Positions 1 through 64,000 of a stretch of DNA of 64,000 nucleotides are shown here, piece by piece. Position 1 is the first letter of the stretch. Every line of letters starts with the position of its first letter. The DNA is from Muricea muricata (taxonomy: Eukaryota > Cnidaria > Anthozoa > Malacalcyonacea > Plexauridae), in NCBI GenBank assembly GCA_963855995.1, contig OY979729.1, forward strand, positions 11,674,115-11,738,114. Direction: 5' to 3'. Position numbers and translations under genes: made by a program. The notes below the pieces were generated by a model that was not told where the DNA came from, did no database searches, and saw only the letters and a list, made by a program, of their open reading frames with translations.

Positions 1-140
1 TTGTTTTGTGGGTCTTGCCGTCCAGGATCGTTCATTCTTTTCTCTTCTTGTGCGTTTTTTTCACATCCCATCACCCTTTGCAATAGTAGAAAGAATTAAG
101 TCATGAGATGATAGTTACGAATAATTTATAAACTATAACA

Positions 141-274
141 TGATAAGTTTCTTGTACGTTTGCATGGTGAATACAATATACTTATTAAGCTTTGTGGAAA
201 CACCACGTAAATTTATTATTGCAATAATAAATTTACGTGGTGTTTCCACAAAGCTTAATAAGTAAACTATAACA
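141..274. mobile_element. 134-bp insertion in left arm containing an 82-bp perfect palindrome
   Basis: The right arm (near 12260) reads straight through this point, so this is an insertion. The ten bases AACTATAACA occur at 131-140 and again at 265-274, and look like a target-site duplication. The insert contains a perfect palindrome at 181-262 that begins CTTATTAAGC and ends GCTTAATAAG, with no unpaired loop apart from the hairpin turn. No coding capacity. Confidence 0.75.
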
Positions 275-299
275 TATTAAGCACTTATTGGATGAGGTT

Positions 300-410
300 T
301 TTGTGATATGCGAAATGATCAATGTCGAGGTAAGAGTTATCAGCCGAGCCGAAGGCGAGTCAGATAACTCTTACCAAGACATTGATAATTTTGCATATCA
401 CAAAAACCGA
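300..410. repeat. Foldback hairpin with GAGCCGAAGGCGAG loop
   Basis: An imperfect inverted repeat: the words TTTTTGTGATATGC, AATGTC and GGTAAGAGTTATC on the left recur as reverse complements on the right, around a loop rich in GAGCCGAAGGCGAGT. The same structure is mirrored in the right arm at about 12130-12240. A hairpin at 42837-42936 has a comparable loop (CTCGGCTTCGCCTCG), suggesting a shared architecture. Confidence 0.6.
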
Positions 411-640
411 ATCCGATAATTGCTTTATTATACATTGTAAGTCTTTTTCCTCGAGCAATTGACGAATTTCGCCTTCGGAAGAGCTTAAAAAGCAAGATGC
501 CATAACATGAAACAGAAAATATCGAAAAAATGTTGTTGCCATGCCAACCATTGATGCCAACGGATACCGCATACTGTAATAATCTGCACCGTAGGCTCAA
601 CATGCAGATAACTCAGTTATCTGCTAGCAGATAACTGAGC

Positions 641-863
641 CATAGAATAAGAATACATAGAAGGGCCACTCGCGTCGGAGCCTTTGGAGTTTTTGAAGCC
701 GCGCATGTCGCATTACGCACGTTATTAGCATTTTCTCAGCCAGTCAATTGCATTTTCTGGCCAATAGGAATGCTGAACTGGCTGGTGGCAGCCAGTAAAC
801 TGCATAAACATAGTGTGACATGTTGCACTGCTGAGTGGCCCTTCTATGTATTCTTATTGTATG
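641..863. mobile_element. MITE, about 223 bp, with 30-bp terminal inverted repeats
   Basis: The ends are inverted repeats of about 30 bp: left CATAGAATAAGAATACATAG, right CTATGTATTCTTATTGTATG. The element is flanked by ACTGAG at 634-639 and 864-869, a 6-bp target-site duplication with one extra base on the left. The right arm of the palindrome has the uninterrupted site near 11900-11930, so the insertion is specific to the left arm. It is non-coding and therefore non-autonomous. I cannot assign a superfamily with confidence. Confidence 0.82.
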
Positions 864-949
864 ACTGAGTTATCTGCAGATTGTGTGATAGTCGCATTTA
901 TCTGCATACAACTGACCAATCACAACGCATAAAACAACTGCAATGTATA

Positions 950-1313
950 GTAATTAACACTTATTGACTGAGACCGAGGGAAACAGTATGTTTTGTGGAC
1001 CAGAGACTGTCGATGTCGAGGGTCCACAAAACATACTGCTTTCCCGAGGTCTCAGTCAATAAGTATTTTATTATATACTGAGTGCCAAAAGAGAAGAAAA
1101 GTACCACAAATCAATCAAACATGTGTAAAAAGGATTACCTTTTACCTGACATGGCTACGTGAGGCTTTGTGGATTTGTTGTCTACCGGTGAATAAAAGTA
1201 ATGTCCACCGCTTAGCTACGTTGCCAGGGAGACAATAGAATTTCTCCACTATCACGTGATACGTTCTTAACCAATAAGAAACAGGAATAAATGAACTTTG
1301 ACACTCAGTATAT
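950..1313. mobile_element. Composite insertion in left arm: 104-bp hairpin plus a TIR element
   Basis: The right arm lacks this block (empty site near 11820). The first part, 960-1063, is a near-perfect hairpin running from CTTATTGACTGAGACC to GGTCTCAGTCAATAAG. The second part, about 1070-1318, is bounded by inverted ends ATATACTGAGTG(C)CAAA and TTTGACACTCAGTATA. The two parts may be one element or one nested beside the other. No coding frame of note is present. Confidence 0.68.
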
Positions 1314-3065
1314 TATAAAATAGTATTAATTAGGCCGGCCAAGTTATTGTGTAAGCTGTTAATATGAAATTTTTTTATTAAAATCTCGAGAATCATTAAT
1401 AAATCGTGAGCAAAACACAAAAGAAAATCATAGCCGTGAAGGAGTCTTTATTTCTCACACGCACACAACTTGCAGCTACCCTAATTTATGAATTTAGATT
1501 AAAATATCTCGAGAATTAAACTACACGTAAGGAATGTGTAAATTCTTAAAGCTCTTTCGAACAATAAAAATTAATATCTCGCACTAATCTCTCTCAAAAG
1601 CTCTCTCAAATTTATTGCCGATATCTCTTTGAGAATTACTGTGCACGTGAAATGTAACTTATATCAAAACTAGCTTACTTCAAGCTGTTTGGGAATCAAA
1701 ATTTTACGTGTCAACGAGATCAAATATGAATCTAAGATGGCAGACAGCGCATTAAATTTCTATCTTTACGACCAACTCCCCAACGAAAGGCTTTAATTCG
1801 CTCGAAAGTCGAATTTTGTTTTTTTTTTATTGTTTCAGGTAGTGAAAGGTCCTGTGTGCTTTTTACAGTACTACCGACACTAGCAACGTTAGTGCGAGAT
1901 GTTAATTTTTATTGAAACAAAAGCTGAACTGCTAAAAAAATGGAAACGACAAGATAAAATAAAAAAACTTACTTTCACTCTATCTTTGGATCTTCTTGGC
2001 TTCGGTTGTTCTCGTTTCATCATGCTGTTTATGGTTTCATCTGGTTGGCGCACTCTCTTCATGGAGCATCAAGGCGGTCCAGTAGGTAACTAGCTCACTC
2101 GTGTCCAGTCAACCAACATAAAATAAGGAGAAAATTAATGTTACAAAATATTTTAGAATATAGGACACTAAGCTTTAATTGAATTGACTTTAACAAACCG
2201 TACATTGTGATAGTATTTGCATCTTAACATCTGATGGAGACGGCTTGTGATTTACTTCTTATGTCGATATGAATTCTTTCCCATCTTGTTGCATCATTAG
2301 TTGATGGTTGTTGTATTCACTTTTTACTTGGCATTCTTTGAAAAAAAAATTACGATGTTCAGAAAACTGTTTACAAGATAAGCAAAGAAAACTACGTTCA
2401 CAAGCATTAGAGAGGACTAAGTAATTATAATAGGCGTGACAGGTCACAGAGGTTAGTCGACGAAGAAACTCATGGACAAATTCCCGGCATGATGATACCC
2501 CGATAGCAAGAAATACAGCAAGTGTAGAACGTGTACGTGTGAGCTTAAACTGTATGTATGCAACTCCAAGAAAAGCGCAACACAAAATGGCGGAATTTAA
2601 AGACATTTCTGGTGTCATTTCCAGTTCCCTAACTTTCGCGGACAAATATATTTATATATTTTTCTCAAATTTTTTTGAAGTAAATCTAGATGGATTTTGT
2701 GAATAAACAAATTAAAAAAAGTATTGCCCACGTTAGGAAACTAGAACGGGCGCCCAAGAATGCCCACAATTTCTCCAATCTGGATTATATTTATTGATTG
2801 CGCAAATGACTGATAAAAAATAAGAGAGTAATAAAATACCAAATGGTTTCCTCTTCAAGATAGTGTCATACATGCGCGCGGCATTTCGGGATATTTGGGA
2901 AAACTCGTGTTGAAGTTGAACCTAAGGCAACATGCCAAGTACATGGATGACGCTATCCTGCTCAGGAAACTATTTAGTAATTGTCTTACAAAATGATGAC
3001 AGTGAAACACAAGTCAACGCCACGGCATTTAAATTTCTCGTGTAGGATTGTTTGATCCTGCACAG

Positions 3066-3260
3066 TAATAGCCAAGTGGCGCAATCGTCAGAGCAAACGC
3101 ATATCACATGTGAGGTCGTGGGTTCAATCCTTACTTCAGACTCGTGACACCCATGTGAGGAGTTAGTCAGTCGTGGGTTTATTCCGGGTACTCCGGTTTG
3201 CGAATGTTGACTGGATGGTTAAAATTGTAAAATATCAGTAATCACCGGAATACGGGTACT
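3066..3260 (+). repeat. tRNA-derived SINE-like repeat (left arm copy)
   Basis: A tRNA-like head contains an A-box-like TGGCGCAATCG near 3077 and a B-box-like GGTTCAATCC at 3121-3130. It is followed by a body that includes CGTGGGTTT and CCGGGTACTCCGG (3172-3199). No full cloverleaf can be drawn, so this is a polymerase-III-type SINE head and not a working tRNA. The body motif recurs reversed at 15602-15628 outside the palindrome. Confidence 0.6.
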
Positions 3261-4445
3261 TAACTAAACTGCTGACGATGAGGCGGAACTCATAATGAAT
3301 TAATGAAAATGTGTTTCACTGTAGTTATCATATAATGTAATTGCCAAGCTGAATGAATAATTCTCCAGTAACTACGTCATATGAATAACTTACAATTATG
3401 AGAGTAGTGGGGGGGGGGGGGGTGCAGCATAAAGATTGAAGTAGTGTCAAGGAAGGGGTACTACCCTGACGGGTACTAGGCGAAGAAGTAGAGTAAACAG
3501 GAGGAAGAAGATTAAATTGGAGTAAATAAGGGGGATTGGGGTAAAGAAGGGGAGAAGCAGGATAAAGAAACCAGTGGAAGGGGGTGCTATCCTGGAAGGA
3601 GTACCCGGGAAAGAAGAGGGTGAACAGGAGGAAAAGTAGATTGGAGAAAAGAAAGGGGAAATTAAACGGATTAGGAAATTCAGACTTGCAATTCAAATGA
3701 AAGGCAGCTCATTGGTCATGTAAACACTCGTTGAATCATGGTTCTCGCTTGCCTTTAGCTTGGAATCATCTTTGAATTTGAACTGAAAGTCTGAATTTGC
3801 ATGTTTCTTGTATAGAGTGCAGTGTATCAGAACAGAAGAGGTTTTGAAGAAAAAGAAAGAAAGAATAAAAGTAAGTTAAAATTTGTAAAGAATAATGGAG
3901 AAACTATTGGTACAGCACTTGATACATGATGATAATCATCATTATAAACTCTCTATTAATCCGGAGGGGGGGTATAATAGAGAATTTGCAATGATAGTAA
4001 GTATATTGTAATATTTGGGTTTTTACCACTAAATCCTCTTGAAAGTTCTTTTTGGCTGTGGCTTCTCTCATCACAGTTGTCTGTGCTTGTCTTGCAAAAT
4101 CTCTGGAATATCTATAACGTGAAGGTCAATATTTAAGATTAGAAAAATAGAAACCGTAAAATAGAAAGAAATTTAAATCGTGGCGAATACTTTTTACGGT
4201 CTTGCTGGCATGACAAAAAGAGAGTATAGATTTATAAGATCATGTTGATTTATCCTTTATCTGAACTATATTTAACTTAGATTTTAAAATAGATTTCACC
4301 CTGGTAAGCAGACCGAATGGGTTTTCAAACAAGATAACATTTAATGACTAAAACGTGCACAGAATAGTTAGAGAATGCTTACATGTCGAATAAAAATCCA
4401 ATACTTTTAATGTCCAACTACACAATAGCGATTTTCGTTGCATTT

Positions 4446-4586
4446 CTAGACTGGAGAAGAAGACGACGCCATTTTGATTTTGATTTCTCCCGACAACGGC
4501 AGATTTGTCTTCGCAATTTTTTTCCATTTCTTCGTCGTTTTAGCTCCAATTTGCTCGTTGTGTTTCTTTCGTACCTTCCTCGCCAT
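4446..4586 (-). CDS. Candidate 46-residue basic ORF, left arm
   Basis: A short frame starts with ATG at 4586 and ends TAG at 4446. It is Lys/Arg-rich in its first half (MARKVRKKHNEQIGAKTTKK) and ends SSSSPV. Upstream on the same strand lie a TATAAA-like word about 25 bp before the start and a perfect TGACGTCA (CRE-type) palindrome about 115 bp before it. An identical copy is on the right arm (8552-8692), but arm identity also preserves the other frames, so conservation is not evidence of coding. It could be a first exon, a small protein, or chance. Confidence 0.22.
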   Translation of the reverse strand: MARKVRKKHNEQIGAKTTKKWKKIAKTNLPLSGEIKIKMASSSSPV

Positions 4587-5009
4587 TTCCGTACAATCAA
4601 TGGACATTTATACTCAAGATTAAGACTGTATTGAGACTTTCAAAATGTTCGTCAGGAGACATAAAAATCGAAGCTTCTTCTTCGGGTTGCAGAAGCAAAT
4701 GACGTCAGACGACCTTTGTCCGCCAGCAAATACCCGTATGTATAACATTCAATGATCTTTTTAGGAAGCTGAAAATCAGTTTTTATTGCGCGAACGAAAT
4801 GTTTTTGCCATTATTTCTTACTCAGGTCTTTGTTCTACTACTTTACTTCCAGTTTAGTTAGGTAACTTGCCAAAAGAAACGCCTGTAAGGGACAATTTTG
4901 CATTTTTTTTTTATTTCGATGCTGATGAAGAAGAGAAGACTCGTTAGAGCTTTCATTGGCAAATATCTTTCCCTCCGTGGCCGAGAGGTAAAGACAACTG
5001 TCTTGACTT

Positions 5010-5115
5010 CGATTTTGGGTGGATCGAGGACCGGTCCAGTTCAACTGAGTTTGGTAAGAATTTAATTCTGGTCGGTGCTCGATCCACCCAAAACTGAATT
5101 CAAAGCTGGGCGTGG
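5010..5115. repeat. Hairpin with GGGTGGATCGAG stems
   Basis: The stem word TTTTGGGTGGATCGAG near 5012-5030 pairs with CTCGATCCACCCAAAA near 5080-5095. The structure is mirrored in the right arm at about 8045-8130. It is one of a series of nested hairpins around the palindrome centre. Confidence 0.6.
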
Positions 5116-5245
5116 AGTGCAGGAAAACACTAGGCAGTACCGCGAGGCCAAGGAGGCAAACGTTATTTTCCTAGTGTTGTTAACTAATATTTAAGCAAAT
5201 TTCATTAACTTGACTGTTGGGGACAGACCTGTAGGGTTGGTGCAT

Positions 5246-5330
5246 TGAAGACTTCTCGTCGTTATTTCCCTTCGTTCAAGAAGACAAGTTGTCTTCATCG
5301 AGAAATAACGACGAAAAGACTTCAAGACAC
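5246..5330. repeat. Hairpin, GAAGACTT stems
   Basis: An inverted repeat: GAAGACTTCTCGTCGTTATT on the left pairs with AATAACGACGAAAAGACTTC on the right, with an inner pair AGAAGACAAGTT and GTCTTCAT. Mirrored in the right arm at about 7810-7895. Confidence 0.7.
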
Positions 5331-5355
5331 CACTAAACCACTACACTTTAAAGCT

Positions 5356-5393
5356 ACAGTGTAGTGGTTTAGCTAGCTAAACCACTACACTGT
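5356..5393. repeat. 38-bp perfect palindrome
   Basis: The sequence ACAGTGTAGTGGTTTAGCT is followed immediately by its exact reverse complement. A third arm fragment (GTAGTGGTTTAG-type) lies just upstream. The mirror copy is at 7747-7784. Confidence 0.85.
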
Positions 5394-5796
5394 GCCAATA
5401 ATATATGGCTGACTTCTTCCTAACGCTTACGGTACGACCATGGATGCGCAAAGATGCGCAAACACATTAAAGCCTTGAAAGCAAGTGTTTTCTTTTAGGA
5501 AAGAATCAAGGACGACAACGCTTACTAAATCAAAGCCGTCTAGTCATGTTTTAAGTACTTCAGCTATGTTTAACGATCTTTTACCAGATCTTTGCAAGAG
5601 GAAAAGTAAAATTTTGCATCATTATTATTAACTTTCCGTCAGTCGTTTCTTTCTTGATCGAGCATTATATGCCATTGTGTTCAGTGTCCTTGATATAGGA
5701 GCCATATACTTATGGCCTTGGGTTTAATTCCCAAACACTGAATGGCAGTGTTTTGCTCTTCCAATGAGATAACAAGATGGCACTGTAGAACGCGTG

Positions 5797-6225
5797 GTTT
5801 TATATAAGCTACGAGCGTCAAGATATCCTTGATAGGTAACTATTGATCCTACAATGGACACTTATGTTCACTGCCAATAGGAACGTTTCCAACTCACAGC
5901 TTGTACATAATGGATTTTATAGGTTGTGTCACAAGGAAACTGCAGTTCGGTCGTAAAATCAACTTGTTTTCAAGGTTGCCGGGTTTTAAACATTACTGAC
6001 ACTGTTAATGTTGTAGCTCGGAATTGTAAAACAACGGCGGCAATGCAGTTTTCTTGTGCCATAACCTGTAAAATGGGTGGTTTTATCATTTATATAAGCT
6101 ACGACCGCCAAGCTTTATCCTTGATAGGAAACAATTGATCCCACCAACGACATTTGTATTCTCTACCGATAGGAACGTTTGAGACTTACAGCTTGTACAT
6201 AACGCATTTTATCGGTGAGTCGTAA
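5797..6225. repeat. Diverged tandem pair carrying TATATAAG boxes
   Basis: A module of about 140 bp starting TTTATATAAGCTACGA (5800) recurs about 284 bp later (6092), sharing CCTTGATAGG, CCGATAGGAACGTT-type and CAGCTTGTACATAA words. Both modules are mirrored on the right arm. The repeated TATATAAG is TATA-box-like, but I see no reading frame that it would serve. Confidence 0.6.
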
Positions 6226-6296
6226 AACCAACCTGTTAGTGCTCAGCAAACTACCAGTTCCCTCGATCAACGATAGTCGATGAAGCTTGGCGCTCG

Positions 6297-6871
6297 TAGG
6301 TTGTGTAAAACCAAGCATTTTACAGGTTATAGCCAGGTTAGCAGTATCTGCAATGTTTCAAAGCAACCACGAATAGAAACTGACAGCCAACGTTCTGAGT
6401 TAAGGTTTGTAGAATATACTACATGATTAGTTACAGCATGACCAGGCATATAGTAAATAACGCATTGCCATCTTGTTCCAAAGTTATCTTATTACTTGAA
6501 AGAGCTGAAGACTGCCATGCAGCGTTTGGGAATCAAACCCAAGGTCATAAATACATGACTCCTATATCAAGGACACTGAACACAATGACATATAAAGCTC
6601 GATCAAGAAAGAAACGACCGACGGAAAGTCAATAGTATATGCAAACTTCGACTTTCCTTCTTGCAAAGGCCTGGTCATAAAAGATCGTTAAACATAGCTG
6701 AGCAACTTAAAACATGCCTACACAGTTTTGATTTAATAAGCGTTATCGTCTTTGACTCTTTCCCGAAAGAAGACATATTCTTTACAGGCTGTACAGTGTT
6801 TGCGCATCTATGCTTCATGCCTTCTTGAAAAGACCTCGCCATAAAAGATCGTTTAACTTAGCTGAACAACT
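6297..6871. repeat. Loop of the giant palindrome: diverged third copy of the central module
   Basis: This segment does not pair with either arm end directly. Positions about 6460-6830 instead form a diverged copy of 7366-7690 in the same orientation, and so are inverted relative to 5450-5760. The palindrome therefore has at least three copies of its central module, one of them older and more diverged. Confidence 0.7.
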
Positions 6872-8551
6872 CGAGCGCCAAGCTTCATCGACTATCGTTG
6901 ATCGAGGGAAATGGTAGTTTGCTGAGCAGTAACAGGTTGGTTTTACGACTCACCGATAAAATGCGTTATGTACAAGCTGTAAGTCTCAAACGTTCCTATC
7001 GGTAGAGAATACAAATGTCGTTGGTGGGATCAATTCTTTCCTATCAAGGATAAAGCTTGGCGGTCGTAGCTTATATGGTTATGGCACAAGAAAACTGCAT
7101 TGCCGCCGTTGTTTTACAATTCCGAGCTACAACATTAACAGTGTCAGTAATGTTTAAAACCCGGCAACCTTGAAAACAAGTTGATTTTACGACCGAACTG
7201 CAGTTTCCTTGTGACACAACCTATAAAAGCCATTATGTACAAGCTGTGAGTTGAAAACGTTCCTATTGGCAGTGAACATAAGTGCCATTGTAGGATCAAT
7301 AGTTACCTATCAAGGATATCTTGACGCTCGTAGCTTATATAAAACCACGCGTTCTACAGTGCCATCTTGTTATCTCATTGGAAGAGCAAAACACTGCCAT
7401 TCAGTGTTTGGGAATTAAACCCAAGGCCATAAGTATATGGCTCCTATATCAAGGACACTGAACACAATGGCATATAATGCTCGATCAAGAAAGAAACGAC
7501 TGACGGAAAGTTAATAATAATGATGCAAAATTTTACTTTTCCTCTTGCAATGATCTGGTAAAAGATCGTTAAACAGCTGAAGTACTTAAAACATGACTAC
7601 ACGGCTTTGATTTAGTAAGCGTTGTCGTCCTTGATTCTTTCCTAAAAGAAAACACTTGCTTTCAAGACTTTAATGTGTTTGCGCATCTTTGCGCATCCAT
7701 GGTCGTACCGTAAGCGTTAGGAAGAAGTCAGCCATATATTATTGGCACAGTGTAGTGGTTTAGCTAGCTAAACCACTACACTGTAGCTTTAAAGTGTAGT
7801 GGTTTAGTGGTGTCTTGAAGTCTTTTCGTCGTTACTTCTCGATGAAGACAACTTGTCTTCTTGAACGAAGGGAAATAACGACGAGAAGTCTTCAATGCAC
7901 CAACCCTACAGGTCTGTCCCCAACAGTCAAGTTAATGAAATTTGCTTAAATATTAGTTAACAACGCTGGGAAAATACGTTTGCCTCCTCGGCCTCGCGGT
8001 ACTGCCTAGTGTTTTCCTGCACTCCACGCCCAGCTTTGACTTCAGTTTTGGGTGGATCGAGCATCGATCAGAATTAAATTCTTACCAAACTCAGTTGAAC
8101 TGGACCGGTCCTCGATCCACCCAAAATCGAAGTCAAGACAGTTGTCTTTACCTCTCGGCCACGGAGGGAAAGATATTTGCCAATGAAACCTTTAACGAGT
8201 CTTCCCTTGTTCATCAGCATCCAAATAAAAAAAATTGCAAAATTGTCCCTTACAGGCGTTTCTTTTGGCAAGTTACCTAAGTAAACATGAAGTAAAGTAG
8301 CAGAAGAAAGACCTGAGTAAGAAATAATGGCAAAAACACTTCGTTCGCGCAATAAAAACCGATTTTCAGCTTCCTAAAAAGATCATTGAATGTTATACAT
8401 ACGGGTATTTGCTGGCGGACAAAGGTCGTCTGACGTCATTTGCTTCTGCAACCCGAAGAAGAAGCTTCGATTTTTATGTCTCCTGACGAACATTTTGAAA
8501 GTCTCAATACAGTCTTAATCTTGAGTATAAATGTCCATTGATTGTACGGAA

Positions 8552-8692
8552 ATGGCGAGGAAGGTACGAAAGAAACACAACGAGCAAATTGGAGCTAAAA
8601 CGACGAAGAAATGGAAAAAAATTGCGAAGACAAATCTGCCGTTGTCGGGAGAAATCAAAATCAAAATGGCGTCGTCTTCTTCTCCAGTCTAG
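8552..8692 (+). CDS. Candidate 46-residue basic ORF, right arm
   Basis: This is the mirror copy of the frame at 4446-4586, with the same TGACGTCA palindrome (about 8434) and TATAAA-like word (about 8524) upstream. Two other exon-like pieces follow in the same direction on this arm: a short frame ending at a GTAAGT donor near 11162, and a segment at 11966-12163 with AG and GT borders. Together they hint at a gene pointing outward on each arm. Nothing in it matches a family I know. Confidence 0.22.
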   Translation: MARKVRKKHNEQIGAKTTKKWKKIAKTNLPLSGEIKIKMASSSSPV

Positions 8693-9871
8693 AAATGCAA
8701 CGAAAATCGCTATTGTGTAGTTGGACATTAAAAGTATTGGATTTTTATTCGACATGTAAGCATTCTCTAACTATTCTGTGCACGTTTTAGTCATTAAATG
8801 TTATCTTGTTTGAAAACCCATTCGGTCTGCTTACCAGGGTGAAATCTATTTTAAAATCTAAGTTAAATATAGTTCAGATAAAGGATAAATCAACATGATC
8901 TTATAAATCTATACTCTCTTTTTGTCATGCCAGCAAGACCGTAAAAAGTATTCGCCACGATTTAAATTTCTTTCTATTTTACGGTTTCTATTTTTCTAAT
9001 CTTAAATATTGACCTTCACGTTATAGATATTCCAGAGATTTTGCAAGACAAGCACAGACAACTGTGATGAGAGAAGCCACAGCCAAAAAAAACTTTCAAG
9101 AGGATTTAGTGGTAAAAACCCAAATATTACAATATACTTACTATCATTGCAAATTCTCTATTATACCCCCCCCCCGGATTAATAGAGAGTTTATAATGAT
9201 GATTATCATCATGTATCAAGTGCTGTACCAATAGTTTCTTCATTATTCTTTACAAATTTTAACTTACTTTTATTCTTTCTTTCTTTTTCTTCAAAACCTC
9301 TTCTGTTCTGATACACTGCACTCTATACAAGAAACATGCAAATTCAGACTTTCAGTTCAAATTCAAAGATGATTCCAAGCTAAAGGCAAGCGAGAACCAT
9401 GATTTAACGAGTGTTTACATGACCAATGAGCTGCCTTTCATTTGAATTGCAAGTCTGAATTTCCTGATCCGTTTAATTTCCCCTTTCTGTACTCCAATCT
9501 ACTTTTCCTCCTGTTCACCCTCTTCTTTCCCGGGTACTCCTTCCAGGATAGCACCCCCTTCCACTGGTTTCTTTATCCTGCTTCTCCCCTTCTTTACCCC
9601 AATCCCCCTTATTTACTCCAATTTAATTTTCTTCCTCCTGTTTACTCTACTTCTTCGCCTAGTACCCGTCAGGGTAGTACCCCTTCCTTGACACTACTTC
9701 AATCTTTATGCTGCCCCCCCCCCCACTACTCTCATAATTGTAAATTATTCATATGACGTAGTTACTGGAGAATTATTCATTCAGCATGGCAATTACATTA
9801 TATGATAACTACAGTGAAACACATTTTCATTAATTCATTATGAGTTCCGCCTCATCGTCAGCAGTTTAGTT

Positions 9872-10066
9872 AAGTACCCGTGTTCCGGTGATTACTGATA
9901 TTTTACAATTTTAACCGTCCAGTCAACATTCGCAAACCGGAGTACCCGGGATAAACCCACGGCTGACTAACTCCTCACATGGGTGTCACGAGTCTGAAGT
10001 AAGGATTGAACCCACGACCTCACATGTGATAGGCGTTTGCTCTGACGATTGCGCCACTTGGCTATT
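9872..10066 (-). repeat. tRNA-derived SINE-like repeat (right arm mirror copy)
   Basis: This is the mirror image of the copy at 3066-3260, with the B-box complement GGATTGAACC at 10002-10011. It arose by the same event as the palindrome arms, not as a separate insertion. Confidence 0.58.
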
Positions 10067-11965
10067 ACTGTGCAGGATCAAACAATCCTACACGAGAAAT
10101 TTAAATGCCGTGGCGTTGACTTGTGTTTCACTGTAATCATTTTGTAAGACAATTACTAAATAGTTTCCTGAGCAGGATAGCGTCATCCATGTACTTGGCA
10201 TGTTGCCTTAGGTTCAACTTCAACATGAGTTTTCCCAAATATCCCGAAATGCCGCGCGCATGTATGACACTATCTTGAAGAGGAAACCATTTGGTATTTT
10301 ATTACTCTCTTATTTTTTATCAGTCATTTGCGCAATCAATAAATATAATCCAGATTGGAGAAATTGTGGGCATTCTTGGGCGCCCGTTCTAGTTTCCTAA
10401 CGTGGGCAATACTTTTTTTAATTTGTTTATTCACAAAATCCATCTAGATTTACTTCAAAAAAATTTGAGAAAAATATATAAATATATTTGTCCGCGAAAG
10501 TTAGGGAACTGGAAATGACACCAGAAATGTCTTTAAATTCCGCCATTTTGTGTTGCGCTTTTCTTGGAGTTGCATAGATACAGTTTAAGCTTACACGTAC
10601 ACGTTCTACACTTGCTGTACTTCTTGCTATCGGAATATCATCATGACGGGAATTTGTCCATGAGTTTCTTCGTCGACTAACCTCTGTGACCTGTCACGCC
10701 TATTATAATTACTTAGTCCTCTCTAATGCTTGTGAACGTAGTTTTCTTTGCTTATCTTGTAAACAGTTTTCTGAACATCGTAATTTTTTTTTCAAAGAAT
10801 GCCAAGTAAAAAGTGAATACAACAACCATCAACTAATGACGCAACAAGATGGGAAAGAATTCATATCGACATAAGAAGTAAATCACAAGCCGTCTCCATC
10901 AGATGTTAAGATGCAAATACTATCACAATGTACGGTTTGTTAAAGTCAATTTCAATTAACGCTTAGTGTCCTATATTCTAAAATATTTTGTAACATTAAT
11001 TTTCTCCTTATTTTATGTTGGTTGACTGGACACGAGTGAGCTAGTTACCTACTGGACCAGCGTGATGTTCCATGAAGAGAGTGCGCCAACCAGATGAAAC
11101 CATAAACAGCATGATGAAACGAGAACAACCGAAGCCAAGAAGATCCAAAGATAGAGTGAAAGTAAGTTTTTTGATTTTATCTTGTCGTTTCTATTTTCTT
11201 TAGCAGTTCAGCTTTCGTTTCAATAAAAATTAACATCTCGCACTAACGTTGCTAGTGTTGGCAGTGCTGTAAAAAGCACACAGGATCTTTCACTACATTA
11301 AACAATAAAAAAACAAAATTCGACTTTCGAGCGAATTAAAGCCTTTCGTTGGGGAGTTGGTCGTAAAGATAGAAATTTAATGCGCTGTCTGCCATCTTAG
11401 ATTCATATTTGATCTCGTTGACACGTAAAATCTTAATTCCCAAACAACTTGAAGTAAACTAGTTTTGATAGAAGTTACATTTCACCTGCAAAGTAATAGT
11501 TGAAGAGATATTGGTAATAAATTTGAGAGAGCTTTTGAGAGAGATTAGTGCGAGATATTAATTTTTATTGTTCGAAAGAGCTTTAAGAATTTACACATTC
11601 CTTACGTGTTGTTTAATTCTCGAGATATTTTGATTTAAAATCATAAATTAGGGTAGCTGCAAGTTGTGTGCGTGTGAGAAATAAAGACTCCTTCACGGCT
11701 ATGATTTTCTTTTGTGTTTTGTTCACGATTTACTAATGATTCTCGAGATTTTAATAAAAAAATTTCATATTAACAGCTTACACAATAATTTGGCCGGCCT
11801 AATTAATAAACTATTTTATTATACATTGCAGTTGTTTTATGCGTTGTGATTGATCAGTTGTATGCAGATAAATGCGACTATCACACAATCTGCAGATAAC
11901 TCAGTTATCTGCTAGCAGATAACTGAGTTATCTGGATGTTGAGCCTACGGTGCAGATTATTACAG

Positions 11966-12163
11966 TATGCGGTATTCGTTGGCATCAATGGTTGGCATGG
12001 CAACAACATTTTTTCGATATTTTCTGTTTCATGTTATGGCATCTTCCTTTTTAAGCTCTTCCGAGGGCGAAATGCGTCAATTGCTCGAGGAAAAAGACTT
12101 AAAATGTATAATAAAGCAATTATCGGATTCGGTTTTTGTGATATGCAAAATTATCAATCTCTC
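11966..12163 (+). other. Exon-like segment with acceptor and donor signals (right arm)
   Basis: The segment follows ATTATTACAG (a good acceptor) and runs into GTAAGAGT (a good donor), with two overlapping frames open across it. One frame begins MRYSLASMVGMATTFF and reads GEMRQLLEEKDLKCIIKQL further on. The left-arm mirror at about 373-572 keeps both splice signals. However, most of the base differences between the two copies change amino acids, which argues against selection on the protein. It is a possible exon relic. Confidence 0.25.
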
Positions 12164-12405
12164 GGTAAGAGTTATCTGACTCGCCTTCGGCTCGGCTGAT
12201 AACTCTTACCTCGACATTGATAATTCCGCATATCACAAAAACCTCATCCAATAATTGTTTAATATGTTATAGTTTATAAATTACTCGTAACTATCATCTC
12301 ATGATTTAATTCTTTCTACTATTGCAAAGGGTGATGGGATGTGAAAAAAACGCACAAGAAAAGAAAAGAATGAACGATCCTGGACGACAAGACCCACAAA
12401 ACAAC

Positions 12406-13160
12406 AATCCACAAGAATGAGAAGACACGACATTGTAATAGAAAGTAGTGGTAATGTGCAAGTTAGTAGAAAACAAGATACTTATTATTGAGGGATCAAA
12501 GAGGATTTAATAGATATTTCTCGTTAATGAAAAAGAAAAGACAGCAAATTAAGTGAAAAAAATTGGATTGAAATAACATTGATATCAAATACATTCAACA
12601 AAATAATTAAATAGAATACCTAGGAGTTTGGCAGTCAATTTTCGAGTCAAAAAACAGGTAAAAATATGGTAAATGTCGACAATATTTTTTAAAGAAACAA
12701 TACCTTAACGCCTGGAAATTTTGTCTCTAACATTTGGATTTGGATATTTCTAAAAACAAAACAAAATAACATGTAGGATTGAACGTTTTACAAAAATAAG
12801 TTTCGTAATAATGCCACTAAATTATAGTTGATGCATTTTGTCACTATTCTTGGTTTGCACATGCCGTCATTTCGTGTGATTGGGCGCCATCTTGGTTGAC
12901 TCTGCAGATTACTTCAGCTGTTTACAGCGAAACACTGGTGTCAATTTACTATTTCATCGTTAGTTTTAGCGTATTATGAATGATACTTTAAAGATGTATG
13001 GCTCGATAGGATCAGATATAATGAATAGATACTTTGTGGTTGCCATGTGTTTCAAACGTCAACAAAGATGGCGTCGATTGTAAACGATCAATTCCGTCGT
13101 TCTACCTTTAAAGAATGTGTTCTCTGGTTAAAAAGCGAGAAAATTTGACTTGTATTCCAA
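12406..13160. other. Intergenic, no feature recognised
   Basis: AT-rich single-copy-looking DNA just outside the palindrome. The palindrome pairing can no longer be followed here because the mate sequence would lie left of the window. I see no gene or RNA. Confidence 0.5.
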
Positions 13161-13402
13161 TTCACCGCAGCAAAACAGATGGTGGCATGTCGATTTTACC
13201 AGAATTTAATGCGGGTATCAATCAAGAATAGCAGTGAAATGATATTTAACATAAGCTAATGGACGGAATTTTAACACAAGTGACAAAATAACCTATCTGT
13301 CTGTTCCTCAAACGAGGTTAATTTACCTTAAGTTTTTAAACGATTTCAGACCGCAAGGCATTCTGGTAAAATCAACACCCGCCATCTTTTTGCTACATTA
13401 AA
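13161..13402. mobile_element. MITE with ~40-bp TIRs (family A, copy 1)
   Basis: The left end (TAGCAAAA-type, then GTCGATTTTACCAGAAT) and the right end (ATTCTGGTAAAATC, then GCCATCTTTTTGCTACA) are inverted repeats. A second copy lies at 18854-19095, clearly related but with many substitutions. Non-coding. Confidence 0.72.
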
Positions 13403-13897
13403 TTCCCAAGGGAATATATCATTTCTTTGTTTCTTAGCTAATTTGGTTCATACATCCATGCAAATCAGTAGGATCATTATATTTTTTTGTGCATTTTAAA
13501 TTCCCATGGGAATACAGCATGCTTTGTTTCAATGGTGATGCGTCTGTTTATGGTAATTACTGCATAATGCGAATCCTCTTTGATTATTAATATGATAAGT
13601 ATCTTGGTGCTTTCAGATTTGTTTTGGTAAGCAGGAACAATGAAGTCATTGTTTGTGTACACTAAAGCAAATTACGAAGGTGGTTTGAGAGCAGCTGCGA
13701 GGTACCATGCAAATGAAGGCGTTTCGGTTAAATAAGTGTGAGAATTACGGCATTAAAAATTGCATGTCATCTACACTTAAGGATATAAGTTGCCAAAAAA
13801 AAAACAACTTTAGTGAATCTGTTGAGTTTCAATTGCTTTTTATTTTTGCCTAATTCTCATGCTCATTTGACCCAGCCTTGGACTTTGGTAAGTATCA

Positions 13898-14139
13898 GGG
13901 GCCGGTTGTATCAAAGGCGTTTAGCTTAAACGGTGGATAAGTCAAAAATATGAAACAAGTTTCCATGTTGTATAAACAAACCAGCTGAAGTTATTTGACC
14001 TGAGAAGAACAATTATATATAAAACTAAATATTTATTCTATTTCAACTCATAATTTCGGTTCCGTACTAGGTGTAAAACTGATTTTTAAATTTCACTTAT
14101 CCACCGTTTAAGCTAAACGCCTTTGATACAACCGGCCCC
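13898..14139. mobile_element. MITE with GGGGCCGGTTGTATC ends (family B, copy 1)
   Basis: TIRs of about 45 bp begin GGGGCCGGTTGTATCAAAGG and are mirrored at the right end. If the termini are read as CAGGGGCC and GGCCCCAG, the flanks GTAAGTAT and GTTTATAT match at 6 of 8 bases, consistent with an old hAT-type 8-bp duplication, but this is weak. A second copy is at 29981-30226. Confidence 0.78.
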
Positions 14140-14968
14140 AGGTTTATATTTACTCCGGAACAGTTAACACAACGAAAAGCCCATGCCCATTCAGCTAAGG
14201 TTTTACGTTTGAAAATTCAATCAAAAACTCAGTCTAAGTGGGTTTAAGTAGCTAGAGATAACGTAATTTATCTTTTTATTTTGCTTTTTTGTTTATAACG
14301 TAATTTATTAGCTAAATGTATGGACTGCGAGGGTGTGCGCCGTGTGTAAGTTGCATGGGATTAGGTTTATTAAAGGAATTAAAATTTTTGAAAGTATGCT
14401 TAAAAACCAAAATCTGTCGTCACTTCTAACAAAACAGTTAAGAGTAGGTTTCAACATCAACTAAATTGATCTATACTATTAACTAAGAAAAATGCGAATT
14501 AAGTTTTATATTTTGCAAGCAAATTTTAAATAGAATTCTCACCTGTTTTTATGTACGAGCTTTTTCTGTTTACGTTTGATCTAAAATATCCAAATAAATT
14601 GCATTTAAAATGCATACTTTACCGAAATTTTAACTCTTTTAATTTTCGAAATTGGGTGGCAGTCGGGGTGGTGGTGGTGCATGCGGGTTTATCAGCTGTG
14701 AGTGACTGTGCGATGGTGAGGAAAGTGAAGGTAACGAATGGAATGCAGGAGCTTAGAACTGAGGAAGACAGCTTAGAACTGAGGCAGGTAGGCAGTTGGT
14801 AGGATCAGCGGGGGGCACTTGACATTTTGGCTTTGGGAATCAAATTTGCATGCTAAGTACTTAAGTCACTAACGTTTGTTGTTTTAATTTGTTAGGTACG
14901 CGCGGCTGCTCTCTAGGGAAGATCAACTTAGCAATTGTATTAGCACTTGCAAAGTTGGTCTTCTCTTT

Positions 14969-15092
14969 GCCGGCTACCCCGGCCAGTTCTCCGAGTGCTA
15001 CTTCCACCGTGAATAAGTAGAAGTACTTGTACTACATGTATAAGTACTTCTACTTAGGTGGAAGTGGCACTTGGGGAGCTGGCCGGGGTAGG
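14969..15092. repeat. Long GC-rich foldback hairpin
   Basis: The stem runs from CCGGCTACCCCGGCCAG through GTGCTACTTCCACC to AAGTAGAAGTACTT, and is mirrored after a short loop at about 15030-15092. It stands out from its AT-rich surroundings and is non-coding. Confidence 0.72.
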
Positions 15093-15109
15093 GGGATTTT
15101 TTTTATTCA

Positions 15110-18100
15110 ATTTCTCAATTCCCATGGGAATTGAATTTTTAATTAAAAAGGGGTCACAAGTAAATTTTGTAAACAATTTATTGAAAAAATTTGTAAAGAT
15201 TACATACAATTTGAATAACAATAAAAAGAGATTAACTACCACACATTGTACTTATTAAAATAACAACAGAAGAAAACAGAACATGGCAGAGAGAACAATA
15301 ACACAAGTGAATGAACAAAGTCCTAAAAAACTTGGGTCTTTTCAACGTAAGTAAATGTTTATACTTCAAAATATATTATAACAATGAAACAACTTGAAGT
15401 GATAAATTTTGAGAGTTTTGCAAAGGTTTACCCAGCATATAACGAGTTGTTTCACAATTACAAAGAAAAACATGTGGCTCAAAACATGCAACTGATAGAG
15501 ATGACGAGAAGGCTTAACAAGTCTAAGTAGAAAGGTTTTCAAAAGTTAGTCACATTTTTATAACCATATGTAACTACCCTGTCAACTCTCCCAGTGGGAA
15601 GAACCGGAGTACCCGGAGAAAACCCACGAGTTTTGGCGGAGCGTTGACCAACGCTTTTTCAAATACAGCCAGCCTCACAGAAGAAAGGTATTTTTGTCAA
15701 AAGAAAAATATTATTTTTAATCAATTGTGCTTTTATAAGTCAGAAAAAATACATGCACGAATTACCAACGAATTTTGATGGCTTTGAGACATGTAACGTG
15801 GGCACATAATTCTTCCTAAAAATACTTTTTTGTACTCGAAACAACCCTTCAAAACGTCGAAAAACAACGAAGAAACGATTTTTTTATAAATTCCAAATTG
15901 ACCAAGCTGTAATGTTCGGAGCCACATTTTTCTTATTGCGTTTCTAACCTGACAATGTGAAATACACTAAACATTGCTACCTTTATTTTTTTTTAACAAA
16001 AAATTCAAAAATACATAGAATAAAAACCAAGCATTTTTAGAATATTGTGTGTAGATCGACATTTTTCAGAAACCAATCTCTTACACTTTTCTTTGCATAA
16101 CAGTGCATGCGATCTATTTTTCGCAAAAAAATACAAAGAAAGTCTCAGACATCTCATTTTTCTGGTGGGCACAAGAACAGAAGCTTTTTGTTCAAATTGT
16201 GATAATTTATTTGAGATAACTTTGGGCAAAATTCTATTTTTCATTGAAAACAGCCGAAAAATCAATGCTTTGGCTTTGCCCAGCAACTAATGAAGTCACT
16301 CGATAGTGAAGTTGCTTTATATACAATTGATAGTTTCAGTGTTAAAGAGACCAAAATAAAAGTAGAAATACATAACTTAGATTGATCTTGGATTGAAAAG
16401 TAAAAAATTTATTCGAAGAATCAATTTAAATTTAGTCTTTTTGGAAGGAACCATTGTCAGGTTAGGAACATATCTCTTTGAAGTATAAATTCATCTTTAC
16501 TTACTTGTTGAAAAGACTATATTCAAGAGCCATGTAAACCTGTTTTCTTATATTATTATTACCACGCAAGTATTACAAAGTGGAATATTTGAAATGTAAA
16601 CTTGAACTTGAACTGAAGCAAAGGAAATGCACATACAAATTCAGAAATATTTCAATTGCCAAAATACAAATTCACCACAACCAAACAATATAAAAAGTTC
16701 CAGTAGGCAATATGTTGTAATTTTAATTAAGAAACTTATAAAGTAATAAATCATACAGGAAACACAAAAGAAATCATTTTCTCATCTTACAGAATCGGTA
16801 TTTTCAAAATCACTTTGCTATAGATCTGATGTATAAAATTGACGAGTTTCACAAGCCATTTACAACATTCGCATCTGTGTATGTCAGATATCTCGCCTTC
16901 AGCTTGGGTTTGTATATCCGATACAACCCGGTCACTTGTATTGTAAATAGTACAAATCAAAATTGTTATCAAATCAAAGTCTCAAACTAATTTAAATTAT
17001 TCTACTCCATATAATGCCAGACAGTTTTACTTTTTCTCAGGAAAGACCTTATGTTCAACAAGGTAAATTTGGCATGTTAATTAAGAAGTCTGTAAAATTT
17101 GAAATTGCATAGTATCAACTAAAAGCTTCATGTGACTTAAAACTTTTTCAAGTCGATGTAATACGAAGAACTCTGGTAAAGTATTTACTGTATCCAGGCA
17201 TCAATAGAAAACTTTTAAAATTAAAAATTGTAGTTACTTATACTTATTATTGGCCAACATCTGTACTGCTTGTTTATCTAGAAAATCTGGCATACTGTCG
17301 ATTTTTTTAGTCCAAGGAAACTTTTTTACTCTTAAATTCTTACATCCGCCACATCTTTTCTTTGCTAATAAAAAGAGCCCACAGAATTTATTTGGCAAGT
17401 TGTGGTTTTCTTTTTCATTTAAGATATGTAATTAATTGATAAAGTTAAAGAACAACTGCATCAGTTCATCTCAATTCCAAACAAGTTCCACTTTGTAAAC
17501 AAAAGACAATATGCTAGCTTATTTTGTCCTTAATAAGTAGTTCATCTTAAAGTTTGAAAGTCAACATTCTAGTACAAAATCACAAAGTCTGTATCTAAGA
17601 TAAATTACCAGTAGTATAAAATATTACAAAGTATTTTTTTAACTTTAAAGGGTCCAATATAACATTGAGAACTATTGTGATTTTCAAATGAACTTTCCAA
17701 ACTTTCAAATGAACACTCAAAGCCAGCTTAAACAAAAGATGATTGAGATAGTAAACCAGGAAATAACATAGGTGTTGTAATTTTTTATCAAAAATATGAT
17801 ATAGTGCATATAACAGAAACATTTCAATTAAAAAGTAGAAATATATTTCCTGTGGTTAGTTTTAATTGCTACATATATTGAAATTTTAGTATAATGGATG
17901 TTTTTGTTTCTGGCAAAGTCACCTCAATCTCCTTATGTTTAACCAACATTACAAAGTCAAATAATGACAAACACGAATGATTAAACACAAATTTATATTT
18001 TAATGGGTAAAAATAAATATGTCCAAATTAGTATAATCATGCATATAGGTCTAGTAGGGTACCAATTTTTAGGAACAGAATTGTGTTGTTTAGAGGCATA

Positions 18101-18740
18101 ACATATAAAATTGCTAGATTTGATATTTCAGTTTTTTAAGAAAGCCTTTTGTATGTGTTTTCATGAACTCTTGGGCCATAATTCAATTGATTTGAACCAA
18201 ATAAGATTCTAACTTTCTTTTAAAACACAGTTCATCATTATTTGACTTTTTCTAAGATTAAAATGCTTCTGGAGCACATGAGATTCCACGGTATGTGTAC
18301 CCACAAAATAATCGTCAAATTAGGTGAGAATGAAACCGTCATGTCCAAAATTATACTGTCCCAAATTGTCCCATATTCAATATTGTACATGCAATATTCC
18401 AATACCTTTAACAATTTCATTTTTCATAATCTGCCAGTTGTTGAGAGGAGGTTAAGCATTTTGTCGATCTACAAACAAATTTCAAAGAATTCTATTGAAG
18501 ATAGATAACTGAAATGGTAAACAAACTGCAAAAGATAACAATGCAAGTGGTTGTGTAAAAACTAAAGACCACGTAAAGTCGGCCATTCTGTACAGTGTTT
18601 GGATTTGACAGTTTGAATTTTAATTGCCTCAAGAAAAGTCTAAAAGGCATTAAAAACATAACATTCCTTGTTCTTTTTTAACCTCCCGACCTTGCACGAC
18701 TCCCACATCCTGCTCCGTCTCCTCCTATCCACCTCCCACC
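15110..18740. other. AT-rich intergenic stretch with no recognised gene
   Basis: About 3.6 kb of low-GC DNA with only short random frames. At 15602-15628 it carries ACCGGAGTACCCGG followed by GAAAACCCACG, the reverse complement of a motif in the SINE-like repeat at 3172-3199. I see no RNA gene or other clear element. Confidence 0.5.
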
Positions 18741-18819
18741 CTCAAGGCCCTGTCACACGGTGCAATTTTTCTTGCACTTGTAACTGCTCCGTCTCCTTCT
18801 CTATCCACCTCTTACCCTT

Positions 18820-19252
18820 AAGGCCCTGTCACACGGTGCACTTTTCCTTGCATTCACCGTAGCAAAAAAGATGGCGACATGTCGATTTTACCAGAATGCA
18901 TTGCAGGTATCAAGAAAGAATACGTGGGAAAAGATGACAAGAAACAAAGCTACTGGATTGAAATTTTAACACAAGTGTGAAAATAACCTATTGTCTTCTG
19001 TCTGTTCTTCAAAAGACGTTAATTTGCCTTTTTAAACAATTTCAGACTGCCATGCACTCTGGTAAAATCGACATTTGCCATCTTTTTTGCTACAGGGAAA
19101 ATCTACTCTTAAGTAAATTTGTGACAAATGTTTGGTACGTTAAAAAACCCCAGCAAACTGTGATGGAAACTTGCATTTGCCAATTTTACATCTCCCAATA
19201 GTAGAATTGCATTTCAAGTTGCAAGAAAAATTGCATTGTGACAGGACCTTTA
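18820..19252. mobile_element. DNA-transposon-like element with AAGGCCCTGTCACA ends
   Basis: The left end AAGGCCCTGTCACACGGTGC at 18820 is matched by the inverted right end TTGCATTGTGACAGGACCTTT (trailing part) at about 19232-19252. An extra copy of the left end lies at about 18743. The interior is almost wholly a second element (18854-19095), so the structure is nested. Confidence 0.6.
18854..19095. mobile_element. MITE with ~40-bp TIRs (family A, copy 2)
   Basis: This is related to 13161-13402 along its whole length, in the same orientation, with matching inverted ends (GTCGATTTTACCAGAATGC and GCACTCTGGTAAAATCGAC). It lies inside the AAGGCCCTGTCACA-bounded element. Confidence 0.72.
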
Positions 19253-19437
19253 TTCTCCAGTGTTCCCGCCAACCTGCTCCCACCATTAGATGGAAAGTCC
19301 TTTTTTCACTACATTTTAGTAATTAGGCTACCCCCCTCCTCTCACAAGTCTGTAATCGCCTGACGAAATCAATTGGTCGACAGTCCAAGGCATGTTTTGT
19401 AATCGAAATTCACAAAATTAAAATTAAATTGCCTTTT

Positions 19438-21362
19438 TACTCCGCCTGCCGTAGGCGAGGCGGAGTTTTAAATTCGCCCGGTTTCTGTTTTTTTTTTTCG
19501 GTGTCAGAAGTCGGTGCCGCCGCTAATGGGTGATACCGCTGGGCACAAGCCGCGTGAGCCGACCTAAACACGTCGTTTAAACTCAATTTCCAGCGGAATA
19601 TGTCAACAAAACACGCATTTTAACATGTATGCTAGAACATCTAAACCGCAAGAAGGTTTTACGTGCAAAAATTCTCATGCAAAATGTTTTAAAACGACAA
19701 ATTCCACCGCGAAACTTTACCGAGGAGCGATGAGAGCGTGCTTCCGTCATTTTCTGTTGTATTCCTACTTTTAAGGAAATTTAAAAATTTCTACACAAGA
19801 ATCAAACGCAAATTCTACTGAAATATCTACATACAAAACACAATTTTTAACATGTAATAGTCAACAAAAAGGGACAGGAAGGTTCTTTATCAAAAAATTG
19901 CTCCAGAAATGTTTTAAAACGGCAAATAAAAGGTAAGAGACATTTTACATTCCAATTCCAGAAATACATATGTTAGTCTAAAGTTCCCAACAAATTATAT
20001 CGTGGAGACTTCAGACTTAATGGCTTAGTCTAATTTTTAATTTTTGTTGTTTTTATGAGCGATTTTAATACTTGTTTTGTTAGAACGTCACGTTGAATAG
20101 TTGACTCAGAGAAAGGATTTCAAATTGGATATCACAGAAAATACAGATCACAGAAATACTTTTAAGTCGATTACTGTAAAGATTGTTGCTATAATTATTA
20201 AAATAGCAAGAAAAAAACTCAAAAATGCAAAATAAAAAAAGAACAAAATTTAACTTAAATTTAGTAAAATTTCAACTGGCACTTTCTTAATTTGCCAAAA
20301 CTTTATCAGACACCCTGCCTATATACCAATGTTTTAACTGACACCTGAAGCTTTCTGGAAGTAAATACTTTGTCAGCATGTCGAAAGTCTAACTGACAAC
20401 TTGTGGGCATGTACAGGTCAAAGTCTAACCGACATCTTGTCAACAAGCCAAAAGCCTAACTGATATCTTTTCAACAAGTGAAAAGCCTTACCGGCATCTT
20501 GTCAACAAGCCAAAAGCCTTACCGGCATCTTGTCAACAAGCCAAAAGCCTAACCAACATCTTTTCAACAAGCCAAAAGCCTAACTGACATCTTGTCAACA
20601 AGCCAAAAACCTAACCGACATCTTGTCAACATGCCAAAAATCTAACTAGGAGCATATCAACATGTCAAAAGTCCATTTCAAAGCTTGTCCACATATCAAA
20701 AGACTAACTCAGATCTTATCAACATGTCAAAAGTCTGCTCGAAAACTTGTCAACTAGTCAAAATCCTTACCAACATTTTATAAACATGCCAAATATTTAC
20801 CTGACACCTTATCAACACATCAAATATCTAATTCAAAGCTGGTCAATATATCAAAAGGCTAGCCAACATTTTCCCAACAAGTTATATCGTGGAGACTTCA
20901 GGCAGTGTGCTACAGAATAGATTTAATAAATTGATGGATTTAATAGACTGATGTATTGTATACACTTTTAGTAAAATTTTCTTTACTTGCAAAATAAAAC
21001 AGCTATTTGTTGGTGGCATTATGGCAAAAGAATCTTGTTTAACATATGTACTATTAAAGTCTTTAATCTAAATTAAATTCTAAAAAATGCAATCCTACTA
21101 GGACTCTGGACAGAGTGCCTGGCAGGTCACTCAGACATTGATTTTTGGTTATCTTAGTGATTGCATAAGATGTGCTAGCAATGTCTTAAAATGCCTTGGA
21201 AGGTACCGTAATAATAATTGATTTAAAAAGGAATTAGTTGGACAGAACAGAAATAAGTGAATGTACCCCACCCCCAATGAACTCTCTAGTTACAGCCCTG
21301 CCTGGCCTTGTGCCCATTTTCGTTTGGCAGGCGGAGTGAACGCCTTAGCAGGCGTCTTGTTT
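19438..21362. mobile_element. Possible non-autonomous element enclosing a minisatellite
   Basis: The word GGCAGGCGGAGT occurs in opposite orientations near 19440 (part of a strong hairpin) and near 21330. The roughly 1.9 kb between them is non-coding and holds a 31-bp minisatellite. An end hairpin plus an internal minisatellite is seen in some Helitron-like elements, but I cannot show the diagnostic termini. Confidence 0.3.
20330..20880. repeat. Minisatellite, 31-bp period
   Basis: A degenerate tandem array with unit form GCCAAAAGCCTAACCGACAT followed by CTTGTCAACAA. Exact 31-bp spacing is seen at 20509, 20540 and 20571. There are roughly 15-17 copies, most uniform in the centre and decayed at the edges. 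A 28-bp direct repeat containing TTATATCGTGGAGACTTCAG flanks the block (about 19990 and 20880). Confidence 0.85.
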
Positions 21363-21639
21363 AATAGATAATCGCTAAGGCGAACGGCATCATTCGTTAT
21401 CTTGCATAAATGTTGCATTTGATATCTTTAAAAAACCTTGATATTGATAGGGGGGGTGTAATTTAAAAAGGGGGGTTAAACCGCTTTCCGAACTATGCTT
21501 TCCAAACTAAGGTTTTTCATCAACAAACACTAATTTAGGTATTTCTGCAAAGTTTCAAGCAATTTCATTGTAATTTGGAAACTTTCAAAAATTTACCCAC
21601 ATATGAGAGAGAGGAAAAATGTTAGCACTATGAAGCTTA

Positions 21640-21797
21640 CGAACAAAGAGGTGTCTGTTGTTCGTAAACTTCATATATTGCATCGAAATCCTTTGAAACT
21701 GTGCAAACATCATTAAATCAGTCTACTTTGATGAAAAAACTAATATTGGGCCAGTTATGATACAGTTGAGAGACTTTGCTATGGTTGAATTATAGGT
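21640..21797. repeat. Inverted segment inside the first array unit
   Basis: The stretch from about 21646 to 21797 is the reverse complement of the usual unit portion seen, for example, at 22125-22270. It is bounded on both sides by the same words (AATGTTAGCACTATGAAGCT, about 21620 and 21878). Confidence 0.7.
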
Positions 21798-22294
21798 ATT
21801 TCTGCAAAGTTTCAAGCAATTTCATTGTAATTTGGAAACTTTCAAAAATTTACCCACATATGAGAGAGAGGAAAAATGTTAGCACTATGAAGCTTACGAA
21901 CAAAAACAGACACCTCAGGGAAAGACACTGGAAAGACATATATAGGTAAAATGCAGGACTCACTGAACAACCAGTACAATATGCCATTAGCTTTTCAAAC
22001 TTAGCTATTTCATCAACAAACACTGATTTAGGTATTTCTGCAAAGTTTCAAGCAATTTCATTGTAATTTGGAAACTTCCAAAAATTTACCCACATATGAG
22101 AGGGTGGAAAAATGTTAGCACTATAATTCAACCATAGCAAAGTCTCTCAACTGTATCATAACTGGCCCAATATTAGTTTTTTCATCAAAGTAGACTGATT
22201 TAATGATGTTTGCACAGTTTCAAAGGATTTCGATGCAATATATGAAGTTTACGAACAACAGACACCTCTGGGAAAGACACTGGAAAGGCATATA

Positions 22295-23062
22295 CAGGGT
22301 GTATAAAAAAAGTAGACAATTTTGAAACGGCTCTCAACCTCGCGAAGTGGCTTGAAGTATGAAGTTTTTTTATTAATATACATTGCTTGGGTACTTACGG
22401 TGTAGAATAAATGATAATATTTTAAAATTTAAATATTTCAAACCCAGGGGTGTGCGATTTTGAAACACATTAAAAATGGCGTGCGCGCGAAATTTAAAGG
22501 CTTAAAAGTAATTTTGAGTTGGTAGGTAGAAAATATGTTAGGTGTTTTATTGCTGTTCAAAATTTCAAGAAATTTGATTGAGTTTAAGCCACTCAAAATA
22601 TCGTGCGAACGTATATTTTTTCAATAAGAATCATTTTTCTGAAGAAATGTGCCAATTTTAATTAAATGTCCCTTGGGAGTTGAATGCAAATTGAGTAAAT
22701 ACATAAATTAAACATGCACAAAGCTAATTTTGCCAAAAATATGGAAGTTTGCACGATGTTTTAAACGGCTTAGACTCGAGCAAATTTTTTGAAATTTTGT
22801 ACAGCAATACAACACCGGACAAGTTTTCCATCTACCAAGTCAAAATTATTTTTAAGCATTTAAGTTTTGTGCACAAGACATATTTAAATTGCGGTAAAAG
22901 ATAGAACCCTCCGGGTATTGAAGTTTTAAATTTCTCATTTTTTTGGTTTATTCTAGATTATAAGTACCAAAACAACCTAATTTAATACAAAACATCGTAC
23001 ATTGAAGCGCTTCGCGAAACAGAGAGCGATTTCAGATTTGTCTACTTTTTTTATACACCCTG
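22295..23062 (+). mobile_element. Foldback element E1 (CAGGGTGTATAAAA termini)
   Basis: Runs from CAGGGTGTATAAAAAAAGTA to its inverted partner ending TTTATACACCCTG, with TA on both sides, as in Tc1/mariner-type insertions. The two halves form an old inverted repeat, roughly two-thirds identical by eye. Each half holds an open frame of about 78-96 codons, but differences between halves are not concentrated at third positions, so coding is unlikely. Confidence 0.85.
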
Positions 23063-23955
23063 TAAAATGCAGGACTCACTGAACAACCACTACAATTTGT
23101 CTTTGGCTTTCCAAACAAAGTTTTTTCATTAACAAACACTGATTTAGGTGTTTGCGCAAAGTTTCAAGCAATTTCATTGTAATTTGGAAATTTTCAAAAT
23201 TTCACCCACACATCAGTAAGAGAATGGAAAAATGTTAGCACTATAGGTAAACCATGAAAGTCCCTTAACTGTATCATTACTGGCCCAATGTTAGTTTTTT
23301 CATCAAAGTAGACTGATTTAATGATGTTTGCAAAGTGTCAAAGGATTTCAATGCAATATATGAAGTTTACAAACGAAAACAGACACCTCAGGGAAAGACA
23401 CTGGAAAGGCATATACAGGTAAAATGCACGACTGACTGAACAACCACTACAATTTGTCTTTGGCTTTACAAACAAAGTTTTTTCATTAACAAACACTGAT
23501 TTAGGTGTTTGCGCAAAGTTTCAAGCAATTTCATTGTAATTTGGAAATTTTCAAAATTTCACCCACACATCAGTAAGAGAATGGAAAAATGTTAGCACTA
23601 TAGGTAAACCATGAAAGTCCCTTAACTGTATCATTACTGGCCCAATGTTAGTTTTTTCATCAAAGTAGACTGATTTAATGATGTTTGCAAAGTGTCAAAG
23701 GATTTCAATGCAATATATGAAGTTTACAAACGAAAACAGACACCTCAGGGAAAGACACTGGAAAGGCATATACAGGTAAAATGCACGACTGACTGAACAA
23801 CCACTACAATTTGTCTTTGGCTTTACAAACAAAGTTTTTTCATTAACAAACACTGGTTTAAGTATTTCTGTAAAGTTTCAAGCAATTTTATTGTAATTTG
23901 GAAGCTTTCAAAAATTCACCCACATATTACAGGGTGGAAAAATGTTAGCACTATA

Positions 23956-24730
23956 CAAGGTGTATAAAAAAAAAGTAGACAAATCTGAAATCGCTCTCTG
24001 CTTCGCGAAGCGCCTCAATATACGATGTTTTTTTATTAAAATACATTGTTTTGGTACTTATAATCTAGAATAAACTGAAAAAATAAGAAATTTAAAACTT
24101 CACTACCCAGGGGGGGGGGCTCTGTCTTTTACGGCAATATAAATATGCCTTGCGCACAAAACTTAAATGCTTAAAAGTAATTTTGACTTGGTAGATGGAA
24201 AATTTGTTGGGTGTTGTATTGCTGTGCAAAATTTCAGAAAAATCGCTCTAGTCTAAGCCGTTCAAAACGTCGCGCGAACTTCCATATTTTTAGCAAAATT
24301 AGCTTTGTGCATGTTTATTTATGTATTTACTCAATTTGCATTCAACTCCCAAGGGACATTTAATTAAAATTGGCACATTTCTTCAGAAAAATGATTCTTA
24401 TTGAGAAAACATGCGTTCGCACGATATTTTGAGTGGCTTAAACTCAATCAAATTTCTTGAAATTTTGAACAGCAATAAAACATCTAACATATTTTCTACC
24501 TACCAACTCAAAATTACTTTTAAGCCTTCAAATTTCGTGCGCAAGCCATTTTTAATGTGTTTAAAATACACACACCCCTGGGTCTGAAACATTTAAATTT
24601 CAGAATATTTTCATTTATTCTACACCGTAAGTACTCAAGCAATGTACATTAATTGAAAACTTCATACTTCATGCCGCTTCGCGAGGTTGAGAGCCGTTTC
24701 AAAATTGTCTACTTTTTTTTATACACCCTG
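23956..24730 (-). mobile_element. Foldback element E2, opposite orientation
   Basis: Same family as E1 but reversed. It lies between TA dinucleotides (GCACTATA before, TAGTTCAA after), and unfilled units elsewhere read GCACTATAATTCAACC, so the TA duplication is directly visible. The left terminus has one change (CAAGGTG). Confidence 0.87.
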
Positions 24731-25263
24731 TAGTTCAAACATAGCAAAGTCTCTCAACTGCATCATAACTGGCCTAATGTTAGTTTTTCAATCAAAGTGG
24801 ACTGATTTAACAATGTTTGCAAAGTTTCAAAGGAATTAAGGATTCAAATGCAATATATGAAGTTTACGAACAAATACAGACACCTCAGGGAAAGACACTG
24901 GAAAGGCATATGTAGGTAAAATGCAGGACTCACTGACAACTACTGCAATATGTCATTAGCTTTTCAAACTAGGCTTTTTCATCAACAAACACTGATTTAG
25001 GTATTTCTGCAAAGTTTCAAGCAATTTCATTGTAATTTGGAAACTTTCAAAAATTTACCCACATATGAGAGGGTGGAAAAATGTTAGCACTATAATTCAA
25101 CCATAGCAAAGTCTCTCAACTGTATCATAACTGGCCCAATATTAGTTTTTTCATCAAAGTAGACTGATTTAATGATGTTTGCACAGTTTCAAAGGATTTC
25201 GATGCAATATATGAAGTTTACGAACAACAGACACCTCTGGGAAAGACACTGGAAAGGCATATA

Positions 25264-26032
25264 CAGGGTGTATAAAAAAAGTAGACAATTTTGAAACGGC
25301 TCTCAACCTCGCGAAGTGGCTTGAAGTATGAAGTTTTTTATTAATGTACATTGCTTGGGTACTTACGGTGTAGAATAAATGAAAATATTCTAAAATTTAA
25401 ATGTTTCAAACCCAGGGGTGTGCGTATTTTGAAACACATTAAAAATGGCTTGCGCACAAAATTAAAAGGCTTAAAAGTAATTTTGAGTTGGTAGGTAGAA
25501 AATATGTTAGGTGTTTTATTGCTGTTCAAAATTTCAAGAAATTTGATTGAGTTTAAGCCATTCAAAACGTCGTGCAAACATATATTTTTCTCAATAAAAA
25601 TTGTTTTTCTGAAGAAATGTCCCAATTTCAATTACATGTTCCTTGGGAGTTGTATGCAAATTAGGTAAATACATAAATTAAACATGCACAAAGCTAATTT
25701 TGCTAAAAATATGGAAGTTTGCACGACGCTTTAAACAGCTTAGACTCGAGCAAATTTTCTGAAATTTTGTACAGCAATACAACACCCGACAAGTTTTCCA
25801 TCTACCAAGTCAAAATTATTTTTAAGCGTTTAAGTTTTGTGCACAAGGCATATTTAAATTGCGGTAAAAGACAGAACCCTCCGGGTATTGAAGTTTTAAA
25901 TTTCTCATTTTTTTGGTTTATTCTGGATTATAAGTACCAAAACAACCTAATTTAATACAAAACATCGTACATTGAGGCGCTTCGCGAAACAGAGAGCGAT
26001 TTTAGATTTGTCTACTTTTTTAATACACCCTG
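25264..26032 (+). mobile_element. Foldback element E3
   Basis: Equivalent to E1 in orientation and insertion site, one array period (2969 bp) later. It arose by tandem duplication of the block and is not a new insertion. Confidence 0.87.
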
Positions 26033-26568
26033 TAAAATGCGGGACTCACTGAACAACCACTACAATTTGTCTTTGGCTTTCCAAACAAAGTTTTTTCATT
26101 AACAAACACTGATTTAGGTATTTGTGCAAAGTTTCAAGCAATTTCATTGTAATTTGGAAATTTTCAAAATTTCACCCACACATCAGTAAGAGAATGGAAA
26201 AATGTTAGCACTATAGGTAAACCATGAAAGTCTCTTAACTGTATCATTACTGGCCCAATGTTAGTTTTTTCATCAAAGTAGACTGATTTAATGATGTTTG
26301 CAAAGTGTCAAAGGATTTCAATGCAATATATGAAGTTTACAAACGAAAACAGACACCTCAGGGAAAGACACTGGAAAGGCATATACAGGTAAAATGCACG
26401 ACTGACTGAACAACCACTACAATTTGTCTTTGGCTTTCCAAACAAAGTTTTTTCATTAACAAACACTGGTTTAAGTATTTCTGTAAAGTTTCAAGCAATT
26501 TTATTGTAATTTGGAAACTTTCAAAAATTCACCCACGTATGAGAGGGTGGAAAAATGTTAGCACTATA

Positions 26569-27340
26569 CAGGGTGTGTAAAAAAAAGTAGACAAATCTGA
26601 AATCGCTCTCTGCTTTGCGAAGCGCCTCAATATACGATGTTTTTTTATTAAAATAGATTGTTTTGGTACTTATAATCCAGAATAAACCGAAAAAATAAGA
26701 AATTCAAAACTTCAATACCCAGGGGGGCTCTGTCTTTTACGGCAATATAAATGTGCCTTGCGCACAAAACTTAAATGCTTAAAAGTAATTTTGACTTGGT
26801 AGATGGAAAATTTGTTGGGTGTTGTATTGCTGTGCAAAATTTCAGAAAAATTGCTCTAGTCTAAGCCGTTCAAAACGTCGCGCGAACCTCCATATTTTTA
26901 GCAAAATTAGCTTTGTGCATGTTTAATTTATGTATTTACTCAATTTGCATTCAACTCCCAAGGGACATTTAATCAAAATTGGCACATTTCTTCAGAAAAA
27001 TGATTCTTATTGAGAAAATATGCGTTCGCACGATATTTTGAGTGGCTTAAACTCAATCAAATTTCTTGAAATTTTGAACAGCAATAAATCATCTAACATA
27101 TTTTCTACCTACCAACTCAAAATTACTTTTAAGCCTTCAAATTTCGTGCCCAAGCCATTTTTAATGTGTCTCAAAATACGCACACCCCTGGGTTTGAAAC
27201 ATTTACATTTCAGAATATTTTCATTTATTCTACACCATAAGTACCCAAGCAATGTACATTAATTGAAAACTTCATACTTCATGCCGCTTCGCGAGGTTGA
27301 GAGCCGTTTCAAAATTGTCTACTTTTTTTTATACACCCTG
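26569..27340 (-). mobile_element. Foldback element E4
   Basis: Equivalent to E2 in orientation and site, 2613 bp later. Intact TA-flanked ends. Confidence 0.87.
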
Positions 27341-27877
27341 TAGTTCAAACATAGCAAAGTCTCTCAACTGTATCATAACTGGCCTAATGTTAGTTTTTCA
27401 ATCAAAGTGGACTGATTTAACAATGTTTGCAAAGTTTCAAAGGAACTAAGGATTCCAATGCAATATATGAAGTTTACGAACAAAAACAGACACCTCAGGG
27501 AAAGACACTGGAAAGGCATAATAATGTAGGTATAATACAGGACTCACTGACAACTACTACAATATGTCATTAGCTTTTCAAACTAGGCTTTTTCATCAAC
27601 AAACACTAATTTAGGTATTTCAGCAAAGTTTCAAGCAATTTCATTGTAATTTGGAAACTTTCAAAAATTTACCCACATATGAGAGAGTGGAAAAATGTTA
27701 GCACTATAGTTCAACCATAACAAAGTCTCTCAACTGTATCATAACTGGCCCAATATTAGTTTTTTCATCAAAGTAGACTGATTTAATGATGTTTGCACAG
27801 TTTCAAAGGATTTCGATACAATATATGAAGTTTACGAACAACAGACACCTCTGGGAAAGACAATGGAAAGGCATATA

Positions 27878-28646
27878 CAGGGTGTATAAAAAAGTAGACA
27901 ATTTTGAAACGGCTCTCAACCTCGTAAAGTGGCTTGAAGAATGAAGTTTTTTATCAATGTACATTGCTTGGGTACTTACGGTGTAGAATGAATGAAAATA
28001 TTCTAAAATTTAAATGTTTCAAACCCAGGGGTGTGCGTATTTTGAAACACATTAAAAAATGGCTTGCCCGCAAAATTAAAAGGCTTAAAAGTAATTTTGA
28101 GTTGGTAGGTAGAAAATATGTTAGGTGTTTTATTGCTGTTCAAAATTTCAAGAAATTTGATTGAGTTTAAGCCGTTCAAAACGTCGTGCAAACATACATT
28201 TTTCTCAATAAGAATTGTTTTTCTGAAGAAATGTTCCAATTTCAATTAAATGTTCCTTGGGAGTTGTATGCAAATTAGGTGAATACATAAATTAAACATG
28301 CACAAAGCTAATTTTGCTAAAAATATGGAAGTTTGCACGATGTTTTAAACGGCTTAGACTCGAGCAAATTTTCTGAAATTTTGCACAGCAATACAACACC
28401 CGACAAGTTTTCCATCTACCAAGTCAAAATTACTTTTAAGCATTTAAGTTTTGTGCACAAGACATATTTAAATTGCGGTAAAAGACAGAACCCTCCGGGT
28501 ATTGAAGTTTTAAATTTCTCATTTTTTTGGTTTATTCTAGATTATAAGTACCAAAACAACCTAATTTAATACAAAACATCGTACCTTGAGGCGCTTCGCA
28601 AAACAGAGAGCGATTTTAGATTTGTCTACTTTTTTTATACACCCAG
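27878..28646 (+). mobile_element. Foldback element E5
   Basis: Equivalent to E1 and E3. The right terminus reads CACCCAG in place of CACCCTG. Confidence 0.86.
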
Positions 28647-29185
28647 TAAAATGCAGGACTCACTGAACAACCACTACAATTTGTCTTTGGCTTTCCAGAC
28701 AAAGTTTTTTCATTAACAAACACTGATTTAGGTGTTTGTGCACAGTTTCAAGCAATTTCATTGTAATTTGGAAATTTTCAAAATTTTACCCACACATCAG
28801 TAAGAGAATGGAAAAATGTTAGCACTATAGGTAAACCATGAAAGTCTCTCAACCGTATCATTACTGGCCCATGTTAGTTTTTTCATCAAAGTAGACTGAT
28901 TTAATGATGTTTGCAAAGTGTCAAAGGATTTCAATGCAATATATGAAGTTTACAAACAAAAACAGACACCTCAGGGAAAGACACTGGAAAGGCAAATATA
29001 GGTAGGTAAAATGCACGACTGACTGAACAACCACTACAATTTGTCTTTGGCTTTCCAAACAAAGTTTTTTCATTAACAAACACTGGTTTAAGTATTTCTG
29101 TAAAGTTTCAAGCAATTTCATTGTAATTTGGAAACTTTCAAAAATTCACCCACATATGAGAGGGTGGAAAAATGTTAGCACTATA

Positions 29186-29283
29186 CAGGGTGCTTAAAAA
29201 AAGTAGACAAATCTGAAATCACTCTCTGTTTTGCATTAAAATTGATTGTTTTGGTACTTATAACCTAGAATAAACCAAAAAAA
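29186..29283 (-). mobile_element. Foldback element E6, truncated
   Basis: The first ~100 bp of an E2/E4-type copy with internal deletion. After AATAAACCAAAAAAATGA the similarity stops, which marks the end of the higher-order array. Confidence 0.75.
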
Positions 29284-29980
29284 TGAACATTATTGGAGCC
29301 TCGAAAACTTTATTGGATGATAATTTTATAAGAATGAAGCCTCATTACATTCAAAACCTTCGCAATAGTGATCTATTTGTATCAGTTCAACTGTCTAAAA
29401 TGTCCAGAAACTTGCTTTTCATAATAGAACTTTCTAGTTTTTTGCCCGGTTGACGAAACCATCTTGGATTCATCATACATGTGACACCTGCATTAGGTAC
29501 GTGTTGGCTATCCAGGGCCTACTATATCTATGGATGGCTCACAACCAAAGCCCCCCCCGAGAAAAAATCCCCCCCCCCCGGGAAAAATGGCAGCGACAAA
29601 TTCGAAATGTTGTGTCCTAATTGAGTCATATTTAAACATCCAAGTTACCTTTTCTTCTGATGAGCTGCTACCATGTCGAAACAACCACATTGTCCTTGCA
29701 GTGACGAACAGTCTGCTTCTATACTGAAGCCCAAAAGAAAATTTACAAATTTAAATACAGTACATTTAAAACAGTACTCTCTCCTGGCGTAGATTTTGAA
29801 AATTCTTTTGAATTCAAAAACAAATGTGTCGCTTACCATTCATAAAAACCCCTCTGAAAGCAATAGTATATCTCCAAACAGTAAATAAAGCAGTACCAAA
29901 GAGTTCAAAACAAATTCAAAACATGTTCTGCATCCTCCATGTTGGCACGTCACGTGATCGAATGACCACATGACAATAAC
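29284..29980. other. Unique-looking DNA with C-tracts and one short ORF
   Basis: Contains C-rich runs at about 29550-29580 and a 39-codon plus-strand frame at 29673-29792 starting MSKQPHCPCSDEQSASILKP. The frame is too short and unsupported to call a gene. Nothing else was recognised. Confidence 0.4.
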
Positions 29981-30226
29981 TAGGGGACGGTTGTGTCAAA
30001 GGCGTTTAGCTTAAACGGTGGATTAGAGAAATTTAAAAATCGCTTTTACATCTAGTACGGAACCGAAATTATGAGTCTAATAAAATAAATATTTAGTTTT
30101 ATATATAATTGTTCTTCTCAGGGCAAATAACTTTAGCCGCTTTGTTTTTTTCAACATGCAAACTTGTTTTATGTTTTTGACTTATCCATCGTTTAAGCTA
30201 AACGCCTTTGATACCACCGGCCCCAG
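29981..30226. mobile_element. MITE (family B, copy 2)
   Basis: Same ends and body as 13898-14139: GGGGACGGTTGTGTCAAAGG on the left, CCTTTGATACCACCGGCCCC-type on the right, and shared internal words (CGGAACCGAAATTATGAGT) in reverse orientation relative to copy 1. Confidence 0.75.
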
Positions 30227-31106
30227 ATTGCGAAGTATGCAGTGCGTGGAGGAGATCTTCAACGCGCACTTTTCTGTGTGCCGCGCAAAATACGTAAGAT
30301 ATCTATCATCCGCGCAATATTTTGCATAAAACTTTACTTGAGAAAATGAGAAAAATAACATAAATTTGAATGTAGTTTGCGTTTCGTATTATCTTACAGT
30401 TGAGTTGTTGTAAAATCAAATTAATTACCGGCTCGTTGTGTATCACTTTTTTCGTGCGAACATACGAGCTTCCCAGCCCATCCGCGCATATTCAAACTTT
30501 GATTCTTGCACTAAGCGAGATTTTGTATTGCCTTCTCCGCGCACTTTGTGAACTTTGCAATCTGGCATGACATATCACGTGAGCAATTAGCATATATCCC
30601 AGGAGCAACAAGATGCGATAAGACAGGGACCGCGGAGGAGGAGAGGCCGGGGGCCTTAGCCCCCCAATAATTTTCCTGTGACTGATTGAATGGCGGTTGA
30701 TTATAACCAGTGATACTTGACGTTTTTCCAATAAGTAGCGTTAAAGCTCAGGTCAAGAGCACCTCATTAACATTTTGGCTGTGATTTTGGGAAAACGCAC
30801 TCTGACATTCAGCAAAAGGAAGCAAAAGGATTGGCGTCGAAATAACATACATACATTTTTTTTCCAGTATTCACTAATAAACAACGAAAAAAACCCAACT
30901 AGAAACTAGAACACGTCGCAACCGCAAGATAGTTTTAAGAAAAAAAACTTAAAAAATTAAAAAAACGGAAAAAAGTTGAACTGAAAAACGAAACAAGAAT
31001 GGGGACTCGATTGTTGCCCCGGTCGTCCCCTTCCCGCCCCTGGGAAGCTAACCATTCGGCCCCCTCAATCCAAAAATTGCTTCGCGGTCCCTGTAAAAGT
31101 CTATCG
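30227..31106. other. Intergenic, no gene recognised
   Basis: Mixed sequence with GC-rich patches (about 30630-30660 and 31010-31060), both containing a GGGACCGCG-type word in opposite orientation, possibly ends of a decayed element. No convincing coding frame. Confidence 0.35.
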
Positions 31107-31212
31107 TCATTAGTGTAGTCAAGTAAACAAAGAAAACAAAAGGCAAGTACAAAAAAAAACAAAGAGCATTGTTGAAGATTTGGCCTCAAAAATGCAGTGA
31201 TCTGGCAACCCT
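31107..31212. mobile_element. MITE fragment (family C, copy 1)
   Basis: Shares AACAAAGAAAACAAAAGGCA, AACAAAGAGCATTG and the right end ATCTGGCAACCCTGG with the complete copy at 54296-54442. The left end is missing. Confidence 0.7.
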
Positions 31213-32256
31213 GGTAGTAACCCAGTAAGATGATAATCAAATTATTGTATCCAATAAATTACTGGTATTGAGATTATTACGGTTAAGGTTAGAGTTTGGG
31301 TCAGGGTTCATTTTATACGCATGAAATTACAATTCCAGTAAGTACTGAAATTATCAAACGTTGTAACTATAGTAATTTTATTAGGTAACAACGTTACAAC
31401 ATCGGCTGTGTCGTTAAATATCTGGACAAAAAACCTTTACTTGTGAGGTTGCACCCAATGGGGAAATTTAGGCTGCCTTACAAATTCAACATTGGACCAA
31501 ACTCTCGCTTTAGGGCATTCTTACATGACAGTTGACACAGGCAAGCTCGGTTTTGAAGTCCGGTGTCACCGGTGATTTTAGATTACCCATACAAAAGTAG
31601 TACCGGTATTGAATATTATTTTATTGTCACGTATGAAATATGAATTTAAAACTCTTAACAAATACCTTACATCAATGTAAAATATAAATAACCCACATCT
31701 GTTTATACCCTATGAACCTCAACTACACAATAATTATAAAATACTAACTTTGGATATATACTCAACATCTATAACTAATTTCAATTTCTCTGTATTAAAT
31801 AGGTCACCAACATTCCATCAGGGTCCCAGGGAGCGGTTTTTCAAAGCTTGTTTGGTGCTGAACTTTAAACGCCAGTAATCAGTAGTAACACTAGTAATTT
31901 TAGTCCAAAAGGATTTCTGATCAAATATTTCCAAACGTTTAAAAAAGCCGGCCGGAAATTCCTTTGGTTAAGTTTGTCGGCTTTTGATTTTAGAACAACT
32001 GGTCGTAGGACTTGTCGGAAACTTGTATGACTTCATGCAAGCAAAAAAAACTTAATCATAAATGTGATGAACAAATAAATTTTTTAGGGGAACATTTGAA
32101 AGACAAATTTTTTAAGGAAAACCGCAAAACATGGAACCTTGAACCCCGAGAAACTATCTTCGCAACCTAAATTAATTCTGTCAATAAACTGTTTTGGGAT
32201 GTGTCAGTTCACAACTTTGTCCTAAATATCTGAAGAGCAATTGCAATTGCAGTCAA

Positions 32257-34310
32257 TTACATAACCGAGCAACACAATCTCTTAACACCGAACAAAGTTT
32301 GTTTCCGCACACGGGATAGTTCAACGGACATGTCATTTGATCTGTTTACCATTTCCCAATCACCAGTTTTACTCGCATCTCCATTGCTTAGCAACATTGT
32401 AGCCAAATCTGAAGATTCTGGCCTTGGTTCCAATCCAGTCTCCGGATCTTGTGCTTTTGACTTGGGCTCAATCTCTTCAGACGTAGCTTCAAGTTTAGAT
32501 TCTGCTTGAATCTCATCACTTCCCGATTCTGCCTTAGAATGGGTTCCAGACCCCTCTTGCGGCGTAGACTCGTACTTTTCCTCGGCTTCAGACTCCTCAC
32601 TGATTCCCTCCAAAGTTATTCTTGATCCTCCAGTGTCATCTGTGTCGGTGAAGGTAAACAATCTGCTGGTGTCTGAGGTCGATATTGTGTCTGGAGCATC
32701 GGATGACAAAAGTAAATCAGATGCCATACTTGATACTTCTGTAAGATCATCATCGTCACCTTAAAACAATTATAATAATTGCATAACACTGAGGTCTAGG
32801 AAGAAGACTTATTTAGAACTGATAGAGCTATGCAGCATAAATAAAGTTAGTGTAATTTAGGTTTCCTCCTGTAGTAACACTGGATCCATAAAAGATGATC
32901 CTTACTGGACCTCTAGGAAGAACAGTTTAGAACTAATAGAGCTACCCAGTATAAATAAAGCCAGTTTGGTTTAGGTTCCTCCTGTAGTAACACTGGATCA
33001 ATAAGAGATGATCCTTATTGGACCTCTAGGAAGAACAGTTTAGAAGTGATAGAGCTATCCAGTATAAATAAAGTTAGTTTAGTTTAAGTTTTTTTCCTGT
33101 AATAACACTGGATCAATAAAACATGACCTGGTTTGACCTTTAGCACAAACAAAATTATTCTGAATTTCTCACCTTCCGTAAAAGGTTCGGGACACTCAGC
33201 ATTCTCCGTCATTACCACCGCTTCCTGTACGACATTTTCCGAAATTTCCTCGGACACATTACTCGGGCCATCCTCGTTAGTTACCGTATCCCCATCGGAC
33301 TCGTCATCATTTTCCGCCGGTTGCTCGGTCAGGGAATCCCCCTCGTCAGAAGATTCCAATTTTGTTCCGTCAGGTACGACAAAGGAAACTTTCCGTGCTG
33401 TTTTGCCAGAGTCCTTTTTGGCTGCAACTTCAGACGTATTCTCGCTGTCCGTTTGTGTTTCATCGATGACATTCTCGTCCCTTTCGCCATTTTGTGCCGT
33501 AGCCACTCCAATTGCACCCAACTCCTGATCTTCAATGGCTGATTCAGACTTTTTTATTGCACTCTTCGTTTGTGTTTCGTCTTTGCTTGTTTTCTCCGCC
33601 GTAACGCTCTCTTCTACCGGCCCGCTTGTTTGTTTTTTCGATTTTCTTCGCTTCAACGACAAGCCACGCTTGAAAAACTTCTTACGCTTCGTTCCTTTGT
33701 ATGCTTCGGTCTTCCCCGATTCAGGCGATGATTCGCTTCCTCCGCCGAGTAAGATTTCCCCCTCCGTCTCGCTTATATCCCCCACGCTGAAGTATCCTTC
33801 CACATCGCTTTGTTCCGCCGTGATCTCAGCTGCCTTCCCCTCGCCTTCGCAAACAACCTGTCCTTCTTCAACACTTGAAATTTTATGATCAACCAAGGAG
33901 TCAACAATTTCGTATTTTTCTCCCGTAGCTTCGCTCTTGTACTGCAAATTCTCGTCCTCTTTAACTTTCAATTCACCACTCTCGTCCACGGAGCTTTTCT
34001 TGCCGTTCCTTTTAAAAAGACTTCTCCGTTTCGACTTTTTCTTTTCGACAACAGCGTTTTCACCGGCCGATATCGGGCTCGGATCTTCCCCAGAAGATTC
34101 TGCTGCTTTATCGCCATCTGGTTGAGGCGTTTGAGTTTCTTGTTCAACAACAACGCTCGCTCTCTCTGGCGTTCCCTCGAGTGAATTCGTTTCGTTTTGC
34201 TCCGTGTCGAGATCAACAGGTTGTTGCACTTCGTCATCTTTCTTTCCCTTGCTACTTCGTCGTTTACGAAACGAAAACTTCTTAGATGTTTTCTCTCCTT
34301 TGCTTTCCAT
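32257..34310 (-). CDS. Disordered MARCKS-like basic-cluster protein with PP1-docking motif and CaaX box (two exons)
   Basis: Exon 1 is 34310-33173 and exon 2 is 32759-32257; the 413-bp intron has GT (GTGAGA) and AG ends. Joining gives 1641 nt, exactly 547 codons including stop, and keeps one frame across the junction (ending EPFTEG, then DDDDLTEV). The 546-residue product is Ser/Glu/Lys-rich and looks unstructured. It has three basic clusters interspersed with Ser/Phe: KKFSFRKRRSSKGKK near residue 10, KKKSKRRSLFKRNGKK near 90, and KRKKFFKRGLSLKRRKSKK near 210. These resemble the MARCKS effector domain, which binds acidic lipids, actin and calmodulin. RKVSF near residue 308 fits the RVxF motif for protein phosphatase 1. 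The C-terminus KRLCCSVM is a CaaX box (predicted farnesylation) with an adjacent Cys. A membrane-targeted scaffold is my inference; I cannot name an ortholog. Confidence 0.82.
32790..33125. repeat. Intronic tandem repeat, about 113-bp period, three copies
   Basis: The landmark TAACACTGGATC starts at 32875, 32988 and 33103. Each unit also contains GAACAGTTTAGAA and AGTATAAATAAAG words. The array fills most of the intron of the CaaX gene. Reverse-orientation copies occur in the intron of the PP1-motif gene (53275-53425). Confidence 0.85.
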
Positions 34311-34319
34311 ATCTCAAAC

Positions 34320-35984
34320 TGAATTTGATGTAACTGAGATCGCTAGCAGTGTTGTTCAAGTAACCACGTTTTGCAACGAAGCGAAGTTCCAAGTGACGAT
34401 TGATCAAAGACGAACGCGCTTATTAAATGCTTTGAAAATTCAAAGGAAATGACATCATTTTGAATAATGTTTATCGAAGATTGTCAAGCCTCAGCGAGAC
34501 AGCTGGTCTTTTATGTTTTGAAGTAGCAATGAAAACACAATGGCAAAACTAATAGTCCTCTGTTATACTTTCAAACACTGCATATGTCGCGGTGGAAAAC
34601 CCCTCTTAAAAAGCTGCTAAATTTTGTAAAATTTGATCAAAAAACGAAAGATTATATGTGGAATAATTGTCTATTTCTAGTGGAGGGGATGTTAATAATG
34701 GCCTATCTCTCCGCCCATTTATTCAACACGCACTTGCAGGTACCAGTGATCAGAGACAATCATAAGACTTGAATGTTCCAAGCCAAATAGCACTGACTGA
34801 AAGCTCATTTTGAGCAAACTTCGCCTAGAAACGATACTAATGAAACCGTGCCTGCCGGTAAAATTTATTCACATTGTCATTGAATCTTAATTCTCGTCAA
34901 GATTAAGAGTAAAATGACGCAATAAAAAATTTAAAATGTTACTTGGTGTGACAGCTCCGTGCGAATGTTAATGTGTTTTTTAAGCCTAGTATTAGTAAAT
35001 AGACTTTATCTAGTTTCTATGCAAAGATTTAAGGATCTTTTAAGCGAGGACAATACCTTTTGTGCATGCATTCAAACAAAATGCAAATTCTTTTCAAGCT
35101 GGTGTAGGAAGGTGTTAATGGCGATATTAGCCACGCTGCTTCGTTAAGCGTTCGCCCACTTCAAAGAGGAGCCAAGGTGTTAACGCTTTTCGGCCTCACG
35201 GATTGAAAGGCTACTACGTACACACGAGGTCATCGTTTTCGAGCCTTTCCAAGTTCCCGACTTGTTGACATATTTCAATGAAAACCAGCATGAACCTCAC
35301 CTAAGGACAAAAACTAAAAACTTCATGCGATGAGAAATTTTATAGTTCACATATATTGTCTTCATTTTGACTGTTGTCAAAACGTTCGGAATCGACCTCG
35401 TGTGCAAACACTTTAAGTTTAAGTGCCAGATGACACAAGATATACTCACGTCGAGAGATACTTAAAAAACAAAGACTTCTTCATTGCTCGCATTGCATAT
35501 ACAAATTTATGTTTTATAATATTTGATTTTTAACTATGGTATGATTATTTACATAAAGTAATTACTATATACTGATAGATAACGCATCGGCAAGTTAAAA
35601 AGATTCAGTTCAGAGGTTGGCAATACTATTTTCCGCAGAAAATAATTAGGTGATTCTTTCTAATTTAATTGGCAATGTAAATTTATTACAACAAAAGAGT
35701 TTGGAAGTAAATCTGTAACCCCCAGGCCCCTTCTGTGATAACAGGAATTTTGATCAGTACTGCGAGTTTAAGACCACCGGTTGAACAGCTAGCTTCAAAG
35801 CCAAACGTTTTTTAAACAATGACAGTGTAAGTTTATAAGCATTTAAAGAACATGTTTAAGATCATGTTACATACTGGAACTTGCTGAATTGAGCTTTTTG
35901 TGTAGTTCTATTACCTGTTGGTAGTTTAACATGGTTACCCCAGCTACGAACATAAAACTCACAAACTGGTACTTTCCAGGTATA
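34320..35984. other. Intergenic 5' flank of the CaaX gene, nothing else recognised
   Basis: Upstream of the ATG at 34310 I see no clear TATA box. The remaining 1.6 kb has only short random frames and no recognised repeat. Confidence 0.4.
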
Positions 35985-36787
35985 CAGGGTGTATCAAAAA
36001 AAACGGAGTCCATCTTTTGTGTCAAATTATTTCTAAATTACTGAAGCTTATAGCACGATTTTGAACTTGTTTTAAACCACGTTCTTTTCTCTTTCGAACA
36101 AGCCGTAATTCGTATTTTTACTCCCAGTAACGTATGTGCTATGACAAATTTAGTAAAAGCTATCGACTTGAGATGCCCTCCAATTATGCAAATTCACTAT
36201 GTCTTTCATGGTCGCCAGTTAAATTTTTAAGTTTTTCGCGTATTACATAAATGGTATTTCTGTTAAACTTAATAAAACTTGTTATAAAGCTTTACAGAAG
36301 ATAACGGACCGTTAACGTGCACTACGAACGGATAGTTCAAGCTTGTATCGACATGAATATTGACATTACGCAATTTCGACAACATTCTGTATGCGCGGAT
36401 AAACAAAACGCTAATTTCGATCATTATTTTGGCATAAATCTAAGGTTTTTGTTAAAGTAAACGGTCCGTTATCTTCTGTAAAGCTTTATAACATGTTTTA
36501 TTAAGTTTAACAGAAATACCATTTATGTAATAAGCGAAAAAATTAAAAATCTAACTGGCGACCATGAAAGGCATAGTGAATTTGCATAATTGGAGGGCAT
36601 CTCAAACCGATAGCTTTTACTAAATTTGTCATAGCATATACGTTACTGGGAGTAAAAATACGAATTACGGCTTGTTCGAAAGAGAAAAGAACGTGGCTTA
36701 AAACAAGTGCTAAATTGTACTATAAGCTTCAGTAATTTAGAAATAATTAGACACAAAAGATGGACTCCGTTTTTTTTATACACCCTG
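35985..36787. mobile_element. Young foldback element with CAGGGTGTATCAAAAA termini
   Basis: Two arms of more than 300 bp, about 95% identical by eye, form an almost complete palindrome around a ~100 bp centre. The termini are CAGGGTGTATCAAAAAAAAC and the inverse ending TTTTATACACCCTG, with TA on both sides. The first ~10 bases match elements E1-E6, but the interior is unrelated, so this is a different and younger member of a group defined by its ends. Non-coding. Confidence 0.9.
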
Positions 36788-38257
36788 TAGAGCGCAGACA
36801 CATAATACTGCCGCTCAATAAGCCCCTAGATCGCTTCAATTTAAAACTGTTCAACAAATCTAATTGCTAATTATTTGCTGTAAGTGTTTATCTTGCGCGA
36901 ACAGCACGTAAATCTGGCAAAGCTTTCGACCCATAGCCCATAGGCATAGATATACGATATCTATGTTTCGACCCCTAAGCTTTTCGCAATAAAGAACGCG
37001 TGTCCATACTAATCCCAGCTAGCGGCTTCAGTAAAATATTAGTAGCTACGAACTATATTCATGTTAATCTGAGCAACATTTAAACTCGCATCTCTTCAGG
37101 TTTCTAGACAGCCGTTCTAGCCATCGAGGACGGCTGGCAGCTGCGAGTCAGCACGAAATATTCATTTTGTGACGACTTAACGCTTGTCCTTGTAATCGAC
37201 TTTGAGAAATGAATCTAGTTCAGAACCATTCTCAGAGATATGAAAAACTAGATTCATGTAAATATGAATCGTCATATGAATTCAGATTAATATGAATCTA
37301 GTTTTAATGCATCTGGTCTTTCCTATCTTTGAGGATGGTTCTGATTTTCGTTGACCCGATAGCTCAATTAGTTAAGCGGCTGTCTAGAAACGCAATATAA
37401 TCTCCCTCGAGACAACAAATTTTTACATTGTCCTCTGCAGTGTGCAAGAATAAGCAATAAAATCACTTTACGGTTAAAAGAATTAATGAAACAAGAAATT
37501 TTGGCAATGTTGCCTATATCCTCCACAAATATCAGTTGTTTTCGTTTAGAGACAACAGAAATAAAAGTTGATAGCACAGCTGTGCTTGCATGTCATTAAA
37601 CATTGTGTTATTATTTTTTGGAACTGTACTCGTACTACGATTTTGAAATTTAGATTTTAGAGTTTTTTTTAATTTTTTCACTTTGACTTAATTTCACATC
37701 AATATCTAACTTTAATTTTTCTCCTTTTTTTTCTTTTTGGGCTGACAGTGATTTGGTCAGGCTATGCAAATTTTAAATCATTATCTAACTCACAAGTCGC
37801 TGCGAGTGCTTGCATCTAGTTAAAATAAAGCATTGTGATTGAATGAAATCGCTATGAAAAAGTGTCTTTGTTTTTTTAAGCGTATCTACAATATTTGCAT
37901 AGCATGTCTAAATTTTTAGACCGGTTTCGTTATGCTATAAAGCTCGAGAAAATGCCGGTATATAAACTCTTTATAGTTGTTGAACTATCATTAAAACATG
38001 GGGCTTTAATTTAATGCAGTTATCGTTTCAGTATTTGTTATAATAGCACTTATGCGGGTTTTCCCTAAGGCTACCTCGAAGGCTACTGTCTCACCACCAA
38101 GCCTCGCTTAGATGTGCAGAGACGTATTGCGTCAATGCGAGGCTTGGTGGTAAGCACAATAGGCTTAGGGAAAAAATTAGTTTCACATGATTTATTACAA
38201 GCAGTGCTCAAGATGTACCAAGTATTGTGAATATTAATATTGATATTCAGGGCTATT
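36788..38257. other. Intergenic with small inverted repeats
   Basis: Contains an inverted pair CAGAACCATTCTCAGAGAT (37219) and ATCTTTGAGGATGGTTCTG (37324), a tRNA A-box-like scrap TAGCTCAATTAGTTAAG at 37360, and a hairpin ACCACCAAGCCTCGC / GCGAGGCTTGGTGGT at 38094-38153. The 37219 words recur near 54615. No gene found. Confidence 0.45.
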
Positions 38258-38354
38258 AATTATGCTGTGATGCAGTTTGGCTGACTGTACTAAAAGCGGT
38301 TTAAAATCTATTTGAGTAAACCTGCCTTGATTAATAAACATCAACATAAGTAAA
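38258..38354 (+). promoter_or_regulatory. Conserved UGT upstream block (UGT1)
   Basis: The block AATCTATTTGAGTAAACCTG followed by CCTTGATTAATAAACATCAAC lies directly before the start and recurs before all four UGT genes, while sequence further upstream diverges. It is likely the core promoter and 5' leader. In this gene the ATG used by its minus-strand siblings reads ATA (38346), so translation must begin three codons later. Confidence 0.6.
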
Positions 38355-39866
38355 ATGATAAATCCGCGTACTGTTCTCCTAGCGTGCGGATTCTTGTTAT
38401 TCGCTCAGTGCTGTTCAGCTGCAAATATTTTAATCATCGGAATGCCACTTTATAGCCATCTCAACGGACCAGCAAACGTCGGGAAACTTCTACAAGATCA
38501 AGGACATAACGTCCGCCTCACCATTCCACCTCAAATGAAAGCGAAGTTTGAAAACCATGGTGTTGCATTCATGGTTTACCATGGCTTGGGTGATTATCAC
38601 GAGGGCTCTTTGCTGAAAGAGTTAATTTGGAAAAGATATTTCGGTGACATAGCGTTACATTCGAAGGTGAAAGAAACGCTCAGTACTATTGCAACGAAAA
38701 TAATAAGAGATGCCAACTTACTTAAGAACATTGAAGATTTCAAACCAGATTTGATTATATTGGACTCAAGTCAAAATGCTATCATGTTGAGTTTAATACC
38801 GTATAAGCTGGGTGTACCATTCCTTATGACGGGAATAATGGCGCTGCCACAAATTAATCGAGTTCCAATCTTACCTACTGTATTTCCCTCGATATTATTG
38901 CCATATACAGACCAAATGACTTTCCTACAACGCATGCATAACACTTTGTTTCAATTACAACATTATTGGCAACACGACAGGGTTAATTCGTCACTAGTGT
39001 ACGAATATGTTCCGGAGAAGCCATATATCTCGCCGATAGATCTGTTGGCCAAAGCACAGTTGTGGATAGACATTGAGTTTGATAATAGCGAACCCACGAT
39101 GCCTAATATGAAGAGAGTACCCCACCTAAAACCTCTCACAGCTGAACCACTTTCTCCCGAGTTTCAATCGTTCATAGACAATGCGAGTAACGGTGTTGTT
39201 GTTGTCACGTTTGGTTCAATTCTTACTTTCCCGTCGGAAATAAAAATGAAATTACTAACAGCGTTCAAACTGACAAAATATAAGTATATTATCCGAGATT
39301 CGTTCGAGAAGAATAACAATTCTGATAAGTTCATGTTTAAAGCATGGCTTCCTCAACTCGATCTGCTCCGCCATGAAAATACAAAACTTTTTATTAGTCA
39401 TTGTGGATTAAATGGTTTACAAGAATCTCTTATTGCTGGCGTGCCCATTGTTGGTTTCCCGATATTTTCAGAGCAGCCGAATAACGCGTGGAAGGTAGTG
39501 AGGAAAGGATTTGGGTTGAAGTTAGAATTGAAGTCGTTTTCTGTCCAAGAACTGGTTGCCGCAATCGACGAAGTGATCACAAACCCTTCGTATAAAGCTA
39601 AAGTGCAAAAGGCGTCTGCAATTTTGAAATCCGTGAGAGTACCACCGATTGAAGAAGCAGCGTACTGGATCAACCATGTTCTCATGTTTGGTGGTGAACA
39701 TTTAAGATCGTATGCACAAGATATTCCACTTTGGAAGTACCTTGGTTTAGATATCATTGCCTTCTTTTTCCTACTTTGGCATGTTTTTCTTTATTTGTTC
39801 ATGTCCCTAGTCAAGTATTGTTTCTCATGGTGTAGAAGGAAAACACAAAAGCAAAAAGAAGAGTAA
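38355..39866 (+). CDS. UDP-glycosyltransferase (UGT1 of cluster), intronless
   Basis: A 503-residue family-1 (GT1) UDP-glycosyltransferase, predicted to transfer a sugar from a UDP-sugar to small lipophilic acceptors in the ER lumen. A signal peptide covers about 1-23 (ending FAQCCSAA). The expected catalytic His is H35 (PLYSH). The donor-site signature begins W331 (WLPQLDLLRH) and continues SHCGLNGLQES, GVPIVGFP and SEQPNNAW; most family members, including its siblings, have DQ where this one has EQ. A membrane span covers about 463-490, and the tail KQKEE fits the KxKxx ER-retrieval signal. Length is usual for animal UGTs. No intron interrupts it. AATAAA lies 66 nt after the stop (39932). 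It is closest to the next gene, UGT2. The exact sugar and acceptor cannot be read from sequence. Confidence 0.95.
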   Translation: MINPRTVLLACGFLLFAQCCSAANILIIGMPLYSHLNGPANVGKLLQDQGHNVRLTIPPQMKAKFENHGVAFMVYHGLGDYHEGSLLKELIWKRYFGDIALHSKVKETLSTIATKIIRDANLLKNIEDFKPDLIILDSSQNAIMLSLIPYKLGVPFLMTGIMALPQINRVPILPTVFPSILLPYTDQMTFLQRMHNTLFQLQHYWQHDRVNSSLVYEYVPEKPYISPIDLLAKAQLWIDIEFDNSEPTMPNMKRVPHLKPLTAEPLSPEFQSFIDNASNGVVVVTFGSILTFPSEIKMKLLTAFKLTKYKYIIRDSFEKNNNSDKFMFKAWLPQLDLLRHENTKLFISHCGLNGLQESLIAGVPIVGFPIFSEQPNNAWKVVRKGFGLKLELKSFSVQELVAAIDEVITNPSYKAKVQKASAILKSVRVPPIEEAAYWINHVLMFGGEHLRSYAQDIPLWKYLGLDIIAFFFLLWHVFLYLFMSLVKYCFSWCRRKTQKQKEE

Positions 39867-41044
39867 AGATTGTCCTTAGCACATCATCAAAACAACCTAA
39901 CTGATTTAATATAGAATAATTATTAGAGTTGAATAAAAATGATTTTTCAAACGGTGTCGCAATCGCCCAGTTTACCCTGTTAACTCTAACGTTGAGATGA
40001 AGCCAAGATGGCGGAACTGACGTTCAACAACCGTAAATGTACCTTGGTCCCAGAGGTTTCTCTTGTTGGTTTTGTTGCTTTTGGTCGTTACTATCTATTG
40101 GCATTATATACAGCAACGAATAGACAAAGAAAGTGGTTTTCTTCGTCTCTTCGTTGCTGTATTAAAACCGACCAAGAGAAACAAACCAGAAGGGAAACCT
40201 CTGGATTCAGGGTACCTTAAATGTCGTAAACAGTAATGCCAATGTATAGTGACACTGCTACGATAACTTGGTCGCCATCTTTCAAGTGAGACTGACGTCC
40301 GAGTCAGTCCTTTATTTTTGTCGGTGCGGTTGACACCATTTTACCAGGAATGCACGGAGATTTAATGTTAACAAGAATTTGCCACCAAGTGTAGTCCTCG
40401 ACAAGTCCCAATTTATAACCACAGATTTCAGTTTTCGATTTATAATAAACGCAATGACAAAACAGACAATAAACAAAAAATATTTAAAAATATCTCACTC
40501 ACACTTTCAATAGCGCTCGAGCTAGTTGACTCAACTTAATTTGTCTCTTCCCTCTTCTCTCTCTCGCAGTCACAGTTCGACTATATAAATCATGCCTCAC
40601 ATCACTCTTTCACCGCTCCGTTTCGTGACTACATCACTCACACCCTAACATTAACTATCATATGCAGCTTACGTCATGCAGTTCTACATTAATGAAGTTA
40701 TTCCTTATCTGCCAGTTCCCGACAATGTTTTCGCTTTGATTTAAAAGGTAATGTCATGGTTTATGAACTTATAACTTGGTTCTCCATAGAGTTTTTTATG
40801 AAAAATTAAATGGAAAACAGCAGCTGCTTGAGAAAATGGCGCTAAAACAGTTTACCACATTTACGATTGCTGCCATCTCTACCATCTTGGCTTCACCCAG
40901 TGGCAGACAAAAATTAACCAAACAATGTCAATATCAATTGGCTTATGAAATTTGATATTCACAGCCATATTTTTGCAGTTATGCCATTGATCGCGGCTTC
41001 CAATCTATTTAATAGTACTCCTCGCTTGATTAATAAATATCAAC
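39867..41044. other. UGT1-UGT2 spacer with a decayed TIR element
   Basis: TGAAGCCAAGATGG at about 39995 and its inverse CCATCTTGGCTTCA at about 40883, each followed inward by an ACATTTACG-type word, look like TIRs of a ~900 bp element. Inside, 40050-40205 is a smaller foldback (CAGAGGTTTCTCTTG against GGGAAACCTCTG). The last ~65 bp before 41045 are the conserved UGT upstream block. Confidence 0.45.
40978..41044 (+). promoter_or_regulatory. Conserved UGT upstream block (UGT2)
   Basis: Contains CCAATCTATTTAATAGTACT and GCTTGATTAATAAATATCAAC immediately before the ATG. This is the most diverged of the four copies of the block. Confidence 0.55.
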
Positions 41045-42562
41045 ATGTCTAGATTGGTGAAACATGCTGTTATGGCTTACAGGTTCTTGCTATTCGCTCA
41101 GTGCTGTTCCGCTGCAAATATTTTAATCGTCGGAATGCCACTTTATAGCCATCTCACCGGACCAGCAAACGTCGGGAAATTTTTACAAGATCAAGGACAT
41201 AATGTCCGCCTCACCATTCCACCTCAAATGAAAGCGAAGTTTGAAAACCATGGTGTTCCATTCATGGTTTACCATGGCTTGGGTGATTATCACGAGCGCT
41301 CTTTGCTGAAAGAGTTGCTTTGGAAAACATATTTCGGTGACACAGCGTTACAGTCGAAGGTGAAAGAAACGATCAGTACTATTGCAACGAAAATAATAAG
41401 AGATGCCAACTTACTTAAGAACATTGAAGATTTCAAACCAGATTTGATTATATTGGATTCGTGCCAAAATGCTATTATGTTGAGTTTAATACCGTATAAG
41501 CTGGGTGTTCCTTTCCTTATGATGGGAATAATGGCGCTGCCACAAAATAAACGGGTTCCAATCTTACCTACTGTATTTCCCTCGATATTCTTGCCATATA
41601 CAAACCAAATGACTTTCCTACAACGCATGCATAACACTTTGTTTCAATTGCAACTCTATTGGCATCACGACAGGGTTAATTCGTCACTAGTGTACGAATA
41701 TGTTCCGGAGAAATCGTACATCTCGCCAGTAGACCTGACGACCAAAGCGCAGTTGTGGATAGACATTGAGTTTGATAATAGCGAACCCACGATGCCTAAT
41801 ATGAAGAGAGTACCCCATCTAAAACCACTCACAGCTAAACCACTTTCCCCCGAGTTTCAATCGTTCATAGACAGTGCGAGTAACGGTGTTGTTGTTGTCA
41901 CGTTTGGTTCAATTCTTACTAGTTTACCATCGGAAATAAAAATGAAATTACTAACAGCGTTCAAACTCACAAAATATAAGTATATTATCCGAGATTCGTT
42001 CGAGAAGAATAACAATTCTGATAAGTTCATGTTTAAAGCATGGCTTCCTCAATTCGATCTGCTCAGCCATGAAAATACAAAACTTTTTATTAGTCATTGT
42101 GGATTAAATGGTTTACAAGAATCTCTTATTGCTGGCGTGCCCATCGTTGGTTTCCCGATATTTGGAGATCAGCCGAATAACGCGTGGAAGGTAGTGAGGA
42201 AAGGATTTGGGTTGAAGTTAGAATTGAAGTCGTTTTCTGTCCAAGAACTGGTTGCCGCAATCGACGAAGTGATCACAAACCCTTCGTATAAAGCTAAAGT
42301 GCAAAAGGCGTCTGCAATTTTGAAATCCGAGAGGGTGCCACCGATTGAAGAAGCGGCGCACTGGATCAACCATGTTCTCATGTTTGGTGGTGAACATTTA
42401 AGATCGTATGCACAAGATATTCCACTTTGGAAGTACCTTGGTTTAGATATCATTGCCTTCTTTTTCCTACTTTGGCATGTTTTTCTTTATTTGTTCATGT
42501 CACTAGTCAAGTATTGTTTCTCATGGTGTGGAAAGAAAATACAAAAGCAAAAGGAAGAGTGA
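41045..42562 (+). CDS. UDP-glycosyltransferase (UGT2 of cluster), intronless
   Basis: A 505-residue GT1-family enzyme nearly identical to UGT1 over most of its length. The signal peptide ends FAQCCSAA, but its first dozen residues differ from those of the other copies (KHAVMAYRF). The catalytic-site His is H36. The donor signature reads WLPQFDLL, SHCGLNGLQES and GDQPNNAW with the usual DQ. A C-terminal membrane span is followed by CGKKIQKQKEE, again with a KxKxx tail. It shares IEFDNSEPTMPN with UGT1, where UGT3 and UGT4 have RKNV(V/L)LDYNEP, so the four genes fall into two pairs. Expected role: conjugation of endogenous or foreign lipophilic compounds in the ER. Confidence 0.95.
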   Translation: MSRLVKHAVMAYRFLLFAQCCSAANILIVGMPLYSHLTGPANVGKFLQDQGHNVRLTIPPQMKAKFENHGVPFMVYHGLGDYHERSLLKELLWKTYFGDTALQSKVKETISTIATKIIRDANLLKNIEDFKPDLIILDSCQNAIMLSLIPYKLGVPFLMMGIMALPQNKRVPILPTVFPSIFLPYTNQMTFLQRMHNTLFQLQLYWHHDRVNSSLVYEYVPEKSYISPVDLTTKAQLWIDIEFDNSEPTMPNMKRVPHLKPLTAKPLSPEFQSFIDSASNGVVVVTFGSILTSLPSEIKMKLLTAFKLTKYKYIIRDSFEKNNNSDKFMFKAWLPQFDLLSHENTKLFISHCGLNGLQESLIAGVPIVGFPIFGDQPNNAWKVVRKGFGLKLELKSFSVQELVAAIDEVITNPSYKAKVQKASAILKSERVPPIEEAAHWINHVLMFGGEHLRSYAQDIPLWKYLGLDIIAFFFLLWHVFLYLFMSLVKYCFSWCGKKIQKQKEE

Positions 42563-42836
42563 AGATTCTGCTCAGCACATCATCAAAAACAACTTAAAAG
42601 GAAATAGCAACAAAAAATTGTATTGTCTCATTTAAAAGCGACTCCAAAATGATACTTCTAAACCTCATTAATAATTCATAAGCACAGTACAAAGAGCAAT
42701 CATGACCCGTATCGGTTCTATATATTTGATATAGACTTGCGCCAAATTTCTTGTTTGATTTTTGCTGTTTAAACAACACCAATGTCCAAAATTTTGATGA
42801 TAGTGAGTGTATGGAATGATTCAGTTTAGAAGCAAT

Positions 42837-42936
42837 ATACAAACCGCGGAATTCGGTTTATATCAGATCCATAAACACTCGGCTTCGCCTCGAATTTATA
42901 AATCTGATATAAAACTCCTCCACGGTTTGTATATAT
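42837..42936. repeat. Foldback hairpin, about 100 bp
   Basis: ATACAAACCG, GGTTTATATCAGAT on the left pairs with ATCTGATATAAAAC, CGGTTTGTATA on the right, around a loop containing CTCGGCTTCGCCTCG. The loop resembles that of the hairpin at 300-410. Confidence 0.7.
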
Positions 42937-43419
42937 TACATAAAAGTCTATAACAGAATTTTTATATCTGCCTTATTTCGTGAGATGTTTTGATTAAAAA
43001 TATTAAGTTGTCCGCTATCTTTGATATTTGTGGATATGCATGGTACGTCACAGCTGGGGTCACGCAATTTTATATTCTTATGAACAATAATTAATATGCG
43101 CCCGCAACCGAACGCACGGTAAGTGCTTTGGATTTCGACGCAGACTGAATAGGTTTTAAACAATATTAGGAGTAGCTTTGAATGGCTTAGCTATGTTGTG
43201 ACGTCACCTAAAACATAGTTAATGAGGGTAAAAATTAATCGAAGATGGCGGACAGTATATTTTGTAATAGACTTGTATTTATTGTTTATAAATCTCTTTC
43301 ATGTGAGACGAGTAAAATTTTCGCTGCCATTTCCTTTTAACTGATTTACTAGAACAATTACTTTTAATTAAATAACAACATGATTTTATAGATATGATGA
43401 GGCAATCGTCTAGCAAACA

Positions 43420-44215
43420 TCTTTAACTGATATCAGTATTGTGATATTTCACTAGTTTGGCAGTCTTGGTATCTCTAATGTCGGTATCTATGTTAATATG
43501 AACAGAGATCAAGAAATGCCGACTTTTGGTCAAAAGCGTCAGTCATTGAACACTTAGATTCAGGTTCATAACAATGGCTTGGGCAATGAGTGCTAATTTG
43601 ACCTTTTGACTTCTTTAGAATCTGAACTATCGATGGAGAATCTTTGCGCATGTGTTCCCGGATTGAATTTCAACTTGTGAATAATTTTTAATCGAGATTG
43701 AGACACATTCGTTTGCCTTTAGGAATTATATATAACACTTTAATTTATTTATCACTTGACGGTAAAACGACTTCGGCCTGATCACTAGTTAGCAATACAT
43801 TTATACGAGCGTTCAAATGCTTAGTTCTTGAAAGGCCGATCAGTTAGCTTATTGATAAACCCTGAGTTGACGTGAAGTTTACATGAAATTTCGTCTGCAG
43901 TTTGTCTACAAACTTGAATATATTTCTTCAGAAATCTTTCCTGATAAATAATAGTTTTAGTTGTACAAATACAGAAAGTAAAATTGTGGGAAAAACTTTA
44001 AAACAGTTCTGATCAACCGGCCCCTCAATTTCATAAAGTAGTACCCGCTCCAGCACAAAGTCCTCTTCGATGGCAACAAGTCATACTTCCATGGGCATTG
44101 AGGCATTCTCCCCAAAGATTCATACTTTCGGCGAACTCAGACAGCGACCGAGTGTCGTAAACACCTGTTGAACGGCATATTGATGAAGAATTTTCTAGCA
44201 TTGTTTCCGTCACTA
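43420..44215 (+). repeat. Inverted duplication, copy 1 (downstream of UGT2)
   Basis: About 790 bp that recur in reverse orientation at 48355-49180. Shared landmarks include ATATTTCACTAGTTTGGCAG, TTTCGTCTGCAGTTTGT-type and GGGAGAATGCC-type words in order. It contains a 60-codon minus-strand frame (44031-44213) with Cys-rich, exon-like character, which is interrupted in the other copy. Confidence 0.85.
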
Positions 44216-44787
44216 AGATCTCTTAGCCTGGCAGCTGAAGAAAATGAAATTAGGCAAATTGTGCATATGTACTAAGATGGACTGCAGCCAATTAAGCAGA
44301 TGTTGAATAAAGATGTTTTCACAAGCTTTATACTATAGAATCAAAAGGAACTCATGCGATACCGATGGCCTAAAAAATCACGGAAGTGATCTTGCCCATG
44401 AAGACTATTCGTAAGACGTCTTTTAAACAACTCTGTGAAAAGTTCATGAAAGGATTGCAATATACTTTAGGCCACAATGCCCGAAGCAGTTTTGTCGCAA
44501 CCTATATTGCAGTTCTGATTTAGGCTGATGTTTTTAAGGAATGCTAACCCAAACTACAAGTGTGATCCTCTGTCAACGTATATTTCTTATAATTCATCTC
44601 TTGATTGAAAGAGATGTGTAACATCATCACGTCAATAATGCAAAACCCACTTGAAACGTCCGCCATTACGTTCAAAACAACACCAAGATACATAAAAATC
44701 AACATTATGCATATACGATTACAACGAAATCAAAGGAATTAGATTTAAATCAGTTAGGTTGTTTTGGTCATGCGTTGACGACAATCT
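44216..44787. other. Spacer between inverted duplication and UGT3
   Basis: AT-rich sequence with no gene. The part nearest 44787 is UGT 3' flank: read on the minus strand, ACAACCTAACTGATTTAA also follows UGT1. Confidence 0.5.
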
Positions 44788-46314
44788 TCACTCTTCTTTT
44801 TGCTTTTGTATTTTTCGTCTGCACCATGAGAAGCAATATTTGACTAGTAACATGAACAAATAAAGAAAAACATGCCAAAGTAGGAAAAAGAAGGCAATGA
44901 TATCTAAACCAAGGTACTTCCAAAGTGGAATATCTTGTGCATACGATCTTAAATGTTCACCACCAAACATGAGAACATGGTTGATCCAGTACGCCGCTTC
45001 TTCGATTGGTGGTACCCTCTCGGATTTCAAAATTGCAGACGCCTTTTGCACTTTAGCTTTATACGAAGGGTTTGTGATCACTTCGTCGATTGCAGCAACC
45101 AATTTCTGAACAGAAAACGACTTCAATTCTAACTTCAACCCAAATCCTTTCCCCACTAACTTCCCAGCGTTATTTGGCTGATCTCCGAATATTGGGAAAC
45201 CAACGATGGGCACGCCAGCAGCAAGAGACTCTTGTAAACCATTTGATCCACAATGACTAATAAAAAGTTTTGTGTTTTCATGGCGGAGCAGGTCGAATTG
45301 AGGAAGCCATGCTTTAAACATGAACTTATCAGAATTGTTATTCTTTTCGAACGAATCTTTGATAATATATTTATATTTTGTGAGTTTGAACGCTGTAAGT
45401 AATTTCACTTTTATTTCCGATGGTAAAGTTAGAACTGAACCAAACGTGACAACAACCACACCGTTTTCCGCACCGTTTATGAATGATTGAAACTCAGGCG
45501 GAAGTGGTTTAACTGTGAGTGGTTGTAGATGCGGTACTCTCTTCACATTCGGCATCGTCGGTTCGTTATAATCCAGCACAACATTTTTCCTGTCTATCCA
45601 CAACTGTGCTTGGGCCAACAGATCTATCGGCGAGATATATGGCTTCTCCGGGACAAATTCATAAACGAGTGACGAATTAACTCTGTCGTTTCGCCAATAA
45701 AGTTGTAATTGGAACAAAGTGTTGTGCAAGCGTTGTGGAAAAGTCATTTGGTTTGTATATGGTAAGGGTTTTGCAGGAAATACGGTGGGTAGGATTGGAA
45801 CTCGCTTACTTTGTGGGTATGCAGCGTATCCCATCATAATGAAAGGAACACCCAGCTTATACGGTATTAAACTAAACATAACAGCATTTAAGCTCGAATC
45901 CATTATAATCAAATCTGGTTTGAAATCTTCAATGTTCTTAAGTAAGTTGGCATCTCTTATTATTTTCGTTGCAATAGTACTGAGCGTTTCTTTGACCTTC
46001 GAATATAACGCTGTGTCACCAAAGTATCTTCTCCAAAGTAACTCATTCAGCAATGGGCCCTCGTGATAATCACCCAAGCCATGGTAAATCATGAATGGAA
46101 CGCCATTTTTTTCAAACTTCGCTTTCATTTGAGGTGGAATGGTGAGGTGGACATTATGTCCTTGATCTCGTAAAAATTTCCCGACGTTTGCTGGTCCGTT
46201 GAGATGGCTATAAAATGGCATTCCGATGATTAAAATATTTGCAGCTGAACAGCACTGAGCGAATAACAAGCATCCGCACGCTAGGAGAACAGCATATTTC
46301 ATCATTCTACTCAT
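44788..46314 (-). CDS. UDP-glycosyltransferase (UGT3 of cluster), intronless
   Basis: A 508-residue GT1-family enzyme on the minus strand. The signal peptide starts MSRMMKYAVLLACGCLLFAQ; the putative catalytic His is H37 (PFYSH). Donor-site signature: WLPQFDLLRH, SHCGSNGLQESLAAG, GDQPNNAGK. A C-terminal hydrophobic span is followed by CRRKIQKQKEE with the KxKxx signal. It differs from UGT1/2 in the central loop (RKNVVLDYNEPTMPN), which lies in the acceptor-to-donor linker where paralogs usually vary. The start codon is chosen because the conserved upstream block ends directly before it. It is convergent with UGT2 and in tandem with UGT4. Confidence 0.95.
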   Translation of the reverse strand: MSRMMKYAVLLACGCLLFAQCCSAANILIIGMPFYSHLNGPANVGKFLRDQGHNVHLTIPPQMKAKFEKNGVPFMIYHGLGDYHEGPLLNELLWRRYFGDTALYSKVKETLSTIATKIIRDANLLKNIEDFKPDLIIMDSSLNAVMFSLIPYKLGVPFIMMGYAAYPQSKRVPILPTVFPAKPLPYTNQMTFPQRLHNTLFQLQLYWRNDRVNSSLVYEFVPEKPYISPIDLLAQAQLWIDRKNVVLDYNEPTMPNVKRVPHLQPLTVKPLPPEFQSFINGAENGVVVVTFGSVLTLPSEIKVKLLTAFKLTKYKYIIKDSFEKNNNSDKFMFKAWLPQFDLLRHENTKLFISHCGSNGLQESLAAGVPIVGFPIFGDQPNNAGKLVGKGFGLKLELKSFSVQKLVAAIDEVITNPSYKAKVQKASAILKSERVPPIEEAAYWINHVLMFGGEHLRSYAQDIPLWKYLGLDIIAFFFLLWHVFLYLFMLLVKYCFSWCRRKIQKQKEE

Positions 46315-46385
46315 GTCGATGTTTATTAATCAAGGCAGGTTTACTCACAAATAGATTGGAAGTTGCGATCAGTTGCATCACGGCA
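46315..46385 (-). promoter_or_regulatory. Conserved UGT upstream block (UGT3)
   Basis: On the minus strand: CCAATCTATTTGTGAGTAAA, then CCTGCCTTGATTAATAAACATCGAC, then the ATG. It matches the UGT1 and UGT4 blocks closely. Confidence 0.6.
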
Positions 46386-46512
46386 AATTGTCGTCATGTG
46401 TATTAATTTCATAAACAAATTGATATTCACAATGCTTGACTGCTAAAGATCAAAGGTTACTATTAATGTCTGCACTGGATTGGAAGGATAACTCCAGGAA
46501 GTCAAAAATCCC

Positions 46513-48354
46513 ATGATAGGGTCTGCCTCGTCCCCAGTCGCTTTTTATTTTAGTAGTTTTCAAAGTACTTTTAAGTTTAACACAGTTATGTGTATAGCTC
46601 AAATGGGTGACTTCTTCTTTGTTCGTAAGATTACCTCGATCAGATCGACGCTAACTACTGGTGATCAAATTGTTGTTGTGGACAGTGTTATAACAGATGA
46701 ATGTAATTCCTTTACTACATTCTCTGGATTCTCACCGTTGTCTGAGGAAGAAATACGTAAATTAGTGTAAGCAAATAAGAAGACGTGCGCGCTTGACCCA
46801 ATTCCTTGGTCCATTCTTTCATTGTGCTTGGATGAGTCACTCTCAGTGTTAACAAAAAAGGTCAATTTGTCTTTGGAATCGGGCCACTTTGCTGAAGAAT
46901 GGAAAAGTGCCTTAGTTCATTCAACCTCTACTTAAGAAACATGGACTTGAACTCATCAGTAAGAACTTCGTGCCGTGAGTAATTTGCAGTTTACATCGAA
47001 GCTCAGGGAAAAGGCTGTAGCTTCTCAGATTATTTTTCAGCTTACCTAATTTACAAAGTGCTTACCCACAAAATCACAGCACTGAAACTGCCTTGATTAA
47101 GGTGAAGAACGATGTACTCATGAATATGGATAAGGGCCATGTCACACTTCTTGTGCTATTAGATCTCAGTGCTGCCTTCGACACGGTTGACCACGGCGTT
47201 TTATTGCGAAGATTGCATTCACTATTGGACTTACGTGGTAATGTGCTTTCTTGGTTTCAATCCTATCTCACGGACTGAGTTCAATGTATTTCTATTGATG
47301 GCACACTTTCCAACATATTTAACTTAGAATGCGGTGTACCACAGAGCTGATGCTTAGGCCCGCTATTGTTCACAATTTATACCAGCAAGCTGTTTGAGGT
47401 CTTACGTTCACATCTACCTTCCGCGCATGCCTATGCCGATCATACTCAGCTATATTTGTCATTTAGTCCATCTGATAGCTTGAGTGAAGTTGATGTTGCA
47501 GCTACCATGGAGAATTGCACCCGTAAAGTGCGTGCCTGGATGAGAGAAGACATGCTGTGGCTGAATGATGGCATAACTGAGAGCCTATTGATCGGCAGTC
47601 GTAAACAGCTGGCCAAGGTGACCATCAACAGCATTAAAGTTGGTGACGCTGACATTGCACCTGTGTCATCCGCAAGAAATTTCGGAGCTTGGTTCGACTC
47701 CTACATGGACATTTCCACTCATGTATCTAAAACTTGCAGCAGTGCACTCTACTATCTCTACAATATTCGTCAGGAAATACCTCTCAAAGGAGCATACTGA
47801 ACAGCTAATTCATGCTGTCATCACAAGTCGTTTAGACTATTGTAACAGTCTGCTTTATGGCATTCCTGAATATCAGATAAAGAAACTGCAACGTATAATG
47901 AACGTTATACTTAAGGAGCTTCACTGGTTGCTAGTGCATGCGCGTATAGAATTCAAATTGTTACTTATCACTTATAAAGTTATTAAGGGATTAGCCCCCA
48001 AGTACCTTTCAGAGTTAATATCAGTTTTACCAATGTCCAAGTATAACTTGCGCCGTAATAGAAACGGTATTTTATTAACTAGAAGTTCACTAAATACTAT
48101 GAAACAATGGGCGATTGTGCGTTTATGATCGCTGCTCCAATATTGTGGAATAGACTGCCTTTATCTATAAGACAAGCAGCATTATTTATTTACTAAATCA
48201 TATAATTAAATTATTTAATTTGTTTATAAATATATATATATATAATGTAAGTTTTAGCATTTATCTTAATTATCTTATGTAATATTGTAATGCGCATATG
48301 ATTATTTTATAGAATATGCGCAATATAAATGATAAAGATTATTATTATCTTGAC
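46513..48354 (+). pseudogene. Non-LTR retrotransposon (LINE) reverse-transcriptase remnant
   Basis: Broken frames read as parts of a LINE reverse transcriptase in order: FSPLSEEEIRKLV (46740), [20 protein letters not shown] (47140), a GVPQ block followed by an in-frame stop (47335), AYADHTQLYLSF (47430), ARNFGAWFD (47670), YCNSLLYGIPEYQIKKLQ (47840), and KGLAPKYLSEL (47985). The catalytic YADD box reads YADH. Several stops and frameshifts lie between the blocks. The 3' end has a small hairpin (AATGCGCATA / TATGCGCAAT) and an ATT microsatellite, as in L2/CR1-type LINEs. It is dead. It lies between UGT3 and UGT4 and ends exactly where the inverted duplication begins. Confidence 0.88.
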
Positions 48355-49180
48355 AATGCTTGAAAATTCTTCATCAATATGCAATTCAACAGTTGTTTGC
48401 GACACTCGGCCGCTGTCTGAGTTCGGAGTATGAATCTTTGGGGAGAATGCCCATGGAAGTAGGTGCATAAGCCGAAGTACGACTCTTTGCCATCGAAGAT
48501 GACTTTGTGCCGCAACGGGTACTACTTTATGAAATTGAGGGGGGTGGTTGATCAAAGCTGTTTTAATATTTTTCCTACAGTTTTACTTTCTGTATTTATG
48601 CACAGCTGTTTAACTTCAGAAATTAAACTACTATTTGTCAGGAAAGATTTCTGAAGAAATATATTCAAGTTTATAAACAAACTGCTGGGGAATTTCATGT
48701 AAGCTTCACGTCAACTCAGGGTTTATATGCTAATTGACCAGCCTTTAAAGAACTAAGCATTTGAGCGCCTGTATAAATGTATTGTTAACTAATGATCTGG
48801 TCGAAGTCGTTTTACAGTCTAGTGATAATAAAGGTAAAGTGTTATATATAATTTCTAAGGGCAAACGAATGTGTCTCAGTCTCGATTGAAAATTATTCAT
48901 AAGTTGAAATTCAAGCCGGGAACACTTGAGCAAAGATTCCTTATTGGTAGTTCAGATTCTTAAGAAGTCAAAAGGTCAAATTAGCACTTATTGCCCAAGC
49001 CATTGTCATGAACTTGAATCTGAGTGTTGAATGACTGACCCTTTAAGCTGCATTAAATTTTGACCAAAACTCTGAATTTCTTGATCTCTTTACTAATATT
49101 TACATTGACGTCGACATTAGAGATACCCAGACTGCCAAACTAGTGAAATATCACAATACTGATATCAGAGAAAGATGTTT
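48355..49180 (-). repeat. Inverted duplication, copy 2 (downstream of UGT4)
   Basis: Reverse-orientation counterpart of 43420-44215, moderately diverged with small indels. It lies 3' of UGT4, just as copy 1 lies 3' of UGT2, which suggests that a UGT with its 3' flank was duplicated in inverted orientation. Confidence 0.85.
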
Positions 49181-49290
49181 GCTGGACGATTGCCTTATTA
49201 TATATATTCATTATAATCATAATATTATTTCAAGTAATTATTCAGTAAATCATTTCGGTTGTTAATTTGATGATGTGCTGAGGACAATCT

Positions 49291-50823
49291 TCACTCTTCT
49301 TTTTGCTTTTGTGCTTTCCTTCTACACCATGAGAAACAACACTTGACTAGTGACATGAACAAATAAAGAAAAACATGCCAAAGTAGGAAAAAGAAGGCAA
49401 TGATGTCTAAACCAAGGTACTTCCAAAGTGGAATATCTTGTGCATACGATCTTAAATGTTCACCACCAAACATGAGAACATGGTTGATCCAGTACGCCGC
49501 TTCTTCGATCGGTGGTACCCTCTCGGATTTCAAAATTGCAGACGCCTTTTGCACTTTAGCTTTATACGAAGAGTTTGTGATCACTTCGTCGATTGCGGCA
49601 ACCAGTTCTTGGACAGAAAATGACTTCAATTCTAACTTCAACCCAAATCCTTTCCTCACTACCTTCCCAGCGTTATTCGGCTGATCTCCAACCATCGGGA
49701 AACCAACAATGGGCACGCCAGCAACAAGAGATTCTTGTAAACTATTTGATCCACAATGACTAATAAAAAGTTTTGTGTTTTCATGGCGGAGCAGATCGAA
49801 TTGAGGAAGCCATGCTTTAAACATGAACTTATCAGAATTGTTATTCTTCTCGGACGAATCTTGGATAATATATTTATATTTTGTGAGTTTGAACGCTGTT
49901 AGTAATTTTATTTTTATTTCCGATGGTAAAGTTAGAATTGAACCAAACGTGACAACAACAACACCGTTTCCGGCACCGTTTATGAATGATTGAAATTCAG
50001 GCGGAAGTGGTTTAACGGTGAGTGGTTGTAGATGCGGTACTCTCTTCGTATTAGGCATCATGGGTTCGTTATAATCCAGCAAAACATTTTTCCTGTCTAT
50101 CCACAACTGTGCTTTGGCCAACAGTGCTATGGGCGAGATATATGGCTTCTCTGGAACAAATTCGTAAACGAGTGACGAATTAACCATGGCCATGGGTTGT
50201 CGCCAATAAAGTCGTAATTGAAACAAAGTGTTATGCACGCGTTGTAGGAAAGTCATTTGGTCTGTATATGGCAAGAATTTTGCAGGGAATACGGTGGGTA
50301 GGATCGGAACTCGTTTACTTTGTGGGCATGCAGTGCTTCCCATCATAACGAAAGGAACACCCAGCTTATACGGTATTAAACTCAATATAATAGCATTTTG
50401 GCCGGAATCCAATATAATCAAATCTGGTTTGAAATCTTCAATGTTCTTAAGCAAGTTGGCATCTCTTATTATTTTCGTTGCAATATTACTAAGCGTCTCT
50501 CTGATCTTCAGATATAATCCTGTGTCTCTGTAATATTTATTCCAAAGCAACTCTTTCAGCAATGGGCCCTCGTGATAATCACCCAAGCCATGGTAAACAA
50601 TGAATGGAACACCATGGTTTTCAAACTTCGCTTTCATTTGAGGTGGAATGGTGAGGCGGACATTATGTCCTTGATCTTGTAAAAATTTCCCGACGTTTGC
50701 TGGTCCGTTGAGATGGCTATAAAGTGGCATTCCGATGATCAAAATATTTGCAGCTGAACAGCACTGAGCGAATAACAAGCATCCGCACGCTAGGAGAACA
50801 GCATATTTCATCATTCTGCTCAT
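49291..50823 (-). CDS. UDP-glycosyltransferase (UGT4 of cluster), intronless
   Basis: A 510-residue GT1-family enzyme, the longest of the four because of a few extra residues near RQPMAMVNSS. The signal peptide is identical to that of UGT3; the candidate catalytic His is H37 (PLYSH). Donor signature: WLPQFDLLRH, SHCGSNSLQESLVAG, GDQPNNAGK. One change (SNS for SNG) falls in the normally conserved signature but is seen in some working UGTs. A C-terminal membrane span is followed by CRRKAQKQKEE. All key residues are present, so I expect an active ER enzyme. Its upstream block is conserved; its 3' flank shares the inverted duplication with UGT2. Confidence 0.95.
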   Translation of the reverse strand: MSRMMKYAVLLACGCLLFAQCCSAANILIIGMPLYSHLNGPANVGKFLQDQGHNVRLTIPPQMKAKFENHGVPFIVYHGLGDYHEGPLLKELLWNKYYRDTGLYLKIRETLSNIATKIIRDANLLKNIEDFKPDLIILDSGQNAIILSLIPYKLGVPFVMMGSTACPQSKRVPILPTVFPAKFLPYTDQMTFLQRVHNTLFQLRLYWRQPMAMVNSSLVYEFVPEKPYISPIALLAKAQLWIDRKNVLLDYNEPMMPNTKRVPHLQPLTVKPLPPEFQSFINGAGNGVVVVTFGSILTLPSEIKIKLLTAFKLTKYKYIIQDSSEKNNNSDKFMFKAWLPQFDLLRHENTKLFISHCGSNSLQESLVAGVPIVGFPMVGDQPNNAGKVVRKGFGLKLELKSFSVQELVAAIDEVITNSSYKAKVQKASAILKSERVPPIEEAAYWINHVLMFGGEHLRSYAQDIPLWKYLGLDIIAFFFLLWHVFLYLFMSLVKCCFSWCRRKAQKQKEE

Positions 50824-50885
50824 GTCGATGTTTATTAATCAAGGCAGGTTTACTCTTAAATAGATTGTAAGTCGCTTAATTAAGG
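50824..50885 (-). promoter_or_regulatory. Conserved UGT upstream block (UGT4)
   Basis: On the minus strand: ACAATCTATTTAAGAGTAAA, then CCTGCCTTGATTAATAAACATCGAC, then the ATG. Nearly identical to the UGT3 block. Confidence 0.6.
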
Positions 50886-51475
50886 ATGATTCTACAGAGG
50901 AATCAGTACAGCCAGCGAAATTGTATAACAGCAAAATAGCTTTGAATATCAAATTTCATAAACAAATTAATATTCATAGAGAAACGAGTGATTGCTTATT
51001 TCCTGGAACGATTATAAATAAATCCTGGAACGATAACTCCAGTAAATTAATAGCTTCCGTTTTGGGCGAAGCCGCTGATGCTGGCTCAAGCTGACGTTCA
51101 AAAGCTAAAAAATGTTCCGTATCAGATTTTGGACATTTTTAATAAACTTTAGTAGTATTACGAAGCTTCTAATTTATTTGTAAGGTTGTAATCCGAAACA
51201 ACCATAGCTCGTGTAGTATTTTTTCATCCTAATAGCCGTTAGCGAATTTTTTCTATTATAAATGTCGTAAAAGGTACTATTTCCCTCAAACGAGCAAAGC
51301 CAACCTAACAATTTGGTATAACAATAACAATACTTGCTGAGAAAGGTTTGTTTGGATAAATGTGTGTTGTCTTCCAGAGTTTATCCCATTTCCCTCACCC
51401 CTTTTTTGCGAGTGTTTGATATTTCTTCTAAATTTTCACTGGATTTCTCTTTTATCTTTTCTTTCAAATTTTTAC
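50886..51475. other. Intergenic, nothing recognised
   Basis: AT-rich DNA between the UGT4 5' flank and the 3' end of the PP1-motif gene. Two near-copies of ATCCTGGAACGAT-type words occur at about 51000-51030. No gene. Confidence 0.4.
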
Positions 51476-54066
51476 TCAGGTTTCAAACTTGGAATTGGAC
51501 TTCGATATTCTGATTACCTTTCCGTTTCCAGACTTGGAATCAGACTTCGATATTCTGATGGTTTTTTTCTTTTCATGGTTGGAAATGTTTACTTCTGCAA
51601 AATATTTCTTCCCGGTAACATCTTCACCTTTCTTCTCGGAATTTTCATGGTTTAGAGGTGTCGTTTGAACGATTTCTCCAAATCTTGCTAGTCTTTTAAG
51701 AACTGAAATCGGTTTATGACAGTCTATCGGCGGAATAAGATATCTCTTTCTTGCCCTTTCTAAATATTCTTGGCTCCTCAGGCTTCGTTTGGCTTCATCG
51801 TCGATAAACTTGATGTCATTTTGGAATTTCTGGTTGGCAAAAAATTCATCTTCGTCCGAGATCTGATCTTTAGAATAATTCTGATTTAGATCTGTATATT
51901 TCTCCGCACATTGCAAGTTCGTAGCAGGATCCGACCGCTCATTATTTACTGGTAATGGTGAGTTAAATTCCACTACTTCTTCTTCCAAGCTCTGGACGAC
52001 GGAGTCACCCTGATTTAGCTCATTAAGTTCTTCTGTAAATCGAGAATTCGTAGCAACATCTAAGCATTCATTGTTAATTGCCACTTTTGAACTACATTCC
52101 ACATCCGGCATCACTTTTTGAGTATTTTGTGCTTTGAAATTTTGACATCGATTTGATTCTTCAAATTGACCAGAAGCTGGCTTAGTTTGTGCATTGTTGT
52201 TGTTTGCACTTTCATTCACTTCCCAGAGAGAGTCTATTTCTGATTGTGACTGATTTGTAATTGTTAGTAACGTTGGTTTATTCTCAGACGTTTTAATATC
52301 AGATTTCGTCTTATCTTTCGGTTTCAATCTTTCGTTTCTTGTATTAGATTCTGATACCTCTGCGTCTATTTGTTCGCTGTTTTGCTTCTTCGAATCAAAA
52401 TCTCTTTCCAAATCATTACGTTTTTGTTCTTTCGGAATCGATTCTTCTTTTAAAATATTTGGCGATTCGTCTTTCAACTTTTGTTTTCTTATCAGAAACC
52501 ACGAATCTCTTTTCACGATTTTCGGTTTCGTAGGTTTTCGATGTTTTTCAGCTGAGTCGTCTTTTCTTGTAGGACAGGACGAAGATCTGCATCGGTTCAA
52601 ATTGCTATCAATGTAGCTGTATGTAGCTGAACATGAGTCAGTGCAAACAAGTTCAGTATCAAAGCTTGAACCTCCCTCTAAGCTGTAACTCGTTTTCTCA
52701 ACTTTACCTTTGCTAACATGGTTAATGTTATCTTCGCTGGCACTTCGTTTTGGCTTCAAGCTTTTCTTTCTTTCGAAAGTATTTGAACTAGAATCAGAAG
52801 TGTCATTAGCTTTGTGGTTGCATTTCGAGAAACGATCTAAATTATCTTCACTAGAACTTTTATGTTTTTGCATTTTGCTGTTTGTGGTTTTCTTCTTCCC
52901 TGGGAGTAACCCTTTCATTTTTAACTTCTTGGTTCGATTCTTCGGTTGCTTTTTAGGTTGTTTTTCCCATCGATCAGTTGCATTCAGGTTGTCGTTCGTT
53001 GATTCCTCTTTGAAAGCTGGATCGTTATGATCATCCACGGCTTTCGTTGATTTGAATCTTGCGTTATTATTGAAATTCTGGAAGGCGCCTTTCTGTGTCA
53101 GTGCGTTTGATTCATCTGTCTCTTGTGGCAGCTGTGTAGGGTTGTGTATCATAATGTCGTCTTGTTTGGTTTCACCATTTCCTTGGTGTTTAGATTTTAC
53201 TTTTTGCATGCTTAAAAACATGTTCATTATGGCAACAAATTCCCTAAAAATATTTTGGAGATGCTCAAACTAAACTAACTTTATTTATACTTGATAGCTC
53301 TATCAGTTCTAAACTGTTTTTCCGGTTGATCCAGTGTTACAAACAAGGGGAAACCCAAACTGTGATTTTATTGTTACTAGTATAGCTCTAGTTTATTTAG
53401 TTCAGGTATCTTTTGTAACACTGAATGACGTCAAGCCTTAACATACCTGGGATTTTGAAGTCTACTTTCCTCGACATCCACACCAATTCGTGATAGCGAC
53501 TGTTTGGCCTGACCCCAATCGGCTTCTATTCCACTGTAAATTGCCATAAGCGATTGTGATGCGAGTCCTAGACCACCAGATACCGTAATTCCTTCCCATT
53601 TCTCATTATTTTTAACTACCGGCTTCTCTGCCTCGGTGTCCTGTGTTGCAACATTCTTGGTGGCCATAACCTCGCTGTTATCTTTCTCTTTGTTGTTAGT
53701 TTTAAACAAATCGTTTTTTCTGTCAGTATCTCCACTCTCCTGTGCTTTTTCTCCTTTCGTGGTGCGTGAGCCCGGTATCCAATAGTTTTCATCCATTTTT
53801 TCCGATTCAAAAGTTTTCTTGAGGCGTTGGTGTAATACATTCAATCCGCTGTCCACACTCACGGCGCTTGTAGATGTTTTAAGAATTGATTTAAGTTGTT
53901 TTTCTGGATGAAACTGTGGCTGTTTAATCCTGGCGATTTCGCTTGACGCCATTTCGTCAGCGCCTTCGTTTTCTGTAGAGTTTTGTTTGTAGTAATTATG
54001 TACAAGACGAACTCTAGCCTTGCCAAATGAAACTCTTTTCCTCGAATTTTCTCTTTCGTCGTCCAT
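51476..54066 (-). CDS. Disordered protein with paired PP1-docking motifs RVSF and SILK (two exons)
   Basis: Exon 1 is 54066-53447 and exon 2 is 53243-51476; the 203-bp intron has GTATGT and TTTTTAG borders. The join gives 2388 nt, exactly 796 codons including stop, and is in frame (NP, then REFVAIMNMF). The 795-residue product is Lys/Ser/Asn/Glu-rich and appears unstructured. Near the N-terminus KRVSF (residues about 10-14) fits RVxF, and KSILKTS (about 59-65) fits the SILK motif. These are the two classical docking motifs for protein phosphatase 1; having both, within 50 residues, is typical of PP1 regulators. The Lys-rich middle carries Ser-Glu/Asp repeats (SSSEDNLD, SASEDNIN), possible casein-kinase-2 sites. 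The C-terminus has duplicated IRISKS(D/N)SK blocks. There is no CaaX box or membrane span. A PP1-targeting scaffold is inference; I recognise no named ortholog. Confidence 0.8.
53275..53425. repeat. Intronic copies of the TAACACTGGATC repeat, reversed
   Basis: TTGATCCAGTGTTAC, TTCTAAACTG, GATAGCTCTATCAG and TTTATTTATACTT words are the reverse complement of the units at 32790-33125. A second, more decayed copy follows at about 53380-53425. It occupies most of this gene's short intron. Confidence 0.8.
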
Positions 54067-54119
54067 GATTTTAAGAATCTTTGAAACGTTTTTCTAAAAT
54101 TATAAAGCAATATAGCCAA

Positions 54120-54295
54120 TATTATTTTCTAGGCATGAGTGAATTCTATTCCATTGCTTGAGCAATCTAATTATTTTCTCATAATTTAGTTTGTTCGCAC
54201 TATTTGTTTACATGCGCGAGAAGGAGAAAATTCCCGTTTCTTACGAAAAAAATATATATGAACCAGACTTCATTTCAAAATGGGAACTGTAATTA
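54120..54295. other. 5' flank of the PP1-motif gene
   Basis: AT-rich, with no obvious TATA box or other signal. Confidence 0.3.
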
Positions 54296-54442
54296 CAGGG
54301 TTGCCAGATTTCTTGAATAATTAAGCCAAACCATCATTAGTGCTGTCACAAAAACAAAGAAAACAAAAGGCAAATACAATGAAAAACAAAGAGCATTGTC
54401 AAAAGTTTGGCTAATTTATGCATGCAATCTGGCAACCCTGGT
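54296..54442. mobile_element. MITE with CAGGGTTGCCAGAT ends (family C, copy 2, complete)
   Basis: Inverted ends CAGGGTTGCCAGATT and AATCTGGCAACCCTG enclose an A-rich body of about 120 bp. The copy at 31107-31212 shares the body and the right end. Confidence 0.82.
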
Positions 54443-55529
54443 TCAAGCGAAGCGACAGCCTTTCTGCTAGGATACATATTACCCCTAGCGTATATATCAT
54501 TATCATTGTTTATTTTGGCCCCGATACTCAGGGAATTACCTGAGCAATCGTAAGTGTCCTATGGGCTCTCGATGCTGTTTCAAAGAAATAATTCCGAGTT
54601 TCACTTCTACTTCAGAACTATCCTCAGGGATATAAAAAGCTAGATTCATCTGACACTGTTTTTCTCTGCAGTGTTGTTAACAGTTACCGTTGCTATAAAA
54701 GTGTGGCATTTTAAAATCATCCGTTTCTTAAATTGACCCATTACAAACCCATTACAAGGTAATCTGTCGGTCTGTTTACTTTTATACGTACTGCATATCT
54801 GTTTAGAGTTCAGATTAATAACGGCAGATCTACAGCAAAATCTTATAGAAAACTGAAAGGTTCAATCAATTTGAGAATGTTATTTTGACTTGATGAAATT
54901 CTTTAGAAGAGGCCGGAAGGACATTTTGAAATAAGGATCAATTAGTTACAAGCATTTATTATCTGTCAAGACGCAATCCCGTTTTGGAATGATTGACTAT
55001 CGCAAGAACAACAACATAAACATTAATGAACAAGCTTTAGGTTTCGTTTTAGACAATAATATTTGCCGAAGATATAATTAAAGTTTAAAAGAAACTACAA
55101 TATCTTTTCACTTAACTTACCTTTATATAATCTAGGCATACACCAAGAACTCCTGTATGATATTGTCCTCTCGACCGTTGGATTGATTATAGCTTCTCTG
55201 CAAATAAATCCGTTCGATAAAGAATCACTTATATCTAGTAATTCGAAATAAACATTCTTTTCTCCACAAAATGTCCAGGAATTGGCTGATGTTGGTCCTC
55301 GCTGCTGTACAATTTTCGCATTTCAAATATTTACATTTTTGCATGTTCTGGACAATATTCACAAGCATATTTTTATCGATCGTTCGTTTCACTTGGTTGA
55401 GTCGAAAACCACAAATTAAAATTGAATTTCATTAACAGGAAGTTAACAAGGGTAATTAATGCTAATTATCATCGCTGCATTGTTCGAAGACGTGATAGAC
55501 ATATTTGAATTTGATCAGGATTTAATAAC
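54443..55529. other. Intergenic, nothing recognised
   Basis: No gene or clear element. The words TTCAGAACTATCCTCAGGGA and AGCTAGATTCAT near 54613-54650 match a small inverted repeat at 37219. Confidence 0.4.
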
Positions 55530-55682
55530 AGAGGTTCAGATTTGACTTCCTCTACCATTACCGCTGCCTTTTTCCGATTTTAAACAATTTGATTGGTTAA
55601 TCGGGTAGGTCCGGCACATCTGATTGGCTGAAAGATAGATTAAGGTAGCGGTAGAGGTATTGAAAGCCAAATCTGAACCTCT
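55530..55682. mobile_element. MITE with AGAGGTTCAGATTTG ends
   Basis: TIRs of about 40 bp: AGAGGTTCAGATTTGACTTC, then CCTCTACC.TTACCGCT on the left, mirrored on the right with one small indel. Non-coding, 153 bp, single copy in this window. Confidence 0.82.
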
Positions 55683-56245
55683 TTAGAACTGACATAAACG
55701 GGACATTTAAAGTTACTTCAGACAACTCCCTGGCTGCAGTAGCATATCGAGAATAACACATGGATGCTACATGCTTGGAAATACGAAATTTATCTCGAGT
55801 GTTGAACATGTTAAATATCATGTTAAACACGAGAAATAAATTTGGTATTTCTGTTTTTTCTTCTGTCTGGCAATATAGTTATCTTTACAAATGCTTCAAA
55901 GCTTACCATTGCATGCAGTTCTGTCATCCCAGGAACTCTGAAAGTTGAGGAAAGCACATTGGTGGCTCAGTGATTTATCAACTTTTATCACAAACCAAAA
56001 AAATACTGCATGATACACACATATTTTTTTTTAAATAAGTTAGCTCTCGAGTTAATCTGCACACATACAAATTACTATCGTTAAATCTGAACACAACCTG
56101 TAGGAACATCTTTCAAAGTTAGGCTGTAAAAATTATTTCTTGAAATATTAATGCATTTGAATAAGGAAAACGTCTTGGAGTGCAACTCTTGCACATAAGC
56201 CATTACAATTAAATTTTGTCCTTTAATTATTTGTCATTAATACAT

Positions 56246-56493
56246 ACCGTAAACCTCCGACTCTAAGCCCTGAGCTTATACAAGTTCGTACGCCTTTTTG
56301 ATCGGCTAATACACGGGGGGGGGGGGGGGTTGTACACGGGAGTGCTAATACAATGATGTCATTTTGGGTTGGTAATAACTGTGCGTATACAAGGGGAACT
56401 TATATGCGGAATAGTGGGAACGTTAGTAATTTGATAGGCTTATAGAATGAGAGGCTTATACACGGGGGAGGGGTTATAGTCGGAGATTTACGA
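56246..56493. mobile_element. MITE with CCGTAAACCTCCGACT ends and a G-tract
   Basis: Left CCGTAAACCTCCGACTCTAA and right TTATAGTCGGAGATTTACGA are inverted, with TA on both sides. The body has direct repeats of GCTTATACACGGGGG, one expanded to a run of 15 G at about 56318. About 248 bp, non-coding. Confidence 0.78.
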
Positions 56494-56499
56494 TACTGG

Positions 56500-57058
56500 A
56501 CAACACTTGATCGTCAACTTTACACACATTACCATTACCTTCCCCCGTAATCTACAAGCGATATGACGTTTTTGCAACACTTTGATAACATGGAAAGGCA
56601 TAGATGGTGTATTTGGCTCACCAGTAATGTCAATGCGTGGCCAAAACCACCACCCCCGCCTCATGTTATAAAACCTACTTTTATCGCCTGCTTATAAATT
56701 TAGCAGGGGGGTTGATACCTTTTAAAGCCAATCTCTTAAAATAGTTTTTATCTCACGAAGATAAGTCTTCTGAGGTCAGTGGTACGAAACGTGAATAGCG
56801 CTAGCCAGCTGATAGTGATTTTCTGAAACTTTCTAAACATGTTCAGTAACTGCTAAAACCCTTAGTAAAGTTTAGTATTTTCGATTTAAAGTCATTTTTT
56901 ATCGCTTGCAAGTTCAACGAGCCTATTGTCATTGTTTTTATGCCTTTCTGCAGTGGTTGAAAAAATCACTATCCAGTGAATAGCGGTATCCATCTTTGCC
57001 ACGACCTTTCCTTGGCCATCAGAACAATCGCGTTGATTGAACAGTGAAATAAAACGAT
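56500..57058. other. 3' flank of the giant-exon gene
   Basis: Contains only short frames. A probable 3' UTR, read on the minus strand from 57058 downward. No other feature seen. Confidence 0.4.
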
Positions 57059-60000
57059 TTAGGATATAACACATTTTTCGCCACCACACTGGCACGTAGT
57101 TTTGCCGTCTGCCAACTCCTCCATACTTGCACCATACGCTGGCGTATTGTTCATTGTCGCTGCCGTATTTTTTGACTTTTTCTTACTGCGCTTCGACTTT
57201 TTCGACGCTTTTTGGCCGTTCGGACTTTTATCTTCTTCCGCGGGTTTTTGATGTGGGGTTGTCGCTTTTTGACTCCTCAACTCGCTCATATCGTCCGACA
57301 AGTTAATCTCGTCAAAATCACTAAGTCTGTATTCCTTTCGCTCCTTCGGCTCAGGCCGTTTTCCGTTCTCCTTTTCCATCCGACCAGCGGCGCTTTCCGA
57401 GCGCTTCAGTCCAGGCTCCCTTGCGGTCAAATTTTGCCGCGAGCTCGGCAGGGAGCGGTTATTCGAGCACAAACTTAACGTGGATCCACGCGAGTTTTTC
57501 CCGCTTCTGTTCATCCAACTCGAGGTATACACGTATACGGGTCGTTCGCCATCGCTCGTCAACTGCTCCTTGCTCGCCTGCCTCGATCCAGGCAGACTGC
57601 GCGAGCTCAAAGTTCTGCGCGTCATAGCATTGCCGCTTAACTTTGGACTTGCTTTAAGTTTGGCTAACGTTTCGTTCAGTAATTCTGTTGTCTGATCTTG
57701 CGAGATCGTCGACCTGTCCGTGATTCTGTCCCAGATTGTCGGTGAGGATGCTTTGCGGCCTGGGTTTTCTAAAGTTGGCGAAACCTGATTGGATGTTGAG
57801 TTGATTTTCCCGCCAAAGTCCCCGACCTCGTTCTCAGGATTCTTCGTGTATTTTCCCGCACTTTCTTCCAACTCGTTCCCAGTTTTCTTGGATTTTCCCG
57901 CGCTTTCATCCGACTCTTTCCGATTTCGACTTTCGGCTTCTTTCATAATTAAACTCTGAATGACTTTCAACTTATCCAAAGCTTCGTTCGTGTTCATAAG
58001 TTTCACACTGGGTCTCCTATCATCCCCAAGATCCCCAAGTTCTTCGTCGTCTGAGAAATTTGGTGGGCTCAACTCCGTCCCAGTGTCGTCCCATTCTAAC
58101 GATAACGCGGTTTTTATGTCCTCAGACGGTTTGGTATTTTGAGCGAACTTTTTATCGCGGGAAAGTGCTAAGAGCGGACTATGACCACCCTTGGGTCCTG
58201 TCAAGGTCTTGCTTTCGAGTGGCAGAGACTCGTTTACTGTATTTTCCGAGCTTTTTAAGCTTTCTAAACGGTTTAAGCCATTCCTTTCAGTCTTGTTTGG
58301 TAACGGGAATACCATGCGAGATTGATCTCCAATCGGCGATTTGCTACCTACGGTATTCGCTTCCTTATCTGAGTCTTGAGGCGACAGATTAGGAATTTTC
58401 ACTGTTCCTTCAGGCTTATGTTTCAAAGCTTCGAGATTTAACTTCTTGTCGTGGCTGTCTGCAAATGACGCCATTGCGACCAATGGTTGTTCACGTGGCA
58501 TGTCCGTGTCTTCTTTCTGCTTAGCATGATGTTTGCACATGACCAGACTCTTCCTTGGGCTGATAAATGTTGGATATTGCCTGAATCCCGGACCATTCTC
58601 GACTTCGAGATCTTCACCATCTATTATACTCTGTTCCATCCTACATTGCATGCAGTTATCAGATCTTCTAGGGGGGTCCTCCTGTTCTGCCACCCCCTCG
58701 TTGTCGAGCTGCCCCACCTCATCAGGCTGACCTAAATCTGGTTCCAGCCTACCTGAAACCTCCCTCATGCCTCCACTCTTCTCCAGCGGACCTCCTACTA
58801 AAGAAGCCCCGTGCACTGAGGAGCCAAACTTGTCGAACGCTGCAATATCCTTAGCTTGCCCCACATCTTGGGGTGGCCTAGCACACTCGGACCCATTAAA
58901 AGCTTTAGCCTGTTTTGTACTTCCTGACTTCTCACCCTCACCTCCTGTCGAAGTAACATCTTCATTCAAAGTACTTTCTTTACTTGACAATTCATCGACA
59001 TTCACTCTCTGGGCGTCCACAGACGAGAACACTTGCTTATTTTCAAAGTCATTTGTGTTCAATAGCTTCGACAAACGTGGCGGTTTCCGTGGTGATGGTT
59101 TAGTCTTTCTTCCTCCAGTTTCCGAAACATTTTCTGATGATTTGCTCGTTATCTTTTCCAAGCCAACTAAAGCTTGCATTTCGGGCTCATTTTTTGTCTC
59201 CACCCCCTTCTGCAAAAGGACCTTGTTCTCCTCCTGCTTACCATGACTCACTGAAGTTTCTATCGATTGCTTTTTATTCAAATTATCTTGCTGCTTTCTA
59301 TTGGAAACATCGTCTGCTGCTTTAATACCAGCATCACTATCTTTATTTTCGTCTTCGTTCGTTGTCACTGTCGAATGTTTCAGCGTTTTTTCGTTACCTT
59401 TGCAGGAAACATTTTGAACAGTCGGCAAAATCAAATCATCAACTTTTGTCGAAGACCCATACTCTTGTTTTTGAACTGCAGGTTTTTGTAAACTTTTATT
59501 GACATTCTGCATCAAAGCCTTTCCATCACTGCCGCTATTGCTTTGTATTTCCTTTGACTCAACTTTCTCACGTGACTCAGGTTTTGACGTTATGAAACCG
59601 TTATTAGCTTCCAGGCTACTTGCAATGTTTTCTCTGTTCGATGTTGCTTTCACACGACTTTTTGTACTTTTATCGATATTATCAGCTTTCTTCGCTTCTA
59701 AATTGATTTCTAGGGACTTCTCACAAACGCTGATATTATCAGTTCCTGAACAAACTGTTTTGTTTTCTGTTTTAACTGATATTTTTATATCTTTCTCGTT
59801 GCTTTTTTCTGACTCCATTTCAAGCTTATCCTGTGCTGCGTTCAACGACAACTCTTTCGAATTCAGAGCTGTAGTTTTGGTCTGCTTCAAATCTGTCTTC
59901 GGTTTGGTTTCGTCACTGACCGGACCATCTCGGCTTGACTTCGCTGCACTTCGACTCTTCGCCGACATTCGGGGGATTTTCGACTTCGAGTTTTCGCGGG

Positions 60001-61349
60001 AAAGTGTAAATTCGTTCCCAGTTTCTGTAACTGGTGTGTCTTCTTTACTGCTGACCGAATCCGTATCGCCGTAGCCCGAATCACTTCGTTGTAGGGTACA
60101 TGAAGTGCTTGCCAACTCTGCTGGACCAGCGGACAGTTCTCTGCGGGCACACGGAACATTTGTTTTGTTGTCTGTCAAAGATGTTGTTTTGGGTTTCGTT
60201 ACTTGGCTTGCTTTAGCTGCTTTTGTTTCATTTTCTGTGTTAGAGTTGTTCCTCGTTTTTACTGAGGGTTTTGCATTGTTGCTTCTTGGTATGCTGGATA
60301 TTCGCGGGAGTTTAGATTTAGCGACGTCATTTCTACCAACACGTAACTCATCCCCTGTCCCTTCGCGTTTCAACGTGAATTTCTCAGCATGCAATGCGCT
60401 CTCGTTTTCTTTGTCAATATTTTGGTTTTGTTCTGTAGATTTACTCGTTTCATTACCCCGAGTATCGCCCCCTACTTGTTTAGTAGCTGGTATCTTTGAA
60501 CCCCCAGAATGCTGTTGGGTCTTCTTTCCAACTTTCGTAGGAATACCGCAGAGCGCACTTTGTTTGGATATCACTGGCTCAGACAGTTCCTTTGTTTCAG
60601 TGGAAGTTTGTTTACTTGAATTTGTAGGAATACCGCTGGTTTTGGTGTCTGCCGTTGCAGTTCGTTTAATAACAGTAGGCTCTTTACCAGACCTCTCACG
60701 GTTGGCTACGTTAGAGTTGACGTCAGCACGTTTCAGTGGAATGCGGGAGGTTTGAGGGAGTTGAGTTGCTACTCCCCGGGGTACTGGTTTTCTAGGTATT
60801 TTAGACGCTACCGCAGTATTACATGTACGCGGTTGACTAGTCAGATCTGACGTACTTGAAGTTGATTCTTGTTGACTGGTCGTGGAACCACGCGTGTCGT
60901 TAGCTTGTCCACGCGGGACACAACTTCCTGTACCTCGTGTAAAACTGTTTGCTCGTTTCATCACGGTCGGTCTCTTTGCGGTCACAGGCAAACGCGAGCT
61001 AGTACTTCGTGTTATGGGTTTGCGTGTTTTAGAAAACGTTCCCGAGTTCGTTCTAGTTCTTTCGCGGTGCTCCGCTTCGCTGCTGCACTCGCTGAGGTCG
61101 GAGATCGAGGAATACTCGTCGGAATCCGGTAGACTTTCGGGAACGGCCGTAAACGATCGTCGTAGACTTTCGCGGCTTAAGGAACGTCGTTTTTCGGTGG
61201 TGTCTGGTTTCGTTGGACGGGTTGTAGCAGTGGGAGGTATGAACATATATTCAATAGCACCGGGAGAACCTCCAAAGATAGCGGAAGTGTTAGGCCGGGT
61301 TGGTTGTACCGGGACTGGAACACCGGTGATAGGATTGTACCTTCCACTA
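57059..61349 (-). CDS. Very long exon of a disordered, Ser/Lys-rich protein with polybasic tail and CaaX box (5' end missing)
   Basis: One open exon of 1429 codons. The ATG at 61246 is unlikely to be the real start: the frame stays open for 34 more codons (SGRYNPITGVPVP and TSAIFGGSPGA) up to a good acceptor, TTCCATTTCTAG, at 61351-61350, so at least one 5' exon lies upstream. The protein has no globular domain that I recognise. It opens with Ser/Arg/Pro-rich basic sequence (about the first 200 residues, like microtubule-associated proteins), continues with Lys/Ser/Glu/Asn-rich disorder, and has one Cys/His patch near the middle (CMQCRMEQS ... MCKHHAKQ). It ends with a polybasic run (KKSKRSKKKSK) and CQCGGEKCVIS. 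CVIS is a CaaX box predicted to be farnesylated; nearby Cys could be palmitoylated. I infer a peripheral membrane or cytoskeletal scaffold. The short words NPITG and IFG recall Jupiter/HN1 proteins, but too weakly to assign. Confidence 0.8.
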
Positions 61350-61696
61350 CTAGAAATGGAAAATAAATTTGCGTGTTAAAAATTTTTCATGTCGAACAAG
61401 ACATCAAAATCAACAAAGAAAAAAGTCTGGTAGTTTGCGCTATTAAACCCAAATTATGGTAAAGTCTTCAATTTTGGACACAATTAACTCTCTGAGTCCT
61501 TAAGCTTTTCCATCTGTGCAAACTTGGCATAGATCTTAGGACATTCTAAAGCCATCACGTGCATGTCAAGCCAACTCTCCACACTCATTGTTTAGCTTGT
61601 CATTATGTTTCTCTTTGTATGCATTTGCATATCCATCTTGACTAAACGACGTAAACAACAAGTAAGATAATAAGTAAGATATTTGATTGAAAGTTA

Positions 61697-61815
61697 TGTC
61701 AGGTAGAAGCGAAACAAAGTTACAACAATAAAAGAAAATGCAACGAAGTTCTGGCCTCTATCGAACCATTCCTTTGTATGTAAGATAGAATCAAAGGAAA
61801 GTTAATAGAGAGAGT
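61697..61815. repeat. Dispersed direct repeat, copy 1
   Basis: Contains GGTAGAAGCGAAACAAAG, AACGAAGTTCTGGCC and CAAAGGAAAGTTA in the same order and orientation as 63627-63745. No TIRs were recognised. Confidence 0.75.
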
Positions 61816-62032
61816 TATCTCGCGGCCATACGAGTTATCAAAGGCGAACAATGCTTCTTGCACGTGGGGCAAAGTGCCAAGGTAAATAAAGTCTTTGTAA
61901 AACACAAATACCAAAAAGGTCGGTAAGCAGGTTTTAACCGTTTTTAATGCATCCCATACTGTACAAAAAAGGACATCGACAAGAGCATTTAAGTACAAAA
62001 TATTGTTGCTGTTGTTTGAAGTTTAGTGGCAA

Positions 62033-62206
62033 TATCTTCTCGGATGAAATACCACAAGAGTTTGTAAAAGAGCCTGATGATTGGAATATAAGCAGAAACC
62101 TTGATGTCTCCGGCAAATGCCCTTTGTCGAGTGTGGCTCTCGTTGGAAAAGCTGCAGAGCAGTTATGCTTTCATTTTCCGTGTAATCGACCCGAACTGGC
62201 CAGAAA
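62033..62206 (+). other. Candidate coding exon on the opposite strand
   Basis: A plus-strand frame reads GNIFSDEIPQEFVKEPDDWN through NRPELARK. It is bordered by an AG-type acceptor (TTGTTTGAAG or the following TTTAG) and a GTAAGA donor. Composition looks coding, but no family match or partner exon was found, and it lies where the giant-exon gene (minus strand) would have its intron. Confidence 0.28.
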
Positions 62207-62309
62207 AGTAAGATCAGAAGAATTTGAAACATTCAAGTTAAAATGCCTTTACAAGCCAAGGACAGTATTAATCTCAAGATTGATGTTGTGCAATTCCATG
62301 TAAGACCGG

Positions 62310-63626
62310 TTGCGCCTTAATGGCAAAAGCTTGTGTTATTATATCGAATTTAGCACAACAGATAAGTTGCATTTAGGGAATGTTACAGATACTGATACCA
62401 TATAAAACCCTGATATTATTTAAAGTACTCTTTTCTTCTAGAACTGTAGGTTCATAAACACTCATTTGATGTCTTGTAAATTGCTGCTGTTTGCTGGAGA
62501 TGAATCGATTGACTCGAAATAAACAGTATTCAATTGTGCAAAATCTCATCGTACACACTTTATGCGGAACTACGTTAATTTTATACATGCTGAAACCATC
62601 AGCCTGTAAAGGATTCTGGAAAAATCTCCGGACCATCTCACAAGTCACAAGTTAGCCGTAATAAACACGTATATACGGTAGATGTATGTTTTTATACCCT
62701 ATAACCTGCCCGTGTTAGTCTTAAAAACAACATAGTATTATAGAAACAATGAAATTACATATAGTCACATTGACCACATACCTGTCTACGAGAACAAAAT
62801 ATAAACAATTTTAAGGAATACACTCATTATAGTTGTCTGTACACATATACATTGTAGCTTTTTTGAGCGTCGTTTCGCTCACTATGTGATGATGAGTCAA
62901 TACCTGTATGTAGATATATAGTCCTAGCTTGTACTTCACACCAGTTTTGCCCCTGTCAGGCTTTGCATGAAGCCGGCAATTATTTACCTTATGATGTTGT
63001 TGTTGTACTTGTTTAAATCAAACAAAATCATCGAGGTCAAAGCAACCAATGGTCGGCGGTTTAATAAAGTACCGCTCTGGGATTGGTTGTGAATGTAGCC
63101 AATCAGGGAGCCCAAAGCTTCAAGAATTTCAGGGCACTGGGGACAATGTGCATAAAGCATTCTGATTGGTTAGAAATATGCGGGGACGAGTATTGGCAGA
63201 AATGCATTTAATTATGGTAGATAGATATTGTCTAAGAATTTGTCTGCTGTACTCATTCGTGAACAAAATTATGCAAACTTTTGAACTGTGAAGAAATTGA
63301 TTTGCTGATGAAAGACTTGAACTACCAGCACAAACTTCATATGTTGTTGAGATATCATTCCCACTAATCCACCAATTCGAGTGTCGTTATGACGCACGGA
63401 ATTGAAAGATAGTGTCAGATAGTGCCAATCATTTGTACTTTACCAACATGTGGGCATTGGCTGTCATGTCTCCTTACGAAGTTTCCCTTTTCGTTTCTTA
63501 ATTTACATACCAGCCACTCTCCTGAAACATGCACTAAAGAAAATGTTCAAATTTCTAATAGCCACTTATATATGCTACAGCTAAAGCTTGCTCGCGTTAC
63601 GATTCATAAAGCTTTACAGAGCTAGG
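62310..63626. other. Probable intron or 5' flank of the giant-exon gene, nothing else recognised
   Basis: AT-rich, with no recognisable exon on the minus strand. Any 5' exon of the gene ending at 57059 must lie here or beyond the window. Confidence 0.35.
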
Positions 63627-63745
63627 TAGAAGCGAAACAAAGGTAAACAATGAAAAGAAAATGGAACGAAGTTCTGGCCAGTATCAAACAATTCCATTGC
63701 ATGTAAGATAGCGTCAAAGGAAAGTTAGAGAATAAAAAGCACACA
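63627..63745. repeat. Dispersed direct repeat, copy 2
   Basis: Same orientation as 61697-61815, clearly related but with many substitutions. The two copies are about 1.93 kb apart. Confidence 0.75.
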
Positions 63746-64000
63746 AAACATCACTACTACACTAACTTCTCGATGAAGCTAAGGTCTGTTTAAATCGTTT
63801 CAAGCAGAGAAAGATCCTATGTTTGTTTGTGTTATTCATCTTTTTATATAGATATAATACAGGCTTTGTAAGTATTATGTTAATTTAATTCGCTCAGGCA
63901 AAAGTACATGTACCTGTCCTTTTCCCTTGTACAGAAAGAGAAACTCGACAAGACCTTGCTAAAATTATGGGAGAAACTATTATTTTTGAAACAAAATATC

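What the first reader, a model, noticed from the sequence alone, without database searches (positions are those of the whole stretch)
1..12405. A ~12.4 kb near-perfect palindrome with no obvious gene
Seen: two ~6 kb arms pair from the window edge to a 575 bp loop, with long stretches identical. Known: palindromes this long are unstable in most genomes and are kept as foldback elements, inverted gene duplications or hairpin-RNA loci. Inferred: if transcribed through, it would yield kilobases of double-stranded RNA, a natural substrate for Dicer. No protein explains it.
Basis: partly seen in the sequence, partly recalled or inferred. Interest (0 to 1): 0.72.

Follow-up and report, generated by a model that had tools for sequence, protein, structure and literature searches.

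The report
Giant palindromic jumping element in octocoral

Summary
The palindrome is real, but 1-12405 is only its core. The window lies on contig C14 of an octocoral genome. The right arm runs to 19438, the left arm 7.5 kb past the window edge. The two shortest complete copies measured are 28.66 and 28.68 kb; loop 561 bp; no recognisable gene. About 270 copies exist (arm 51-mer 537 hits, loop 51-mer 274). Arm-specific alleles recur in 6 of 8 copies compared, so it is copied as a palindrome, with arm-to-arm conversion and flipping on top; misassembly is ruled out for practical purposes. Among exact arm hits the three large chromosomes (257 Mb) hold 5, C4+C5 (38 Mb) hold 86. Both ends carry ~0.4 kb almost identical to the 5' end of short rolling-circle elements of Helentron/HINE design, one of which (19439-21361) truncates this copy. 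The HINE 3' end is in no palindrome sequence I read. Differences between arms drop about eightfold beyond 6 kb from the centre. Best model: a HINE 5' end read through into DNA holding an older palindrome; the displaced strand snapped back and copied its own 5' end, giving two 5' ends and no 3' end. The snap-back step and the transposase are inferred. A new variant of a known kind.

The parts
1..6304 (+). arm 1 (inner part; it continues 7.5 kb left of the window to C14:11666629)
129..262 (.). 134-bp insertion in arm 1 (itself an inverted repeat)
   Evidence: found once in C3, C4, C5, C9, twice in C12 and C15, not found in C14b
634..863 (.). 230-bp insertion in arm 1
   Evidence: once in six other copies, twice in C12
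954..1316 (.). 363-bp insertion in arm 1
   Evidence: once in six other copies, twice in C12
6305..6865 (.). loop, 561 bp; 6496-6813 is an old diverged repeat (84%) of arm sequence 5448-5764
   Evidence: loop 51-mer 151+123 hits at up to 2 mismatches
6866..19438 (-). arm 2, cut off at 19438 about 1.1 kb before its end
12600..19438 (-). outer part of arm 2, where the arms become nearly identical (step about 6 kb from the centre)
19439..21361 (+). short HINE-like non-autonomous rolling-circle element that truncates the right arm; related to the ends of the palindrome
19439..19466 (+). 5' terminus of that element: 28-nt hairpin whose first 12 nt are the 5' subTIR; same terminus as at both ends of complete palindromes
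20420..20793 (+). 31-bp central tandem array of the HINE-like element
21326..21337 (+). 3' subTIR (reverse complement of the 5' subTIR), 24 nt from the 3' end
21340..21355 (+). 3' stem-loop

Best explanation
This is a copy, damaged at both ends, of a giant non-coding mobile palindrome: arms of about 14 kb, a 0.56-kb loop, and at each end about 0.4 kb of the 5' end of a Helentron/HINE-type rolling-circle transposon. SHOWN: a dispersed family of about 270 near-identical copies; precise ends with TT outside each 5' terminus; amplification as a ready-made palindrome; conversion and flipping between arms; strong bias to small chromosomes among exact hits; the 5' terminus shared with short asymmetric elements whose 3' end is in no palindrome sequence read; a step in arm divergence 6 kb from the centre. 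INFERRED: a HINE read through its 3' terminator into flanking DNA that held an older palindrome of about 12 kb; the displaced strand folded back there and, primed by its own 3' end, copied the outer arm and its own 5' end. With two 5' ends, transposition can start from either and no 3' end is needed. A Helentron RepHel protein acting in trans is presumed.
For: Copies; 94 of 99 listed arm hits on C3-C6 in inverted pairs, 40 of 47 pairs 21.0-22.6 kb apart. Same arm alleles in 6 of 8 copies, 62 of 4737 mirrored sites informative. Ends; 32 of 32 exact termini in the loci held are preceded by TT, 28 distinct places. Outer 407 bp 98.3% like the C1 element L075. Short elements have both ends: 24 of 48 exact 5' ends on C1 have a same-strand exact 3' end 1.2-5.8 kb inside, random placement 0.125, opposite strand 0. 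HINE plan (subTIRs, 3' stem-loop, tandem array, T-rich target) as in PMC4067079 passages. 5' end needed, 3' end dispensable, read-through: PMC4778049 passages. Arm step: 80 shared differences at 0.3-6 kb, 6 at 6-9.3 kb.
Against: No 3' end in the palindrome, so it is not an ordinary HINE. No partner transposase linked: 3 of 105 Rep hits on C1 within 15 kb of a listed end, 3.2 expected; three Rep hits on C2 lie 9-12 kb from 5' ends but on the outer side, with similar spacing, perhaps one duplicated block. Empty target site not found. A 3-bp TTA repeat flanks 2 of 6 copies with both ends. Far outer arms do not cluster cleanly by copy: within-copy 1.5-5.2, between-copy mean 4.0, minimum 1.5 differences per kb. 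Arm differences are also low at 0.3-4 kb (6.7 per kb), so conversion could shape part of the step. Donor of the arm sequence not found.
Confidence: 0.68

Rival explanations
1. A cut-and-paste foldback DNA transposon (for example PIF/Harbinger-like with a TWA target duplication) with giant terminal inverted repeats, whose ends only happen to be shared with the HINE-like elements.
For: Symmetric ends; flanks rich in TTA/TAA; TTA on both sides in 2 of 6 copies with both ends, if the TT/AA is counted to the element.
Against: 4 of the 6 show no such repeat. The terminus is the 5' end of asymmetric elements with a different 3' end. No transposase found in the arms.
Confidence: 0.14
2. The palindromes spread by segmental duplication or ectopic recombination between existing copies, not by transposition.
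For: Some copies have odd flanks: C4:6691021-6722478 has HINE interior on the right but other sequence on the left; this copy is truncated on both sides.
Against: Complete copies start and stop at the same terminus with differing outside sequence.
Confidence: 0.06
3. A conserved hairpin-RNA locus family: the palindrome is kept because transcripts feed RNA silencing.
For: Arms would give long double-stranded RNA if transcribed through; conversion keeps arms alike. No expression evidence.
Against: About 270 dispersed copies with transposon ends are explained without such a role; no RNA data to test it.
Confidence: 0.06
4. Assembly artefact: two haplotypes or a fold-back read joined head to head.
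Against: Eight loci share loop and arms, six of them arm-specific alleles; about 270 copies; precise ends.
Confidence: 0.02

Closest known systems
HINE / DINE-1-like elements, non-autonomous Helentrons (PMC4067079, passages)
   Same: 5' subTIR that is itself palindromic, T-rich target with TT outside, no clear target duplication; the short relative 19439-21361 also has the inverted 3' subTIR, a 3' stem-loop and a central tandem array.
   Different: The palindrome is 28.7 kb, symmetric, has the 5' end at both ends and no 3' end in what was read. In the short relative the 3' subTIR is 24 nt from the end; mite HINEs have 38-60.
Helitron2 / Fusarium FoHeli elements with extra 5' termini (PMC5148889, passages)
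   Same: Hairpins at both termini, asymmetric inverted repeats; the authors propose chimeric elements with two 5' termini by self-insertion, and one element inserted into another in opposite orientation.
   Different: In the passages seen there is no giant palindrome; their two 5' termini lie in the same direction and a 3' end is kept.
Helraiser / Helibat read-through transduction (PMC4778049, passages)
   Same: Needs the 5' end, not strictly the 3' end; loss of the 3' hairpin gives read-through and capture of flanking DNA.
   Different: No inverted duplication is described in the passages seen.
Foldback transposons such as Drosophila FB, Galileo, Tetris (search listing; details recalled)
   Same: Very long inverted arms around a short middle, non-coding.
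   Different: Cut-and-paste type with target duplications of several bases (recalled); here none of 6 copies shows one longer than 3 bp.
Sex-chromosome palindromes (human Y recalled; willow, PMC7023750, listing)
   Same: Arm-to-arm conversion and arm flipping.
   Different: Those are few and gene-bearing; this is a dispersed, gene-free mobile unit.

Membership tests
HINE / Helentron (the palindrome) | 5' subTIR of at least 11 bp next to the terminus | tested here: met
   Same 28-nt terminus, 12-nt subTIR, at both ends in 6 copies
HINE / Helentron (the palindrome) | 3' end with inverted subTIR and terminal stem-loop | tested here: not met
   36-nt 3' end absent (up to 6 mismatches) from all 86 loci and the window except the short elements at 21326, L083, L084; no copy was read in full, C14a and C12 nearly so
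HINE / Helentron (the palindrome) | Inserts in T-rich TT target without duplication | tested here: inconclusive
   TT outside 32 of 32 exact termini, short elements included; empty sites not found; TTA on both sides in 2 of 6
HINE / Helentron (the palindrome) | Autonomous partner with RepHel sharing the ends | tested here: inconclusive
   150 Rep hits scored of 352 candidates; on C1 no excess near the ends
HINE (short element 19439-21361) | subTIRs, 3' stem-loop, tandem array, no coding capacity, TT target | tested here: met
   target duplication not tested for this copy
Foldback (FB/Galileo type) | Long inverted arms with short middle | tested here: met
Foldback (FB/Galileo type) | Target site duplication of several bp (recalled) | tested here: not met
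   6 copies with both ends, none over 3 bp
PIF/Harbinger | 3-bp TWA target duplication | tested here: inconclusive
   2 of 6 copies
PIF/Harbinger | DDE transposase in or linked to the family | not tested
   Arm frames show no such domain; the genome was not searched for one
Assembly artefact | Junction unique to one contig, arms as two haplotypes | tested here: not met

The most novel reading that the evidence does not exclude
A rolling-circle transposon that has dispensed with a 3' end: the displaced strand of the palindrome folds on itself, its own 3' end primes synthesis of the missing end, and two 5' ends are regenerated by snap-back at each transposition. Its spread marks the small chromosomes as a separate compartment of the genome.
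Probability: 0.28. Interest if true: 0.88.

Novelty: new variant of a known kind. Interest (0 to 1): 0.76.

Why it matters
Palindromes of tens of kilobases are expected to be unstable, yet here one of 28.7 kb has been copied about 270 times: at most about 7.7 Mb, 1.7% of the genome or about 4% of C4-C16 if all were complete. It gives hundreds of replicate palindromes for measuring arm conversion, flipping and loss. It suggests that a rolling-circle element can spread with 5' ends only, which experiments on a reconstructed bat Helitron make plausible (PMC4778049 passages). And it draws a sharp line between large and small chromosomes that calls for an explanation.

Tried and rejected
Rejected: misassembly; coding origin (12 arm and loop frames, no Pfam match over cut-off); known RNA families (0 matches at gathering score, whole window); tRNA genes (0). 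My first idea, a PIF/Harbinger element, was demoted when the terminus proved to belong to asymmetric elements. The idea that nearby Helitron Rep genes are the partner did not hold on C1: 3 of 105 within 15 kb, 3.2 expected. Empty sites: 0 matches twice. In the nine paper searches that ran no listing described such an element; open-licence library only, no preprints; passages of five papers were seen, the rest as listings. Rows set aside: the row C14b_R has a variant or misaligned stretch and is not used; C15 has 20 of 62 sites unscored, C12 and C5 two each. Of ten copies tried for both ends, six gave both, two gave one, two gave none.
Full report
WHERE IT IS. The window is G000:C14:11674115-11738114 of a 453-Mb genome in 74 contigs. 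Contig C74 (19,292 bp) is a mitochondrial genome (COX1 match; frames) with a 987-codon MutS frame carrying MutS and HNH domains. A mitochondrial MutS is, as I recall, peculiar to octocorals, so the organism is an octocoral; the species is not known. Three long contigs (C1 124 Mb, C2 72 Mb, C3 61 Mb) are followed by thirteen of 11.6-19.2 Mb. Gorgonia ventalina has the same pattern: 80, 40 and 33 Mb, then thirteen of 10.5-19.0 Mb (PMC12856254, table passage). So I take these as real large and small chromosomes.

THE OBSERVATION. The palindrome is there: 1311-6066 against 11823-7077 at 97.9%, with a 561-bp loop and three insertions in arm 1. The right arm runs to 19438; its partner lies left of the window (99.4%) and reaches C14:11666629, so this copy spans 26.9 kb. 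Both its ends are missing: on the left other sequence follows, on the right the arm is cut at 19438 by another element. Six copies with both ends measure 28,664, 28,683, 29,393, 29,459, 29,827 and 31,458 bp; the longer ones presumably carry insertions. Ten copies were tried: six gave both ends, two one, two none at the expected place.

A FAMILY. An arm 51-mer occurs 267+270 times and a loop 51-mer 151+123 times at up to 2 mismatches: about 270 palindromes. Of the 99 listed arm hits on C3-C6, 94 form inverted pairs, 40 of the 47 pairs at 21.0-22.6 kb. The hundredth listed hit is alone on C2.

CHROMOSOME BIAS. The first 100 exact arm hits come in contig order and are therefore complete through C5: C1 0, C2 1, C3 4, C4 34, C5 52, then 9 on C6 before the list is cut. 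That is 5 on 257 Mb against 86 on 38 Mb. The loop k-mer agrees: among its first 100 exact hits none on C1 or C2 and two on C3. Places with 1-2 mismatches are not shown, so older copies on C1-C3 are not excluded. On C4, 32 of 34 hits lie in the first 6.72 Mb. The terminus shared with the short elements is not so restricted: 48 exact hits on C1.

IT IS COPIED AS A PALINDROME. Across eight copies (about 10.5 kb each, pairwise 98.3-99.7%), 62 of 4737 mirrored sites differ between the arms by majority. In the standard state are 62 sites in C14a, 57 in C3, 57 in C9, 47 in C4, 46 in C14b and 41 in C15 (20 unscored). C12 has the arm-1 allele on both arms at 58 sites. C5 is flipped at 33 sites and converted one way or the other at 25. 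C12 also carries all three arm-1 insertions on both arms, C15 one of the three. So the palindrome is inherited ready-made, with conversion and flipping between arms on top.

A STEP IN ARM DIVERGENCE. Arm differences shared by copies C14a and C3 number 80 between 0.3 and 6 kb from the centre (14 per kb; 55 of them between 4 and 6 kb) and 6 between 6 and 9.3 kb (1.8 per kb). Between 7 and 12 kb the two arms of C14a, C12 and C15 differ by 1.5-2.1 per kb and those of C3 by 5.2; arms of different copies differ by 4.0 on average over 62 pairs, minimum 1.5. So the founder had older inner arms and nearly identical outer arms. The inner 0.3-4 kb is also fairly low (6.7 per kb), so conversion may have shaped part of the profile.

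THE ENDS. Ten end loci share sequence up to one edge. Nine end with the same 28-nt palindromic terminus, one of them with a mismatch; the tenth has lost the last tens of bases next to a repeat. Outside sequences differ, except that L027 and L028 share that repeat. All 32 exact termini in the loci held (28 distinct places, short elements included) are preceded by TT. With one further stretch the terminus occurs 587+498 times in the genome within 2 mismatches. On C1 it is the 5' end of short asymmetric elements. The window holds one at 19439-21361, and two C1 relatives end at the same place. Their 36-nt 3' end occurs 559+516 times within 2 mismatches. Of 48 exact 5' ends on C1, 24 have an exact same-strand 3' end 1.2-5.8 kb inside; random placement gives 0.125 and the opposite strand 0. 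The first 12 nt of the terminus recur inverted 24 nt from the 3' end, followed by a stem-loop; a 31-bp tandem array lies inside. This is the published HINE/Helentron plan (PMC4067079 passages; Helitron2 likewise, PMC5148889 passages), except that mite HINEs have the 3' subTIR 38-60 nt from the end. The palindrome's outer 407 bp match the C1 element L075 at 98.3% and the window's own short element at 87.9%. The 3' end is in no palindrome locus read, 86 loci scanned.

MECHANISM. A reconstructed bat Helitron needs its 5' end, can do without its 3' end, and reads through into flanking DNA when the 3' hairpin is removed (PMC4778049 passages). I propose that such a read-through captured several kilobases of flank and then an older palindrome of about 12 kb. 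Once past the loop the displaced strand folded back and copied the outer arm and its own 5' end. This single event would explain two 5' ends, no 3' end, old inner arms and young outer arms. It is inference: neither the donor locus nor the transposase has been found. Later copies were made from the finished palindrome. Copy C12, whose arms agree from about 1 kb from the centre outward apart from a cluster at 6-8 kb, may be a fresh snap-back product, or a long conversion. Why the large chromosomes are avoided is unexplained.

SIZE IN CONTEXT. Helitrons of up to 39 kb are on record in maize, with captured gene fragments (PMC6431247 passages); so the length alone is not unique. The palindromic form, the two 5' ends and the copy number at this length are what I did not find described.

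LIMITS. There are no RNA data and no second individual. The two empty-site searches were negative. The literature library is open-licence only.

Noticed in passing
G000 C1-C3 versus C4-C16: The three large chromosomes are about 1.6-1.8 times those of Gorgonia ventalina while the small ones are about the same size; Helitron Rep-domain hits concentrate on C1 (105 of the 150 scored).
   Followed up: partly
G000:C4: 32 of 34 exact palindrome-arm hits lie in the first 6.72 Mb of the 19.2-Mb contig, then only one pair at 15.37 Mb; regional avoidance within a small chromosome.
   Followed up: no
window 19439-21361: HINE-like element with perfect 5' and 3' ends truncating the palindrome; the arm does not resume after it within the window.
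   Followed up: yes
window 21886-29234: Tandem array of units around 2.6 kb, about 97% alike, with inverted sub-blocks of about 0.78 kb.
   Followed up: no
window 38331-39866 (+), 41030-42562 (+), 44788-46329 (-), 49291-50838 (-): Four uninterrupted 510-515-aa frames of a UDP-glycosyltransferase cluster, two in each orientation; two were scanned and match UDPGT.
   Followed up: partly
G000:C1:38414782-38416095: A nuclear COX1-like frame of 443 aa with one TAA (by the standard code), probably a mitochondrial insert.
   Followed up: no
G000:C7:1949327-1978785 (L047, L048): This copy sits in the middle of an inverted repeat: its two flanks are reverse complements for some 30 bp; no unoccupied form was found.
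   Followed up: partly
G000:C4:6691021-6722478 (L041, L042): Right flank is HINE interior, left flank is not: rearranged by recombination or deletion.
   Followed up: no
window 32812-33126 and L024 2877-3351, 5357-6104: A tandem repeat of about 113 bp on either side of this palindrome copy.
   Followed up: no
L024 8452-8912, flanks of L026 and L030: A diverged (79%) relative of arm sequence 1986-2398 lies next to this copy and similar sequence borders two other copies (by eye): the arms contain an older dispersed repeat.
   Followed up: partly
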